NCBI RefSeq assembly: GCF_014196225.1
Contig: NZ_JACIDI010000004.1
Location: 62,001 to 126,000, forward strand
Origin: Bacteroides pyogenes
GTDB lineage: Bacteria > Bacteroidota > Bacteroidia > Bacteroidales > Bacteroidaceae
Direction: 5' to 3'
Length of the DNA stretch: 64,000 nt
Under the pieces are notes generated by a model that searched no databases, was not told the DNA's origin, and was given only the letters and a program-made list of their open reading frames with translations. The translations under genes were made by a program, and so were the position numbers. Shown here one piece after another: positions 1-64,000 of this stretch. The number at the start of each line of letters is the position of its first letter. Position 1 is the stretch's first letter.

Positions 1-138
1 CACCGGGAGATAGCGGCGGAGATGAACATGTCCGTCAAAGGGGTGGAATACCACATCTCCAAAGCCACTTCCGCCCTGAAGCATGCCCTGAAAGACTTCC
101 TGCCCATACTGCTTTGGCTGCTGAAAATCTACCCATAG
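1..138 (+). CDS. ECF-type sigma-70 factor, C-terminal fragment
   Basis: Open from the left edge in frame 1 and ending at TAG 136-138, so only the last 45 codons are visible. They read as sigma region 4.2: REIAAEMNMSVKGVEYHIS is a helix-turn-helix that would contact the -35 element, followed by a short basic/hydrophobic tail ending in LLKIYP. The next gene is a FecR-type anti-sigma factor and then a SusC with an STN signalling domain, which is the standard order of a trans-envelope sigma/anti-sigma/transducer system in Bacteroides. It is inferred to direct transcription of the downstream susCD genes when FecR is relieved. A LuxR-type regulator also carries a similar HTH, but the fecR neighbour favours an ECF sigma factor. 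Confidence 0.82.
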   Translation, partial: HREIAAEMNMSVKGVEYHISKATSALKHALKDFLPILLWLLKIYP

Positions 139-154
139 GTGGCTTGCGGATTAA

Positions 155-264
155 CCATATATATCCACCCTGCTGAGCATATATGCCTACCGTGGTGAGT
201 ATATATGCCTACCGTGGTGGGCATATATATACACCGGGCTGACTATATATGTCTATCGGCCGGA
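155..264 (+). repeat. 22-bp tandem repeat array 1 (five units)
   Basis: Five head-to-tail units of exactly 22 bp begin at 155, 177, 199, 221 and 243. Each has a TATATAT-type core (the unit at 177 begins with the perfect palindrome GCATATATGC) followed by a CCACC or CTACC half and a TG-rich end. Units 2 and 3 differ only at the first-base context and the last base. The array fills most of the gap between the sigma factor stop (138) and the fecR start (369). The same family occurs at 26102, 36062 and 51868. Function unknown; there are no spacers, so it is not a CRISPR. Confidence 0.9.
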
Positions 265-368
265 AGATGTATACCCGTTGTTTTTTCTCCTCTTTTTGCA
301 TTTATTAACTAGGGGATGCCATTGTTTGTGTGTTATTACATACAAAAGGAGATTCCTTTTTTATTTTA

Positions 369-1322
369 ATGACACAAATGCATTTAGATAAAGAACTGTT
401 GTATCGCTTCTTCTCCCAGCGCACGACGCCGGATGAAGAGAAGAAAATCCGGCTTTGGTTGGAAGAGTCGGACGAGCACCGCCGCGAACTCTTTCGCGAG
501 CGGAAGCTGTTCGACGCCCTCATTCTCAGGGGAGATGCCGAATCGGTTTCAAGAAACCGTGTCCGCCGCCATTTCCCTTGGCGCAGAATAGCCGTCGCCG
601 CTTCGGGCATTGCGGCTGTCTTCCTGCTGGCGGTAACAACAGCCTATTACCTTCTGGAACAGTCGATGGAAAAAGAGGAGATGATGAACACGGTTTCCGT
701 TCCGCAAGGGCAGCGGGTGAGCCTGACGCTGGCAGACGGCACTCGCGTATGGCTCAACGCCATGACCCGGATGGAATACCCGCAAAGCTTCAGAGCCTCC
801 GGCAAGCGTATGGTGCATATCGACGGAGAAGCCTATTTCGAAGTCAGTCGTAATGCCAAGAAGCCTTTTGTGGTACATACCGGCAAAGGAAACGTGGAGG
901 TGCTGGGCACCAAATTCTATGTCGATGCCTACAATCGGACGAACCGTTTTGAAACGTCTCTGGTAGAGGGAAGCGTCAAAGTATCCACGCCCACCGCCGA
1001 GCTTATGCTACATCCCAACCATAAAGCCGTCATGCTGGCCGATGGAAGATTGGTTCGTGAAAAGATAACGGACATGGATGTTTACCGTTGGAAAGACGGG
1101 CTCTACTGTTTCAAGGATATTCCTTTTTCCGAAGTGTTGAAGCAGTTTGAAGTATATTACGACGTACGTTTTGTTTTCAGCAAGCATGTGAAGCGCAACC
1201 CGGTCATCAGCGGCAAGTTCAGGCTGGTAGACGGAGTGGATTACGCATTAAGGGTATTGCAGCGCGATATCCCTTTCTCGTTCCGGAGGTCGGAAGAGTC
1301 GAATATAATCTATATAGAATAA
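369..1322 (+). CDS. FecR-family anti-sigma factor
   Basis: A 317-residue inner-membrane anti-sigma factor. Residues 1-60 form the cytoplasmic, charged, helical sigma-binding region; one membrane segment lies at about 74-96 (IAVAASGIAAVFLLAVTTAY); a periplasmic FecR domain lies at about 108-205; and a C-terminal DUF4974 domain, which contacts the STN domain of the transducer, at about 247-310. In the family it holds the ECF sigma factor inactive until a SusC/FecA-like receptor binds its ligand. The ATG at 369 is preferred: a GTG at 330 would add 13 residues unlike the family. A second ATG at 378 is also possible. It lies between the sigma factor and an STN-containing SusC, so the pairing is clear. 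Its last 33 bp are also found, detached, at 7203. Confidence 0.92.
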   Translation: MTQMHLDKELLYRFFSQRTTPDEEKKIRLWLEESDEHRRELFRERKLFDALILRGDAESVSRNRVRRHFPWRRIAVAASGIAAVFLLAVTTAYYLLEQSMEKEEMMNTVSVPQGQRVSLTLADGTRVWLNAMTRMEYPQSFRASGKRMVHIDGEAYFEVSRNAKKPFVVHTGKGNVEVLGTKFYVDAYNRTNRFETSLVEGSVKVSTPTAELMLHPNHKAVMLADGRLVREKITDMDVYRWKDGLYCFKDIPFSEVLKQFEVYYDVRFVFSKHVKRNPVISGKFRLVDGVDYALRVLQRDIPFSFRRSEESNIIYIE

Positions 1323-2150
1323 TTTGTTGAACCTTTTAAAAAAACACGCAGCGCCTATGTAAAAAACACTACACAAACCAAAATGGCAGATACTGCCAAT
1401 ATCTGCCAAATCTTGAGAAGAAAACGCTTTTCGCTCCTGCATGAAAAGCATTTATCTACAATCTAATCGTAAAAATATGAAAAATAAACCATTAAATGAG
1501 GCTGTCGATTTGAAAAAGCCTCATGTTAACCTATTTTATAGAATTATGAGAATCACAACATTCTTGCTGTTTTTCTGCTCGTTCTGTTCTTTTGCCGGCA
1601 CTGCACATTCGCAGTCGTCGAAGGTCACCATCAAAAAGAGCAACGCCACTTTGCTGGAAGTCCTGAACGAGATTGAAAATCAAACCAACTATTTGTTTGT
1701 TTACTCCAACGACGTGGACGTGAAACGTCCGGTATCCCTCAATGCAGACCGAAAGAGCGTATCGAGCGTTCTCTCTGAAATCTTTAAGAAAGATGACGTG
1801 CACTATGTGTTGGAAGGTACGCACATCGTGCTTACCAAGCGCAAATCAGCCGATGAGAGCCGCAGCATACAGCAAACGGCTCAGGCGGAACCGGTGGAAG
1901 GCGTGGTGCTCGACCGCAACGGCGACCCGATCATCGGCGCTTCGGTGGCAGTGAAAGGCGGTACAGGAGGCACCATTACCGATTTGGATGGTAAATTCTC
2001 GTTGGAAGCGCCGCGCAACTCCGTACTGATCGTCTCCTTCATTGGATATAAGACACAGGAGGTATCTGCTGTTAGCGGTCGACAATTGAATATCACGCTC
2101 GAGGAAGATACCAAAACGCTGGACGAAGTTGTGGTTGTGGGATATGGAAC
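1290..2150 (+). repeat. Long direct repeat, copy 1 (fecR tail + leader + susC N-terminus)
   Basis: From the fecR 3' end at 1290 to codon 225 of the first susC (about 2150) this stretch is nearly identical to 7203-8059. The match starts abruptly inside the fecR coding sequence and stops abruptly just after the TonB box (VVVGYGTQ), where the two SusC proteins become unrelated at the sequence level. The coding part differs at only about nine residues out of about 228; the leader part has small indels. Confidence 0.92.
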
Positions 2151-5046
2151 TCAGAAGAAAGCAAACTTGACGGGAGCAGTAACTTCCGTTGGTGGAAAAG
2201 TCTTGGAAAACCGTCCGATAACTAACATTGGTCAAGGTTTGCAGGGAGTTGTCCCCAATTTGAATGTGACAATGAATGGTGGCGCTCCGGGTAAAGGTGC
2301 ATCGTTTAATGTACGCGGAACCACTTCTTTAAATGGGGGCAGCCCTTTAGTATTGGTGAATAATGTACAAATGGATCCCAACTTGGTAAATCCTGATGAC
2401 GTAGAATCTATATCTGTACTGAAGGATGCAGCTTCGGCAGCTATATACGGAGCACGTGCCGCTTATGGTGTTATATTGATAACCACGAAGAATGGTAAGA
2501 AAAATGCTAAGCCACAAATCAATCTGTCCATCAACGGATATTGGCAAACACCTGCTGTTCGTGTGACTAATGTGAACTCCATAGAGTTTATGACAATGAA
2601 AGATATAGCCTTTAAAAACGGCGGTGGAAGCGGAAGTATGTTCTCTGATCTTTTCCGTAAATATGTAACTGATTACTACGAAGGAAGATATCCTTATACG
2701 GAATTTTATGATGAGAAAACCGATAAAAACAAATGGCAGTATTGCGGAAATACTGATTGGTTTAAAGAACTGTACCGAACTTCTTTCTCGCAGATGTATA
2801 ATGTAAGTCTTACGGGGGGAACGGATAAGACCATCTACTATGCTTCGGTAGGTATGAATAATGTGAATGGTGTATTGAAAGCTGGTGATGACCATTACGA
2901 TAAATACAATGTAAATCTTAACTTGTCTACCGACGTGACCCCATGGCTTAATGTGTCGGGTAAAATTTCTCATACACATACGGTAGAGAAGCACCCTTCA
3001 GGCGGTAACAGTAAGATGAATCCTACCGCATGGTCCGGTTTGTCGGCATACAGTGGCATGATGAAGAATGACCTCAGTCCTTTCATGCCCGTAAAACACA
3101 GCCATACAGGCCGCTTGTACAACGAAGCCGGAGCCCCTGCGATGAATCAAGACGACATACACACCTCCGGAGGCAAAGTTTATAAGGACGATGGCATTCA
3201 TTACTATGCCGGGCAGGGAAGTTATACCAATCCCGTAGCTATACAAGAGCAAGGTGGAAAAGCTGAATATAAGCAAAACGATTTATGGATGACAGGAGCT
3301 GTACGCCTTACTCCGTTGAAAGGGTTAGTGATCAATGCCGATTACACTTTTAATTTTTATGGTAAAGGTACGAAAGAACATGTACAGCCTTTCTATGATT
3401 ACACGGCTGTAGCCGGTACAGAGCAGTACTATCCGTGGACTGCCACAAGCAGCGTTGTACTTGGCAATAATGAAGATTATTATCAAGCATTAAATGTTTT
3501 TGCCGAATATACGAAATCGTTTAACGATACCCATAATTTCAAGATTATGGCCGGATACAACCAAGAAAAGAAACGTAAGAAACATTTTTGGGCCGGACGT
3601 CAAAACCTCATAGATGTGAATAACCCTGCGTTGAATTTGGCTTCGGGTGATAAGAACCTTAATGGTAGTGAAACCCATTGGGCTATCAATGGCTTTTTTG
3701 CTCGTATCAACTATAATTACAAGCAGCGTTATCTTGTAGAGATGAATGGTCGATACGACGGTTCTTCTCGTTTTAAAAAAGGAGAGCGTTATGCGTTTTT
3801 CCCATCTTTCTCTGCTGCTTGGCGCATATCAGAGGAAAAGTTTTTTACCTCTGCGAAGAAATGGATAGATGACTTCAAACTACGTGCATCATGGGGATCA
3901 TTAGGAAATCAGGCTATTGAAGACAAATATGGAAACTTCCCTTATCTTCCTGCTTATGGTGTAAATCAGTCGTACAATTATTTGTTTAATAATCAGAAAC
4001 CTGTAGCTGTCACTCCTTCGGGACTGGTTAGCGCTTCTTTTACATGGGAAACTGTGAATCAGCTCGATTTTGGTTTCGATCTTTCTATGTTTGACAATCG
4101 CCTGAATGCTACATTTGACTGGTATCGTCGTAATACGAAAGATATGCTTACTGCAGGTAAAACACTGCCTGCTGTCTTGGGAACGAGAGTTCCCGTTTCA
4201 AATGCTGCGGACTTGAAAACTTGTGGATGGGAAATCAGTCTTAATTGGCGAGACCGCCTTTCCAATGGTATTTCTTATTGGGTGAAAGGTGTGCTTTCCG
4301 ATTACCAAAGTGAAATTACTCGTTTTGCTAATGAAGTAGGATTGATTGATAACTACTATGTAGGACGTAAAATAGGAGAAATATGGGGATATCGTGTGGA
4401 AGGATTATTCCAAAGTGACCAAGAAGTGAAAGATCATGTTGACCAGTCAAGACTCTATGGTGGAAAATGGGCTTCGGGAGATGTGAAGTATAAAAACTTA
4501 AATAATGATGATAAAATAGACTGGGGGAAAAATACTCTTGACGATCATGGTGATTTGGATATAATAGGAAATGATACTCCACGCTTTAGTTATGGTATTA
4601 CTGCCGGTATGGAATGGAAGGGTATTGATTTTGAAATGTTCTGGCAAGGTGTCGGTAAACGCGATTATATGCCGGGTGGAGGCGCTTTCTGGGGATTTAG
4701 TTCGCAATGGGATACTCCGTTGAAAACAGCGCTTGACTATTGGACACCCGATAATAAGGGAGCTTATTTCCCTCGCCCCAGCTGGGTTCAAAGTGGTAAT
4801 CGCAAAACATCCGACCGTTATTTGCAAAACGCTTCTTATGTGCGTTTGAAGAATATTACATTAGGTTATACTTTACCTAAAATATTCACACAGAAAGCAG
4901 GAATCGGACGGTTGAGAATCTACTTGCAGGGAGAGAATCTTCTTACTTTCACTCCTATGATAAAAGCTTTTGATCCCGAAGAAATTAATAATTTGACTTA
5001 TCCCATTCAAAAGAAAGTCTCGGTTGGGTTGAATTTAACTTTATAA
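1477..5046 (+). CDS. SusC-like TonB-dependent transporter with STN signalling domain (copy 1)
   Basis: A 1189-residue outer-membrane receptor. In order: a long basic N-terminus and signal peptide ending near AHSQ (about 46), an STN domain (about 58-120) for contact with FecR, a carboxypeptidase-regulatory-like beta-sandwich (about 140-212), a TonB box DEVVVVGYG (216-224), a plug with SISVLKDAASAAIYG, and a large beta-barrel ending GLNLTL. It imports a bulky nutrient together with its SusD lid, and signals through the upstream FecR. An in-frame ATG at 1441 would add 12 residues; 1477 is preferred because the second copy can only start at the equivalent ATG. The susD gene follows after 19 bp. 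The substrate cannot be read from the sequence; the context (ECF control, GH95/GH20/GH110 further on) makes a host glycan plausible. Confidence 0.93.
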   Translation: MKNKPLNEAVDLKKPHVNLFYRIMRITTFLLFFCSFCSFAGTAHSQSSKVTIKKSNATLLEVLNEIENQTNYLFVYSNDVDVKRPVSLNADRKSVSSVLSEIFKKDDVHYVLEGTHIVLTKRKSADESRSIQQTAQAEPVEGVVLDRNGDPIIGASVAVKGGTGGTITDLDGKFSLEAPRNSVLIVSFIGYKTQEVSAVSGRQLNITLEEDTKTLDEVVVVGYGTQKKANLTGAVTSVGGKVLENRPITNIGQGLQGVVPNLNVTMNGGAPGKGASFNVRGTTSLNGGSPLVLVNNVQMDPNLVNPDDVESISVLKDAASAAIYGARAAYGVILITTKNGKKNAKPQINLSINGYWQTPAVRVTNVNSIEFMTMKDIAFKNGGGSGSMFSDLFRKYVTDYYEGRYPYTEFYDEKTDKNKWQYCGNTDWFKELYRTSFSQMYNVSLTGGTDKTIYYASVGMNNVNGVLKAGDDHYDKYNVNLNLSTDVTPWLNVSGKISHTHTVEKHPSGGNSKMNPTAWSGLSAYSGMMKNDLSPFMPVKHSHTGRLYNEAGAPAMNQDDIHTSGGKVYKDDGIHYYAGQGSYTNPVAIQEQGGKAEYKQNDLWMTGAVRLTPLKGLVINADYTFNFYGKGTKEHVQPFYDYTAVAGTEQYYPWTATSSVVLGNNEDYYQALNVFAEYTKSFNDTHNFKIMAGYNQEKKRKKHFWAGRQNLIDVNNPALNLASGDKNLNGSETHWAINGFFARINYNYKQRYLVEMNGRYDGSSRFKKGERYAFFPSFSAAWRISEEKFFTSAKKWIDDFKLRASWGSLGNQAIEDKYGNFPYLPAYGVNQSYNYLFNNQKPVAVTPSGLVSASFTWETVNQLDFGFDLSMFDNRLNATFDWYRRNTKDMLTAGKTLPAVLGTRVPVSNAADLKTCGWEISLNWRDRLSNGISYWVKGVLSDYQSEITRFANEVGLIDNYYVGRKIGEIWGYRVEGLFQSDQEVKDHVDQSRLYGGKWASGDVKYKNLNNDDKIDWGKNTLDDHGDLDIIGNDTPRFSYGITAGMEWKGIDFEMFWQGVGKRDYMPGGGAFWGFSSQWDTPLKTALDYWTPDNKGAYFPRPSWVQSGNRKTSDRYLQNASYVRLKNITLGYTLPKIFTQKAGIGRLRIYLQGENLLTFTPMIKAFDPEEINNLTYPIQKKVSVGLNLTL

Positions 5047-5065
5047 CTTTAAATATTATACGCCT

Positions 5066-6808
5066 ATGAAAGTGAAATACATATTAGCTGTTGCAAGTAT
5101 AACTTGTGCAGTTGCTGCTTGCGATGTATTGGACATCGCACCACTTGATACTTTAACCGATAAAAGTTATTGGACGACAGTTAATGATCTAAAGCTTTAT
5201 GCCAACGGTTTTTATAACAATCTTGACGCTCCGAGCGTAAATAAAGACGATGTGAGTGACAATTGTGTGACAACAAATTATGCCCCCATACTTTTTAATG
5301 AAAGCACCGTACCTGCATCAGGTGGCGGATGGGATTGGGAAAATATTCGTGCTTGTAACTTTTTCATGAAACGTTACCATACTGTGCAAGGTACTCCTGA
5401 AAGCATTAATCCTTATGTGGCGGAAATACGTTTTTTCCGTGCTCTCGACTACTATGGTAAGATAAAGAGTTTCGGTGATGTGCCTTGGTACGAAAGTGAC
5501 TTAACGGATAATGACAAGGAAGAACTTTACAAGCCGAGAGAACCGAGAGATGAGATTTTGCTGAAAGTGATTGATGATATGAGATTCGCCATCCAATGGC
5601 TTCCTGAAGCGGGCATGCAAGAAAAAGGGAGGCTGCATAAAGATGCAGCTCGTGCTCAATTGGCGCGTATTTGTCTCTACTATGGAACTTATAAGAAATA
5701 TCACAAGGAGACAGGAAAGCCTACGTCTGAGGAATTGCTGAAGGAGGCTATTCTGCAGACTGACGAATTGATAAAAAGCGGTAGATATGCTATTGTGAAA
5801 GGAAGTGATGCCGGGTGTGGTCAGTTGCCATTCGAAGGTTATCCGCTTCACTATTCTAATCAGTTTGTTCAGGAAGATCTAAGTAGTAATAAGGAAGCTA
5901 TTTTTGCACGCTATTACGTGCAAGACTTGCTTACACACCAGACCGGAAGGCGGGCTGGTAGTAGCGGAACTGGGCTGAGCAAGGATTTTATAGAATCTTT
6001 TTTATGTAAAGATGGAAAACCTATTGCCAATACTTCTCTTTATAAAGGTGATGAAAGTCTGGAAGATGAGTTTGTTAATCGTGATCCACGTATGTATCAG
6101 ATTGTAGATAATAAAAACAAACCTTACCTAATTATTAACGGGGAAAAACAGACGAATCCATATCCTGATTGTGCTCCGTCAAATGCTGTAACAGGCTATC
6201 CGTGTGTGAAATTCCGCTCTCCTTTGCAAATACAGTGGGAAGCTAACAAAACGACTTATGACTGGTTTGTTTACCGTTATGCGGAAACGTTGCTAATAAA
6301 TGCCGAAGCAAAATACGAGTTGGGGCAATGCACACAAGACGTACTGAACAAAACCATCAATTTGCTTCGTGACCGTGTGGGGATGCCTCATCTCACAACC
6401 GCCCCAGAGGCTGATAAAAAGCCGCTGAATTACGGATATGAAGTGGAACCTTTGTTGTATGAAATTCGTCGTGAGCGTCGTATCGAGTTGGTAGCTGAAG
6501 GACATCGCTGGGATGATTTGCGTCGCTGGAATGCGATGAAGTTACTTGAGAATCCCAAAACGATGTTGGGTATACGAGTAACTGATAAAGTGAAAGCTCA
6601 ATATGGGAGTAATGTAACTTTTGGTGGAGAGACAGGACGCCCATTGGTAGAATATGAAGGAAAAACATATTTACATCAATACACCGGCAAAGAGTTAAAT
6701 GATGCCGGTAGAAAGTGGAGCGAGAATGACAAACGCTGGTTAAGTCCTATCCCGACTGATCAGCTCACGCTTTACGAAGGTGTACTGAAGCAAAATCCTA
6801 ATTGGTAA
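5066..6808 (+). CDS. SusD/RagB-family nutrient-binding lipoprotein (copy 1)
   Basis: A 580-residue surface lipoprotein. The lipobox VAAC (Cys about 19) follows a short signal sequence, then the SusD N-terminal helical region and the RagB/SusD C-terminal domain, with typical motifs such as RYAETLLINAEAKYELG and EIRRERRIELVAEGHRWDDLRRW. SusD proteins form a hinged lid on the SusC barrel and capture the substrate at the cell surface. It starts 19 bp after the first susC and is certainly co-transcribed with it. It is followed by a strong hairpin (6886-6936). Confidence 0.94.
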   Translation: MKVKYILAVASITCAVAACDVLDIAPLDTLTDKSYWTTVNDLKLYANGFYNNLDAPSVNKDDVSDNCVTTNYAPILFNESTVPASGGGWDWENIRACNFFMKRYHTVQGTPESINPYVAEIRFFRALDYYGKIKSFGDVPWYESDLTDNDKEELYKPREPRDEILLKVIDDMRFAIQWLPEAGMQEKGRLHKDAARAQLARICLYYGTYKKYHKETGKPTSEELLKEAILQTDELIKSGRYAIVKGSDAGCGQLPFEGYPLHYSNQFVQEDLSSNKEAIFARYYVQDLLTHQTGRRAGSSGTGLSKDFIESFLCKDGKPIANTSLYKGDESLEDEFVNRDPRMYQIVDNKNKPYLIINGEKQTNPYPDCAPSNAVTGYPCVKFRSPLQIQWEANKTTYDWFVYRYAETLLINAEAKYELGQCTQDVLNKTINLLRDRVGMPHLTTAPEADKKPLNYGYEVEPLLYEIRRERRIELVAEGHRWDDLRRWNAMKLLENPKTMLGIRVTDKVKAQYGSNVTFGGETGRPLVEYEGKTYLHQYTGKELNDAGRKWSENDKRWLSPIPTDQLTLYEGVLKQNPNW

Positions 6809-6885
6809 CAATCTTGTTTATGTGTTTTTTACAACAATGACTCCTCTGATTTAAGTATTCTTCAGATACGAGTTTCTTAGTAGAT

Positions 6886-6936
6886 TATCCCCTTATTTAG
6901 CTTTCTTGTTTTAAGTAGAGCCTAAATAAGGGGATA
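6886..6936 (+). terminator. Stem-loop after the first susCD pair
   Basis: A perfect 15-bp inverted repeat, TATCCCCTTATTTAG at 6886-6900 and its complement at 6922-6936, with a 21-nt loop, lies 78 bp after susD. There is no long T run after it, so it may be a terminator, an mRNA-stabilising 3' end, or both. From 6937 to 7202 I see no gene. Confidence 0.55.
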
Positions 6937-7202
6937 GCTATAATTGATCGGTTGTTTATTTTGTTGGAATTTCTTTGAGATATCTGAAATATCCGGAAGG
7001 GACACTGTCTGTTTTAACATTCGTTGACTAGGTCTCTCCTTTTTATATGTGTTATTATTAATAAGACTAGATTTTCTTGATGGTATAATTTGATGTGCGT
7101 TGTGGCGTATGTTGTCCACAAAGCTTTAAAATTTAACTTCGGTTATCTATAGTAAGAGCAAATTAGCCGGAGGAGTATCGTATGTTGAGATAGAAAAATC
7201 TA

Positions 7203-8059
7203 TCGGAAGAGTCGAATATAATCTATATAGAATAATTTGTTGAACCATTAAAAATCAGTAGCGCCTATGTAAATCACACCATCCAAACAAAAATGGAAGA
7301 TACTGCCGATATCTGCCAAATCTTGAGAAGAAAACGCTTTTCGCTCCTGAATGAAAAATATTTATCTACAATCTAATCGTAAAATATGAAAAATAACCCA
7401 TTAAATGAGGCTGTCGAGTTGAAAAAGCCTCATGTTAACCTATTTTATAGAATTATGAGAATCACAACATTCTTGCTATTCTTCTGCACATTCTGCTCTT
7501 TTGCCAGCACTGCACATTCGCAGTCGTCGAAGGTCACCATCAAAAAGAGCAACGCCACTTTGCTGGAAGTCCTGAACGAGATTGAAAATCAAACCAACTA
7601 TTTGTTTATTTACTCCAACGACGTGGACGTGAAACGTCCGGTATCCCTCAATGCAGACCGCAAGAGCGTATCGAGCGTTCTCTCTGAAATATTTAAGAAA
7701 GATGACGTGCACTATGTGTTGGAAGGTACGCACATCGTGCTTACCAAGCGCAAATCAGCCGATGAGAGCCGCAGCATACAGCAAACGGCTCAGGCGGAAC
7801 CGGTGAAAGGCGTGGTGCTCGACCGCAACGGCGACCCGATCATCGGTGCTTCGGTGGCAGTGAAAGGTGGTACAGCGGGAACCATTACCGATCTGGATGG
7901 TAAATTCTCGTTGGATGCGCCGCGCAACTCCGTACTGATCGTCTCCTTCATTGGATATAAGACACAGGAGGTATCTGCTGTTAGCGGTCGACAATTGAAT
8001 ATCACGCTCGAGGAAGATACCAAAACGCTTGACGAAGTTGTGGTTGTGGGATATGGAAC
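7203..8059 (+). repeat. Long direct repeat, copy 2 (fecR scar + leader + susC N-terminus)
   Basis: Second copy of the block at 1290-2150. The first bases (7203-7235) are the end of the fecR coding sequence, including its stop codon, but no fecR gene precedes them here. The leader is shortened by a few bases relative to copy 1. This marks a duplication, or a gene-conversion tract, that carried the sensor module of SusC to a second transporter. Confidence 0.92.
7351..7389 (+). other. 12-codon leader reading frame overlapping second susC
   Basis: ATG 7351 opens a 12-codon frame (MKNIYLQSNRKI) whose TGA at 7387-7389 overlaps the susC start ATG 7386-7388 as ATGA. In the first copy one extra A in the run before the ATG makes the same leader read in frame into susC (1441). 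Whether it is translated is unknown; it could permit translational coupling, or it may simply be residue of sequence drift. Confidence 0.35.
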
Positions 8060-10718
8060 GCAACGCAAGGAGAGTCTCACAGGTGCTATGCAAAGCATCA
8101 AAAGTGACAAACTTCAGAATGTGACCAGTCCGTCGGTTGAGAATCTTTTAAACAGCAAGGCTCCCGGTGTATATGTTGCTCCGGGTTCGGGACAGCCCGG
8201 TTCCAGCGGAGCCGTTGTGATTCGTGGTAAAACTACATTGAATGGTATTACCGATCCGTTATGGGTGATAGATGGTGTGATTGTAGGAAACAGTGCCGGC
8301 CAGTTGAATCCTGCGGATATCGAGAGCATGACTATTTTGAAAGACGCAGCTTCTACAGCTATATATGGTTCGCAAGGAGCTAACGGAGTCATCGTTGTTA
8401 CTACAAAGAATCCGCGCGCGGAGAAAATGACAATTAATGCATCGGCAAAGATGGGATTTAGCAGGCTGGACAATGGAAACCTGAAGATGATGAATGGAGC
8501 AGAGCTATACGATTATTATGCTTCTTATCAGAATGCAAATGAAATCTCGTTTTCCCGCTGGAATCCGGATTTGAGAAACAGCAACTTTGATTGGTGGAAC
8601 TTGGCTACTCAAAGCGGATATGTTCAGGATTACAATGTTTCTATGCAAGGCGGAGGAGAAAAGCTACGCTCTTATCTTTCGTTAGGATATTATGATGAGG
8701 ATGGTGCAGTGAAAGGATATAACTATTCACGTTACAATTTCCGTTTCAAGACCACTTATAAACCTCATGAACGAATCACGGTTAAGCCTTCAATCAATGG
8801 TGCCCGCCGTGACATTGATGATCGGCAGTATTCGGTGACGGCCATGTATTCCATGTTGCCTTGGGATAGCCCTTATGATGAAAAAGGGAACCTTGTTCCT
8901 CATCGTTATAGCGGTTGGGTAAATAGCCAGCAGACCAACTATTTGTATGATTTGCAATGGAATCATTCGGAATCTAGGCAATATGAGTTTTCCGGTAACT
9001 TGGATTTTGATGTAAAAATTACAGATTGGCTTACTTTTTCTTCGGTCAATAATTACAGATATACGAATCTTTCGACTCATGGCTACTCAGATCCCCGTTC
9101 GAGCAACGCTCAAAATGTAGGCGGACGTATTACAGAGTGGAGGCAAGACTGGACACGGAGGTATACCAACCAGATACTCCGTTTCAATAAAGTTTTTGAG
9201 AAGCATTCTGTCAACGGATTACTGGCTTATGAGTTTAACGATTATCTCCAAAATTTCGTAGATGTATATGGTACAGGCTTCGTTCCCGGATTTGAGGTAC
9301 TGCAGGTGACTGCTAAGCCTGAACGTGCCAAAGGATATACAACCGAATGGGCTGTGCAGTCTTATTTGTTTAATGCTAATTATGCTTACGACAACAGGTA
9401 CTTGGCTCAGTTCTCTTTCCGTCGTGACGGCGCTTCTAACTTTGGAGACGATGTGAAATATGGAAATTTCTTTTCCATAAGTGCCGGTTGGAATATCCAT
9501 CGGGAGCGTTGGTTTAAAGCCGATTGGGTTGACAATCTGAAATTACGTTTGTCATATGGAACAGTGGGGAATCGTCCTTATGATTTATATCCTCAATATG
9601 ATTTATATGCTGTGGGAGCAAGCTATAACGGTGTTCCGGGTGCGTTAATCTCGCAGATCGGTAATCCCGGACTTACTTGGGAGAAAACTTTTACTACCGG
9701 TGTTGGGGTGGATGCTTCTTTCTTTGCTGACCGTCTGCGGCTTGCTCTTGATTTTTATATCAAAAAAACCGACAATATTCTTTATAAGGTTCCTATCACA
9801 GGATTAACGGGGGTTACCAATATTTGGAGAAATATTGGAAAAATGGAGAATAAAGGTATCGAACTGGCTATCGGAGGAGATATCATCCGCAATAAAGATT
9901 GGGTGTGGAGTATGGATATCAATATGGGATACAACAAAAACAAACTCAAAGACTTGTACAGGCAGCTGAATACTGCGGGAGAATATGTGGTACAGCCGGT
10001 TATTATCAATGATGGTACCTCTATTGCCGGTACGGCACAGAGGGTTTTGGAAGTTGGAGAACCGGTAGATACTTACTATCTGGTGGAATGGGCGGGAGTC
10101 AATCCCGACAATGGCGCGCCGATGTGGTATAAGAACGATGGAAGCGGTGAGAAAACCTCCAAATATGCAGAAGCCAAACAGACCAAATGCGGCACCTCTG
10201 CGCCCGATCTGTTCGGCGGATTCTCAACTTCGCTGACATGGAGGAATTTTGACCTGAACGCGGTTTTCGGCTACTCCCTCGGAGGGCAGATATATAACTA
10301 TTCGCGTCAGGAATACGATGCGGATGGTACTTATAGTGACCGAAATCAGATGAAACTGAAAAAAGGATGGACCCGTTGGCAGAAAGAGGGTGATGTGGCA
10401 ACGCATCCGGTGGCTAAATATAATAATCAGGATAAAGGGAACTCTCCTTCTTCACGCTATTTGGAGAGCAATGACTTTTTGAAGATGCGCTCTCTTACGT
10501 TGGGATACAACTTTAAGCTGCCGCAGTACGGTATCCGGAACCTCCGTTTCTTCTTTACAGGTGAAAACTTGTTCACCATTTCAGGCTATTCGGGCGTAGA
10601 TCCGGAATTGGCGGCTGGAAAAGATGCAGAAGGCAGGTTGGGCGTTATGGGTACTGCACTTCCTTCTGTTTACCCCTCTACGCGTAAGTATATGTTTGGA
10701 TTAAATCTAACTTTCTAA
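7386..10718 (+). CDS. SusC-like TonB-dependent transporter with STN signalling domain (copy 2)
   Basis: A 1110-residue outer-membrane receptor with the same architecture as copy 1: signal peptide ending near AHSQ, STN (about 58-120), carboxypeptidase-regulatory-like domain (about 140-212), TonB box DEVVVVGYG, plug (MTILKDAASTAIYG) and barrel ending FGLNLTF. The first about 228 residues are almost identical to copy 1, whereas plug and barrel differ throughout, so the ligand should differ while the contact surface for FecR is kept. There is no second fecR or sigma gene. The upstream TGA/ATG overlap fixes the start at 7386. The susD gene follows after 13 bp. Confidence 0.93.
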   Translation: MKNNPLNEAVELKKPHVNLFYRIMRITTFLLFFCTFCSFASTAHSQSSKVTIKKSNATLLEVLNEIENQTNYLFIYSNDVDVKRPVSLNADRKSVSSVLSEIFKKDDVHYVLEGTHIVLTKRKSADESRSIQQTAQAEPVKGVVLDRNGDPIIGASVAVKGGTAGTITDLDGKFSLDAPRNSVLIVSFIGYKTQEVSAVSGRQLNITLEEDTKTLDEVVVVGYGTQRKESLTGAMQSIKSDKLQNVTSPSVENLLNSKAPGVYVAPGSGQPGSSGAVVIRGKTTLNGITDPLWVIDGVIVGNSAGQLNPADIESMTILKDAASTAIYGSQGANGVIVVTTKNPRAEKMTINASAKMGFSRLDNGNLKMMNGAELYDYYASYQNANEISFSRWNPDLRNSNFDWWNLATQSGYVQDYNVSMQGGGEKLRSYLSLGYYDEDGAVKGYNYSRYNFRFKTTYKPHERITVKPSINGARRDIDDRQYSVTAMYSMLPWDSPYDEKGNLVPHRYSGWVNSQQTNYLYDLQWNHSESRQYEFSGNLDFDVKITDWLTFSSVNNYRYTNLSTHGYSDPRSSNAQNVGGRITEWRQDWTRRYTNQILRFNKVFEKHSVNGLLAYEFNDYLQNFVDVYGTGFVPGFEVLQVTAKPERAKGYTTEWAVQSYLFNANYAYDNRYLAQFSFRRDGASNFGDDVKYGNFFSISAGWNIHRERWFKADWVDNLKLRLSYGTVGNRPYDLYPQYDLYAVGASYNGVPGALISQIGNPGLTWEKTFTTGVGVDASFFADRLRLALDFYIKKTDNILYKVPITGLTGVTNIWRNIGKMENKGIELAIGGDIIRNKDWVWSMDINMGYNKNKLKDLYRQLNTAGEYVVQPVIINDGTSIAGTAQRVLEVGEPVDTYYLVEWAGVNPDNGAPMWYKNDGSGEKTSKYAEAKQTKCGTSAPDLFGGFSTSLTWRNFDLNAVFGYSLGGQIYNYSRQEYDADGTYSDRNQMKLKKGWTRWQKEGDVATHPVAKYNNQDKGNSPSSRYLESNDFLKMRSLTLGYNFKLPQYGIRNLRFFFTGENLFTISGYSGVDPELAAGKDAEGRLGVMGTALPSVYPSTRKYMFGLNLTF

Positions 10719-10731
10719 TTGGCAAGAGAAT

Positions 10732-12603
10732 ATGAAAAAGATAATAATGATATTATTGGCGGCAATGTCTTTGGTTGCCTGCGATATTGAGCGTTTGCCG
10801 AGTAACAGTATGTCGGCAAGTAAAATAACAGGCGACCCTTCATCATCTTTGGGCGCACTGATGAATGGGATGTATGCGCAACTGAAAACATGGTCTGATC
10901 CGATGCATCGTTGCGGTGAATATGCCGGTGACAATATGATGATTCGCGGTTCTTCTACAGATGCGTTTTATGAATTTATTTCATTCTCTCGTACGGCTAA
11001 GAATTATCGTTTGCAGAACTTCTGGGACTACGGCTACAAGGCAATTGCCCAGGCGTCTAACATCATATCTATGATAAAAGAGGGACAAGGTGCCGAGATA
11101 GACAACAATCTTGGAGAATGTTACTATGTGCGCGGTATGCTGTACTTTTACCTCGCCCGAGCTTACGGTCGTCCTTACTATCAGGCTCCGGATAAAAACT
11201 TGGGTGTGCCCATTGTAAACGGAACGCCCGAAAATGTATTGGGTGATATGTTGCTGCCCGATAGAGCCACAGTGGAAAAAACTTATGCTCAAGCTATCGA
11301 GGATTTGAAAAAGGCGGAAAGCCTGATGACAATTGATAAGGGAGTAGCTTATGCGTCGAAAGAGGCTGCATGGGCAATGCTGTCGCGTATTTATCTTTAT
11401 ATGAGCGGTACTTACGAGTCGCCCAATCGGGAGTATGCAGCGTTGGCTGCAGATTATGCAACGAAAGTGATAAAGTCGAATAAATACACGTTGTTGTCGC
11501 GGACGGATTTTATGAAATACAATCAATTGAAGCCGGAGAATAATAAGGAGTCTATTTTTGTGGTGAAACGTGTTGCATCCGAATTTTCAGGCTACGACCA
11601 TTACTATGGCGTTGGAGGTATGTATGCCAATATCGGTGGCATGGGATGGGGTGAGATGTATGCCAGTGCGAAATATATAGACCTGCTTAATGAAACCGGA
11701 CGCAATGACTGGCGACCCGACAGCTATAAAATTGTTGATGCGCGGGCTGCATTTATCGAACCTACTTATTATAAGTCGGAAAATGGGAAGATGAGAAAAG
11801 TACTCAGGTTTGTCAAGCCTACCCTTCCGGCGAAAGTGAACATTACGTTGAACGACAATATCGGATATAACTATGTACAAGCTGATTTCAGTGAAGAAGG
11901 CGGAAAGTTCTATGCCACAGAAAAAGCGGTAACTCAATATGAAAGAAGTAAGGATGACCCTGATAAACTGGTAGCTAAAAAAGGAGCTGACGGCAAGACG
12001 GAAGTGAAAGATGTGAAGTATGAACTTGATTTAGTATCCGAAGAAGATGGTTATTTCAAGGTGAAAAAATACAATGCAGGCAACAATGTCACCCCTGTGT
12101 TTATCGATCTGGTAGGAACGCAAGATTATTTTATAACTTTGAATCGTGCATATCCTCAGTTTTATATTACCAAATGTTCTCGTGAAGGGGAAGATTCTCA
12201 TTTACATTCACCGGTCATCAGCCGATTGGGGGAAATATTTTTGAACAGGGCCGAGGCGTATGCCAAAATGGGTGAATATGGAAAGGCGTTGATTGATTTG
12301 AATACAATTCGGGGACGTTCTATCGAAGGAGGAGAATATCCGGATCTTTCTGCTGATAAAGCCGGCGAGTTGATTGATAAGGAGCGCCAGTTGGAATTGG
12401 CGTTTCAGGCAGAGCGCAGCTATGACGTCTTCCGTAATGGAAAAGCTTTGCAGCGTCGTTATCCGGGACCTCAAAAACAGTTTGAAGATGTGCCGGCTAC
12501 GGATTTTCGTGTGGTGTATTATATACCACAGGATGCCATCAATTCTTATCCGGGCACGCTGACTCAGAATCCTACGGACAATAGCAAGGTAATTTTGCAC
12601 TAA
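10732..12603 (+). CDS. SusD/RagB-family nutrient-binding lipoprotein (copy 2)
   Basis: A 623-residue lipoprotein with lipobox LVAC (Cys about 17) and SusD fold signatures: NLGECYYVRGMLYFYLARAYG in the TPR-like N-terminal part and RLGEIFLNRAEAYAKMGEYG near the C-terminal domain. It is not closely similar to the first SusD, as expected since the barrels also differ. It carries a lysine/aspartate-rich insert around residues 400-430 (KDDPDKLVAKKGADGK) that is likely a surface loop. It is the partner of the SusC 13 bp upstream and the last gene before a terminator. Confidence 0.93.
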   Translation: MKKIIMILLAAMSLVACDIERLPSNSMSASKITGDPSSSLGALMNGMYAQLKTWSDPMHRCGEYAGDNMMIRGSSTDAFYEFISFSRTAKNYRLQNFWDYGYKAIAQASNIISMIKEGQGAEIDNNLGECYYVRGMLYFYLARAYGRPYYQAPDKNLGVPIVNGTPENVLGDMLLPDRATVEKTYAQAIEDLKKAESLMTIDKGVAYASKEAAWAMLSRIYLYMSGTYESPNREYAALAADYATKVIKSNKYTLLSRTDFMKYNQLKPENNKESIFVVKRVASEFSGYDHYYGVGGMYANIGGMGWGEMYASAKYIDLLNETGRNDWRPDSYKIVDARAAFIEPTYYKSENGKMRKVLRFVKPTLPAKVNITLNDNIGYNYVQADFSEEGGKFYATEKAVTQYERSKDDPDKLVAKKGADGKTEVKDVKYELDLVSEEDGYFKVKKYNAGNNVTPVFIDLVGTQDYFITLNRAYPQFYITKCSREGEDSHLHSPVISRLGEIFLNRAEAYAKMGEYGKALIDLNTIRGRSIEGGEYPDLSADKAGELIDKERQLELAFQAERSYDVFRNGKALQRRYPGPQKQFEDVPATDFRVVYYIPQDAINSYPGTLTQNPTDNSKVILH

Positions 12604-12634
12604 ACTAACCTCTTATAGATTTTAAAATTTAATA

Positions 12635-12678
12635 GAGCCATGACAAAACTCTTTCTGAATATTGTCATGGTTCTTTTT
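12635..12678 (+). terminator. Rho-independent terminator after second susCD
   Basis: Inverted repeat GAGCCATGACAA (12635-12646) with TTGTCATGGTTC (12662-12673), 12 bp with one G-T pair, directly followed by a T-rich run. It sits 31 bp after the susD stop. Confidence 0.75.
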
Positions 12679-12690
12679 CTTTGAAAAAGG

Positions 12691-13662
12691 CGTAATGGAC
12701 ATTTGGTAGGCTGAAAACCTCTCGAATGTCCTTTATTTATTACCTTTGCAGCATTTGAAAGCTTATGAATAAAAAAATGTATATTCTATAACAGCTCAAA
12801 TGTTAAAAAGAATGGTCATCGGCGTAACATCCAGATGTACTTTTGCAAGGATTGCGGCAGGCAATTCCAAAGTGGTCATCGTATAGAGAATGTCTCTTTA
12901 TGGAATGACTATCTGACCGAGAAGCGAACCATTTCTGAACTATCCATTCTTCACAAATGTTCAGAAAGAACCATACGCCGTAGGTTAAGTTCAGTGACAG
13001 ACAGCTTCACTCCTATCTATCCTGAATCTGCAACAATAATACTGGATACAACCTACTTTTCCAAGACGTTTGGTCTGATGCTGTTTCAAGATGCTGCATC
13101 AGGCAGGATTCCAGATGCATTGAAGAGAGTGGAACTCGGATAAAGTCCATGGTGTGTGATGGACATATCGGGCTTTTACAAGCTGTAACTTCCTGTCCTG
13201 TGCAGATGTGTCAATTCCATCAGTTGCAGATAGTTAGAAGGATTCTTACCAACAATCCGCATTTGCCCGCAGGTATCGAACTGCTGGCATTAATGAGGAG
13301 TATGTTCTCTATGGGGAAAGAAGAATTTGTATCAGGCTTTGATAAATGGTGTGATGAATGGAAAGAGTTCCTGGATGAACGAACTCTCCTAATCTCCGGA
13401 AAGACAACCTATACACATAGAAGGCTGAGAACTGCAAGGCGTTCTGTAAAGACACACCTTAAATGGCTCTATACGTATGAAGAATATCCTGAATTAGAGA
13501 TACCCAATACGACAAATCTTTTGGAAGGATTCAACTCACAACTTAAAAGAGCACTGCGTAATCATAATGGAATGAATAAGGCTAATAAAAAGAAGTTCAT
13601 AGATGGGTTCCTAAATATAAAAAAGTAGGCTGGGAGTACCAGCCTACCAAATGTCCATTACG
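12691..13662 (+). mobile_element. Insertion sequence, IS256-like Zn-binding type, decayed
   Basis: Perfect 23-bp terminal inverted repeats, CGTAATGGACATTTGGTAGG+CTG at 12691-12713 and its complement at 13640-13662, bracket a transposase pseudogene. The element is about 970 bp, short for the family because of an internal deletion. I find no convincing target-site duplication in the flanks. It landed just after the terminator of the susCD operon and before a toxin-antitoxin pair. Confidence 0.85.
12765..13628 (+). pseudogene. Transposase pseudogene (IS256-like, variant Zn-binding type)
   Basis: The reading frame is broken at least twice. The natural start at 12765 leaves frame in a run of seven A (12771-12777); with six A it would continue as a zinc-ribbon N-terminus with CKDCGRQFQSG. 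The first CxxC of that ribbon now reads C-I-F-Y, so one metal-binding Cys is lost. The second break is at about 13110-13149, where a deletion removes the residues between the DTTYF...FQDAASG segment (first catalytic Asp region) and VCDGHIGLL (second Asp region). The last part, to 13628, keeps the family C-terminus with TTNLLEGFNSQLK. The protein is inferred to be inactive; the ends could still be moved in trans. Confidence 0.85.
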
Positions 13663-13793
13663 TCCGTATGAATACGGAGATAAAGTAAAGTTGCTTTCAG
13701 TGATTCGCTTGAAAAAGTGTAGAACCGCTTAAATACCATATCTTCTAATCTTGCTTTTTACCTATAATACATCATTAAATATATAAAAAATAG

Positions 13794-13801
13794 TATCTTT
13801 G
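13794..13801 (+). promoter_or_regulatory. -7 box of the hipBA promoter
   Basis: TATCTTTG at 13794-13801 fits the Bacteroides -7 consensus TAnnTTTG and lies 21 bp before the hipB start. No clear TTTG is found at the usual -33 distance; a TTG occurs at 13751, too far away. The short leader is typical of an autoregulated toxin-antitoxin operon. Confidence 0.6.
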
Positions 13802-13822
13802 CATATTATATAATGAGTTAAT

Positions 13823-14143
13823 ATGGCAAAGAATACAATGGGGACTAAGTTGCCCCGAAAGTTGGAGCAGAAGATGTCTGTTGTGGGAGAGCAGATTAAA
13901 TTGGCTCGCTTGCGCAGGAATCTGAGTGTGGCTCAGGTGGCTGAACGTGCCACCTGTTCTCCGTTGACTGTGTCCCGAATAGAAAAAGGCGCACCGACAG
14001 TAGCAATCGGAATCTATTTGCGTGTGCTGTATGCTTTACAGCTTGATGATGATATTCTGTGGCTGGCCAAAGAAGATAAATTGGGAAAAGCCTTGCAGGA
14101 TTTGAGTCTGAAGACTAGGGAACGTGCCTCAAAAAAGGAGTAA
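13823..14143 (+). CDS. HipB-like antitoxin, XRE-family DNA-binding protein
   Basis: A 106-residue protein with a lambda-repressor-like helix-turn-helix at about 22-80: LARLRRNLSVAQVAERATCS followed by PLTVSRIEKGAP. It is the small partner of the HipA kinase that follows after 3 bp, so it probably neutralises HipA and represses this operon. The charged C-terminal tail (RERASKKE) may be the flexible part that is degraded. The preceding promoter lies between it and the insertion sequence. Confidence 0.88.
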   Translation: MAKNTMGTKLPRKLEQKMSVVGEQIKLARLRRNLSVAQVAERATCSPLTVSRIEKGAPTVAIGIYLRVLYALQLDDDILWLAKEDKLGKALQDLSLKTRERASKKE

Positions 14144-14146
14144 ACT

Positions 14147-15412
14147 ATGAAAACGTTATATGTCTATGCCGATTTTGATTGGCTCAAGAAAACAGAACTC
14201 GTTGGCGAGTTAGGCTATGAATCTCTTCGTGGCTCGGACAGCTATTGTTTTACTTTCAGCGATGAATGGCTGAAGAAACACGGAAATTTGTTCCTGAGTG
14301 ATGACCTCAATAATTATCCGGGACAGCAATACACGCAACCGGAGAAAGATATATTCGGATGTTTCTCGGATGCGTTGCCGGATCGTTGGGGGCGAACGCT
14401 GTTGTTGCGACGTGAGCAGATTGCTGCGATGGAAGAGAAACGATCGGTACGAAGACTGTCTTCCTTTGACTTTTTGACCGGTATCGATGACTTTTCCCGA
14501 ATGGGTGCTTTCCGTTTCAAGGAGTCAAAAGACGGAGGATTTATAAATGTAAGTGAGTCGTTGAAAATCCCGCCTCTGACGGATATAAGGGAGCTGATTG
14601 CTGCCAGTGCGGAAATTGAGAAAAGCGAAGAGGGGAATGTTCTTCCTGATAGGAAATGGGTCGCCCAACTCGTACAACCGGGTTCTTCATTGGGGGGTGC
14701 AAGGCCTAAAGCCAGTGTGATAGATACGGACAAAACGCTTTATATAGCCAAGTTCCCTTCTCGCAAAGATGATTACGATGCAGGACTTTGGGAACACTTT
14801 AGCCACCTCCTTGCTGTGAAAACCGGTATAAATGCTGCGAAAACCAAAGTGCTGGCTACTGGCGAGAAATATCATACTTTGCTTTCTCAACGCTTCGACA
14901 GAACCCAAGAGGGGAAACGGATTCACTTTGCTTCTGCCATGACCTTATTGGGACTCAATGACGGAGACAACGCAACAACAGGGCATGGTTATCTGGATAT
15001 AGTTGATTTTATAATCCAGAACTGTACGAATGTAGAAAGGAATCTGCAGGAACTCTATCGTCGTGTGGCTTTTAACATTTGCATTGGCAATAGCGATGAC
15101 CATTTCCGCAATCATGGTTTTCTTTTGACCGCAAAAGGCTGGACGCTTTCTCCTGCATACGATATGAATCCTACTCTGAATGAGTATCAGAGTCTGCTTG
15201 TCTCATCAACCTCCAATAAGGCAGAACTGAGTATTTTGCTTGATACTTGCGAAGATTATATGCTTAATCGCAAAGTAGCGGAAAAGATTATTTCTGAGGT
15301 GATTGAAGTTGTAAAAGGATGGCGAGAAATGGCAACACGATTGAGTATTTCCAAGAGAGAGATGGAAATGTTTGTTGGAGTGTTGGATGCAAGGTGGAAA
15401 GATTGCGTTTGA
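14147..15412 (+). CDS. HipA-like serine/threonine kinase toxin
   Basis: A 421-residue HipA-fold kinase. In E. coli, HipA phosphorylates glutamyl-tRNA synthetase and causes growth arrest. Visible parts: N-terminal HipA_N region (about 1-110), glycine-rich GSSLGGARPK (179-188), ATP-lysine in IAKFPS (Lys202), catalytic loop NSDDHFRNHGF (315-325, with Asp317 as the likely catalytic residue) and metal-binding AYDMNPT (Asp339). All key residues are present, so it should be an active kinase. Its target in this organism is unknown. It starts 3 bp after hipB, the standard antitoxin-first order. The flanking IS remnant and gene scraps suggest a region of turnover. Confidence 0.88.
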   Translation: MKTLYVYADFDWLKKTELVGELGYESLRGSDSYCFTFSDEWLKKHGNLFLSDDLNNYPGQQYTQPEKDIFGCFSDALPDRWGRTLLLRREQIAAMEEKRSVRRLSSFDFLTGIDDFSRMGAFRFKESKDGGFINVSESLKIPPLTDIRELIAASAEIEKSEEGNVLPDRKWVAQLVQPGSSLGGARPKASVIDTDKTLYIAKFPSRKDDYDAGLWEHFSHLLAVKTGINAAKTKVLATGEKYHTLLSQRFDRTQEGKRIHFASAMTLLGLNDGDNATTGHGYLDIVDFIIQNCTNVERNLQELYRRVAFNICIGNSDDHFRNHGFLLTAKGWTLSPAYDMNPTLNEYQSLLVSSTSNKAELSILLDTCEDYMLNRKVAEKIISEVIEVVKGWREMATRLSISKREMEMFVGVLDARWKDCV

Positions 15413-15685
15413 TTTACAAAATAGAATATTGTTGGTAAATTATTGCTGTCCATGCTTTTTTGAGTCTCGAAAAAGAGTTCATTAATGTTTCTAATTTCAT
15501 ATTTATAACGGATGAAATTACTACTCATGAGCATGGTAAAGAAATTACTAAACCATGTAATTCCCAATTGGAGACGTTTTCACCCTATATAGCAGATTTG
15601 CTTATCCCGAACTCGCGTTTTTAGTGTTTTTTCAACCCGTGTTTGTGGCTTTAGGATACAAGCTGGATCTGCCATGGCTCAATAG

Positions 15686-15880
15686 TTATTGACTGCATAT
15701 TGGATATCTATGACGTTTTTGGGAGATTTTACTCCTGAAGGGAACTTTGCCGAAAAAGTGGATAGGCTGATACTTGGCCGCTTTCGTGATGAAGTGTATT
15801 GGGATGAGGCGGGAGAATGCTTTGCCAGTTATCTCATTAACTTTTTGCTATTGAACTCCGGAAGTTTGAAAATTGCGTAA
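15686..15880 (+). pseudogene. Remnant of an HGSNAT/DUF5009-like membrane acyltransferase
   Basis: A 64-codon open stretch with no good start codon, preceded in frame by a stop. It reads LLTAYWISMTFLGDFTPEGN then FAEKVDRLILGRFRDEVYW. That resembles my recollection of the conserved segment of heparan-alpha-glucosaminide N-acetyltransferase-like (DUF5009/DUF1624) membrane proteins, where a YW helix end is followed by TPEGN, a D-R-L-L-L-G motif and a W-D-x-x-G. The rest of the protein is missing. In Bacteroides such genes often sit with hexosaminidases, as here. The match is from memory of the family pattern and is not checked by a search. The remainder of the 15413-16013 gap shows no gene. Confidence 0.45.
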
Positions 15881-15893
15881 AAACTTGATAAAT

Positions 15894-15927
15894 ATTTATG
15901 TGATGTGGCATTTATAATGCATCTTTG
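15894..15927 (+). promoter_or_regulatory. Possible promoter for the GH95-GH20-GH110 cluster
   Basis: CATCTTTG at 15920-15927 is one base from the TAnnTTTG -7 consensus and CTTG at 15894-15897 lies 22 bp upstream, near the -33 position. This would give a leader of about 80 nt before the GH95 gene. Confidence 0.35.
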
Positions 15928-16013
15928 TACGCACAACCTTCATGTACATAGAGCGATAGCTTGAAGGGAGAGTCCGCAAACATATTTTTATACTTTAGAA
16001 AAACGACAATGAA

Positions 16014-18509
16014 ATGATGAAAAAAATCTTTTCGCTACTACCTGCACTTATTATGCTATGCCCTCTTCGGGCCGGTGAGCATACGAGAAATTATTCCATT
16101 TGGTTCGACAAACCGAATACTTTGGAAGGACGATCCGTCTGGTACGGCGGGCGTCCCGACATGTGGAAGGGAGAAAATAAACCTGAGTCCGCCGGAGACA
16201 CTGCGCGGAATCCTGATGCGGCTTGGGAATCGAGGTCGCTGCCAATCGGTAACGGCAGCTTGGGAGCAAACGTTTTGGGTTCGGTGGAGGCCGAACGAAT
16301 TACTTTCAATGAGAAAACTCTGTGGCGAGGGGGACCTAACACGTCTAAAGGAGCGGCTTATTACTGGAATGTGAATAAGCAGTCGGCTCATATTCTGGAT
16401 GAAATCCGCCGGGCGTTTGTTGACGGAGACGGGGAGAAGGCGGCGCGGCTGACACGGGAGAACTTCAATAGCGAGGTTCCGTACGAGGCGTCGCGCGAGA
16501 ATCCTTTCCGGTTCGGTAATTTCACTACGATGGGGGAGTTCTACATCGAAACGGGACTGAGCGCTGTGGGGATGAGTGGCTATCGGCGCAGCCTTTCGCT
16601 GGATTCGGCGGTGGCTGTGGTGCAGTTTAAGAAAGACGATGTGGCATACAAGCGCGACTTTTTCATCTCTTATCCCGCCAATGTGATGGCGGTGCGTTTT
16701 GCCGCCGACCGTCCGGGTAAACAGAACCTTACGTTCAGCTATGCGCCCAATCCGGTATCGGAGGGGGAGATGAAACCCGACGGCAACAACGGACTGGTAT
16801 ATTCCGCCGCGTTGGATAATAACGGGATGAAGTATGTGGTGCGCATCCGTGCGGTGGCGAAAGGCGGAACGTTGAGCAATGCCGGCGGAAAGATAAGGGT
16901 GGAGGGAGCCGATGAAGCCGTGTTTTATATCACGGCGGATACGGACTACAAGATGAATTTCGATCCTGACTTCAATGACCCGAAGACGTATGTAGGCGTG
17001 AATCCTGCTGAAACCACCCATCAGTGGGCGGATGATGCGGAAGCGAAAGGATATGAGGCCTTGCTTGCCGAGCATTACGCGGATTATTCATCCTTGTTCC
17101 GGCGGGTGAAGTTGAACCTGAATCCCGGTATGCAGGTTGCCGATGTGCCTACCGACGAGCGTTTGCGGAATTATCGCAAAGGGCAGCCGGACTATTATCT
17201 GGAAGAGCTTTATTATCAGTTCGGACGCTATCTGCTCATTGCAAGTTCGCGGCCGGGCAATATGCCTGCCAATCTGCAAGGGATATGGCATAACAATGTG
17301 GACGGTCCCTGGCGTGTGGATTACCATAATAATATCAACGTGCAGATGAACTATTGGCCTGCCTGCTCAGCAAACTTGGACGAGTGCATGCTTCCGCTCA
17401 TCGACTTTATCCGTACGCTGGTGAAGCCGGGAGAGAAAACGGCCCGCGCTTACTTCGGGGCGAGGGGGTGGACGGCGTCTATTTCCGCCAATATTTTCGG
17501 GTTTACCGCTCCGCTGGAGAGTCAGGATATGTCGTGGAACTTCAATCCGATGGCGGGTCCGTGGCTCGCAACGCATGTCTGGGAGTATTACGACTATACG
17601 CGCGACAAGAAGTTCCTGAAGGAAATTGGTTACGAACTGATTAAAAGCAGTGCCCGTTTTGCGGTCGACTACTTGTGGCATAAGCCCGACGGCACATATA
17701 CTGCGGCTCCTTCCACATCGCCGGAGCATGGCCCGGTGGATCAGGGAGCTACATTCGTGCATGCCGTAATTCGTGAGATTTTGCTGGATGCCATCGAAGC
17801 CGGTAAGGTGCTGAATGTAGACCGCAAAGAGCGGAAGGAGTGGGAGCATGTGCTTGCCCGACTGGCTCCCTATCGGATAGGGCGCTACGGGCAATTGATG
17901 GAGTGGTCGACAGACATCGACGATCCGAACAACCATCACCGGCATGTGAATCATCTGTTCGGCCTACATCCGGGGCGTACCATCTCTCCCGTCACCACCC
18001 CCGAATGGGCGAAAGCTTCTCAGGTGGTGCTGAGACATCGGGGCGACGGAGCTACCGGGTGGAGCATGGGATGGAAGCTGAACCAATGGGCACGCCTGCA
18101 TGACGGCAATCATGCCTACACACTCTTTGGCAACCTGCTGAAAAACGGTACGCTGGATAATCTTTGGGACACACACCCTCCTTTCCAGGTCGACGGGAAC
18201 TTCGGAGGAACGGCGGGCATCACCGAGATGTTGTTGCAAAGCCACATGGGATTCACTCAGTTGCTTCCGGCTTTGCCCGATGCGTGGAAGGAAGGCTCGG
18301 TGAACGGTATTCGTGCGAAAGGAAACTTTGAAGTGTCTATGAAGTGGAAAAACGGGAAGTTGACGGAGGCTGCCGTTCGTTCCAATGCCGGAGAGCAATG
18401 TACACTGAAGTATGCCGGGCAGACACTTTCTTTCAAAACGGTGAAGGGGGCGAGCTATCGGATTCTGTACGATGATTCCGGAAAGTTGGCCAAGGAATTG
18501 ATAAATTAA
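16014..18509 (+). CDS. GH95 glycosidase (alpha-1,2-L-fucosidase / alpha-L-galactosidase)
   Basis: A 831-residue secreted glycosidase with an N-terminal signal peptide (MMKKIFSLLPALIMLCPLRA). Family features: N-terminal beta-sandwich with WESRSLPIGNGSLGANVLG and ITFNEKTLWRGGP, then an (alpha/alpha)6 barrel. The GH95 catalytic set is visible: N-I-N at 440-442 (in YHNNINVQMNYWPA), general acid Glu571 (STSPEHGP) and Asp727 (QVDGNFGG). It is an inverting enzyme removing terminal alpha-1,2-linked fucose, for instance from H-antigen or mucin O-glycans. It is the first gene of a same-strand run with GH20 (21 bp later) and GH110. ATG 16014 and 16017 are both possible starts. Confidence 0.93.
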   Translation: MMKKIFSLLPALIMLCPLRAGEHTRNYSIWFDKPNTLEGRSVWYGGRPDMWKGENKPESAGDTARNPDAAWESRSLPIGNGSLGANVLGSVEAERITFNEKTLWRGGPNTSKGAAYYWNVNKQSAHILDEIRRAFVDGDGEKAARLTRENFNSEVPYEASRENPFRFGNFTTMGEFYIETGLSAVGMSGYRRSLSLDSAVAVVQFKKDDVAYKRDFFISYPANVMAVRFAADRPGKQNLTFSYAPNPVSEGEMKPDGNNGLVYSAALDNNGMKYVVRIRAVAKGGTLSNAGGKIRVEGADEAVFYITADTDYKMNFDPDFNDPKTYVGVNPAETTHQWADDAEAKGYEALLAEHYADYSSLFRRVKLNLNPGMQVADVPTDERLRNYRKGQPDYYLEELYYQFGRYLLIASSRPGNMPANLQGIWHNNVDGPWRVDYHNNINVQMNYWPACSANLDECMLPLIDFIRTLVKPGEKTARAYFGARGWTASISANIFGFTAPLESQDMSWNFNPMAGPWLATHVWEYYDYTRDKKFLKEIGYELIKSSARFAVDYLWHKPDGTYTAAPSTSPEHGPVDQGATFVHAVIREILLDAIEAGKVLNVDRKERKEWEHVLARLAPYRIGRYGQLMEWSTDIDDPNNHHRHVNHLFGLHPGRTISPVTTPEWAKASQVVLRHRGDGATGWSMGWKLNQWARLHDGNHAYTLFGNLLKNGTLDNLWDTHPPFQVDGNFGGTAGITEMLLQSHMGFTQLLPALPDAWKEGSVNGIRAKGNFEVSMKWKNGKLTEAAVRSNAGEQCTLKYAGQTLSFKTVKGASYRILYDDSGKLAKELIN

Positions 18510-18530
18510 TGTATTAAGAAGCTTTTGTCT

Positions 18531-20144
18531 ATGAATAGACCAACCGTTCTTTTCGTGATGCTGCTTTTTGCGCTTGGGGTTGCGGCGCAAGAGCATTTGT
18601 CCGCTTTACTCCCTTTCCCCAATCATGTGGAACAACGGCAAGGGGTGTTCCGCTTGTCGGATAAGGAAACAATTGGTGTCGGTTCCGGCGATTTGCAATT
18701 TGCCGCCGCAGAGTTGCAACAGGTCTTTAAACAGCGGTTCGGCTTTGCGCCTGCTGTGTCGGATAACGGAAGAATCCGCCTGATGCTCAATCCCCGGATG
18801 GAGGGAGAGGAACAGTATCGCTTGACAGTCGATGTCAAAGGAATAAGCATTGAAGGTAGAACGGCTGCGGGAGTGTATTACGGAGTGATAACGCTCGATC
18901 AGCTCTTGTTGGGCGATGTGGCGAATACGAAGCAAGGGCGGATACGAGCAGTGCGTATAGACGATGCGCCGGCTTATCCGTTTCGGGCGTTAATGCTCGA
19001 TCCGGCACGCCATTTCTTGCCTGTGGAGGCAGTGAAGGGGTATATCGACTGCATGACGCGTTACAAATTCAATACGTTGCAGCTGCATCTTTCCGATGAT
19101 CAGGGTTGGCGCATCGAAATCAAGAGCCATCCGAAACTGACGGAGGTCGGTGCGTTCCGCAACCCGAAAGCGTCGGCAATCAGTCCCGACAATGGTTACT
19201 ACACGCAGGATCAACTCAGGGAACTGGTGGAGTATGCAGCCCTGCGCAACGTAGAGATTATTCCCGAAATAGATGTGCCGGGACATACGGCAGCTATTCT
19301 TACGGCGTATCCCGACTTGCGTTGTGATTTTCTGAAAGATTCTGCTTTCGTTTTTGGGAAAACGGATAATGTGATGCTTTCGGCTGCCAATCCGAGGGTG
19401 TACGAGGTGCTCGACGATATTATCCGTGAAGTGGGCGATGTCTTTTCGTCGAAGAAGATCCATCTGGGGGGAGATGAGTCGGCTATAGAGCGAAACTGGG
19501 CGAAGAGTCCGGAGAATCTGGAACTGATGCGCAGTCATGGCTACACATCCCCCGACCAATTGATGAATGTCTTTTTCGGCAAGGTGCTGGCTTCTGCCAA
19601 GAAATACGGGCTCCACGCCATTCTGTGGTGCGAGCTGGACAATATACGCCTGCCTGCCGATAAGTACCTTTTCGACTATCCGCAAGATGTGACGCTCGTT
19701 ACGTGGCGCTACGGACTTACACCCAAATGTATCGAGCTGACACGCGAATCGGGCAATACGCTGATTCTGGCGCCGGGCGAGTACACATACTTCGATTATC
19801 CGCAGTATGCGAACGACCTGCCCGAGTTCAACAACTGGGGAATGCCGCTCACCACGCTTCGGAAGACGTATGAGTTCGACCCTACTTATAAGCTTGAGCC
19901 GGGACAGCGAAAGCATATAGCGGGTGTGATGGGAACACTTTGGGGAGAGGCCATCAAAGACATAAACCGTGCCAACTATATGACTTATCCGCGCGGGCTG
20001 GCATTGTCCGAAGCGGGTTGGACGCAGATGTCTCTCCGCAGTTGGGATTCGTTCAGGAAAAGGCTCTATCCGAATCTGTTGGAACTGATGAAGCGGGGAG
20101 TGTCGTTTCGGGTTCCTTTCGAGATTGAGGGCGAAAGACGCTGA
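18531..20144 (+). CDS. GH20 beta-N-acetylhexosaminidase
   Basis: A 537-residue secreted enzyme with a signal peptide ending about VAAQ (residue 20), a GH20b-type alpha/beta N-domain (about 25-145) and a TIM barrel starting at FRALMLDPARHFLPVEAV. The catalytic Asp-Glu pair is D315-E316 in HLGGDESAIE; substrate-assisted catalysis uses the N-acetyl group. Late barrel motif MGTLWGEAI supplies the tryptophan that binds the sugar. It releases terminal beta-GlcNAc or GalNAc. It starts 21 bp after GH95, so the two are co-transcribed. The ATG at 18531 is preferred over the in-frame TTG at 18525. Length is normal for compact Bacteroides GH20 enzymes. Confidence 0.94.
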   Translation: MNRPTVLFVMLLFALGVAAQEHLSALLPFPNHVEQRQGVFRLSDKETIGVGSGDLQFAAAELQQVFKQRFGFAPAVSDNGRIRLMLNPRMEGEEQYRLTVDVKGISIEGRTAAGVYYGVITLDQLLLGDVANTKQGRIRAVRIDDAPAYPFRALMLDPARHFLPVEAVKGYIDCMTRYKFNTLQLHLSDDQGWRIEIKSHPKLTEVGAFRNPKASAISPDNGYYTQDQLRELVEYAALRNVEIIPEIDVPGHTAAILTAYPDLRCDFLKDSAFVFGKTDNVMLSAANPRVYEVLDDIIREVGDVFSSKKIHLGGDESAIERNWAKSPENLELMRSHGYTSPDQLMNVFFGKVLASAKKYGLHAILWCELDNIRLPADKYLFDYPQDVTLVTWRYGLTPKCIELTRESGNTLILAPGEYTYFDYPQYANDLPEFNNWGMPLTTLRKTYEFDPTYKLEPGQRKHIAGVMGTLWGEAIKDINRANYMTYPRGLALSEAGWTQMSLRSWDSFRKRLYPNLLELMKRGVSFRVPFEIEGERR

Positions 20145-20217
20145 AAGGCCGGCTCGGCAGACAAGTGTTTTATTGCGTGCCGGCTTCCACACTGCCGGGA
20201 GGTTGACGTGGATACGC

Positions 20218-20340
20218 TCATAGCTTGATATGAAGGTGTTCAGAGCCTTTTGCACGGAAGCTGGGCATCTTTTCCAAGGAGATATATGTATTGACGGGAT
20301 AGGTGTTCGGCATCGACAGGTTGAGGCTTGGGTATCGGCG
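20218..20340 (-). pseudogene. Possible C-terminal scrap of a lost gene
   Basis: On the minus strand about 40 codons read like a natural protein end, including NTYPVNTYISLEKMPSFR and finishing AKGSEHLHIKL-stop (stop at 20218-20220). Upstream in the same frame stops appear at once, so no complete gene exists. The strand is opposite to its neighbours. I do not recognise the family; this may be chance. Confidence 0.25.
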
Positions 20341-20394
20341 CGAAGGTTATGAATTGGCATATATTTATGAAATATCTGTAAAACGATTGATTGT

Positions 20395-22188
20395 ATGATG
20401 AAAACTTTCTATTCAATTCTCTTTTTTCTTCTTGGCATGGTTTTCTGCTGTGGCATGGAAGCCAAAGAACGTGTGTATGAAGCCGCCCGTTACGGGCTGA
20501 AAGCCGACAGCAAGCGAAATGCCGCTCCTATGGTCCGCAAGCTGTTGGACAAGATAAAGGCGGAGTATCAGCCGGGCGACAGTGTGGTGCTGCGTTTTTC
20601 TCCCGGCCGCTATCATTTCCATGAAGAGGGGGCGACGGTGCGTGAATATTACATCTCCAACCACGACCAGACGAATCCGAAGAAAGTCGGTCTGGCGCTT
20701 GAAGGCTTACAGCACTTCACGCTCGACGGACAAGGGGCGGAGTTCGTTTTCCACGGGCGGATGCTGCCGCTTTCGTTGCTTCACTCCGAAAACTGTACGC
20801 TTCGGGATTTCAGCATCGACTTCGCCAATCCGCATATCAGCCAGGTGAAAATCGTGAAGAACGAAGGAGAGAAGGGGATTACCTTCGAAGCGGCTCCCTG
20901 GGTGAAATACCGCATATCGAAAGAGAAAGGGTTTGAAAGTTATGGAGAGGGATGGACGGGGCGTCCGCAAACGGGTATTGCTTTCGAAGAGCAGACCAGG
21001 CGGCTGGTGTACCGTACCAGCGACCTCTCTATCGATACGCGCGAAGCCGAAGAGCTTTCTGCCGGAATGGTCTATGCGCCGAAATGGAAAGACGGACGTC
21101 TCGTGCCGGGCACTGTGGTGGCCATGCGTACCTATTTCCGTCCTGCGCCGGGTATCTTTTTGTCGCACAATAAAAACACTTCCATTCAGCGTGTCAAGGT
21201 GCATTATGCCGAAGGCATGGGGTTGCTGGCGCAGCTGTGCGAGAACATTTCATTAGACGGCTTCGGGGTGTGCCTGCGGGGTGAAGAAGATTCGCGCTAC
21301 TTTACCACGCAGGCGGATGCCACGCACTTCTCCGCCTGCAAAGGCCGGATTATCTCCGTGAACGGCTTGTACGAGGGAATGATGGACGATGCCATCAATG
21401 TGCACGGCACGTACTTGAAGGTGGTGAAGAGAATAGACGACCATACGCTCGTCGGACGTTATATGCACGGACAGTCGTGGGGCTTTGAATGGGGGCGAGT
21501 GGAAGACCGGATACAGTTCGTACGTTCGGCAACGATGGACCTGGCGGGCGGAGAGAACGAGGTGGCTGCCATCGAACCGCACGGAGCGGACCAAACGGAA
21601 GGCGCGCGTGAATTCCTTATTCGCTTCAAGCAGCCGGTGGATGAGCGCATCAGCGAACGCGAAGGTTTCGGCATAGAAAATCTTACCTGGACGCCCGAAG
21701 TGGTGTTCGCGGGCAATATCGTTCGCAACAACCGGGCGAGAGGAACCCTGTTCAGTACTCCGCAGCCAGTGGTTGTGGAGAACAACCTGTTCGACCACAC
21801 TTCGGGGACGGCCATCCTGCTTTGTGGCGACTGCAACGGCTGGTACGAAACGGGAGCCTGCCGGAATGTGCTGATACGAAAGAATCGTTTCGTCAATGCG
21901 CTGACCAACATGTTTCAGTTTACCAATGCCGTTATCTCCATTTATCCGGAGATTCCGAACTTGGAAGGTCAACAAGGCTTTTTCCACGGGGGAAAGGATG
22001 CGGGTATCATCATCGAAGACAACGAGTTCGAGACATTTGATGCTCCCATCCTCTACGCCAAATCGGTAGACGGGCTGGTGTTCCGCCGCAATACGGTTCG
22101 CGCCAATGCCGACTACAAGCCATTTCATTGGAACCGTAGCCGTTTCCTCCTCGAACGGGTGAACCGAGTGCAGATATCGGAAGAATAA
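20395..22188 (+). CDS. GH110 alpha-1,3-galactosidase
   Basis: A 597-residue secreted right-handed beta-helix protein. It has a signal peptide ending near GMEAK (about 24) and repeated helix turns such as NTSIQRVKVHYAEGMGLLAQ and NIVRNNRARGTLFS. The hallmark of GH110 is present: QADATHFSACKGRIIS, then EGMMDDAINVHGTYLKV, containing the acidic pair D331-D332 that matches the catalytic aspartates of the family. The known activity is removal of terminal alpha-1,3-galactose, as in the blood-group B antigen (GlaA/GlaB type enzymes); I cannot tell from sequence whether it needs a fucosylated substrate. It follows GH95 and GH20 on the same strand after 250 bp and may be co-transcribed or have its own promoter. 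Confidence 0.9.
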   Translation: MMKTFYSILFFLLGMVFCCGMEAKERVYEAARYGLKADSKRNAAPMVRKLLDKIKAEYQPGDSVVLRFSPGRYHFHEEGATVREYYISNHDQTNPKKVGLALEGLQHFTLDGQGAEFVFHGRMLPLSLLHSENCTLRDFSIDFANPHISQVKIVKNEGEKGITFEAAPWVKYRISKEKGFESYGEGWTGRPQTGIAFEEQTRRLVYRTSDLSIDTREAEELSAGMVYAPKWKDGRLVPGTVVAMRTYFRPAPGIFLSHNKNTSIQRVKVHYAEGMGLLAQLCENISLDGFGVCLRGEEDSRYFTTQADATHFSACKGRIISVNGLYEGMMDDAINVHGTYLKVVKRIDDHTLVGRYMHGQSWGFEWGRVEDRIQFVRSATMDLAGGENEVAAIEPHGADQTEGAREFLIRFKQPVDERISEREGFGIENLTWTPEVVFAGNIVRNNRARGTLFSTPQPVVVENNLFDHTSGTAILLCGDCNGWYETGACRNVLIRKNRFVNALTNMFQFTNAVISIYPEIPNLEGQQGFFHGGKDAGIIIEDNEFETFDAPILYAKSVDGLVFRRNTVRANADYKPFHWNRSRFLLERVNRVQISEE

Positions 22189-22197
22189 CGTGCGGAC

Positions 22198-22254
22198 ACA
22201 TCTTGCAGGATCTCCGAGATCTTCGTGAACCGGGTACATGTATCGGAAGAATAA
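22198..22254 (+). pseudogene. Vestigial second GH110 C-terminus
   Basis: Directly after the GH110 gene, 22225-22254 encodes VNRVHVSEE-stop, which mirrors VNRVQISEE-stop at the GH110 end (22162-22188). Preceding codons (CRISEIF) line up weakly with SRFLLER. The two copies differ at several silent and coding positions, so this is not a fresh slip. It looks like what remains of a paralogous neighbour gene after a deletion. Confidence 0.5.
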
Positions 22255-22267
22255 GGAAACGAAAAAA

Positions 22268-22302
22268 GAATCCCCCGCCAGCAATACGCCGACGGGGGAT
22301 TC
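22268..22302. terminator. Bidirectional terminator between GH110 and frdB
   Basis: Perfect 10-bp stem GAATCCCCCG (22268-22277) with CGGGGGATTC (22293-22302). Read on the minus strand it is followed by six T, a classic terminator for the fumarate reductase operon; read on the plus strand it closes the glycosidase cluster. Confidence 0.85.
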
Positions 22303-22329
22303 TGCTTATTAATCAAATCAAGCTTTCGC

Positions 22330-23085
22330 TTAGTCTTTCAGCTTCGCAATGATAAAGTCGCGGTTCAGGCGGGCGATGTTGCTGATAGATACGTTCTTCG
22401 GACATTCGGCTTCGCAAGCGCGGGTGTTGGTACAGTTACCGAATCCGAGCTCGTCCATCTTCGAAAGCATGGCTTTCGCACGGCGCAACGCTTCGGGCTT
22501 GCCTTGCGGAAGCAAGTTCAACTGGCTTACCTTTGCCGAAACGAACAACATGGCCGAACCGTTCTTACAAGCAGCCACGCAAGCTCCGCAACCGATGCAT
22601 GAAGCAGCGTCCATCGCTTCGTCTGCTATCGGTTTGGGTATCAGGATAGCGTTTGCGTCCTGCGGAGAACCGGTACGTACGCTTACATAGCCTCCTGCCT
22701 GCATGATTTTGTCGAATGCGGTGCGGTCTACCATCAAGTCTTTGATGACCGGGAAACCGGCCGAACGCCAAGGTTCTACCGTAATGGTATCGCCATCATT
22801 GAAACGGCGCATGTAGATCTGGCAGGTAGTAGCTCCTGTTGCCGGACCGTGAGGATGTCCGTTGATATAAAGCGAGCACATTCCGCAGATTCCTTCGCGG
22901 CAGTCGTGGTCGAATACAATCGGCTCTTTCCCTTCGCTGATCAACTGTTCGTTGAGAATATCCAGCATTTCGAGGAATGAAGTATCGCCGGGAATATCTT
23001 TCATTTGGTAGGTCTCAAAAGCGCCCTTGGCTTTCGGCCCTGCTTGGCGCCACACCTTCAGTGTAAATGATATATTTTTATCCAT
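22330..23085 (-). CDS. frdB: Fumarate reductase/succinate dehydrogenase iron-sulfur subunit
   Basis: A 251-residue electron-transfer subunit. The N-terminal ferredoxin fold binds [2Fe-2S] through C62, C67, C70 and C88 (CREGICGMC). The C-terminal part has [11 protein letters not shown] (163-173) and a second group C218, C224, C228 for the [4Fe-4S] and [3Fe-4S] centres. It links the cytochrome b subunit to the flavoprotein at the inner membrane. Third gene of the frdCAB operon, 36 bp after frdA, and followed by a strong terminator. In anaerobic Bacteroides the complex works mainly as fumarate reductase in succinate formation. Confidence 0.96.
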
Positions 23086-23121
23086 TTTCTTCTAATTCTT
23101 TTTAATGTTTAACTTCACCGA

Positions 23122-25101
23122 TTAGCTCTTGTAGTTACGAGTTTGAACCTTGATGGCTTCGTAAACGAGCGGCTCTTTGTGCAGCACCGGTTCTTTCTCG
23201 TCGTCGCCTTGGTATTCCCAGCATGCTACGTAGAAGAAGTTTTCATCGTCACGTTTTGCTTCACCTTCTTCTGTTTGGTATTCTTCGCGGAAGTGACCGC
23301 CGCAACTTTCGTTACGGTTCAGCGCATCGTAAGCCACAAGCTCACCCATTATGATAAAGTCGTACAGACGGATGGCTTTGTCGAGCTCAACGTTCATACC
23401 TTCTTTCGAACCGGGGATGAACAGGTTCTTTTCAAACTCTTTGCGGGCTTCTTTCAGTTTGGCCAAGCCTTCTTTCAGACCTTCCGCAGTACGTCCCATA
23501 CCCATGTATTCCCACATGATATGTCCCACTTTCTTGTGGATCGTGTCTACCGATTCTTTTCCCTGAATGCTCATGAAGCGGTCTATCTTGTCCTGAATGG
23601 CTTTTTCGGCTTCAGCAAATTCGGGCAAGTCGGTAGAGAAGCGCGGAACGGTAATCTGGTCTGCCAGATAGTTCTGGATGGTATAAGGCAATACGAAATA
23701 ACCGTCTGCCAGACCTTGCATCAATGCGGAAGCGCCGAGGCGGTTGGCTCCGTGATCGGAGAAGTTGCATTCGCCGATGGCAAACAGACCTTTGACGGTA
23801 GTCTGCAATTCGTAGTCTACCCAGATACCGCCCATGGTGTAGTGGATAGCCGGATAGATCATCATCGGGTTGTAATATTTCATTCCGTTGACTTCTTTGG
23901 CAAGTTCACCCGGATTTACATCGGTGATCTCTTCGTACATATCGAAGAGGTTGCCGTAGCGTTGAAGCACGATATCGATACCCAATCGGTTAATAGCTTC
24001 CGAGAAGTCGAGGAACACAGCCAGGCCGGTGTTGTTCACGCCGAATCCTTTGTCGCAACGCTCTTTGGCGGCACGGCTGGCCACGTCGCGCGGAACGAGG
24101 TTACCGAATGCCGGATAGCGGCGCTCCAAGTAATAATCGCGGTCTTCTTCGGGGATGTCGCTTCCCTTGAGTTCGCCTTTCTGAAGTTTCACGGCGTCTT
24201 CTTTCTTTTTCGGAACCCAAATGCGTCCGTCGTTACGCAAGGATTCCGACATCAGTGTCAGTTTCGATTGCTTGTCGCCGTGTACCGGGATGCAAGTCGG
24301 GTGAATCTGAACGTACGCCGGGTTGGCAAACAGAGCGCCTTTGCGGTAGCAAGAGATGGCGGCCGTACAGTTGCAGCTTATGGCGTTGGTAGAAAGGAAA
24401 TAAGCGTTTCCGTATCCGCCGGTAGCGATTACCACGGCATGGGCGGCGAAACGTTCCAGTTTACCGGTGATTAAGTTTTTGGCGATGATACCGCGTGCGC
24501 GACCGTCTACGATTACCACGTCCTGCATTTCGTAGCGGGTGTACAGTTTCACCGTACCCGCGTTTACCTGACGGCTCAGGGCCGAGTAAGCGCCCAGCAG
24601 CAACTGCTGTCCGGTTTGTCCTTTGGCATAGAATGTACGCGAAACCTGAGCGCCTCCGAACGAGCGGTTGTCGAGCGTACCGCCGTATTCGCGCGCGAAG
24701 GGAACTCCTTGAGCCACACATTGGTCGATGATGGCGTTGGATACTTCTGCCAGGCGGTATACGTTGGCTTCACGGGCGCGGTAGTCGCCACCTTTTACGG
24801 TATCGTAGAAGAGACGGTAAATAGAGTCGCCGTCGTTCTGGTAGTTCTTTGCCGCGTTGATACCGCCCTGAGCGGCAATAGAGTGTGCGCGGCGGGGTGA
24901 ATCCTGAATGCAGAAGTTGAACACTCTGAAACCCATTTCACCGAGTGAAGCGGCGGCAGAAGCGCCTGCCAGACCCGTACCCACTACGATGATGTCCAAA
25001 CGGCGTTTATTAGCGGGATTCACCAATTTCTGGTGAGCTTTATAGTTAGTCCATTTTTCAGCCACGGGGCCTTCCGGAATCTTTGAATCTATCTTAATCA
25101 T
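23122..25101 (-). CDS. frdA: Fumarate reductase/succinate dehydrogenase flavoprotein subunit
   Basis: A 659-residue catalytic subunit reducing fumarate to succinate (or the reverse). The dinucleotide-binding motif GTGLAG is at 41-46. [10 protein letters not shown] (71-80) holds the His expected to carry covalent FAD. The capping domain and active-site segments such as [14 protein letters not shown] and [18 protein letters not shown] are present. Length is typical for the Bacteroidota/epsilon-type enzyme, longer than E. coli FrdA. It is the middle gene of frdCAB. Confidence 0.96.
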
Positions 25102-25189
25102 AATGTTATTGTTTTTTAGTTGACAAGGTTTTCGAGGTCGGCAAGCGTTGATGAAAAAGCCTGCTCCTCCTTGTTTCTTTTAGTTAAAA

Positions 25190-25894
25190 TCAGCATGCGG
25201 CGCCACAACAAAGCGACTTGAGGAAAAATACCGCCACTACCAGCGCAAAGCCGAGTACAACGATTGTAGAATATATGTTGGAGATACATTTCCAACGATC
25301 GATCCACACTTTGTTGTTCCAGCCCAATGACTGCATGGAGCTCCAGAATCCGTGCGTGAGGTGGAACCACAATGCAACCAGCCAAATGATGTAAAGCACC
25401 ACGAAGACAGGGTTGGAGAACGTCTGACGGATGTGATGAACTCCGTCGGCCGCATAAACCAGAGCAGCCTCATCGACATGCATGCCCATGTTGTGCATCA
25501 ACTCCGGCAGCTGCATTTTCGACCAGAAGTTAATCAGGTGAAGAACCAGCCCCAGGATCACGATAATACCCAGCACCAACATGTTTTGAGAGGCCCATTC
25601 CACATTCTTGGGCTTGCTCACTACCGCATAGCGTTCGTTGCCGCGCGCCTTGCGGTTCTGCATCGTCAGCCAGAATGCGTAGATGATGTGAATCACGAAG
25701 AGAGCAGCCAAACCTACCGTAGCTGCCAATGCGTACCAGTTTGCTCCCAGAAACTCACAAACCATGTTGTACCCCTCGGCCGAGATGATGGCAACAAGGT
25801 TCATCGCCATGTGAAACGTCAGAAATAGGACAAGGGCGATACCGGTAACGCTCATCACCACTTTCCTTCCTACAGATGAATTACTTAACCACAT
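25190..25894 (-). CDS. frdC: Fumarate reductase/succinate dehydrogenase cytochrome b subunit
   Basis: A 234-residue integral membrane protein with five hydrophobic helices (first at about 10-35, VVMSVTGIALVLFLTFHMAM; last near the C-terminus, IVVLGFALVVAVFFL). Several conserved His within helices are the likely haem b ligands (for example in LTFHMAMN and VALWFHLTHGFW). It anchors FrdAB and passes electrons from menaquinol. First gene of the operon, with a strong promoter 70 bp upstream and 88 bp before frdA. Confidence 0.94.
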   Translation of the reverse strand: MWLSNSSVGRKVVMSVTGIALVLFLTFHMAMNLVAIISAEGYNMVCEFLGANWYALAATVGLAALFVIHIIYAFWLTMQNRKARGNERYAVVSKPKNVEWASQNMLVLGIIVILGLVLHLINFWSKMQLPELMHNMGMHVDEAALVYAADGVHHIRQTFSNPVFVVLYIIWLVALWFHLTHGFWSSMQSLGWNNKVWIDRWKCISNIYSTIVVLGFALVVAVFFLKSLCCGAAC

Positions 25895-25963
25895 AAATGA
25901 TTGAATTTAGATTATTTAATTGTTAGAACAAATGTTTCATTATTTTACATCTCTTATATCCTG

Positions 25964-25995
25964 CAAAAATAGGAGAAATAGATTGATTGTCCAAA
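25964..25995 (-). promoter_or_regulatory. Promoter of the frdCAB operon
   Basis: Read on the minus strand: TTTG (25995-25992), 20 bp, TATTTTTG (25971-25964). This matches the Bacteroides primary-sigma promoter TTTG-N19/21-TAnnTTTG. Transcription would start near 25957, giving a leader of about 60 nt. Confidence 0.85.
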
Positions 25996-26101
25996 GAATT
26001 AAAGAAATTATTCCGTAATAAATGTACAATCCGCCGCCGCATGAGAAAATTTACTGTTTCCGTATGGTAAGACAGGGCTTTGATAATGCACGCGGAGCGG
26101 G

Positions 26102-26235
26102 TCATATGTGCCTGCTCCGGTAACCATATATAGCCACCGTGGTAGCCATATATATCCACCATGGTAGCCATATATGGCCAGCACGGTGACTATATATGGT
26201 CAGCAGGGGTGACTATATATGTTCACCGCAGCGGT
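26102..26235 (+). repeat. 22-23 bp tandem repeat array 2 (about six units)
   Basis: Units begin at 26102 (degenerate), 26124, 26146, 26168, 26190 and 26213, of 22, 22, 22, 22, 23 and 23 bp. The cores CCATATATA/CTATATATG are followed by GCCACCGTGGTAG-like halves. A further worn unit may follow at 26236. It lies between the 3' end of the araC-type gene and the frd promoter. Same family and same + strand orientation as the other three arrays. The rest of 25996-26332 holds no gene. Confidence 0.88.
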
Positions 26236-26332
26236 CATGAATGTTCATCGTGATGCCTGTCGAGTACGGTTGTGGGGGCTGTTTTTTAAGATTCGGGGTG
26301 AACCGGGAGGGAGAAACAAGGGGAGAGTGAGG

Positions 26333-27205
26333 TTATTTTTCTTTTTTCGGTATTTTGCCTCCACCGGTTACTTTCTTTCGAAGAGCTCTGGGGGTATCGC
26401 CGAACGAATCTTTGCAGAAATGGGCAAAGTGCGACAGAGAATCGAATCCGTACCGGTTGCTGATTTCGGTAATCCTCATTTTGGTATGCTGAAGGTCTTC
26501 GAGGATTCCCTCCCGTTTCTTTTCAAGTATCCATTCGTACACGGGGATTCCGTATAGATTTTTAAACATACGCCGGAAGGTAGTGGTGTTGTAACCGCCT
26601 AAATGTGCGAACTCTTCCACATTCTTCACCTTATTGTAATTCTGCATGACGAAATAGTGAAAACTCTCCGTATAATTACTGATCGGATAGAAGAAAGCGC
26701 TTAATTCATAAAGGGGGTAATAGTTGACAATCAGGAAAGTCAGTTCCTGCGCTTTGATCTGTACGTATTTGCCGCAGGGACGTTGTTCTTCAAGAAACAT
26801 GGCCAGATCTTTGATCAGATACTGAATCCGGGCATTCATCGTCATCGGAGTATAGGTTAACGGAGCTTCTGCCTGATTCATAATCTCGTGATACCGTTCT
26901 TGGCAGACACAAGGCAGTTCGTTAAACCGGAAAGTGATGTACTCTACGTCCGTGAGAGCCAGTAACTCTATCTTGGAGCCGAGCGCCTGAAGAATGAATT
27001 GGTCTTTATGCAGGATGGTTCCGGGATATTCTTCGCTGTTGATGAGCAGTTCTCCTTTTATGATGAAAAGCATGCAGTTTTGGGCGCATTTATCTTTCGG
27101 ATAATGCTTCCCTTTTGACAGATTGCTGTATGTAAAAGTACCTTCATCGGCTTTGGGGCATTGTGAGCAATCTATATATGGCTTGCAAAACTGGTCTCCC
27201 GTCAT
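26333..27205 (-). CDS. AraC-family transcriptional regulator with Cys-rich N-terminus
   Basis: A 290-residue regulator. The C-terminal about 100 residues form the double HTH of AraC/XylS proteins (VEEFAHLGGYNTTTFRRMFK, then MRITEISNRYGFDSLSHFAH and FCKDSFGDTPRALRKK). The N-terminal part is a cupin-like sensor region. Unusually it opens with CKPYIDCSQCPK, then DKCAQNC at about 38-44 and LPCVC at about 97-101, seven cysteines that could bind metal or sense redox state. It is a single-gene unit with its own promoter. The target is unknown; the nearest gene set downstream on the same strand is frdCAB. Confidence 0.88.
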   Translation of the reverse strand: MTGDQFCKPYIDCSQCPKADEGTFTYSNLSKGKHYPKDKCAQNCMLFIIKGELLINSEEYPGTILHKDQFILQALGSKIELLALTDVEYITFRFNELPCVCQERYHEIMNQAEAPLTYTPMTMNARIQYLIKDLAMFLEEQRPCGKYVQIKAQELTFLIVNYYPLYELSAFFYPISNYTESFHYFVMQNYNKVKNVEEFAHLGGYNTTTFRRMFKNLYGIPVYEWILEKKREGILEDLQHTKMRITEISNRYGFDSLSHFAHFCKDSFGDTPRALRKKVTGGGKIPKKEK

Positions 27206-27234
27206 GGATTTTATTTCTGAGTAATTTCAAGGAG

Positions 27235-27242
27235 CAAAGATA
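27235..27242 (-). promoter_or_regulatory. -7 box of the araC-type gene
   Basis: CAAAGATA on the + strand reads TATCTTTG on the minus strand, a perfect TAnnTTTG box, 30 bp before the gene start. No clean -33 TTTG is seen. Confidence 0.6.
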
Positions 27243-27365
27243 GACTTTTTTTCGAAAAAAACTATCTTCAAGAATTCTCCGGGTGTACATCCGGTCTCGC
27301 TGCAAGGCCGGTATATTGGCTTGCAGCGTGGGGTAGACAGGGATGGTAGGCTTCTGAAAATTCTT

Positions 27366-28991
27366 TTATTTCAATATGTTATCATACTCTCCGGAATTCA
27401 ATATGTCTATGGCTTTTCGCACACTTCGATTTGCGGTGTTCATTATCCGGAAATACTCGTTCATATCCCATAGGTCGCGGGCTATCAACGCCTTAACTTG
27501 TGTTCTGATAAGCGGTAAAGAGGTCTCGTATTGTTTTTCATCAAATTTAACACCTTCTTTTTCTCCCATCTGTTGTAAACTGCTCAGCATAGGTATGTCT
27601 ACCGTAAACTGCTCGTCGAAGGTTTTAAATTTCTTATATTTGCTTGCCAAAGTCTTCCGATGCTCTTCTACAAACTTCATCGTGTATTTGATCATTACGC
27701 CTTTGGCTATCAGGTTCCGGTGGTAATCGGTGTAAAGGGTCGTGTCGATGGGGATGAAGTGATCGGGCATAATGCCTCCTCCGCCATATACCGTGCGTTT
27801 CAGCCTTTTCGTTTGCACTTTGAGCGAGTCGGGGAAATGGATACTGTCCGCATGGGTTAACTCGCCCCGGTTGAATCTCTCGATCAAATCCCGATTGTAT
27901 TTCCTGATGTTTTCTTCGATATTGGCGGAACTTCTGTCTTGTTTGGAGTTCGTAGCGTTTTCGTAAGGCTTTTGAATACAGCGCCCGGCAGGCGTATAGT
28001 AACGTGCCACGGTGAGGCGGATCATCGAACCGTCGGGCAAGTCGATAGGGCGTTGCACCAAACCTTTTCCGAAGGTACGGCGACCTACGATAATTCCTCT
28101 GTCCCAGTCTTGGATGGCTCCGCTCACTATTTCGCTGGCGGAAGCCGTATACTCGTCTACCAGTATCACAAGCCTTCCGTTGCGGAACCCGCCGTTTCCT
28201 TTGGCAAAGAATTCATTCCGCTTGTCTCTTCTTCCTTCCGTATATACGATGAGCTCTTTCTGTTGCAAAAACTCGTTGGCAAGGTTGATGGCTGCATCCA
28301 GATATCCGCCTCCGTTGCCCTGAAAATCAAGAATCATGTCTTTCATTCCCTTCTTCTGAAGGCTCTTCATCGCTTCTTTGAACTCGTTTACGGTAGTTGC
28401 TCCGAAGCGATTGATGCGGATGTAGCCCGTGCCGGGTTGAATCATGTAGGCGGCGTCGAGACTGAGAATGGGTATTTTGTCTCTTTTCACGGTGAAAGCA
28501 AGAGGTTCTGCCACTTCCCGGCGGACGACGGTGAGATCGACTTTGGATCCTTTGGGTCCGCGAAGCCTTCTCATGATGTTTTCCGTGCTCATCTTCACTC
28601 CGGCTATGGCCGAATCGTTTACAGCAATGATACGGTCTCCGGCAAGAATGCCGACTTTCTCGGAAGGTCCGTTGCTGACAGGCTGTACAACGAACAAAGT
28701 GTCTTCGATCATTTGGAATTGTATGCCGATGCCTTCAAAATTGCCTTTCAGCGGTTCGTTCATCTTCTTTACTTCCGCTGCGTCGGAATAAGTGGAATGC
28801 GGGTCGAGCTGCTCCAGCATTTTGATGATGGCGGCTTCGACCAATTTGTTTTCATCTACTTTGTCGACGTAGAAATTGGCAATGGCGAATTCCGCCATTT
28901 GCAGTTTGCGCATGGCGGATGCTTTTTGATTCTGTGCCTGAATGCTTATCGCATATAAGCAAATAAATAATATATATATTGTTTTTTTCAT
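27366..28991 (-). CDS. S41-family C-terminal processing protease (CtpA/Prc-like)
   Basis: A 541-residue exported serine protease. It has a signal peptide (ending about IQAQ, residue 20), an N-terminal helical region, a PDZ domain (about 80-165) for recognising C-terminal tails, and the S41 core. The catalytic segment is DEYTASASEIVSG with the nucleophile at Ser284 or Ser286, and the base Lys309 in TFGKG. It acts in the periplasm. In this phylum several paralogues occur; the physiological substrate cannot be inferred. It follows coaD by 178 bp on the same strand. Confidence 0.92.
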   Translation of the reverse strand: MKKTIYILFICLYAISIQAQNQKASAMRKLQMAEFAIANFYVDKVDENKLVEAAIIKMLEQLDPHSTYSDAAEVKKMNEPLKGNFEGIGIQFQMIEDTLFVVQPVSNGPSEKVGILAGDRIIAVNDSAIAGVKMSTENIMRRLRGPKGSKVDLTVVRREVAEPLAFTVKRDKIPILSLDAAYMIQPGTGYIRINRFGATTVNEFKEAMKSLQKKGMKDMILDFQGNGGGYLDAAINLANEFLQQKELIVYTEGRRDKRNEFFAKGNGGFRNGRLVILVDEYTASASEIVSGAIQDWDRGIIVGRRTFGKGLVQRPIDLPDGSMIRLTVARYYTPAGRCIQKPYENATNSKQDRSSANIEENIRKYNRDLIERFNRGELTHADSIHFPDSLKVQTKRLKRTVYGGGGIMPDHFIPIDTTLYTDYHRNLIAKGVMIKYTMKFVEEHRKTLASKYKKFKTFDEQFTVDIPMLSSLQQMGEKEGVKFDEKQYETSLPLIRTQVKALIARDLWDMNEYFRIMNTANRSVRKAIDILNSGEYDNILK

Positions 28992-29169
28992 ATTCTGTCG
29001 TTATAATTTGCAGACAGGATGAGCAGCCGTCTATGCTTTTGCGTGAAGCCGTCGGCAGTAGTAGCCAATTGCTAATAAACGTCCGATATGGTTTGTTGCT
29101 GCGGTGACAATTATCTGCTGGCGTCTGTCTGCTTGTTCAGAACTCGGGGTGCTCATTCGGTGCTGTTTG

Positions 29170-29628
29170 CTAATCGTCGATCTTCATTCCTTTGGGAATG
29201 AACTGGCCGATGTCTTTGTTGTAGCCCAGCAGCTCCCTTACGGTAGTAGAGCTGATGCAAGTCAGCTCCGGTTCGGTAAAGAGCAGAATGGTTTCTATTC
29301 CCGCCAGTTTGCGATTGATGTCGGCTATGGTTTCCTCATACTCAAAGTCTTTTACAGTCCGTATTCCCCTTACGATGAACTGAGCGTTCACCTGCTGCGC
29401 GAAATCAATGGTCAGGCAGTCGTATGACATGACTTGTACACGCGGATTATCTTTATAGAGTTCCCGGATCATCTTTTCTCTTTTTTCGATCGGGAAATAA
29501 GTGTCTTTGTTTTCATTGATACCGATTCCGATCACAATCTCGTCCATAAAGGTGAGCGCGCGTTCCACTACCGAAAAGTGTCCGATGGTGAAAGGATCGA
29601 AAGTACCCGGAAATATTGCTTTTTTCAT
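29170..29628 (-). CDS. coaD: Phosphopantetheine adenylyltransferase
   Basis: A 152-residue cytoplasmic enzyme catalysing the fourth step of coenzyme A synthesis (4'-phosphopantetheine + ATP to dephospho-CoA). The nucleotidyltransferase signature [10 protein letters not shown] is at residues 8-17 and the second motif ISSTTVREL near 127. Normal length. Its ATG overlaps the parE stop by 4 bp (ATGA), so the two are translationally coupled. Confidence 0.96.
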
Positions 29629-31499
29629 GATGCCAGATCTTCTTCTATTACCAGATTGTCTATAATAAAGTTTTGCCTTTCCATTGTATTCTTGCCCATG
29701 TAGAATTCGAGCAACTCTTTCACGGCATCGGTCTTTCTCAAGGTCACTTGTTCCAACCGCATGTCTTTGCCTATGAAGTTCTTAAACTCGTCCGGTGAAA
29801 TCTCTCCCAATCCTTTGAATCGGGTAATCTCGGGGTTAGGGCTAAGTTCTTCGATGGCGTTGATCCGCTCTTCTTCACTATAACAATAGATTGTTTTTTT
29901 CTTATTGCGCACACGGAACAAGGGCGTTTGCAGGATATACACATGTCCCTTTTTTATCAGTTCGGGGAAGAATTGCAGAAAGAACGTGATCAACAATAAG
30001 CGGATGTGCATGCCGTCCACATCGGCATCGGTGGCTACGATCACCTTGTTGTAGCGCAGCCCGTCGAGCCCGTCTTCAATGTTGAGGGCAGCCTGAAGGA
30101 GGTTGAACTCTTCGTTCTCATATACAATCTTTTTCGTCAGTCCGAAAGAGTTTAGCGGCTTGCCGCGGAGGCTGAATACAGCCTGCGTGTTCACATCGCG
30201 GCTTTTGGTGATGGAGCCGCTTGCCGAGTCTCCCTCGGTGATGAAGATGCATGACTCCTCCTCCAGTCCTTTCGCTTTCGGGTCGTTCAGGTGAATGCGG
30301 CAATCGCGCAGTTTGCGGTTGTGCAGATTGGCTTTCTTGGCACGTTCGCGGGCGAGTTTGGTGACTCCCGCAATGGCTTTGCGCTCTTTCTCCGATTCCT
30401 GTATCTTTTGCTGTATGATTTCGGCTATGTCGGTATTCTTATGTAAGAAGTTGTCTACCTCCTGCTTGATAAAGTCGCCTACGTATTTGTTGACCGTTAC
30501 ACCTCCGGGAGTCATGTTTGTAGATCCCAGCTTGGTTTTTGTCTGGCTTTCGAATATCGGTTCTTCCACATTGATGGCTATGGCGGCAACCAATCCGTTG
30601 CGGATATCGGTGTAGTCCATGTTTTTGTTGAAGAACTCCTTGATGGTGCGTGCGATATGCTCTTTGAAAGCGCTTTGATGAGTACCTCCCTGCGTAGTAT
30701 GCTGTCCGTTGACAAACGAGTAATACTCTTCGCCGTATTGTCCCGTATGGGTGAAAGCTATTTCGATGTCCTCGCCTTTCAGGTGGACGATAGGGTAGAG
30801 CCCCGTAGCCGTCATGTTGTCGTTCAGCAGATCTTCCAGCCCGTTGCGCGACAGGATGCGGTGTCCGTTGTATAAGATAGAGAGTCCCGTGTTGAGATAC
30901 GTGTAATTGCGTAACATCGTTTCAATATATTCGGGCTTGAAACAATAGTTGACGAACAAGGTAGGATCCGGTTCGAAAAAGATGTATGTTCCGTTTTCTT
31001 CTTCCGTATCCTGCATCTTGTCGTTTTGCAGCTCGCCTTTTGAGAAGGTGGCGATACGCACTTTCCCGTCGCGGAAACTGCGGACTTCGAAGCGGGAACT
31101 CAACGCGTTGACTGCTTTCACGCCCACTCCGTTCAGTCCGACGCTTTTCTTGAAGGCTTTGCTGTCGTACTTTCCTCCCGTATTCAAAACGCTGACCGCT
31201 TCAATCAACTTTCCTTGCGGGATTCCCCGTCCGTAGTCGCGTACGCTTACACGGAGATTCTCTTCGACGGATATTTCGATTCTTTTGCCCGACTGCATCT
31301 TGAACTCATCGATGCTGTTGTCAACAACCTCTTTCAAGAGCACGTAGATTCCGTCCTCGGCATGCGCTCCATCGCCCAAACGGCCGATATACATGCCGGG
31401 ACGTGTGCGCACGTGTTCCATATCGCTCAGATGGCGGATGTTTTCGTCGGTATAATCTACTGTGTTGTTGTTTGTAAGCATCAATTCGTTCTCTTCCAT
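29625..31499 (-). CDS. parE: DNA topoisomerase IV subunit B
   Basis: A 624-residue ATPase subunit of the decatenating type II topoisomerase. It has the GHKL ATPase domain (MYIGRLGD and DYGRGIP near the start), a transducer domain, and the TOPRIM domain with EGDSASGSI and [10 protein letters not shown]. The length (no 170-residue insert) fits ParE rather than E. coli-type GyrB, as does the Bacteroidota ParE start. It lies between an acetyltransferase-like gene (29 bp upstream) and coaD (4-bp overlap). A GyrB assignment is the only alternative. Confidence 0.92.
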
Positions 31500-31528
31500 A
31501 GTCTTTTTCTTGTTTTTTAAGTTTCCTG

Positions 31529-32665
31529 TTAACCTATTTCTTTGACAAAAGCCCGGCGGCGTTTATGTTGTTGGGTTTCGAAGTAATCCCATTGCGCCTG
31601 TACCTTCCCGTTCTGTTCCAGTTCGGGGTTGCTTTCCGCAAAGATAAAGCCTAATTTCTTATAAACCGGAATTAAATCGGAAAATAACAGCGCGTTAACA
31701 CCTTTGTTCTGATACTCCGGCTTCACTGCCACGAGTAGCAGATCGAGCATTTTGGCGCGGCGTTTCATAAACAAAGCTTTCAGCAGATAGAACCATCCGA
31801 GGGGCAACAACCGTCCTCGCGACTTTTGAAGCGCTTCGGACAGGGAAGGCATGGATATGCCTACGCCAATCAATTTGTCGTTGACATCGGTGATAAGTGT
31901 CACCATCCGCAGGTCGACGATGGGAAGATACATCCGCACGTATTGTTTGATCTGTCTTTGCGTGAGAGGCGAATACCCGTAGAGAGGGCTGTACGCTTCG
32001 TTCATCAGCTCGAAGATGGCTTGACCGTAATCTTTGGCTATCTTTCGGGATGAAGTATATTTTTTTACCTTCAGGTTGTACTTCTTCTGAATGAGTTCGG
32101 AGATGCGTTGGTGTTTTTCGGGAATCGATTCCGGAATGAATATCTTGAACTCCACCCAGTCGGCGTCTTTGCCGAATCCCAGCTTTTCCATGTGTTCGGG
32201 GTAATACGGATGGTTGTAGATGGTGGCCATGGTGCTGAGCTGGTCGAATCCTTCGATGAGCATCCCTTCGGCATCGAAATCGGTGAATCCGAGCGGACCG
32301 ACAATGTGTGTCATGCCCCGTTCTTTTCCCCACTCCTCTACCGTCTTGATGAGTGCGGAAGATATTTCGAGGTCGTCGAGGAAATCGATCCATCCGAAGC
32401 GGACGTTCTTGCATCCCCATTTTTCATTGGCATGGCGATTGATGATAGCGGCTACGCGTCCCACTATCTCTCCGTCTCTGTATGCGAGAAAGTAATCGGC
32501 CTCACAAAACTCGAACGCCGCATTTTTCTTTTTATTGAAGGTATTCAGCATGTCGTCGTAAAGGTCGGGCACAGAGTAAGGATTATCCTTGTATAAGAAG
32601 TAATTGAAGCGGATAAATTTTTTAAGTTCCCTTTTCGTGGAGACTTTCTGGATTGTAATAGCCAT
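31529..32665 (-). CDS. GNAT-superfamily acetyltransferase-like protein
   Basis: A 378-residue cytoplasmic protein with two GNAT-like halves. The N-terminal half includes [19 protein letters not shown]; the C-terminal half includes [20 protein letters not shown], which is the acetyl-CoA-binding pattern (R/Q-x-x-G-x-G/A variant, here QNKGV). Homologues of this size are common in Bacteroidota and often annotated only as GNAT family or hypothetical. The substrate is unknown. It is the first gene of a probable unit with parE and coaD. Confidence 0.75.
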
Positions 32666-32689
32666 ATTTTGTATTTATGATTGAATAGA

Positions 32690-32697
32690 CAAAGATA
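32690..32697 (-). promoter_or_regulatory. -7 box for the GNAT-parE-coaD unit
   Basis: CAAAGATA on the + strand reads TATCTTTG on the minus strand, 25 bp before the gene start, a perfect Bacteroides -7 box. No clear -33 TTTG. Confidence 0.6.
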
Positions 32698-32752
32698 GTC
32701 GATAATCTTTAAACTGCCATACCGGGATGCCGAAAAACAAAACAAATATGCC

Positions 32753-33733
32753 TTATCTCAGAATGAGGAACAGGGTGTAGCCCACGTAACATAAAGCCAT
32801 GATGCTGCCTTCTATCCGTGTTATGGTTCGCTTGGCAAAAAAAAGTCCGAAGAACCAGAGTAAGACGCACGAGCCTATGAGAACGAACAAATCGAGATTG
32901 GAAATTCCGTTGAGATGTAAAGGCGTGATGGTGGCACTGCAACCCAATACTAAAAAAATATTGAACAGATTGCTTCCGATTACATTGCCTATGGCTATTT
33001 CGGGATTCTTCTTCAATGCGGCCACGATGGAGGTGGCTAACTCCGGAAGCGAAGTACCTCCGGCTACGAGGGTGAGTCCGATGACCGATTCGCTTACTCC
33101 CAGTCCGCGAGCGATGCCTATGGCTCCGTTTACGAAGATTTGACCTCCGTAAATAAGCGCCGCCAGTCCTCCGACGGTGTAAAGCACCGATTTCCACCAA
33201 GGAAAAGCCCGTATCTCTTCTTCGTCTTCTGTCGGGTGTCCTTTCAGCTTGTCTTCTTCCGCCGGTTTGGAGAACGCGATGGCAAATGTGTATCCCATGA
33301 AGATGGCGAAGAAACATAGCAGCAGCAGTCCGTCGCCCCTATCGAGCTGATTCTTGGCGCTTTGGTTCAGCAAGATGTCATTGGCGCAAATCAGCAAGAC
33401 AATGGAAGAAAGGATGCAGAGCGGAATTTCTTTGCGCAGCGTGTTGCGTGTAATAGCGATGGGAGCTACCAATGCAGTGCATCCCACTATCATGAGCGTA
33501 TTGAACAGGTTGCTTCCCACCACGTTTCCGATAGAGAGGTCCGCGCTTCCTTTAAGAGCCGAGGTTACACTGACCGCCAATTCCGGAGCCGAAGTGCCGA
33601 ATGCGACAATGGTCAGCCCGATGACAATGGACGGAATATGAAAACGTTTGGCGATGGAAGCGGCGCCGTCTGTGAGGCCGTTGGCCCCCACAAGTATCAG
33701 GAGCAGTCCTCCGATAAGAAGCAATATGTTCAT
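32753..33733 (-). CDS. CaCA-family calcium/sodium antiporter (YrbG-like)
   Basis: A 326-residue inner-membrane exchanger with about ten membrane helices. The two inverted alpha repeats that form the ion path are clear: GLTIVAFGTSAPELAVS in the first half and GLTLVAGGTSLPELATS in the second, with an acidic cytoplasmic loop between them (EEDKLKGHPTEDEEE). It exports Ca2+ in exchange for Na+ or H+. I chose ATG 33733: the in-frame ATG at 33769 would start upstream of the transcription start, because its codons overlap the -7 box. Confidence 0.92.
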   Translation of the reverse strand: MNILLLIGGLLLILVGANGLTDGAASIAKRFHIPSIVIGLTIVAFGTSAPELAVSVTSALKGSADLSIGNVVGSNLFNTLMIVGCTALVAPIAITRNTLRKEIPLCILSSIVLLICANDILLNQSAKNQLDRGDGLLLLCFFAIFMGYTFAIAFSKPAEEDKLKGHPTEDEEEIRAFPWWKSVLYTVGGLAALIYGGQIFVNGAIGIARGLGVSESVIGLTLVAGGTSLPELATSIVAALKKNPEIAIGNVIGSNLFNIFLVLGCSATITPLHLNGISNLDLFVLIGSCVLLWFFGLFFAKRTITRIEGSIMALCYVGYTLFLILR

Positions 33734-33756
33734 ACGATTCTTTTTCTTTTTGCCTG

Positions 33757-33787
33757 CAAAGATAAGCATAAAGGTTTATCCGACAAA
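33757..33787 (-). promoter_or_regulatory. Promoter of the CaCA antiporter gene
   Basis: On the minus strand TTTG (33787-33784), 19 bp, TATCTTTG (33764-33757), a full match to the Bacteroides consensus. Transcription would begin near 33750, leaving a leader of about 17 nt. Confidence 0.82.
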
Positions 33788-33873
33788 CGCATAGCCTGGT
33801 TTTTAAGTAGAATTGACGGTCGAGTGTTTGATTCGTTTATCTACGAAAGCGTTGCGGTAAAAAACACGGTTGT

Positions 33874-33909
33874 TTTGGTAGTGTATATCAAAAACATTCT
33901 GTATGTTTG
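33874..33909 (+). promoter_or_regulatory. Probable mscS promoter
   Basis: TATGTTTG at 33902-33909 fits the -7 box; TTTG at 33874-33877 lies 24 bp upstream, slightly far for the -33 element. The resulting leader of about 140 nt before 34058 holds no obvious gene. Confidence 0.5.
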
Positions 33910-34057
33910 CTCCGTTTAGTACAATTGGTACGGAAAAATGGAAAATAAATCCTCGCAAAGCTTCTCCGTTCCGGTTTGAAGCGCGGATGATGTTTAATGA
34001 AAAAAGATTCTTCGGCGTTGCCAAGCATTTGCGGGGACGGATAATACAGATACGATT

Positions 34058-35872
34058 ATGAGAATTGCCACTATGAAGCGTGCAGCCATGCTATTCGTCG
34101 TGTTGCTGCTGAATGTACATGTATACGCACAATTGGACAAGGCGGTGAAGAAAATCCTGTCGGGAGATACCATTGGCAAAGAGGTATCCGCATCAAACCG
34201 TGATTCGGACTCAGTCCGTTTAAGCAATTTGCAGAAGGAGCTGGAAGAAGCCCGCCTGAACGAAGCCAATATGCGCATGGAAATGGAGGAGATGAGGCTT
34301 CAAGTGCTCTCTTCCGATTCCGTGAAGTTGGCGCAACAGAGGCAGCGCATCGATTCGCTCCGGCAGTTTACCAAGGGAGTTCCTGTGGTGGTAGAGGGAG
34401 ATACGCTGTTTTTTCTTTATGCCAACCGTGGGGGATATACGCCTCAGAAGCGTGCGAAGGAGACTGCCGCTGTTATTGAGAAAGTGGGGAAACGGTTCAA
34501 CCTGCGTCCCGACTCGGTTTCTATTGAATATTCGGATGCCGTTTCCGACTTGATGTACGGAAACGAAGTATTGCTTTCGCTCACCGACCAGGATGCGTTG
34601 TGGGCGGGTATACCGCGCGATTCGCTGATAAAAGAGAGAAAAAAACTGGTTGTGGACAAGCTGACGCAGATGAAAGCCGAACACAGTATCTGGCGGATGG
34701 CGAAACGGATTCTTTACTTCCTTCTCGTTATTGTCGGACAGTTTTTCCTGTTCCGCCTCACAAACTGGTTGTTCCACAAACTGAAAATCCGTATCTTACG
34801 CCTGAGAGACACTGCCCTCAAACCTTTTTCCATTCAGGGGTATGAGCTGCTGAACACACAGCGGCAAGTCAATCTGCTGATTTTTCTGGCGGGCATAGGG
34901 CGTTACATCGTGATGGGCTTGCAGTTGCTCATCACCGTTCCTCTGATATTCATCATCTTCCCGCAGACGGAAGGCCTGGCTTATCAGTTGCTCGGCTATA
35001 TCTGGAACCCTATCCGGACGATATTGGTGAGCGTTGTGGAATACATTCCCAAGCTGTTTACCATCATCGTTATCTGGTATGCCGTGAAATATCTGGTGCG
35101 GCTGATTCTTTATCTGGCTCGTGAGGTAGAAGTGGGGCGCCTTAAGATAAACGGATTCTACCCCGATTGGGCAATGCCCACTTTCCATATCATCCGCTTC
35201 CTGCTCTACGCGTTCATGATTGCCATGATCTATCCCTACCTGCCGGGTTCCAACTCCGGAGTCTTTCAGGGTATTTCGGTATTCGTCGGATTGATCGTAT
35301 CGCTCGGTTCGAGTACGGTGATAGGCAATATCATCGCCGGACTGGTGATTACTTACATGCGCCCGTTCAAGCTGGGCGACCGCATCAAGTTGAACGATAC
35401 TACCGGCGATATCATAGAAAAAACTCCGCTGGTGACCCGCATCCGCACACCGAAGAATGAAGTGGTGACAGTACCTAACTCGTTTGTGATGTCTTCGCAT
35501 ACGGTGAATTACAGTTCTTCGGCGCGCGAATACGGCTTGATTATCCATACGGAAGTGACGATAGGGTACGACGTTCCGTGGCGTCAGGTGCATCAGATGC
35601 TCATCGAGGCGGCTCTCGATACGCCCGGAGTGGTGGACGATCCGCGCCCGTTCGTGCTCGAAACTTCGCTGAGCGACTGGTATCCGGTCTATCAACTGAA
35701 TGCTTACATCCGCGAGGCGGAGAAGATGGGACAGATTTATTCGGACTTGCACCAGAACATTCAAGACCGGTTCAACCGGGAGGGTGTGGAAATCATGTCT
35801 CCTCATTACATGGCGATGCGCGACGGTAATGAGTCGACCGTTCCGAAAGACGACTTGTCGAAACGTATTTAG
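34058..35872 (+). CDS. MscS-family mechanosensitive channel
   Basis: A 604-residue protein. It has an exported N-terminus (signal MKRAAMLFVVLLLNVHVYAQ), a periplasmic part with a coiled coil (about 45-105, LQKELEEARLNEANMRMEME), several membrane helices from about 218, and the conserved MscS pore helix and beta domain (LGSSTVIGNIIAGLVITYMR, then KLGDRIKLNDTTGDIIEKTP). It belongs to the larger MscS class that opens under membrane tension to release solutes in osmotic downshock. The alternative start ATG 34073 would give a cleaner signal peptide. Single-gene unit. Confidence 0.9.
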   Translation: MRIATMKRAAMLFVVLLLNVHVYAQLDKAVKKILSGDTIGKEVSASNRDSDSVRLSNLQKELEEARLNEANMRMEMEEMRLQVLSSDSVKLAQQRQRIDSLRQFTKGVPVVVEGDTLFFLYANRGGYTPQKRAKETAAVIEKVGKRFNLRPDSVSIEYSDAVSDLMYGNEVLLSLTDQDALWAGIPRDSLIKERKKLVVDKLTQMKAEHSIWRMAKRILYFLLVIVGQFFLFRLTNWLFHKLKIRILRLRDTALKPFSIQGYELLNTQRQVNLLIFLAGIGRYIVMGLQLLITVPLIFIIFPQTEGLAYQLLGYIWNPIRTILVSVVEYIPKLFTIIVIWYAVKYLVRLILYLAREVEVGRLKINGFYPDWAMPTFHIIRFLLYAFMIAMIYPYLPGSNSGVFQGISVFVGLIVSLGSSTVIGNIIAGLVITYMRPFKLGDRIKLNDTTGDIIEKTPLVTRIRTPKNEVVTVPNSFVMSSHTVNYSSSAREYGLIIHTEVTIGYDVPWRQVHQMLIEAALDTPGVVDDPRPFVLETSLSDWYPVYQLNAYIREAEKMGQIYSDLHQNIQDRFNREGVEIMSPHYMAMRDGNESTVPKDDLSKRI

Positions 35873-35931
35873 TCTTTCATTCTCCGGAAATCGTTCTCTT
35901 TTCCCGCTTATGAAAGGCGTGCGCCCTTGAT

Positions 35932-35971
35932 GGAAGCTTCGGCGGTGTGGCCGTTGGATTCCGCCGCTTCC
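35932..35971 (+). terminator. Imperfect hairpin after mscS
   Basis: GGAAG and CGGCGG (35932-35945) pair with CCGCCG and CTTCC (35961-35971) with a small bulge. It is GC rich and 60 bp after the mscS stop, but without a T run, so termination is only a guess. Confidence 0.35.
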
Positions 35972-36061
35972 ATAGGCAGAGGTATATCCCTTGATGAAAG
36001 CTTTGCCGGTTTGGTCCCTCTCCATCTGTCTCCGGAAGTGCATATTTGCCTCCCGCGTTAT

Positions 36062-36220
36062 TCATATATAGTCATGGGTGGTGACTATATATACTCATGG
36101 GTGGTGACCATATATACTCATGGGGGATGACTATATATACTCACCGCGCTGACTATATATACCCACCACCTATGACTATATATGTTCACCGGAGGAGGAA
36201 AATATATATGACCATCGGAC
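36062..36220 (+). repeat. 22-24 bp tandem repeat array 3 (seven units)
   Basis: Units start at 36062, 36085, 36108, 36131, 36153, 36176 and 36200, mostly 23 bp with one of 22 and one of 24. Cores CTATATATAC alternate with TCATGGGTGGTGA or CCACC-type halves. The first three units share the TCATGGG variant, so there is local homogenisation. The array lies between the convergent ends of mscS and the methyltransferase gene. Same orientation as the other arrays. Confidence 0.88.
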
Positions 36221-36301
36221 TGCTGTGAGCCCGGCCGACAATGCAGGAAAGAGGGGTAATTGACTCCCGAAGATGATGGGGTGGCAGAGACTCGGTTTCC
36301 C

Positions 36302-37480
36302 TTATTTGCGGCATCGTATCAATACCTTTTGCTCGTTGCCGAGCGTGGTGGCAAACAGATAATCTTCACCTCCTTCGGACAGCTTGAGCCGTTTGCGCAG
36401 TTCGGCCACCGACGCCGGAAAGTTGCGTACGGTGATGTTCGCTTTCCGCAAGTCTCCCAAGCAGCTCTTAATCTCCTTTTTGTTCAGGCTGCATTGCCCT
36501 GTGATGCGGAACGATCTTCCGGGGAAACCGCTCACTGCACTGTCCGATGTATAGAGGTGGCTGTTGGGGTGGAGCTTTTTCACCGGAAATGCCGAAGTAA
36601 GCAGGCGGAAAGCGCCTGCCTTGAGTATCGAGGCATTGGGCTCGAAAAGATAGCTGCCTGTCTGCCCGGCATAAGAGATGCTGCATTGTTGTTCCTGCTC
36701 GCGTGTGAACGAAAACCGCTGTTCGCCGTTCGGTGTCAGATTCACGCAGTGGATGGACACTTCAGGAGAAGCGTCGCGTCTCAGTATTACCAACAGCTCT
36801 TTGCATTCGTTGTTTACGGCGAGTATGTGGACTTCGTGCGTATGCCTCAACTCTTTCAGCGCTTGAGACAAGTCGAGCATCGGCGAGAGTTTGATCATGA
36901 CGCATCCGGCCTTTTCGAGCAATAAATCTTCCAGCTCCTCCACATCGGGCTCGCAATCTTTGATGGCGACTATTTTGCCGCCATGCTCGTTGCGCCGGGC
37001 GGGGTCGATAAAGATACAGTCCGCGCGCGCCATCCGCTTCAGAAACTCCGTACCGTCATCGTTCTTCACGCTTATGTGCGGCAGTCCGAGAAGCGGGAAA
37101 TTATGCGCGGCTATTTCGCAGAGCTCTTCCTGCCGCTCTACATAAGTCGCCTGCCGGAAGTTTCTCGAAAGGAAAGCACAGTCGATACCGAAACCTCCCG
37201 TCAGATCGACAAAGCTTTCTCCCTTTGCCAGTTCCGACTTATACCGCGCGGTGAGTTCCGACGAACATTGCTCCATCGAGAGGTGGTGCGGATAGCGTAT
37301 GCCTTCGACGTTGCTCCACGAGGGAACTTTCTCTTTTGCGATACGTATTCCCGCTATCTGCGTGATGGCTGCGGGCATGTCTACTTCGGGATATTTGCCT
37401 GCCTGCAAAGCGAGGGAGCGAACATCGTCGTTCTGATGTTCGCGGATGAAAAGTCGGGTTTCCGGCGATAATTCTTTCAT
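36302..37480 (-). CDS. Class I SAM-dependent methyltransferase with THUMP-like domain
   Basis: A 392-residue cytoplasmic protein. The SAM-binding motif I is FVDLTGGFGIDCAFLS (about residues 89-104). A later motif FIDPARR (about 155-161) replaces the usual catalytic NPPY-type motif, and the C-terminal part matches the THUMP-like domain found in these Bacteroidota proteins. Probably an RNA methyltransferase, but the target nucleotide is not known to me. It starts 49 bp after the VanX-like gene and is likely co-transcribed with it. Confidence 0.85.
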   Translation of the reverse strand: MKELSPETRLFIREHQNDDVRSLALQAGKYPEVDMPAAITQIAGIRIAKEKVPSWSNVEGIRYPHHLSMEQCSSELTARYKSELAKGESFVDLTGGFGIDCAFLSRNFRQATYVERQEELCEIAAHNFPLLGLPHISVKNDDGTEFLKRMARADCIFIDPARRNEHGGKIVAIKDCEPDVEELEDLLLEKAGCVMIKLSPMLDLSQALKELRHTHEVHILAVNNECKELLVILRRDASPEVSIHCVNLTPNGEQRFSFTREQEQQCSISYAGQTGSYLFEPNASILKAGAFRLLTSAFPVKKLHPNSHLYTSDSAVSGFPGRSFRITGQCSLNKKEIKSCLGDLRKANITVRNFPASVAELRKRLKLSEGGEDYLFATTLGNEQKVLIRCRK

Positions 37481-37529
37481 AAGCCTTGATTGTGATGTAA
37501 AGTAATAAGCAGGAATGCACCCGATTCTC

Positions 37530-38321
37530 TCAAGGAATCACCGGATAGTTCCGGCGAGCTTCGTCACGGCTGCGAAAGTTGAAGTGCCACCATTCGCTCG
37601 GTAGCGGTCGGAAACCGCCGGCTTTCATGGCTTGGCGCAACAGCAAACGGTTTTGCCGTTCTTCCTCGCTTATCTTTCCCCGGCGAACCAGTACGTCTTC
37701 CTGCATAATGTGCGACTCCATGCCCAGATGGTCTACCTTCGTACCCATCGGCAGCGGATTCCCCAGCGAGTCGAGAATACCGATGTCCACCGCCAGTCCG
37801 TAATTATGCAGTCCTCCTCCATGCGCAGGATTGGATACGTAGCGGTATCGGGAGGTTCCTTTCACGGCATCCCACATCTGCTGCTGCACGGACAGAGGGC
37901 GAGCGGCATCGTAGACGATGAACCGGTATGACGGATGCCTTTGCTTCAGCGCCTGGTGTGCCCGTAGCAGAGCTTCGAGAGCTTCCGGGTGCAGGTAGGC
38001 TTCTTTCAGATCTTCATACAGTGTTTTTCCGGTGAAATTATCCGGAGTGGCATACATCAGCCGCACTACGATGGAGGTGTCGGCTTCGGCTATGTTCTTC
38101 AACCCCAGAGAAACCATGTACAGCGCCATCCTGCTTTTCGGATGTGCGGCTCGACCGTTTTCGTTCTCTTCCTCTGCTTCAATCGCTGTTTCGGACCGGA
38201 TTTCTTTCGCTATGCGCTCTTCCTCTTCCTGCCCCCGTTCTTTATTGCCATGCAGCGTGCAGGCAGATAAAAGTACGGATAAAAACAAAGCGGCGGTCGG
38301 TTTGCTTTTTATGATGTTCAT
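37530..38321 (-). CDS. M15D D-Ala-D-Ala dipeptidase (VanX/DdpX-like) lipoprotein
   Basis: A 263-residue lipoprotein: lipobox LLSAC with Cys21, then an acidic linker (QEEEERIAKE, EAEEENENG) before the peptidase domain from about residue 70. The zinc ligands of the VanX family are visible: H172 and D179 in HNYGLAVD, and E243 and H246 in SEWWHF. It hydrolyses D-alanyl-D-alanine, here outside the cytoplasm, so a role in cell-wall peptide salvage is more likely than vancomycin resistance; no vanH/vanA-like neighbours are present. Confidence 0.9.
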   Translation of the reverse strand: MNIIKSKPTAALFLSVLLSACTLHGNKERGQEEEERIAKEIRSETAIEAEEENENGRAAHPKSRMALYMVSLGLKNIAEADTSIVVRLMYATPDNFTGKTLYEDLKEAYLHPEALEALLRAHQALKQRHPSYRFIVYDAARPLSVQQQMWDAVKGTSRYRYVSNPAHGGGLHNYGLAVDIGILDSLGNPLPMGTKVDHLGMESHIMQEDVLVRRGKISEEERQNRLLLRQAMKAGGFRPLPSEWWHFNFRSRDEARRNYPVIP

Positions 38322-38410
38322 TCAAATGATAATGTTCTTATATTAATAAGAGTCGATCCGGCAAAAGTCTGCATTGAATGATGCCCGTTCAAATACGGTG
38401 TATACTCCTT

Positions 38411-38986
38411 TCATTGGTTGCTTGCAGATTCGAGCAACGCAGGTTTAATCCGGTTCGTTTGGATAACGTGTTGTTTACCTTCATGTTCCGGATAGTCGTA
38501 CGAGTCGATTTCGAAATACGTGTCGAAACGCCCCTTGGTAAGCCGGTCGTTGTTTCCAAAAGTTCCGCTGACTATTTTCTTCTTCAGATCGAAGCGGGTA
38601 ATATGCGCCGTTCCGTCTTTCAATGCCTCTTTGATAAACATAAAGTCGGTAAGAGGACACTCTTTCCCTTCTTCGGGCGAAAGAATCTTAAAGTCGATGG
38701 TGTTTCCATCTTCATCTATATAAACAGACGCCTCCATCTCCTCTTTCTTTTCTTTATAAATGAATTTAATGGAGCGTTCGGGCTCTTTGACAGGGAAGAA
38801 CCAATCTGTGGAATATCTTCCTCCGGAATAGATCCATCCGTCTATAAGGCATCCGAAAGTATTGGCTCCGGTGTTGGTAGCGGGAGGCATGACGGTCGGA
38901 TCTACCCTGCTGTCTTCTCCGTCGCAGCCGGCGAAGAAGATACATGCGCATAATGTCGTAAAGATGAGTGTGATGTACTTTTTCAT
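38411..38986 (-). CDS. Putative lipoprotein of unknown function (DUF6252-like)
   Basis: A 191-residue protein with a lipobox (IFFAGC, Cys about 21) and an Asp/Glu-rich start. The segment NTFGCLIDGWIYSGGR resembles a motif found at the start of many small Bacteroides lipoproteins of the DUF6252 type. The rest is beta-rich with alternating charged residues, ending in a basic tail. Function unknown. It starts 22 bp after the outer-membrane protein gene, so the two form a pair. Confidence 0.7.
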   Translation of the reverse strand: MKKYITLIFTTLCACIFFAGCDGEDSRVDPTVMPPATNTGANTFGCLIDGWIYSGGRYSTDWFFPVKEPERSIKFIYKEKKEEMEASVYIDEDGNTIDFKILSPEEGKECPLTDFMFIKEALKDGTAHITRFDLKKKIVSGTFGNNDRLTKGRFDTYFEIDSYDYPEHEGKQHVIQTNRIKPALLESASNQ

Positions 38987-39008
38987 ATAATCCGGGTTTT
39001 GTTCATGA

Positions 39009-39659
39009 TTAAAAACAATAGGCGATTCCTGCCGATAAGTTTAAACGCGAAACGCTGACTTTCCTGTCTCCGCCTGTACTTACCTTGATCGATTGGTTGT
39101 GGTAGCGCACGCGGTATGAGGGAAGTCCGCCCGCAATGTATTGCAGCTCCGTAACTATTTTCCATTGATGGCCCAGCGTGAAAAGCCCTCCTAAACAGCC
39201 ATGCACAGCAACGGCTCTTCCCGTTACGGTGCGCGGCTTTCCGAACACGGCGCTGTTGTTTCTGAAGAATACCTCTCCACCTCCCAGTCCGATACGGATG
39301 TCCAGCCTGTCGGAACAAGGAATATATCCGCTGACTTGGATAGCCGCATAATGTTGCGAAAGCTTGTCGCTTCCTTCCGGATGGCTGTCTTGCTTGGCGT
39401 ATGCGGAGTAAACGGCACCTACGGAAAGCTCTTTAATGCAGCGGTAGTGGTATTGCGCTCCCCAGTTGGGAGCTTTCGTTAAACGATTCTCGTAGCTGTG
39501 CACGTTTTGCGTCAGGCAATTCATCTTTCCCAACGTAAAGCCGTATCCGCCGTTTACGGAAAGCTCATGTCGGAGCTCTTTCTTTTGCGCAAAAAGCGGA
39601 GAGAGGTTAATTGTTGCCAACAGCAATAATGAGATTGCTTTTGCTAATGTGCGGTTCAT
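39009..39659 (-). CDS. Outer-membrane beta-barrel-like protein, unknown function
   Basis: A 216-residue secreted protein with a signal peptide ending about LFAQ (residue 25). The mature part has alternating hydrophobic strands (HELSVNGGYGFTLG, HYAAIQVSGYIPCSD, LDIRIGLGGGEVFF) and ends in an aromatic residue (LNLSAGIAYCF), the usual outer-membrane insertion signal. It contains five cysteines, uncommon for such barrels. It precedes the lipoprotein gene by 22 bp; the pair may form a surface complex. Confidence 0.7.
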   Translation of the reverse strand: MNRTLAKAISLLLLATINLSPLFAQKKELRHELSVNGGYGFTLGKMNCLTQNVHSYENRLTKAPNWGAQYHYRCIKELSVGAVYSAYAKQDSHPEGSDKLSQHYAAIQVSGYIPCSDRLDIRIGLGGGEVFFRNNSAVFGKPRTVTGRAVAVHGCLGGLFTLGHQWKIVTELQYIAGGLPSYRVRYHNQSIKVSTGGDRKVSVSRLNLSAGIAYCF

Positions 39660-39827
39660 AGGTTATAACATAATATTAAAAAAGTTATTATTCATTGTTT
39701 GGCTGTTTAAACAGAGTTTATCATTCGCTTTTCTATCGCGGCTGCTTATAAAAGCCGGCTTTATCACGCCTTTGCCCATACCATAATATATATACTATTG
39801 ATTCTGATCGGATATTTGTTTATGCCT

Positions 39828-41354
39828 TTATGGATGTTGTTTCACAACCGGTCTGATCTCTTTCCCGTCGATGTCCACCGGATACAAAGCCCCTTCCTTG
39901 TCCAGACGCGCTATCATGCGAGCAAGCATTTGCAGGGTTCTCTCTTTGTGAGAGGCGGATAATTCATGCCGTTCTTCGGGGTCGTCCGCCAGATTGTAAA
40001 GCACACAGTCCGGACGTTCGGGATGTTCCGGATTGTAATAATAAATCAACTTCCAGTCGCCTTCACGGTATACGGTGAAATAACTTCCGCGGTGGCTGTG
40101 AGGGAAGTGCATCAGGAAGACATTTTCCCGTGCAGCGTCTTGTTTTCCTGTCAGCAGAGGCCGCAGATCTTTTCCGTCCACGATATGGGATTGAGGAATA
40201 GCCGCTCCCGCCACAGAGGCAAGTGTGGGAAATATATCCATGATGGTTCCCATTTGTTTCTGTATTTTCCCTTGAGCGATGGGCACTTGTTTCTGGTATT
40301 TGTTTTTGCCATTCGCTTTCGCCCAGCTGATGATGAAAGGTACTCGCATCCCGCCTTCAAACTCCGCTCCTTTTTTGCCGCGCAACGGAGCAGAGGAAGA
40401 GTAGCCTCTGGCAGGTCCTAAAGGAGCGTCTCCGCCGTTATCGCCCAAAAATACTACCAACGTGTTTTCTGCAATCCCTTTCTGTTCCAGATAATCCAGA
40501 ATCTCTCCCAAAGAGTAATCCATTCCCTCTATCAGTGTGGCAAAGGCTTTGGCAGCATCGCTTTTCTCAGGGTCGGTATAGTGTCCGATGAAACGCTTGT
40601 CGGTTTCAAAAGGAGTATGTACGGCATAATGAGCCAGATTCAGGAAGAAAGGTCTCTTCTCAGCCAGCGCTTTGTCCATCTCCGCTTTGGCTTCTATGGT
40701 CAGCGCTTCGGTCAGGAAGGTGTCGGTACGGTGATATTTCTCCAGACCGGGAACCGCATTGGCACGTCCTCCTTTGATGTGCCCGTATCCGTACTCACCG
40801 TAGTAGCTTCCCGGATGTCCGATGGATGAGCCTGCCACATTGACGTCGAACCCCAGATTCTCAGGATTCTCTCCTTCGCTTCCGGTGCAGCCGAAGTGGG
40901 CTTTGCCGACGTGGATGGTTTTATAGCCCTGCGATCGGAGCAATCGGGGTAAAGTCTGCTCATCTTTCGTCAATCCTTTCCAGTTCCACGCATGGGGACC
41001 GAACTGGTCGCGGTTGTTCGATGTCGGTTTTATCCAGTTGGTAGTACGATGCCTTGTGGCATTCTGCCCGGTCATCAGCGAAGCCCGTGAAGGTGAACTT
41101 ACACTTTGTGCATAAAACGTGGAGAAACGGATTCCCGTCTCTGCCAACCGTTCCATATTCGGAGTGCGGTACCAGTCGTTAAGCGGCTGACGCACCGGAT
41201 TTCCCTGTCCGTCTATAATGAAAGGGACGGACGTATCCATCAGCCCCATGTCGTCTACCAGAAATACAATGATATTGGGTTTCTCTTGTGCCCATACAGA
41301 GCATGCGGGTGTCAGCAACAAGGTACCGATCAGTAACGGGTTCGATTTCTTCAT
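39828..41354 (-). CDS. Sulfatase, serine-type (S1 family)
   Basis: A 508-residue exported arylsulfatase-fold enzyme with a signal peptide ending about VWAQ (residue 23). NIIVFLVDDMG begins the alkaline-phosphatase-like core with the metal-binding Asp pair. The formylglycine signature is of the Ser type: S86-S-P-S-R90 (in AQSVSSPSRASLMTGQ), so activation needs an anaerobic sulfatase-maturating radical SAM enzyme, which is not in this window. FLGDNGGDAP supplies further metal ligands. Substrate unknown; in Bacteroides such enzymes desulfate mucin or glycosaminoglycans. Single-gene unit. Confidence 0.93.
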   Translation of the reverse strand: MKKSNPLLIGTLLLTPACSVWAQEKPNIIVFLVDDMGLMDTSVPFIIDGQGNPVRQPLNDWYRTPNMERLAETGIRFSTFYAQSVSSPSRASLMTGQNATRHRTTNWIKPTSNNRDQFGPHAWNWKGLTKDEQTLPRLLRSQGYKTIHVGKAHFGCTGSEGENPENLGFDVNVAGSSIGHPGSYYGEYGYGHIKGGRANAVPGLEKYHRTDTFLTEALTIEAKAEMDKALAEKRPFFLNLAHYAVHTPFETDKRFIGHYTDPEKSDAAKAFATLIEGMDYSLGEILDYLEQKGIAENTLVVFLGDNGGDAPLGPARGYSSSAPLRGKKGAEFEGGMRVPFIISWAKANGKNKYQKQVPIAQGKIQKQMGTIMDIFPTLASVAGAAIPQSHIVDGKDLRPLLTGKQDAARENVFLMHFPHSHRGSYFTVYREGDWKLIYYYNPEHPERPDCVLYNLADDPEERHELSASHKERTLQMLARMIARLDKEGALYPVDIDGKEIRPVVKQHP

Positions 41355-41483
41355 CTTGTTTTAGCGGATTAATTTCTATGTAAAGACCGTTTAAATATCC
41401 GGCCTGCGCGTATATATCATGCACCGCATAGTAACCGGTGACGGATAAAAACAGTACGTAAGTTCTAAGCAGGCTTTTAATGG

Positions 41484-41514
41484 CAAAGGTATTGAATAAT
41501 ATCGCTTCGTCAAT
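41484..41514 (-). promoter_or_regulatory. Probable sulfatase promoter
   Basis: On the minus strand ATTG (41514-41511), 19 bp, TACCTTTG (41491-41484). The -7 box is perfect and the -33 box one base off. Leader about 120 nt. Confidence 0.6.
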
Positions 41515-42233
41515 GTTTCCGAACGGGTTTTTTGCTTTCCTGCTGCTCCGGTAAAGTTTTCATTTCGCCCACATTCAAGGATTTCGCAACGGATTTGTTA
41601 TGTTCTACAGATTTGTCTATTACCGCGAAATGCTTGTAGAAACAGGCTGTCAGGGCAATTGGCTATATTTTACAGATTTGTCTATTGCCGTATTTTCCGG
41701 ATTTTTTATTATCGAAGCACTTCAGATCAAGATGATTCTGAAAGTTTTTCCATACTATTGCAGATTTGCTTATGCGTTGTTCACATCAATCGCTTTCGTT
41801 TTTTACAGTTAAAGTGTCCATTACTGCACAGTTTTCTGTGTATTGCATGCCACTTTGCTGTCAACGTAATTTCGATAACTCTTCTGTCGCATGTTCGATG
41901 GTGTTGTCAGCAATTACGGTTTGCTGTCGAGGTAAATTCGGTATTTCTTCCGGAAATGAGGTGTGCTTCTGATGTTTTATGAGGCGAAAGAGTTATCTTT
42001 GGGAATTCTAACAAGCGGGAACATTAAAAACAGAATGTGGGCCGGGCGGGTTGCCCGGATACAGTCCGCAGAACGCTACCCGTCGAGTGATACCGGAATG
42101 ACGGATAACCGGATTTTTCGCAATGGATGTTTGTGAATACGGACAAGCGAGAACGCCACTGCCGGGATTCGGTTCTTCAGCATGTACCCGTTGCTAAGAG
42201 CTTTTTGACATCGAAACCTAAAATTATAATGAT
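41515..42233 (+). other. Long intergenic region with short repeats and a candidate promoter
   Basis: No gene seen. Three related motifs occur: CAGATTTGTCTATTACCG (41608-41625), CAGATTTGTCTATTGCCG (41673-41690) and GCAGATTTGCTTAT (41760-41773); the last is found exactly at 15592-15605 too. A -7 box TATCTTTG at 41994-42001 would give the GH123 gene a 226-nt leader. Confidence 0.5.
41994..42001 (+). promoter_or_regulatory. Candidate -7 box upstream of the GH123 gene
   Basis: TATCTTTG fits TAnnTTTG. No good -33 partner is present at 19-21 bp, and the leader would be long, so this is tentative. Confidence 0.45.
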
Positions 42234-44033
42234 ATGAACAAAATTACAGCATTCTTTTTCTCTTGTATGTTTGCTTCCGCTCCCCTGATGGCTCAGGAAG
42301 GAGTGACGCAATGTGGCACACCGACCGGGCAACCGCCTTTTCCGCTTCAGTCTTATCATGAATTGCCCGACCCCAAGCCGGCTTCCGTGCAGGAGTGGGC
42401 GGCAGTGAAATCGCCCCAAGTACGATGGGGAAGTACGGATGTGCGCTATGCCAAGCATGCGCTTCCCGTATTGCCGTTGCAACAAAGCATCACGCTGGAA
42501 GGATGGCGGGGCGAGAAGCTGAACGCGCAGGCGGTAGTGTGTACGCCGACTGATTTGAATGAGCTGACGTATGCTTTCTCTGACTTCAAATCCTCTTCGG
42601 GCGAAGTGCTTCCGGCTTCGGCGTTCAGCGGAGGTTTCGTCCGCTACGTGATGACCGACGAACTGAATAAAGACGGGCGTGGGGCCTGCGGCGAGCGTCC
42701 CGACCATACGTTGTACGACTCGCTTTTGGTGGCGGATGCCATCGACCATCTCGCAGCTTCGATGCCCGTGAAGGCGAAAAGCGTGCAGCCCGTGTGGATC
42801 AGTTGCCGTATCCCCGCCTCGCTCTCACCGGGAACCTACAAAGGAACGGTGGAAGTGAAAGACGGAGGTTGCTTATTAGGGAGTCTCACCCTGCATGTCA
42901 AAGTGTCTTCACGCACGCTTCCCGAACCGTCGGCATGGAGATATCATCTCGACTTGTGGCAGAATCCGTTCGCGGTGGCCCGCTACCATCAGCTCCCGCT
43001 ATGGAGCCGCGAGCATATGGAAGCCATGCGCCCGTTGATGAAGATGCTGGCAGATGCCGGGCAGAAAGTGATTACGGCTTCCATCATGCACCACCCCTGG
43101 AACGCACAAACGGAAGACGCTTTCGAGTCGATGGTAACGTGGACAAAGAAGGTAGACGGGACTTGGGCGTTCGATTTCGCCGTGTTCGACTTTTGGGTGG
43201 AGATGATGATGAGCGTGGGGATAGATAAACAGATCAATTGTTATTCGATGGTTCCGTGGAAGCTTTCATTCCAATACTTCGATCAGGCCACCAACCGTTT
43301 GCAGGTGGTGAACACGGCTCCCGGCAAACCGGATTATGAAGAGATGTGGCTGGCTATGCTTCAGGCTTTCTCCAAACATTTGCGTGAAAAAGGATGGTTT
43401 GACATCTGCACCATTGCGATGGACGAGCGGCCGATGGACGTGATGCTCAAGACGCTTGAAGTAATCCGCAAGGCCGATCCCGGTTTCAAGGTCTCTCTGG
43501 CGGGCAACTTCCACAATGAGCTGGAAGCGGATATCTATGACTATTGCATTCCGGTGGGTGCCGCTTATCCGGAAGCTGTGTTGAAGCGCCGATCCGAAAA
43601 GAAATGGCCTACCACGTACTACACTTGTTGTACGGAAGCTTTTCCGAACACTTTCACATTCTCCGATCCTGCCGAGGCTGTATGGGTTAGTTACTATTCC
43701 GCCAAATTCCATCTGGACGGTTACCTGCGCTGGGCTTACAACAGTTGGGTGAAAGAGCCTTTGCTCGACTCACGTTTCAGGACGTGGGCCGCCGGAGACA
43801 CTTATCTGGTTTATCCCGGTTCCCGTTCGTCCATTCGTTTCGAGCGGTTGATCGAAGGCATCCAGGCACACGAAAAGATAACGCTTTTGCGCAAAGAGTT
43901 TGCCGAAAAGAATAATAAAGCGGGCATGAAGCGGTTGGAGCGCATCCTTTCGGCTTTCCGGTTAGAAGACTTTCCGCAAGTTCCCGCAGCCGTTACCGTC
44001 AGAAAGGCGAATCAACAGCTGAACGCATTGTAA
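42234..44033 (+). CDS. GH123-type beta-N-acetylgalactosaminidase (DUF4091)
   Basis: A 599-residue secreted glycosidase. Signal peptide ends about LMAQ (residue 21), followed by a beta-sandwich N-domain (about 60-235, with GWRGEKLNAQAVV and SPGTYKGTVEV) and a TIM-barrel catalytic domain (about 240-560). The adjacent acidic pair D397-E398 in IAMDERPMDVM fits the Asp-Glu pair of GH123, which uses the substrate N-acetyl group. Known members release beta-linked GalNAc, for example from glycosphingolipids. It stands alone, between the sulfatase (divergent) and argS, with its own terminator. Confidence 0.85.
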   Translation: MNKITAFFFSCMFASAPLMAQEGVTQCGTPTGQPPFPLQSYHELPDPKPASVQEWAAVKSPQVRWGSTDVRYAKHALPVLPLQQSITLEGWRGEKLNAQAVVCTPTDLNELTYAFSDFKSSSGEVLPASAFSGGFVRYVMTDELNKDGRGACGERPDHTLYDSLLVADAIDHLAASMPVKAKSVQPVWISCRIPASLSPGTYKGTVEVKDGGCLLGSLTLHVKVSSRTLPEPSAWRYHLDLWQNPFAVARYHQLPLWSREHMEAMRPLMKMLADAGQKVITASIMHHPWNAQTEDAFESMVTWTKKVDGTWAFDFAVFDFWVEMMMSVGIDKQINCYSMVPWKLSFQYFDQATNRLQVVNTAPGKPDYEEMWLAMLQAFSKHLREKGWFDICTIAMDERPMDVMLKTLEVIRKADPGFKVSLAGNFHNELEADIYDYCIPVGAAYPEAVLKRRSEKKWPTTYYTCCTEAFPNTFTFSDPAEAVWVSYYSAKFHLDGYLRWAYNSWVKEPLLDSRFRTWAAGDTYLVYPGSRSSIRFERLIEGIQAHEKITLLRKEFAEKNNKAGMKRLERILSAFRLEDFPQVPAAVTVRKANQQLNAL

Positions 44034-44055
44034 GAGCTTCTGCTCTATGGGGATA

Positions 44056-44094
44056 GCTTCCGTTGCTCGCTTTCCGGGCGATTGCAACGGAAGC
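44056..44094 (+). terminator. Terminator after the GH123 gene
   Basis: Perfect 11-bp stem GCTTCCGTTGC (44056-44066) with GCAACGGAAGC (44084-44094), followed by a short T run (44101-44104). Confidence 0.75.
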
Positions 44095-44485
44095 GGAACT
44101 TTTGTACAACAAAACCATAACTTTTTTGCGATTTTTCTTTGCCGATAGGTGTTTTGACGCTTGTATTGCAACAGAGAAGCGGAACAATCATAAGGAAGTA
44201 ACATTTTAAAACCTGCTTTTAATGGGTTTGAAATGCTACTTCTTTAGGTTGGGATCTTTTATCGTTGTCCGAAAATGCCGAGATGTATGAGCATTTGAAA
44301 TGCTGCTTCTTTAGTTCAGGAACGATGCGGAACCCTTTGATGTATGCTCTAAAATTCTGTTTTTCAGGTTTATCTTTTATCCCCCTCCCCATCGTCCCAA
44401 TGTGTATATCTCTGAACAACAAAATAGTAATCCCGGTCTAAGATTGCTGTTCAATCATCCTTTCTAAATAAATGTCTTTACCGGC
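44095..44485. other. Intergenic region with a 21-bp direct repeat
   Basis: No gene seen between the GH123 terminator and the argS stop. TTTGAAATGCTACTTCTTTA+G at 44227-44247 recurs with one change at 44294-44314, 67 bp apart. Meaning unknown. Confidence 0.5.
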
Positions 44486-46279
44486 CTACATTCTGGAAGG
44501 AACTTCGATACCTAGCAAACCCATCCCGAGGCGAACCACTTTGGCTACATTGGCAGACAAGGCGATGCGAAACACCTTCACCGCTTCGTTTTCTTCGCGC
44601 AGAATGCTGAAATCGTGGTAGAACTGGTTGTATTCCTTTACCAAGTCGTATGTATAGTTGGCAATGACAGACGGGCTGTAATCTTCGCCCGCTTGCTTCA
44701 CCACTGCGGCAAAGTCCGCTACCATTTGGATAAGCCCTTTTTCTTTTTCCGTCAGCTCAATACCGACGGGAATCGTTCCGGTGATGGTTATTCCCATCTC
44801 GGCCGCTTTGCGCAGGACGGACTGTATGCGGGCGTAGGTATATTGGATGAAAGGTCCGGTATTGCCGTTGAAGTCGATGGATTCTTTCGGATTGAAAGTC
44901 ATGTTCTTGCGGGCGTCTACCTTCAGGATGAAGTATTTCAACGCGCCCAAACCTACGATGCGCGCAATGTTGTCGGCTTCTTCCTGAGTCAGCCCGTCCA
45001 GTTTGCCCAGCTCTTGCGACGTTTCTTTCGCGGTTTCTATCATTTCTTCCATCAGGTCGTCGGCATCGACCACGGTTCCTTCACGCGATTTCATTTTCCC
45101 CTCCGGAAGCTCCACCATGCCGTAAGAGAAATGCACGAGGCTCTTTCCCCATTCGAAGCCCAGCTTATCGAGTAGGATGGAAAGTACCTGAAAGTGGTAG
45201 TTCTGTTCATTTCCTACCACATAAATCATCTTGTCGATAGGATAGTCGGCAAAGCGAAGTTTGGCCGTCCCGATGTCCTGAGTCATATATACAGAAGTGC
45301 CGTCGGCACGAAGCAGCAGTTTGTGGTCTAAACCCTCGGCTGTCAAGTCTGCCCAAATGGAGCCGTCTTCCTTCTTGAAGAAAAGTCCTTTTTCCAATCC
45401 CTCCATTACTTTCTTTTTCCCTTCGAGATAGGTTTCCGATTCGTAGTATATCTTGTCGAACCCGACCCCCATTTTCCGGTACGTTTCATCGAACCCTGCA
45501 TATACCCAGTTGTTCATCATGTCCCACAAAGCACGTACTTCTGAGTCTCCAGCTTCCCACTTCACAAGCATTTCGCGGGTTTCCTGCATCAGGGGAGAGG
45601 CTGCTTCGGCTTCTTCTTTTGTCATGCCTTTTCCCATGAGTCTCGCTACTTCCTCTTTGTAATGTTTGTCGAAAGATACATAATAATCGCCTACCAAATG
45701 GTCGCCTTTCTTTCCGGAACTTTCCGGAGTTTCTCCGTTGCCGTATTTTTTCCATGCCAGCATCGATTTGCAGATGTGTATCCCCCGGTCGTTTACTATA
45801 TTGGTTTTCACCACTCGATTGCCGTTTGCCGATACAATGTTTGCCAGAGCGTTTCCCAGCAGATTGTTGCGTACATGTCCTAGGTGGAGAGGTTTGTTTG
45901 TGTTCGGCGAAGAATATTCGATCATTACTAACGGAGCTTTCTCGCCGGCTTCTGTCAAGCCGTAGTGCTCATCGGCCTGAATTTCATTCAGCAGTTCGAT
46001 CCATGCGTCCGATGCGACGGTCAGATTCAAAAATCCTTTTATCACATTGAAGGCAGCTACCGCAGGTTCATTCGCTTTCAGAAACTCTCCGATTTCCTGC
46101 GCTGTCTGTTCCGCTCCCTTTCTCGAAATTTTGAGGAAAGGAAAAACCACCAAGGTTAAATGCCCTTCAAATTCTCTCTTTGTTTTTTGCAGTTGCACCG
46201 ACTCCGGAGCCACGTCCTGTCCGTAGAGTGTTCTCAGTCCGTTGACAATGGATGCAACAAGTTTATCTTCTATCTTCAT
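44486..46279 (-). CDS. argS: Arginyl-tRNA synthetase
   Basis: A 597-residue class I aminoacyl-tRNA synthetase. It has the N-terminal Add-1 tRNA-recognition domain (about 1-95), the HIGH motif as HLGH in SSPNTNKPLHLGHVRNN, a Rossmann core, and the C-terminal DALR anticodon-binding domain. The start at ATG 46279 (MKIEDKL) is preferred: an in-frame ATG at 46354 would add 25 residues unlike the family and lies upstream of the terminator and -7 box. It loads arginine onto tRNA-Arg in the cytoplasm. Confidence 0.96.
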   Translation of the reverse strand: MKIEDKLVASIVNGLRTLYGQDVAPESVQLQKTKREFEGHLTLVVFPFLKISRKGAEQTAQEIGEFLKANEPAVAAFNVIKGFLNLTVASDAWIELLNEIQADEHYGLTEAGEKAPLVMIEYSSPNTNKPLHLGHVRNNLLGNALANIVSANGNRVVKTNIVNDRGIHICKSMLAWKKYGNGETPESSGKKGDHLVGDYYVSFDKHYKEEVARLMGKGMTKEEAEAASPLMQETREMLVKWEAGDSEVRALWDMMNNWVYAGFDETYRKMGVGFDKIYYESETYLEGKKKVMEGLEKGLFFKKEDGSIWADLTAEGLDHKLLLRADGTSVYMTQDIGTAKLRFADYPIDKMIYVVGNEQNYHFQVLSILLDKLGFEWGKSLVHFSYGMVELPEGKMKSREGTVVDADDLMEEMIETAKETSQELGKLDGLTQEEADNIARIVGLGALKYFILKVDARKNMTFNPKESIDFNGNTGPFIQYTYARIQSVLRKAAEMGITITGTIPVGIELTEKEKGLIQMVADFAAVVKQAGEDYSPSVIANYTYDLVKEYNQFYHDFSILREENEAVKVFRIALSANVAKVVRLGMGLLGIEVPSRM

Positions 46280-46300
46280 AATCAAGTTTTTTCTTGCGCG

Positions 46301-46308
46301 CAAAGATA
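46301..46308 (-). promoter_or_regulatory. -7 box of argS
   Basis: CAAAGATA on the + strand reads TATCTTTG on the minus strand, 22 bp before the argS ATG. It abuts the T run of the HU terminator, so the two units are separated by only a few bases. Confidence 0.65.
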
Positions 46309-46339
46309 CAAAAAAAGGGAGACGCTCCGCGCCTCCCTT
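46309..46339 (-). terminator. Rho-independent terminator of the HU gene
   Basis: On the minus strand AAGGGAG (46339-46333) pairs with CTCCCTT (46321-46315), with an inner GCG/CGC pairing, followed by a T run. It lies 27 bp after the HU stop. Confidence 0.85.
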
Positions 46340-46365
46340 CCCAAATTCTTTCAACGATCTCTATT

Positions 46366-46638
46366 TTATTCTACTGCTGCAGATAAGTCGGCACCGGCTT
46401 TAAATTTAGCCACCTTCTTTGCAGGAATAGTAATAGTTGCTTTTGTAGAGGGGTTGATACCCGTTCTTGCAGATCTTTCGCTTACAGAAAAAGTGCCAAA
46501 ACCAACTAAAGAAACCTTGTCACCAGCTTTCATAGCTTTGGTAACGGAAGAGATGAAAGCATCGAGTGCTTTTTTCGCATCAGCTTTGCTCATTTGAGCT
46601 TCTGTAGCCATTGCGCTAACAAGTTCAGATTTATTCAT
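46366..46638 (-). CDS. hup: HU-family DNA-binding protein
   Basis: A 90-residue nucleoid protein. N-terminal helices (MNKSELVSAMATEAQMSKAD) are followed by the beta-arm region with VSLVGFGTFSVSERSARTG and INPSTKATITIPAKKV, where GFGTF and the P-containing arm that intercalates into DNA are typical. It acts as a dimer that bends and compacts DNA. Single-gene unit with a strong promoter and terminator, in line with high expression. Confidence 0.97.
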   Translation of the reverse strand: MNKSELVSAMATEAQMSKADAKKALDAFISSVTKAMKAGDKVSLVGFGTFSVSERSARTGINPSTKATITIPAKKVAKFKAGADLSAAVE

Positions 46639-46700
46639 AATACTAAATAAAATAGATTAATTAAATATATTACATTAAAAGATCATTCATAAGAACCTCA

Positions 46701-46731
46701 CAAATATAGATGAACAAAATAATATATCAAA
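46701..46731 (-). promoter_or_regulatory. Promoter of the HU gene
   Basis: On the minus strand TTTG (46731-46728), 19 bp, TATATTTG (46708-46701), a full consensus match in a very AT-rich region. The leader is about 55 nt. Confidence 0.85.
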
Positions 46732-46813
46732 CAAAAACAGCAAAAAAACACAGCAAATTATTGAAAAAGAGCTAATAGAGTGCTTTTTTATGCTTTAAAA
46801 CAGAAAATATTCT

Positions 46814-46821
46814 TACTTTTG
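46814..46821 (+). promoter_or_regulatory. -7 box for the rhomboid operon
   Basis: TACTTTTG fits TAnnTTTG, 35 bp before the first rhomboid gene. T-rich sequence lies at the -33 position without a clear TTTG. Confidence 0.6.
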
Positions 46822-46856
46822 CCGGAAATTAATAAAATATATAAGAAGAAAAACGT

Positions 46857-47531
46857 ATGCCTGCTATCACTAAGAACTTGATAATTATCAATATATTATT
46901 TTTTTTCGGAACTTTTGTAGCTCAGCGTTACAACATAGACCTCGTGAATTATTTGGGGTTGCACTTTTTCTTAGCCGGCGATTTTAATCCTGCGCAGCTT
47001 GTCACTTACATGTTTATGCACGGAGGGTTTGCCCACCTCTTCTTTAATATGTTCGCTGTTTTTATGTTTGGTCCTGTTCTCGAACAAACCTGGGGACCTA
47101 AACGTTTTCTTTTTTATTATATGGTATGCGGCATAGGCGCGGGGCTGATACAGGAAGGTGTTCAGTATATACAATACGCAACGGAGCTGAGTCAGTATTC
47201 GCAAGTGAATATCGGTACGAGAATCATTCCGATGGGAGATTATCTGAACCTGATGACCACTATCGGTGCCTCTGGAGCAGTATTTGCCATCTTGTTGGCG
47301 TTCGGAATGCTGTTTCCCAATAACCGCTTGTTCGTTTTCCCGATACCGTTTCCCATCAAAGCCAAGTACTTTGTTGTCGGCTATGCTTTGATCGAACTGT
47401 ATGCGGGGGTTGCCAACCATGTAGGAGATAATATAGCTCACTTCGCCCACTTGGGGGGAATGGTGTTCGGTTTTATCTTGATTATGTATTGGAGGAAAAA
47501 AGACAGAAGCAATGGCACGTATTATAACTGA
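46857..47531 (+). CDS. Rhomboid-family intramembrane serine protease (first)
   Basis: A 224-residue polytopic inner-membrane protease with six predicted helices. Conserved HGGFAHLFFNM (about 55-65), catalytic Ser139 in GASGAV, and catalytic His198 in HLGGMVFG are all present, so it should be active. It cleaves membrane proteins within the bilayer; the substrate is unknown. Its end overlaps the start of a second rhomboid gene by 20 bp, and an EEP-family gene follows, so the three form one operon. Confidence 0.92.
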   Translation: MPAITKNLIIINILFFFGTFVAQRYNIDLVNYLGLHFFLAGDFNPAQLVTYMFMHGGFAHLFFNMFAVFMFGPVLEQTWGPKRFLFYYMVCGIGAGLIQEGVQYIQYATELSQYSQVNIGTRIIPMGDYLNLMTTIGASGAVFAILLAFGMLFPNNRLFVFPIPFPIKAKYFVVGYALIELYAGVANHVGDNIAHFAHLGGMVFGFILIMYWRKKDRSNGTYYN

Positions 47532-48414
47532 TTTAAAGGAGAAGTTCAAGAAGGGAGATCTTCTTGTCCGGCTTATATACATCAATGCGGGTGTCTTTAT
47601 CATCGGCGCGTTGGTAAATGTCTTTTTGAAACTTTTCAACCAAAGTCCCGCAGGCTTTTTAGAATGGTTTGCGCTACCCGCCTCTTTCCCCCGTTTAGCC
47701 CTTCAACCGTGGTCGATACTGACTTATATGTTCATACATGCCGACTTTCTGCACATCTTGTTCAATATGCTGTGGCTTTACTGGTTCGGTATTTTGTTCC
47801 TTCGCTCTTTTACTGCCCGGCATTTGTTGGGGGTGTATGTGTTGGGAGGAATATGCGGAGGTTTGCTTTACATGATTGCTTACAATGTTTTCCCGTTTTT
47901 CAGCGATTCCGTAATTTATAGTGTCCTGATAGGCGCTTCTGCTTCCACACTGGCCATTGTGGCTGCTATTGCTTACAGGGAGCCCGATTATCGGGTATAT
48001 TTGCTTTTCTTCAGAGCTGTCCGGCTGAAATATCTGGCTTTGGTGGCTGTCGGTGCAGATTTGCTTCTTATTACTTCGGGTAATGCGGGAGGTCATATTG
48101 CTCACCTTGGAGGTGCACTGTCCGGTTTATGTTTCGCCGCTTTTCTGAATAAAGGTGTCGATCTCACAGGATGGATCAACAAGTTGATCGACGGTGTGGC
48201 GGCATTGTTTCGCAAAGATACTTGGAGACGCAAACCGAAAATGAAAGTGCATTACAGACCTAATGCCGACCGTGCGAGAGACTACGATTACAATGCCCGT
48301 AAAAAAGCGCAGTCTGACGAAGTAGACCGTATCTTGGAGAAACTCAAACGATCAGGCTATGAAAGTCTGACAACGGAAGAAAAAAAGAGCTTGTTCGACG
48401 CAAGTAAAAGATAA
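47512..48414 (+). CDS. Rhomboid-family intramembrane serine protease (second)
   Basis: A 300-residue rhomboid with a cytoplasmic C-terminal extension. It has HADFLHILFNMLWLYWFG, a catalytic Ser143 in the variant motif GASAS (Ala in place of the second Gly of GxSG), and His198 in HIAHLGGALSG. The last about 85 residues are basic and charged (RRKPKMKVHYRPNADRARDY), a tail found on the second of such paired genes in Bacteroidota. It overlaps the first rhomboid gene by 20 bp; the EEP gene follows after 3 bp. Confidence 0.9.
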   Translation: MARIITDLKEKFKKGDLLVRLIYINAGVFIIGALVNVFLKLFNQSPAGFLEWFALPASFPRLALQPWSILTYMFIHADFLHILFNMLWLYWFGILFLRSFTARHLLGVYVLGGICGGLLYMIAYNVFPFFSDSVIYSVLIGASASTLAIVAAIAYREPDYRVYLLFFRAVRLKYLALVAVGADLLLITSGNAGGHIAHLGGALSGLCFAAFLNKGVDLTGWINKLIDGVAALFRKDTWRRKPKMKVHYRPNADRARDYDYNARKKAQSDEVDRILEKLKRSGYESLTTEEKKSLFDASKR

Positions 48415-48417
48415 CGT

Positions 48418-49524
48418 ATGAAAGGTATAGGTAGATTCGTATCATATATTATTCTGGGCATCAATGTTTTCTTTGTCATAATGTTGGTGCTTTCGGCATA
48501 TAGTCCCTACCTGCATCCACAAAGGTTCTCGTTCGCCTCTTGCTTAGGGTTGGTCTTTCCTGTGTTTTTGGCGATCAACCTGTGTTTCCTTGTTTTTTGG
48601 ATTGTTTTTAATTTCAGGTATGCCTTGTTTTCTTTGCTTGGCTTGTTGATTTGCTTTTCGCAGATACTGACCTATTTTCCCATCAATTCCCGTACGGAAG
48701 AAATGCCGGAAGGAAGCATCAAACTTCTTTCTTATAATGTGATGGGCTTCAACGGGCTGACGAAAAAAGAAGGGAAAAACCCGATCTTGTCTTATGTGGC
48801 GAACAGCGGAGCGGATATTATTTGCCTGCAAGAGTATGCATACTCGGGAAATGAAAGGTATCTCACCAAGCAAGATATATTCAAAGCACTGAAAGAGTAT
48901 CCGTTCCATTTTATCGGAAAGCATGGCAAAGGAGATGCGGAACTTGCTTGTTTCTCCAAATTTCCCATATTATCGGCTAAGGCTGTCGACTATGAGAGCA
49001 ACTACAATGGCTCTATGCAATATGTTCTTAAGGTGAACAACGATACCCTTTTGTTGATAAACAACCATTTGGAATCCAATAAGCTTACCATGCAAGACAG
49101 GGGGATGTATGAGGATATGATCGACGCCCCCGATGCGAAGAAAGTGAAGTGGGGTGCCCGCTTGCTGCTTAATAAGTTGGCGGAGGCTTCGGCTATCCGC
49201 TCTTATCAGGCCGATTCGGTAGCCAACGTCATAGAGCGGAGCCGATACTCTACGATGATTGTCTGCGGAGACTTCAACGATGCTCCCATATCTTATACTC
49301 ACCGGGTTCTTACCCGTAAGCTCGATGACGCTTTCACAAAATCGGGTAGGGGATTAGGTATTTCCTACAACAGGAACAAGTTTTATTTCCGCATAGACAA
49401 TATCCTGATTAGTCCCGACTTGAAAGCTTATAATTGTACGGTAGACCGTTCTATCAGCGATTCCGATCATTATCCCATCTGGTGTTATATAAACAAAAAG
49501 AGTGTAAGGAAGCCCGATGTATAG
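48418..49524 (+). CDS. Membrane-anchored endonuclease/exonuclease/phosphatase-family protein
   Basis: A 368-residue protein with three N-terminal membrane helices (to about residue 88) followed by an EEP domain. Its metal and catalytic motifs are visible: LLSYNVMGFNG, DIICLQEYAY, NNHLES, CGDFNDAP and the final SDHYPIW. Members act as nucleases or as lipid/inositol phosphodiesterases; which is true here is unknown. The domain would face the periplasm or cytoplasm depending on topology. It is the third gene of the rhomboid operon (3 bp after rhomboid 2). Confidence 0.88.
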   Translation: MKGIGRFVSYIILGINVFFVIMLVLSAYSPYLHPQRFSFASCLGLVFPVFLAINLCFLVFWIVFNFRYALFSLLGLLICFSQILTYFPINSRTEEMPEGSIKLLSYNVMGFNGLTKKEGKNPILSYVANSGADIICLQEYAYSGNERYLTKQDIFKALKEYPFHFIGKHGKGDAELACFSKFPILSAKAVDYESNYNGSMQYVLKVNNDTLLLINNHLESNKLTMQDRGMYEDMIDAPDAKKVKWGARLLLNKLAEASAIRSYQADSVANVIERSRYSTMIVCGDFNDAPISYTHRVLTRKLDDAFTKSGRGLGISYNRNKFYFRIDNILISPDLKAYNCTVDRSISDSDHYPIWCYINKKSVRKPDV

Positions 49525-49610
49525 AATTGAAATTCCTATAGTAATATAGAGTGGATGTTATAATCAGGCAAGAAAAACGAATGTAGAACATAACCCATAA
49601 ATCCCTTATT

Positions 49611-51695
49611 ATGATAAAGAAAACAGTAATTATTTTAGCGGCGAGTTGTATGATGTGTTCATGCGCAACAAAAACAGAGACTAATCCTTTCTTTACGGAT
49701 TTTCAAACAGAGTATGGTGTTCCTCCTTTCGATAAAATCAAGATCGAACACTACGAACCGGCTTTTCTTAAAGGCATTGAGGAACAGAACCGGCTTATCG
49801 GGGACATTGTTTCCAATTCGGAAACACCCACTTTCGAGAATACAATTGTCGCTTTAGACCAGAGTTCCCCGATATTAGACCGTGTAGGCGCCGTTTTCTT
49901 CAACATGACGAGTGCGGAAACCACCGAAGCTCTTACTGATCTCTCCATGAAGATGGCGCCGGTACTCTCGGAGCACGAAGATAACATTCTGTTGAACAAG
50001 AAGCTTTTCGAACGTGTGAAGGAGGTGTACGACAACCGGAATCCGGAGCAACTGACCGCAGAGCAGCAACGCTTGCTTGATAAGACTTATAAGAGGTTTG
50101 TACGTTCGGGTGCAAATCTGAGTGCGGAACAGCAAGACCGCCTGCGCGAAATAAACAAAGAGCTTTCTACGCTCGGGCTTGCGTTCAGCAATAATATTCT
50201 GAACGAGAACAACACTTTCAAACTGTTTGTCGATAAAGAGGAAGACCTTGCCGGGCTTCCCGAATGGTTCCGACAAAGCGCTGCGGCAGAAGCCGAAGCG
50301 GCCGGAGAGGCGGGCAAGTGGCTGTTTACCCTGCACAATGCAAGCCGTTTGCCCTTCTTGCAATATTCCGAAAACCGCCCCTTGCGCGAGCAGCTGTATA
50401 CGGCTTACATCTGCCGTGGAAACAATGACGATAAGAACGACAATAAGGAGAATATTCGGAAGATTATTTCGCTGCGCCTTGAGAAAGCCCGGATGCTCGG
50501 TTTCGACAGTTATGCCAACTTCGTGCTGGATGAGACCATGGCCAAGAACGACGCCAATGTGATGCAACTTCTCAATAAATTGTGGAGCTATGCTTTGCCC
50601 AAAGCCAAAGCGGAAGCTGTGGAGTTGCAGAAGCTGATGGATAAGGAAGGCAAGGGAGAAAAACTGGCTGCATGGGATTGGTGGTATTACACCGAAAAGT
50701 TGCGGAAAGAGAAGTACGACCTGTCTGAAGAGGAGACGAAGCCTTACTTCAAGCTCGAGAATGTACGAGACGGAGCGTTCATGGTTGCCAACAAACTGTA
50801 TGGAATTACTCTATCCAACTTGGAAGGTGTTCCTACCTATCATCCCGATGTAGAAGTATTCGAAGTGAAAGACGCCGACGGTTCTCAGCTCGGTATCTTC
50901 TATGTGGACTATTTCCCCCGTCCCGGGAAGCGTGGCGGCGCATGGATGAGCAACTATCGCGAGCAATACGGGGATGTACGTCCGTTGGTATGCAACGTAT
51001 GCAGCTTTACCAAACCTGTGGGCGACACGCCTTCGCTGCTTACGCTCGACGAAGTGGAAACTCTTTTCCACGAATTCGGTCACGGATTGCACGGCCTGTT
51101 GACCAAATGCCAATATAAAGGTACTTCGGGAACCAATGTGGTGCGCGATTTCGTAGAGCTTCCTTCGCAGATCAACGAGCATTGGGCCACCGAACCGGAG
51201 GTACTGAAAATGTATGCCAAGCATTATGCTACCGGAGAGACGATTCCCGATGAACTTATCGAAAAAATATTGAAACAGCAGACTTTCAATCAGGGATTCA
51301 TTACTACCGAACTGCTTGCGGCTGCCATGCTCGATATGGATCTCCATATGCTGAAAGATGTAAGCAATTTGGATATCCTCGAGTTCGAAAAGCAAGCGAT
51401 GGATAAGCTGGGCTTGATTCCGGAAATCGCTCCCCGTTATCGAGCTACCTACTTCAACCACATCATCGGCGGGTATGCGGCAGGATACTACAGCTATCTT
51501 TGGGCGAATGTATTGGACAACGACGCGTTCGAGGCGTTCAAAGAACGCGGCATCTTCGATAAGACCACTGCCGACCTGTTCCGCAACAATGTACTGGCAA
51601 AAGGAGACAGTGACGACCCGATGGTGCTCTACAAGAATTTCCGCGGGGCAGAGCCGAGTCTGGAACCTTTGCTGAAAAATAGGGGAATGAAATAG
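49611..51695 (+). CDS. dcp: M3-family peptidase (peptidyl-dipeptidase Dcp-like) lipoprotein
   Basis: A 694-residue zinc oligopeptidase. The signal sequence ends in a lipobox (MCSC, Cys about 19), so it is anchored to a membrane outside the cytoplasm. The metal site is H487-E-F-G-H491 in TLFHEFGHGLHGLL, with the downstream Glu in a helix about 25 residues on. The prolyl-oligopeptidase-like helical bowl limits it to short peptides. It would trim imported peptides in the periplasm. It follows the EEP gene by 86 bp and may be read through from the same operon. Confidence 0.92.
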   Translation: MIKKTVIILAASCMMCSCATKTETNPFFTDFQTEYGVPPFDKIKIEHYEPAFLKGIEEQNRLIGDIVSNSETPTFENTIVALDQSSPILDRVGAVFFNMTSAETTEALTDLSMKMAPVLSEHEDNILLNKKLFERVKEVYDNRNPEQLTAEQQRLLDKTYKRFVRSGANLSAEQQDRLREINKELSTLGLAFSNNILNENNTFKLFVDKEEDLAGLPEWFRQSAAAEAEAAGEAGKWLFTLHNASRLPFLQYSENRPLREQLYTAYICRGNNDDKNDNKENIRKIISLRLEKARMLGFDSYANFVLDETMAKNDANVMQLLNKLWSYALPKAKAEAVELQKLMDKEGKGEKLAAWDWWYYTEKLRKEKYDLSEEETKPYFKLENVRDGAFMVANKLYGITLSNLEGVPTYHPDVEVFEVKDADGSQLGIFYVDYFPRPGKRGGAWMSNYREQYGDVRPLVCNVCSFTKPVGDTPSLLTLDEVETLFHEFGHGLHGLLTKCQYKGTSGTNVVRDFVELPSQINEHWATEPEVLKMYAKHYATGETIPDELIEKILKQQTFNQGFITTELLAAAMLDMDLHMLKDVSNLDILEFEKQAMDKLGLIPEIAPRYRATYFNHIIGGYAAGYYSYLWANVLDNDAFEAFKERGIFDKTTADLFRNNVLAKGDSDDPMVLYKNFRGAEPSLEPLLKNRGMK

Positions 51696-51867
51696 TCATA
51701 ATGAACGGCGGCACGGATGTATGACGACAGTATGTTCGTCGGTGCTGCTTTCAGATGCTTACTATATTGCTTTTGACAGAAAATCGGGGAAGCGTCATCT
51801 AAGCCTTACTTTCTTTGGGCTAAATGGTACTTCCCGTTTTTTGTTTGTTTAAGAAAACAAATTCATA

Positions 51868-52109
51868 TATATATATATCCCATGCTGGGTATATATGCCT
51901 ACCATGCTGTACATATATGCCTACCATGCTGTACATATATGCTTACCATGCTGTACATATATGCCTACCATGCTGTACATATATGCCTACCATGCTGTAC
52001 ATATATGCCTACCATGCTGTACATATATGCCTACCATGCTGTACATATATACCTACCATGCTGTACATATATATTCACCGTGCTGTCTATATATGTCTAC
52101 CGCAGTGCC
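51868..52109 (+). repeat. 22-bp tandem repeat array 4 (eleven units)
   Basis: Eleven units of 22 bp, from 51868 to 52109. The seven units starting at 51912 are CATATATGCCTACCATGCTG+TA with only two single-base changes (at units 51934 and 52044); the outer units are diverged. Because 22 is not a multiple of three, reading frames across it give a 22-residue repeating peptide in all frames, which is an artefact. The array lies between the M3 peptidase and secDF. The remaining gap to 52350 holds only the secDF promoter. Confidence 0.95.
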
Positions 52110-52250
52110 GAAATATATGCAAAGCATCGGGACTATCTAATTGTATCTTTCTTGTTAAATAATGTTGTCCGAACTGTGATTCGAAACGCAAAAAAGGCCT
52201 TAATCATCAAATATTTGAGGGCTTATTATACCTGAATGTGAAAAAAAAAC

Positions 52251-52258
52251 TATATTTG
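52251..52258 (+). promoter_or_regulatory. -7 box of secDF
   Basis: TATATTTG fits TAnnTTTG exactly. It gives a leader of about 85 nt to 52350. No TTTG lies at the usual -33 distance. Confidence 0.6.
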
Positions 52259-52349
52259 CAGCCTTGTATGTAGAAGACAAAACTATATACAACCGATGGG
52301 AACCGAAATTTAAATTAAAAAGTAATCATCATAAAAATTTTAAAGTAAA

Positions 52350-55337
52350 ATGCAAAACAAAGGACTTGTAAAGGTTTTTGCGGTAGCACTCACGCTCGTA
52401 TGCGCGTTCTATCTCTCCTTTTCCTTCGTAACTCGCCATTACACTAAAAAGGCGAAAGAGATTGCGAAAGGCGATGCGAAAGTAGAGCAAGATTACCTTG
52501 ACTCTCTTTCGAATGAGAGAGTATGGTTGGGCAACTGGACGCTGAAAGATTGCCGTGAAATGGAAATTAGTTTAGGTTTGGACCTGAAGGGGGGTATGAA
52601 CGTGATCCTTGAAGTTTCCGTGCCTGATGTTATTAAAGCACTGGCGGATAACAAGCCGGACGAAGCTTTCAATAAAGCATTGTCTGAAGCTGCCAAACAA
52701 GCAGTCAACAGTCAGGAAGACGTCATCACTCTTTTTGTTAAGGAGTACCACAAAACTGCTCCGGGTGCAAAGTTATCCGAAATTTTCGCTACGCAGCAGT
52801 TGAAAGATAAAGTCAATCAGAAATCGACAGACGCAGAAGTTGAAAAGGTACTGCGAGAGGAAGTGAAAGCCGCTGTTGAGAATTCATACAATGTGCTTCG
52901 TACCCGTATCGACCGTTTTGGCGTAGTTCAACCAAATATCCAAAGCTTGGAAGACAAAATGGGACGTATCATGGTGGAACTTCCCGGTATCAAGGAACCC
53001 GAACGTGTGAGAAAGCTCCTTCAAGGTTCTGCCAATCTGGAGTTTTGGGAAACTTATACAGCCAGAGAGCTTCTCTCTTACATGCAGTCGGCCGACAGCA
53101 AACTGCGCTCTTTGCTTGCTCGAGATACGGAAGAACCCGTTGTCGACACAGTCGAGGCAGAGCAACCTGAAGATGTGAAGAAAGCCGTCAGCACTGTAGA
53201 CAGCCTTGCCGCTGCATTGAAAGGTGATGCGAAAGAAGATAAAGAAACCGACCTGAAAGAATTCAAGAAACAATATCCGCTATTGGCAATTTTGCAACTC
53301 AACTCCAGCGGGCAGGGTCCGGTGATCGGTTATGCCAGCTACAAAGATACGGCAGAGGTTAACAAATATCTGTCGATGGATGAAATCAAGGCGCAGCTTC
53401 CGAAAGACCTTCGCTTGAAGTGGGGCGTTTCTCCTGCCGAGTTCGACAAAAAGAGGCAGATATTCGAGTTGTATGCCATCAAATCTACCGAACGCAATGG
53501 TAGAGCGCCGTTAGAAGGCGATGTGGTGACAGACGCGAAAGATGAATACGACCAGTTCGGAAAGCCGGCGGTAAGCATGGGTATGAATGCGGACGGCGCA
53601 CGTCGTTGGGCCCAGCTGACCAAACAAAATATCGGCCGTTCTATCGCTATTGTGCTCGACAATTATGTATACTCGGCTCCGAATGTGAACTCGGAGATTA
53701 CCGGCGGACGTTCTCAGATTACCGGTCATTTTACGCCCGAGCAGGCAAAAGACTTGGCAAACGTTCTGAAATCGGGTAAGATGCCTGCCCCGGCACGCAT
53801 TGTGCAGGAAGACATCGTGGGCCCGTCACTTGGTCAGGAGTCTATCAACGCAGGTATCATTTCGTTCGTCATCGCATTGGTATTGCTGATGATTTACATG
53901 TGCGCCATGTACGGCTTCATTCCGGGTATGATTGCTAACGGAGCCCTGTTCCTCAACTTCTTCTTCACACTCGGTATTCTTTCTTCGTTCCAAGCGGCAC
54001 TCACCATGTCCGGAATCGCCGGTATGGTGCTCTCGCTCGGTATGGCGGTGGATGCCAACGTGCTTATCTACGAACGCACCAAGGAAGAGCTCCGCAGCGG
54101 AAAGGGATTGCAAAAAGCATTGGCAGACGGTTATTCCAACGCTTTCTCGGCTATCTTCGACTCTAACCTGACGTCTATCATTACGGGTATCATCCTCTTC
54201 AATTTCGGTACGGGCCCGATTCGCGGTTTTGCCACTACGTTGATCATCGGTATTCTCGTATCGTTCTTTACCGCCGTGTTTATGACCCGTCTGGTTTACG
54301 AACACTTCATGGCTAAAGATAAGTGGTTGAACCTGACTTTCAGCACCGGTATTTCGAAGAACTTGATGGCAAATACCCGTTTCGACTTTATGGGAGCCGG
54401 CAAGAAAGCGCTTATCATTGCGGGTGTTTTCATCCTGATTTGCTTCGGTTCGTTTGCCATCCGCGGTTTGAGCCAGAGCATCGACTTCACCGGAGGACGT
54501 AATTTCAAGGTGCAGTTTGAGAATCCGGTACAGCCCGAACAGATACGCGAGTTGATTTCAAGCAAGTTCGGTGATTCAAACGTAAGCGTTATTGCTGTAG
54601 GTACCGACAAGAAGACCGTACGCATCAGTACGAACTACCGCATCGATGATAACAGCGAAACGGTAGATTCGGAAATCGAAGCTTATCTGTACGAAACATT
54701 GAAGCCTGTGTTGACTCAGAATATTACATTGGATACGTTCATCGACCGTGATAATTATACCGGAGGAAGTATCGTAAGTTCGCAGAAAGTAGGTCCGAGC
54801 ATTGCCGACGACATTAAGACGGGAGCTATCTATTCTGTCGTGTTGGCTTTGATCGCTATCGGGTTGTATATCCTGCTTCGTTTCCGCAATATTGCTTATA
54901 GTGTAGGCTCTGTTGTGGCTCTGACAAGCGATACCATCATGATTATCGGTTTCTACTCGCTGTTGTGGGGAATTGTTCCGTTCTCTCTGGAAATAGACCA
55001 GACATTTATCGGAGCTATTTTGACGGCTATAGGTTACTCCATCAACGACAAGGTGGTAATCTTCGACCGTGTGCGCGAGTTCTTCGGACTTTATCCGAAA
55101 CGTAGCGAGCGTCAGCTCTTCAACGATTCTCTGAATACGACACTGGCGCGTACCATCAACACCTCGTTGAGTACATTGATCGTGCTGCTGTGTATCTTCA
55201 TCCTTGGAGGTGATTCCATCCGCAGCTTTGCGTTCGCCATGATACTCGGTGTTGTTATCGGCACCATGTCTTCACTGTTCATTGCTTCTCCCATTGCATA
55301 TTCTATGCTGAAAGGAAAGAAACGCGGAGAAGATTAA
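52350..55337 (+). CDS. secDF: Fused protein translocase SecDF
   Basis: A 995-residue inner-membrane protein in which SecD and SecF are joined, giving about twelve helices. SecD half: helix 1 at about 7-27, LGLDLKGGMNVILEV, a large periplasmic P1 domain with a Bacteroidota-specific charged insert (about 230-300), and GMAVDANVLIYERTKEEL. SecF half from about residue 670: GLSQSIDFTGGRNFKV and AIGYSINDKVVIFDRVRE. It uses the proton gradient to pull secreted proteins across the membrane. A single-gene unit closed by an unusually long hairpin. Confidence 0.96.
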   Translation: MQNKGLVKVFAVALTLVCAFYLSFSFVTRHYTKKAKEIAKGDAKVEQDYLDSLSNERVWLGNWTLKDCREMEISLGLDLKGGMNVILEVSVPDVIKALADNKPDEAFNKALSEAAKQAVNSQEDVITLFVKEYHKTAPGAKLSEIFATQQLKDKVNQKSTDAEVEKVLREEVKAAVENSYNVLRTRIDRFGVVQPNIQSLEDKMGRIMVELPGIKEPERVRKLLQGSANLEFWETYTARELLSYMQSADSKLRSLLARDTEEPVVDTVEAEQPEDVKKAVSTVDSLAAALKGDAKEDKETDLKEFKKQYPLLAILQLNSSGQGPVIGYASYKDTAEVNKYLSMDEIKAQLPKDLRLKWGVSPAEFDKKRQIFELYAIKSTERNGRAPLEGDVVTDAKDEYDQFGKPAVSMGMNADGARRWAQLTKQNIGRSIAIVLDNYVYSAPNVNSEITGGRSQITGHFTPEQAKDLANVLKSGKMPAPARIVQEDIVGPSLGQESINAGIISFVIALVLLMIYMCAMYGFIPGMIANGALFLNFFFTLGILSSFQAALTMSGIAGMVLSLGMAVDANVLIYERTKEELRSGKGLQKALADGYSNAFSAIFDSNLTSIITGIILFNFGTGPIRGFATTLIIGILVSFFTAVFMTRLVYEHFMAKDKWLNLTFSTGISKNLMANTRFDFMGAGKKALIIAGVFILICFGSFAIRGLSQSIDFTGGRNFKVQFENPVQPEQIRELISSKFGDSNVSVIAVGTDKKTVRISTNYRIDDNSETVDSEIEAYLYETLKPVLTQNITLDTFIDRDNYTGGSIVSSQKVGPSIADDIKTGAIYSVVLALIAIGLYILLRFRNIAYSVGSVVALTSDTIMIIGFYSLLWGIVPFSLEIDQTFIGAILTAIGYSINDKVVIFDRVREFFGLYPKRSERQLFNDSLNTTLARTINTSLSTLIVLLCIFILGGDSIRSFAFAMILGVVIGTMSSLFIASPIAYSMLKGKKRGED

Positions 55338-55357
55338 ACGGATAGCCTGTACGGCAT

Positions 55358-55442
55358 AAAACAAACTGCCGGACTGTGAAGTGAACCCTGAAAGTTGTAC
55401 GAACAACTTTGGATCATACTTCACAGTCCGGCAGTTTGTTTT
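55358..55442 (+). terminator. Long compound terminator after secDF
   Basis: A perfect 25-bp inverted repeat, 55358-55382 with 55418-55442, encloses a second hairpin (AAAGTTGT/ACAACTTT at about 55390-55409). A T run is part of the right arm. Much longer than an ordinary terminator and equally able to work on the minus strand. Confidence 0.85.
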
Positions 55443-55568
55443 TAGTGTTCGCAACTTCTGTCTTGCTTAAAAAGATTTTACGTTTAGAAGGATGGAAATA
55501 TTTTTAAGCAAATACGATTCCCAGGCAAAAGGGAGGATTCCTTTCGGAGTTATGGCGATCCAGAAAGG

Positions 55569-55734
55569 TATCTTTGCTGTCCTTTGTTTACAGTAGTTAT
55601 ATAGGATAGGAAACGAACTGATTGTTCTCAACATCCGGAAACTTTATTCTATTATCCGGTCTGTATATTTATAAAACTTTTTAACTCCTAAAAAAGAAGG
55701 CATCCTATTATAACGGACACCTTCTTTTTTAGGA
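55569..55734 (+). ncRNA. Candidate small RNA or orphan promoter-terminator unit
   Basis: In the gene-free gap 55443-55883 a perfect -7 box TATCTTTG (55569-55576) is followed about 110 bp later by a 15-bp stem (55686-55700 with 55720-55734) rich in A then T, as in a terminator. No reading frame lies between. The -33 element is weak. The hairpin may instead end transcription from the minus-strand susD at 55884. Confidence 0.3.
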
Positions 55735-55883
55735 ATTAGCGTAATATCATATATGAAACGGAACTGTTCCATTATCTTTTGCCGGTTCCCCTTTCGTTGA
55801 AAGGTCAGTCTTTTATGTTTTTCTTTCTTCGAACCCTCTCTGCCGTTGAAGAAAGAATAGCCTGTTTGTTTTGTCCGGCATCA

Positions 55884-57647
55884 TTATTGGTTGCTGCCCC
55901 ATTCCGGATTTTGAGGAATCTCGTGGTATTTTACCTCTGCCACAGGAATCGGATAATAATACTGGTGACTACTGAACGAACGCGTACTTTCAGGCTTTGC
56001 ATTCATATTGGAAATGGTGTAAGTTGTTTCTTTACCCTCTTCTTTCACTATTTCCATTTTCTTTAACGGATTGCTTGAGCCATTCAATTTTTCTACTGCA
56101 TTTCCCAGCCTGAAGAAATCCCAGTAAGTGGTTTCTTCAAAAGCCATCTCCACACGCCGTTCGTTCAAGATGTTTTCCAATGTAATTGCGTCTAATTTGT
56201 GCATGTGAGCGCGTGTACGTATCTCGTTAACCTTATCCAACGCAGCTTTTGTGCGACCTTGGTGGAAGTCTATTTCGGCATAGTCGAGCAAAAGTTCGGC
56301 ATATCGCCAGATGATATAATTCTGTGAGCTTCCGTAAGTAGGGTCGTTGTCTATCACCTGTTTCGGATTCAGGAATTTGCGCATGTAGTAGCCTGTTTGC
56401 GTTACTCCGGCATTGCGGTCGGTGCCGTACTTCGTCAAGTCTGCGCCCGCTTCTTTTTTCCCGTTCTCCATCGTATAATGAAGCTCCATGACGTGTCCGT
56501 TATAAGTAGCTCCGTCGTACAGCACATTGGCATAGAAACGATAGTCTCTGTTCAGATACGGTTGTTTCGGATCGTATACTGCTCCGTCTCTCATGCCGTA
56601 TTCGTCCACATGGTTTTGAGTCGGTGTATATGCGGCCGTGGTTCCTCCGAAGAAAGGCGATGCGGCTTCTCTGTCCAACTTATGCCCAAAGCCCTTGTCA
56701 AAGTTTCCGTCATTGGAATGTTGGACTTCAAGTATCGATTCCTGACTGTTTTTCGTCAGGAAGATTTCATGATAACTTTTGACTATATCCTCTTGAGAAG
56801 TGCCGTCGACAGGCTTTAGCGAGTATCCGAGCTTCATCACCTCGTCATACGCATTGACGGCTTGAGTCATCATTTCGTTCGACCGGTCGGTGGTGAATCC
56901 GAGGAAATTGAGTTTCTGTTTCTGAAAAGCAACTCCCGAAGCCCAAAAATAAGTTTTTCCTTTTAGCATCAGAGCCGCTCCTTTGGTTACACGTCCCAAC
57001 TCGCTCGGAGCATGTCTTTCTTCTAACAATTCGGCTGCCCGGTCGGCTTCTTTGGCGATGAACTCCACCATCTCTTCATAAGACGCTCTGGGGAACTTCT
57101 TGTTGTCGATCAGCGGGTCGTATGTGCGGTCTATCAGCAATACGCCGCCAAACTGGCGCAGTAGCAGGTAATAGTAATATCCTCGAAAGAAGTGTGCTTC
57201 GCCCAAAAGTCGTTGTTTCTGAGCACCGTTGGCTATTTTGTGCTGATTCTCCAAAAGCCGGTTGATATTTTGTATTTGCATGTAGCAATTGCTCCAATAA
57301 TTGCCGGCACGCAAGGTGATGGTTTTTTCCAATCCTTTTAAGATATCTCCGTAAGCCGTACGAAACCAGTCCGTTCGTCCTACGCTAAGCTGGTCACCCA
57401 ACCACGGATAATACGGGCGTGCTGTAGCTCTGAAGAGGAAACTTGTAGGCATAAAAACGGAAAACCCGTTACTCATGTTCCTATACCAGGGCAGTGTATA
57501 TTCGTCTAAAAGAAGCGGACTTCCCCAAACCGTCTCTAACGATAGCTTGTCAATGGGTTCGTCGCGGAACAGTCCGTCGCATCCGCCGAATCCAACGGCT
57601 AAAATAGAGATTGCGGCGAGATTTAATATGTATTTTTTGATTTTCAT
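55884..57647 (-). CDS. SusD/RagB-family nutrient-binding lipoprotein (third pair)
   Basis: A 587-residue surface lipoprotein with lipobox FGGC (Cys about 23), SusD-type helical N-region (EAHFFRGYYYYLLLRQFGGV) and C-terminal RagB/SusD domain (IIWRYAELLLDYAEIDFHQG and RRVEMAFEETTYWDFFRLG). Partner of the SusC 23 bp upstream. As it belongs to an operon that starts with a zinc metalloprotease, peptide capture like RagB of Porphyromonas is more likely than glycan capture. Last gene of the operon. Confidence 0.93.
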   Translation of the reverse strand: MKIKKYILNLAAISILAVGFGGCDGLFRDEPIDKLSLETVWGSPLLLDEYTLPWYRNMSNGFSVFMPTSFLFRATARPYYPWLGDQLSVGRTDWFRTAYGDILKGLEKTITLRAGNYWSNCYMQIQNINRLLENQHKIANGAQKQRLLGEAHFFRGYYYYLLLRQFGGVLLIDRTYDPLIDNKKFPRASYEEMVEFIAKEADRAAELLEERHAPSELGRVTKGAALMLKGKTYFWASGVAFQKQKLNFLGFTTDRSNEMMTQAVNAYDEVMKLGYSLKPVDGTSQEDIVKSYHEIFLTKNSQESILEVQHSNDGNFDKGFGHKLDREAASPFFGGTTAAYTPTQNHVDEYGMRDGAVYDPKQPYLNRDYRFYANVLYDGATYNGHVMELHYTMENGKKEAGADLTKYGTDRNAGVTQTGYYMRKFLNPKQVIDNDPTYGSSQNYIIWRYAELLLDYAEIDFHQGRTKAALDKVNEIRTRAHMHKLDAITLENILNERRVEMAFEETTYWDFFRLGNAVEKLNGSSNPLKKMEIVKEEGKETTYTISNMNAKPESTRSFSSHQYYYPIPVAEVKYHEIPQNPEWGSNQ

Positions 57648-57670
57648 AATAATTCTTCTAATTACAAATA

Positions 57671-60600
57671 TTAAAAACCGATGTTAGCACTGATTCCGTA
57701 GGTACGCTGGATAGGATATCCTCGCATAGATTCCGGATCCATGTGTTTCAGATTCGACCATGTAAAGAGGTTGCCCCCTTGCAGGGCGACACTCAAAGAC
57801 GTAACTTTTAGTTTGCTCAGCACAGCAGCGGGAAAACTATATCCGATATTCAGCGATTTCAAACGGATAAAGTTGCAATTCTTTATCCAAAACGAAGATT
57901 TAAGCCGGTTGTTGTCTTTGCTATTGGCAAGTTTGATGCGCGGATAAGCTGCGTTTCGATTTTCTTCTGTCCAAGTCTCTGTGAGATGATAATCCTGAAA
58001 ACGTTGCAAGCTGCTATTTTCTAACGTATATGATTCGCTGATATATTTCTTATATCCTCCTACTCCTTGAAAGAGCGTATTGACAAAGAATCCTTTATAT
58101 CTTACTCCCAGCCTTAAGCTTCCCGATATATCGGGAAAAGAAGCCGTTTTGAAAGCAACTTTGTCATTATCATCAAGCTTACCGTCGTCATTTCGGTCTT
58201 TGTATTTGATATCTCCGGGGCGTATGCTTTTGTTGTCATTCCCGTCTTGTTTCAGCTTATAGTTTGCTATTTCCTCTTCCGTCTGAAATAGTCCGATAGC
58301 TTCGTACATCCATGTATCGCCTGTACTATGTCCCACTCTGCGCAGATTTTCGAGTTGTGCCGATTCGTCTCCGTAATCCAGATATTTGTCTCTTCCCAAT
58401 GAAAGAGTGAGTGCAGCATCATACTTCACTTTATCTATTGTGTTGCGATGCGAGAGCGTCATGTCCCATCCCCATGCTTTTACCTTTCCGAAATTCATGT
58501 ACGGAACATTTCCACCCACTCCGGTAGAGGGAGGATATAGATAGGAGGGGGCGGAAGTCAGCATATTGGTTCTGTAGCGCAGGTAATACTCAAAAGTGAA
58601 GCCGAAGCGGTTGTCCCAAAAACCCAGGTCGACAGCCATATTGTAGTCGCGGCTCTTTTCCCATGAAAGTTCCTTATTGGGATAGCTGCCCGTAGCCATG
58701 ATTATTCCCGGGCGAAGTGTTCCGCCTATGTCGTATCCTTCACGTGGAGAATACATGTAATTCATAAGATACGCATAATCGCTTATATCTCCATCGCGCC
58801 CCAAAATTCCGGTAGAAGCCCTGAGTTTGAGATTGGAGAGTACGTTTTGTCTCCAATTCTTAAAGAATGCTTCATTAGACAATACCCATGAAGCCGAAAT
58901 TGTAGGAAAGAAGCCCCAGCGATGATCCGGGTGGAACCTGGCTGAGCCGTCGACACGGAAACTTGTTTCAACGAAATAACGGTTTCTGTATCCGTAAGTC
59001 GCTCTGCCTATCAGAGACGCGCGTTGGGTTTTATATTCATTTCCTGTGAGTTGCCCGTTGGGGGTAGTTCCTAAGACTTCTGGATAGATACCGGGCATGT
59101 CGGGGTTGGTACCATTCATGTTTCGGTTTGAATAATCTTGGTAATTGGCGATAAGAGTGCCTGAAACTTCGTGTTTCCCCGAAAAAGTGCGATTGTAATT
59201 GATCCCGGCTTCTATTAAAACATTATCTACAAACTGATCTTTTTGTTGAAGAGATATTTTCGCTTTTGGATAGATGGTTTTATCGTCCACGCTTATTTCT
59301 TCCGTTTTTTTATCCCATTTGTATAATGCGACGGGTTTATAGAAGTTTTTCTGGATCATGCTATTGTCGTCGACTGTGCCTTTCAGATAGACCGAAAGGC
59401 CTTTGACCCATGGAAGTTCATATTGAAGATTGGCAGTAATCGTATTCATCTTTGTTTGGCTTTTGGCATAGCCGCCCAACCCTCTGACAGAAATCAGCGG
59501 GTTACTGCTATCGATGCTTGCCAATTCACCGTTGGTCAATATTAAAGGTTGAACCGGAGAGAATCCATAAGCCGACTCCATGGTTGTATAGCTGGTGTTT
59601 TTGTTGGAGGAGCGGCTACCTGTCATATCGACCGAGAGAACCAGTCCTTTCAATAAAGTTGCGTCCAGTTTCATGGAGTAGTTGTACCGATCGCGTCCTA
59701 CTCCGCTGTAAAGGCCCACTGTATTGGTATAAGCGCCGGAGATATAATATTTCAGGAAGTTATTGCCTCCCGATAAGGAGATCGCATGAGTGGTAGAGTG
59801 TCCTTGTTTCTTCAAATAGTCGAGCATATTCGAATCGGCGAATTCATTCGGGTGTGACTGTGTCCGGATCATCTCCAACTCTTCATCGGTGAAAGGCTCT
59901 GTGTTGGGCACACCTTCTACGGCTCTGTTGTAGAGTTTTGCAAACTCATAACTGTTTAAGAATTTAGGGAATTGCGTTCCTTTTTGAATGTTGAATTGTC
60001 CGCGGTAGTTGACCCTGATTTTGGAGTCGCCGGAGCCTCGTTTGGTTTTTACCAGAATGACACCGTTGGCTGCACGTACACCGTACACTGCTGCGGCTGC
60101 GGCATCTTTCAGGATAGAGATGCTTTCGATGTCATCAGGGTTTAAATCCGAAAGGCGTGCTTCTCCTCCGGAGGTGTTTTCCGAAAAGCGCGGAACTCCG
60201 TCAATGACCAATAACGGAGCATTTTGTGCTCCACTGACGGCACGGATGCGCATGGACGCCTCTTTGGCTGAGCTGGGGTCACCCGTTGAAGACATAACTT
60301 GAAGTCCGGCAACCTGTCCGCTCAATGCTTCGTCCAAGTTGGCGGTAGGCATCTGTAGTAAGTCTTCCTTTTTAATGGTTTCTACCGAACTGGTTAGTGA
60401 AGATTTCTTTTGGGTTCCATAACCGATGATTACAATCTCATCCAGACTTTGTGCGTCTTCTTTCAGTTGAATCTGAACCATTCCCATTCCGGGAGCGACT
60501 TTGACCGTTTGTGACTTGTATCCGATAAAAGATACGATCAGCTCCTTGTGTTTGGCGGGTACGGATATGATGAAGTTGCCATCCATGTCCGTAATTACAC

Positions 60601-60754
60601 CGGTCTGAGCTTCTTTCACCTTTATGTTGGCGCCGATAACCGGCTGTCCGGTTGCGTCAGTCACTTTTCCTTTCACCGAAAAGTCTTGTGCCGTTGCTGC
60701 TACCGAGAGCAGCAACGAAGCAAAGAATAATAATAGAGAGGTCACTCTTTTCAT
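57671..60754 (-). CDS. SusC/RagA-like TonB-dependent transporter (third pair)
   Basis: A 1027-residue outer-membrane transporter. Signal peptide ends about ATAQ (residue 23); then a carboxypeptidase-regulatory-like domain (about 25-100), TonB box DEIVIIGYG, plug with SISILKDAAAAAVYG, and barrel ending YGISANIGF. Unlike the two SusC genes at the left of the window it has no STN domain, so it is not an ECF/FecR transducer. It begins 15 bp after the metalloprotease gene and 23 bp before susD. Confidence 0.94.
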   Translation of the reverse strand: MKRVTSLLLFFASLLLSVAATAQDFSVKGKVTDATGQPVIGANIKVKEAQTGVITDMDGNFIISVPAKHKELIVSFIGYKSQTVKVAPGMGMVQIQLKEDAQSLDEIVIIGYGTQKKSSLTSSVETIKKEDLLQMPTANLDEALSGQVAGLQVMSSTGDPSSAKEASMRIRAVSGAQNAPLLVIDGVPRFSENTSGGEARLSDLNPDDIESISILKDAAAAAVYGVRAANGVILVKTKRGSGDSKIRVNYRGQFNIQKGTQFPKFLNSYEFAKLYNRAVEGVPNTEPFTDEELEMIRTQSHPNEFADSNMLDYLKKQGHSTTHAISLSGGNNFLKYYISGAYTNTVGLYSGVGRDRYNYSMKLDATLLKGLVLSVDMTGSRSSNKNTSYTTMESAYGFSPVQPLILTNGELASIDSSNPLISVRGLGGYAKSQTKMNTITANLQYELPWVKGLSVYLKGTVDDNSMIQKNFYKPVALYKWDKKTEEISVDDKTIYPKAKISLQQKDQFVDNVLIEAGINYNRTFSGKHEVSGTLIANYQDYSNRNMNGTNPDMPGIYPEVLGTTPNGQLTGNEYKTQRASLIGRATYGYRNRYFVETSFRVDGSARFHPDHRWGFFPTISASWVLSNEAFFKNWRQNVLSNLKLRASTGILGRDGDISDYAYLMNYMYSPREGYDIGGTLRPGIIMATGSYPNKELSWEKSRDYNMAVDLGFWDNRFGFTFEYYLRYRTNMLTSAPSYLYPPSTGVGGNVPYMNFGKVKAWGWDMTLSHRNTIDKVKYDAALTLSLGRDKYLDYGDESAQLENLRRVGHSTGDTWMYEAIGLFQTEEEIANYKLKQDGNDNKSIRPGDIKYKDRNDDGKLDDNDKVAFKTASFPDISGSLRLGVRYKGFFVNTLFQGVGGYKKYISESYTLENSSLQRFQDYHLTETWTEENRNAAYPRIKLANSKDNNRLKSSFWIKNCNFIRLKSLNIGYSFPAAVLSKLKVTSLSVALQGGNLFTWSNLKHMDPESMRGYPIQRTYGISANIGF

Positions 60755-60769
60755 TCTTTCAGCCTGATT

Positions 60770-63334
60770 TTATAGTTTAAACAATTTGTCTATTTGCAGA
60801 ATCTGATAATCGTAGAATTCTCTGGTTGCCTTGTGTGCAGTCGTTGCTTTCCGTTGCTTGTACAGTTGGCTGATTCTTTTCAGCTGTCCTGTCATAAGCG
60901 GACCTTGTACTTCTGCAGGGAGTGTCGGCAATCCGAAGTTGATACGGGTAAACGAATGGTCTTCATGCGAATGGCTGCAAGGAAGGGCCGGCTCGTCGGC
61001 AGCTTCCAACACTTCCTGATAGGCTGCCATAATGCTGATTCCCTTTTTCTCCGAAGCGTTTAGTCCGCTGTTCTTTATCAGTAAAGCAATGGCTGCCGAC
61101 TGTAAGTTGAGATCTTCTTCCGTCAGCTGTTTCCCTTGAAGAGTCGGTTTGAATACCTCGTTCACCGCATCGTTCAGGTATTGTTCCAATGTATAATTCT
61201 TGGTCGGGTCAACCTTTTCGCCTTCAAGGATGCGGAAGAGCGAAGAAGAACTGAACAAGGCACCGATAACGGATTGTTGCAGTTTGTTGTTGATATTGCT
61301 GTCCAGCCCCAGTTTGGCAATCAAGGCTTGGGGAGTCAGCCAGCTGTTATAGGTGCGTGCCTGATTGACCAACCATACCAACGCGGCTTTTTGTGCTTGC
61401 TTGTCGACATAGTTTTTGGCATAGCCCTCTTCTCCCTGTCTGATTTCCCGGAAGCGTACTCCGCCGATATACGGCATTGCGTGGCGAAGGTGGCGGGCAT
61501 ACTGTTTGACCACTTCCTGATAGATGGTTTCTACATCGTTGTATGTATCCCCTTCGCGGTAAGTCCACTTCTCAAGATTCTTCATGATGATCTTCAGGTT
61601 GCTGATGGCATAATCCCCGGCTTTGATATGGTCGTTGCCCAAGTCTTCCGACTGCGCTGTCGGGTCGATGGTACCGAACACTTGTTGAGCGCCGAACTCA
61701 TACATCCTGTCGTGTTGTTTTTCTTTGATCCATGCATTCAGCGTCGCTTTTTCCTCTTCCGGCGTTGCAGCGCCTTTTATCAAACGATACCCCCAATTGA
61801 TGGCATAGATATCGTATACTCCCAAGACCGGAGGAGTCAGCCGTACCCCTTTCTCGAAGTCTCCGGGTTGGGCGATGAAGTTGTTTCGCGCATAGTCCAT
61901 GATACTTGGCGTGGTTCCGTACTTCTGAGTGAATGAAGGGTTGCGGAGCGAATCGACAGGAAACGAATAGCTGGCACCCATATTGTGCATCAATCCCAGC
62001 GTGTGCCCTATTTCGTGCGCAGCTACATAACGCATCGATTCGCTCATCAGCTCATCGTCGAACACGGCTTTTCGGGCTCTCGCGTCTACGGCTGCGGTTT
62101 GTGTGAACCGCCAGTTGTGAAGCAGTGACACTACATTGTGATACCAGATTACATCTGCGGTTAATATTTCGCCTGTGCGCGGATCAACGTGGCTGGGCCC
62201 CATTGCATTGGCAATGCCCGTTACGGCATACTTCACACAGCTGTATCGCATATCGTCGGGGTCGAACGAAGGATCGTTTTTCGGATAGTCCATTGCTTTG
62301 ATTGCATTCTTGAACCCTGCCGCTTCAAAAGCGCTGTTCCAGTCTTCGATGCCTTGCTTCACTGTTGCTCTCCATTTCTGCGGAAAAGCCGTGTCTACAT
62401 AAAACACGATCGGTTTGGCCGGTTCTACCAACTCACCGTTGAAATATTTCTCTTTGTCTTCTTCTCTGGGCTCAAGCCTCCAGCGATGAATGTATGACCG
62501 TTCTACGATTTTATCTTTATCCGAAGTAAAGTGCTTTTTCCCCGAGTTGAAAAAGCCGACGCGATTATCCTGCAATCTCACTTTCATCGGATTGTCGGGT
62601 AAAACGAACAGCGAACGATGCATCATGACCGTATAAGGCTGATTGAGCGGAGTCAGGTTGAAAGAAAGCATACTCTTGATTTCGATATTCTTGGGGAAAG
62701 TTTTCACTCCAGTGATGCCCGACGCGTCGGCAACAAAGCTTCCTTTCAAAGATTTCGGTCCGCCCAGCAGTTTGGCGACGGGACTGTCCGGCTTGATGGG
62801 GCTGATTGAAGTTTCGTTTCCGCCAAAAAAAGGAGTAACATCAATCAACACATTGTTCCCGTTCTTGCCTGCTATCTTGAAAGCTTTCAAAACAGGGTCC
62901 GCAAAGTTGCGACTGAAAGAAACGGCTATCGGGTCGGAAGGCGATACGGTATTGTCTTTCTGAACCAGATGCATATATACTTTATTATTGTCCTTGCTAA
63001 ACCGGATCAGTATCGGACGGGTAGCCATCTGTCCCGACACGAAGTCGTGCGTGTTGCTCGTTTCCGCAATGCGGTTGGCAAGGATATAATAGCGTGAAAA
63101 GACAGAGTCGGCCAGTTCGAAGTAGAGCTTGTTGTCTTTATTCAAATGTGTGGTAAACAAACCTTTGGCCGTGGTGGCGTCTTTGATGGCCTTTTTGTAA
63201 TCCGCCATGCCTTCCGGCTCCTTCTTTTTTACGGCAAGCGTGTCTTGCGTTGTCTTTTTGTTTTTCTTTTTTGCGTACACTGTCTGGGTAGAAAGAGAAC
63301 CCAGCAAGAATAAAACGATTAATGCTACTCTCAT
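60770..63334 (-). CDS. Secreted zinc metalloprotease (DUF5118/DUF5117/DUF4953)
   Basis: A 854-residue exported protein with signal peptide MRVALIVLFLLGSLSTQTVYA followed by a Lys-rich segment. In order it matches the DUF5118 and DUF5117 regions (about 45-320) and a metzincin-like catalytic domain (DUF4953) from about 330. The zinc motif is H440-E-I-G-H444-T-L-G-L-M-H450, and a Met-turn-like SIMDY lies about 40 residues later. Its family role is not well defined; proteolysis of secreted or host protein is inferred. It heads an operon with SusC and SusD, which would take up the released peptides. No lipobox, so it is likely periplasmic or released. Confidence 0.85.
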   Translation of the reverse strand: MRVALIVLFLLGSLSTQTVYAKKKNKKTTQDTLAVKKKEPEGMADYKKAIKDATTAKGLFTTHLNKDNKLYFELADSVFSRYYILANRIAETSNTHDFVSGQMATRPILIRFSKDNNKVYMHLVQKDNTVSPSDPIAVSFSRNFADPVLKAFKIAGKNGNNVLIDVTPFFGGNETSISPIKPDSPVAKLLGGPKSLKGSFVADASGITGVKTFPKNIEIKSMLSFNLTPLNQPYTVMMHRSLFVLPDNPMKVRLQDNRVGFFNSGKKHFTSDKDKIVERSYIHRWRLEPREEDKEKYFNGELVEPAKPIVFYVDTAFPQKWRATVKQGIEDWNSAFEAAGFKNAIKAMDYPKNDPSFDPDDMRYSCVKYAVTGIANAMGPSHVDPRTGEILTADVIWYHNVVSLLHNWRFTQTAAVDARARKAVFDDELMSESMRYVAAHEIGHTLGLMHNMGASYSFPVDSLRNPSFTQKYGTTPSIMDYARNNFIAQPGDFEKGVRLTPPVLGVYDIYAINWGYRLIKGAATPEEEKATLNAWIKEKQHDRMYEFGAQQVFGTIDPTAQSEDLGNDHIKAGDYAISNLKIIMKNLEKWTYREGDTYNDVETIYQEVVKQYARHLRHAMPYIGGVRFREIRQGEEGYAKNYVDKQAQKAALVWLVNQARTYNSWLTPQALIAKLGLDSNINNKLQQSVIGALFSSSSLFRILEGEKVDPTKNYTLEQYLNDAVNEVFKPTLQGKQLTEEDLNLQSAAIALLIKNSGLNASEKKGISIMAAYQEVLEAADEPALPCSHSHEDHSFTRINFGLPTLPAEVQGPLMTGQLKRISQLYKQRKATTAHKATREFYDYQILQIDKLFKL

Positions 63335-64000
63335 TTTGATATAATTAAGTTGTTAAGATAGTAAGAAATATGTTCAATTGATGTAGTAAGCCTCATTCAA
63401 ACTGCTTGTTTGGTCAGTTTATATTCGAATCTCGACGAGCAAATATCGATACATATATTATTTGCTGTCGGGCATATTGCCAATGTATAATAAGATTAAA
63501 ATCCGAAGGAGGCTTTGATTGGCGTGTTTACGGTTGTCTTATTGAGAAACAGCCGATAAATGTAAATTTTGCTATAGAGGTTTGCATTTGATGTGTCGTA
63601 TAATTGGATTTCTTAAAAATATATTCGCAATAAATAATATTTGTAATATTTATCCGCTAAGATATGTTTTAAATTGGAAAAAAACTGTTTTATTTCAAAC
63701 CTAAGTGAAGGCTTTTATATTTATTTTGCAAATCATTTGTAGCATGTTGCCCTAATCTTTTGTATTAATAGCCTTTTCTCCTTGTGATGGAGAAAACGGT
63801 TTCTCTCTCTCTTTGTAAGCATGAGTTGTACAAACACCGGTTTTTATTATAAACGGAGTTTCATTTTTCTTCGATTTACGGGAAAATATGGCAAGAAATT
63901 GGAAATAAAAGCGGGAAATCGATAATACCCTTTATCCTTTTTAGTTTAGTGGTGCAGAATCTGAAGGCTTTTATCTATATTTGCTTTTAGTCGGTATATA
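63335..64000. other. AT-rich intergenic region at the right edge
   Basis: I see no gene on either strand. It must hold the promoter of the metalloprotease-susCD operon, but no CAAAnnTA (minus-strand -7 box) is evident near the gene. At 63976-63983 TATATTTG is a perfect + strand -7 box and may serve a gene beyond the window. Confidence 0.5.

Follow-up and report, generated by a model that had tools for sequence, protein, structure and literature searches.

Host glycans are the usual target of PULs that are controlled by an ECF sigma factor and an anti-sigma factor (PMC11501099). When the signalling domain of PupB was moved onto PupA, the PupA ligand induced the PupI/PupR system (Koster, 1994, reviewed in PMC9249621). 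The signalling domain of FoxA from Pseudomonas binds FoxR and protects it when no ligand is present, and an excess of this domain blocks signalling (PMC11637429). SusC shufflons, in which inverted repeats extend over the susC start, have also been described (PMC5729914, PMC4747536). The locus analyzed here lies in a DNA stretch of 64,000 nucleotides, the whole of which is termed the window. Based on sequence comparisons, it is likely to be a trans-envelope signalling locus in which one FecR reads two SusCD pairs, the sensor is homogenised between the two receptors, and the barrel and SusD are swapped at the TonB box.

The gene content of the locus (Table 1) combines the marks of cell-surface signalling, namely an ECF sigma gene adjoining the gene of a FecR-domain anti-sigma factor and an N-terminal STN with a TonB box in both SusC1 and SusC2, with those of SusCD importers, namely TIGR04056 for SusC and PF07980/PF14322 for the adjacent SusD. 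Both SusC proteins contain the Pfam domains STN, CarbopepD_reg_2 (NTE), Plug and barrel. The downstream GH95, GH20 and GLAA-B-type genes probably belong to the same utilization locus as the susCD pairs and suggest that it is a host-glycan locus; PDB searches with the SusC and SusD proteins returned generic SusCD relatives only and did not indicate a substrate. A hipB/hipA-like pair (13823-15412) is located between susD2 and the glycosidases, and an IS256-family (Zn variant) element of two frames (about 12680-13665) between susD2 and hipBA. The latter element is missing there in B. pyogenes DSM 20611, which has 124 bp of the left end in inverted orientation at the site. Tandem repeats of 22-23 bp that are related to one another, with units like ATATATGCCTACCGTGGTGAGC, occupy the intergenic positions 156-250, 26119-26235, 36064-36162 and 51880-52101, the first of them between the sigma gene and fecR.

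Table 1. Features of the two-receptor locus (window positions) and positions of the four-pair loci in the B. fragilis group
Feature	Position	Strand	Remarks
ECF sigma gene, 3' end	1..135	+	TIGR02985 Sig70_bacteroi1; start upstream of the window, about -452
fecR	330..1322	+	Sole local anti-sigma factor; FecR and FecR_C domains
Sensor module, copy 1	1290..2153	+	Last 33 bp of fecR, leader, signal peptide, STN, NTE, TonB box; base-by-base alignment
Leader inverted repeat, copy 1	1385..1407	+	GGCAGATA-N7-TATCTGCC, conserved
susC1	1441..5046	+	ATG common with copy 2 at 1477
SusC1 domains	STN 1690-1839; NTE 1894-2136; plug and barrel from 2155
SusC1 plug-barrel	2155..5046	+	Slot-1 cargo; other barrel in B. 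pyogenes DSM 20611
susD1	5066..6808	+	Slot-1 lid lipoprotein
Strong hairpin	about 6884..6942	+	Spacer from susD1 to copy 2; z -5.15; without U-tract
Sensor module, copy 2	7203..8062	+	Base-by-base alignment
Orphan fecR tail	7203..7235	+	Same sequence as the final 33 bp of fecR; base-by-base alignment
Leader inverted repeat, copy 2	7295..7317	+	One mismatch
susC2	7386..10718	+	Intact frame of 1110 aa
SusC2 domains	STN 7599-7748; NTE 7803-8045; plug and barrel from 8064
susD2	10732..12603	+
GH95, GH20 and GLAA-B-type (GH110-like) genes	16014..22188	+	Host-glycan enzymes
Four STN-SusCD pairs, B. fragilis Q1F2	G076:C1:398419-422305
Four STN-SusCD pairs, relative	G072:C1:1068869-1092746
Four STN-SusCD pairs, relative	G014:C4:63552-87440

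A preliminary description of this DNA reported a sensor module of about 860 bp common to the two SusC proteins. Base-by-base alignment (blastn) bears this out: the two copies are direct repeats with 95.6% identity over 861 columns. The copied segment is larger than was described, since it includes the final 33 bp of fecR (SEESNIIYIE and the stop codon) and the entire fecR-susC leader. The alignment stops at the end of the TonB box (VVVGYGTQ), exactly where the break had been placed, and the plugs and barrels beyond this point are distant (about 26% aa). The nearly identical block, formerly put at about 228 residues, comprises 226 residues from the signal peptide through the STN and NTE to the TonB box, with eight differences between SusC1 and SusC2 and a single one (V/I) within the STN domain. 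The two copies are the only full-length matches to the module in the 3.39-Mb genome, and other matches comprise nothing beyond a short TonB-box stretch. This likeness is far beyond chance, and the orphan fecR tail in front of copy 2 is a footprint of copying. The TonB box is the best-conserved DNA stretch of susC genes, with many 46-52 bp matches at 80-87%, which offers a simple reason for the position of the breakpoint.

The leader probably holds the putative promoter. Both window leaders contain the inverted repeat listed in Table 1, which is recognisable in most related leaders; a search for further sigma targets by this repeat gave good matches in the window at the two leaders only. The leaders differ at 16 of 150 sites, i.e. 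they have not been homogenised recently, and thus the strengths of the two may differ. In the spacer between susD1 and copy 2, a simple scan detected no intrinsic terminator, sigma-70-like promoters were near chance level, and the strong hairpin is a possible transcript end.

A comparison of profile coordinates across the window genome identified 18 FecR domains and about 14 STN-SusCs. For the STN-SusCs, a FecR is encoded at a distance of about 0.7-1 kb upstream, the exceptions being copy 2 and a gene located where a contig ends; six other FecRs are found without a Pfam-recognised STN neighbour. The preliminary description noted a single local sigma/FecR pair and named a second fecR or sigma gene specific for copy 2 as evidence against its reading. 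Copy 2 has neither, and with all 18 FecR domains of the genome considered, no second fecR or sigma gene was found beside it. The conclusion that one FecR would serve two receptors is well supported by this arrangement. The parts were also compared across 42 unbiased FecR-anchored loci, with r calculated from pairs below 60% FecR identity. The identities of FecR and STN are correlated (r=0.60), as are those of plug and barrel (0.78) and of barrel and SusD (0.87), while the values for FecR-barrel (-0.01) and STN-barrel (0.02) are near zero. Judged by these correlations, the sensor and the transporter body are two separately inherited blocks that meet at the TonB box.

We propose that the transferable unit consists of the fecR tail, leader, signal peptide, STN, NTE and TonB box, and that a second SusC in front of which it is copied would gain both a sigma-dependent leader and a sensor fitting the local FecR. 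The STNs of SusC1 and SusC2 are predicted from their sequences to bind the same FecR. Ligand uptake via either SusC would alter FecR stability and induce both susCD pairs, probably together with the GH95/GH20/GH110-type enzymes. RecA-type recombination among the module copies or with imported DNA would keep the sensor uniform, and the same recombination would let new transporter bodies join at the TonB box. The readout of such a locus probably depends on what share of the STNs is occupied, in a balance of occupied and empty receptors, and is less likely to follow a strict OR.

The preliminary description suggested a signal-OR arrangement. In a strict gate of this kind, each ligand by itself would bring about full induction of the two susCD pairs via the one FecR. 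The premise of one FecR for two receptors stands, given the near-identical STNs and the FecR-STN co-variation, but the OR logic is called into question by the Pseudomonas precedent. The near-identity of STNs and leaders and the PupB/PupA chimera (PMC9249621) agree with such a gate; however, the anti-sigma factor in Pseudomonas is protected by a signalling domain that has no ligand, and additional domain prevents induction (PMC11637429). As the two receptors would be induced at the same time, FecR could be kept inactive by whichever of them is empty. We therefore regard a strict gate as possible but somewhat doubtful. By analogy, an empty receptor may hold FecR back, and the protection of the anti-sigma factor by an empty domain implies that the signals of two receptors may be averaged or may weaken one another.

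The locus is conserved in the sister species represented by B. pyogenes DSM 20611, where a 46,444 bp contig is syntenic with the window (one genome per species was compared, and the contig order in DSM 20611 was deduced from contig ends). Nucleotide identity is 88-91% in sigma-fecR and 96-99% downstream; the SusC2 barrel is 95.9% identical in nucleotides and 98% in amino acids, SusD2 94.3% in nucleotides, and SusC2/SusD2 97-98% in amino acids. Slot 1 of DSM 20611, represented by a 5.2-kb contig between two module ends, encodes another SusC barrel (31% aa to SusC1) and another SusD (27%), flanked by the same module and fecR tail. The contigs end inside the module, as is expected of a repeat. 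The 3' end of the 5.2-kb contig aligns to window positions 7024-7393 at 82%, indicating that the copy-2 junction is common to both genomes and old. SusC1 has no orthologue in DSM 20611 (best match 37%), and its nearest barrels elsewhere (60-68%) are without STN. The nearest relatives of the DSM 20611 slot-1 barrel (75%) include one in another genome (G104) that sits behind an orthologous FecR (62%) and the module; the others sit behind unrelated FecRs (27-32%). Taken together, the missing SusC1 orthologue, the STN-less SusC1 relatives and the G104 arrangement point to an exchange of the body behind the module, which most likely happened in the window species. This difference in slot-1 plug-barrel-SusD between orthologous loci of sister species was missed by the preliminary description. 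A further contig, labelled Prevotella MAG SUG404, carries slot 2 only, with B. pyogenes-like SusC2/SusD2 (99.7% nt), and is likewise cut at the module; it is probably a misbinned B. pyogenes contig.

Among 91 FecR-SusC loci, a near-identical direct copy of the module is present in the window only, and inverted copies were identified in two other lineages. In G089 (locus L229, G089:C3:346797-357533), an inverted copy of 839 bp with 78% identity starts about 22 bp inside fecR. The FecR tail and STN of this module are non-orthologous to those of the window, the locus has one sigma/FecR, and the module joins transporters of the B. pyogenes slot-1 type and of the SusC2 type. B. fragilis Q1F2 and two relatives have one sigma/FecR among four STN-SusCD pairs (Table 1), and two of the four STN-SusCs have in common an inverted module of about 860 bp that ends at the TonB box (88-90%). 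Between the two relatives, G072 and G014, leader and STN sites group by genome (27:0), whereas NTE sites group by slot (39:3; p 4e-16). In the fecR-adjacent slot, the identity of Q1F2 and G014 is 99-100% from sigma and fecR across the leader into the first part of STN, then about 94% to the TonB box and about 70% in the barrel and SusD, while G014 and G072 are 92-98% identical in the barrel and SusD of this slot; this is a second cargo swap. A GTTC-N5-GAAC motif is located 5' of all four STN-SusCs of the B. fragilis group (6-7 matches vs. 0.4 expected). For one of them it falls on an orphan fecR tail, which suggests that in this clade the tail was copied because it carries cis-regulatory sequence. 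The leader inverted repeat may be a candidate counterpart of this motif in the window clade.

The repeats could alternatively serve expression-site or phase variation, with module recombination picking the SusCD behind fecR and the 5.9-kb slot-1 unit looping out. The 860-bp direct repeats, the fecR-adjacent position of the variable slot and the known SusC shufflons fit this scheme. However, copy 2 has its own leader and needs no move for expression, and three genomes of the B. fragilis group are collinear over the homologous locus with its four SusCs. Invertase sites are short, whereas these repeats are long and imperfect, and no recombinase was identified beside the module among the classified window genes. 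The repeats at the susC 5' ends are direct in the window and not inverted as in shufflons, though the B. fragilis group and G089 have inverted copies. We consider phase variation unlikely.

The preferred reading, in which the sensor is homogenised, finds support in the divergence between genomes. In the STN segment (335 bp), the two window copies differ at 5 positions, and from B. pyogenes slot 2 at 37-38 (Fisher 2e-7 and 1e-6), while barrel 2 differs by 4.1% between window and B. pyogenes. The two B. pyogenes leaders differ at 1 of 151 sites from each other and at 10 of 151 from window copy 1; concerted evolution in B. pyogenes rests on the leader, NTE and slot-2 STN, the slot-1 STN being absent from the assembly. 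By this comparison, and as in the quartet of the B. fragilis group, paralogues are closer within a genome than to their orthologues, i.e. the window STN copies are in concerted evolution. The gene conversion formerly invoked to explain the uniform sensor is thus supported by species-specific homogenisation. High identity of the copies could also reflect the youth of a tandem duplication that has no regulatory meaning, but the arrangement and the 7203 junction are common with B. pyogenes (about 82% around it) and so predate the split, the copies are nearer within than between genomes despite this origin, and the same pattern recurs in two further lineages, which makes recent duplication very improbable. 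That copy 2 is a relic, either silent or in decay, as its fecR tail (useless as protein and decayed in B. pyogenes) could suggest, is hardly credible given the intact susC2 frame, the 97-98% aa identity of SusC2/SusD2 kept in B. pyogenes and an STN nearly identical to that of copy 1.

At the level of sequence, these data establish copying of the module, its homogenisation within genomes and plug-barrel-SusD exchange between sister species. We give about even chances to a wider reading, namely that Bacteroides species use plug-in receptors, where a single anti-sigma factor registers how many sensors are occupied among two to four different SusCDs, the leader and STN are kept identical by gene conversion, and barrel and SusD cassettes are swapped behind the TonB box. 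If this is true, new nutrients could be added to an old switch without a new regulator; the division into separate sensor and body blocks would account for the linking of new transporters to an existing Bacteroides regulator. It also opens to testing how one anti-sigma factor combines the signals of several receptors and whether empty receptors inhibit. For practical analysis, a whole-protein SusC phylogeny or ligand prediction mixes two histories, and short-read assemblies break at such repeats.

The components of this scheme are all known, but a locus that unites several receptors under one FecR with homogenised sensors and exchanged cargo was not found in the limited, open-access literature searched. 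As in the ECF-sigma/FecR/STN-SusC PULs of Bacteroides, the locus has the order sigma, FecR, STN-NTE-SusC and SusD with host-glycan enzymes nearby; classic PULs, however, have one FecR per STN-SusC, whereas here two STN-SusCD pairs, whose sensor has been copied, follow a single FecR. The PupB/PupA chimeras likewise place an N-terminal signalling domain on another barrel, so that a new ligand drives the same FecI/FecR pair, but they were engineered, whereas the chimera in the window is natural, includes the leader and coexists with the other receptor. In the B. fragilis shufflons (Tsr0667; region EE), repeats over susC 5' ends also link alternative SusCD pairs; these systems have inverted recombination sites and an invertible promoter, in contrast to the direct 860-bp sensor/leader repeats of the window, for which no invertase was identified. 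Finally, the module resembles paralogous segments in concerted evolution by gene conversion, whose copies are closer within than between genomes, and differs from the general case in that homogenisation is confined to the leader and sensor and ends sharply ahead of the transporter body.
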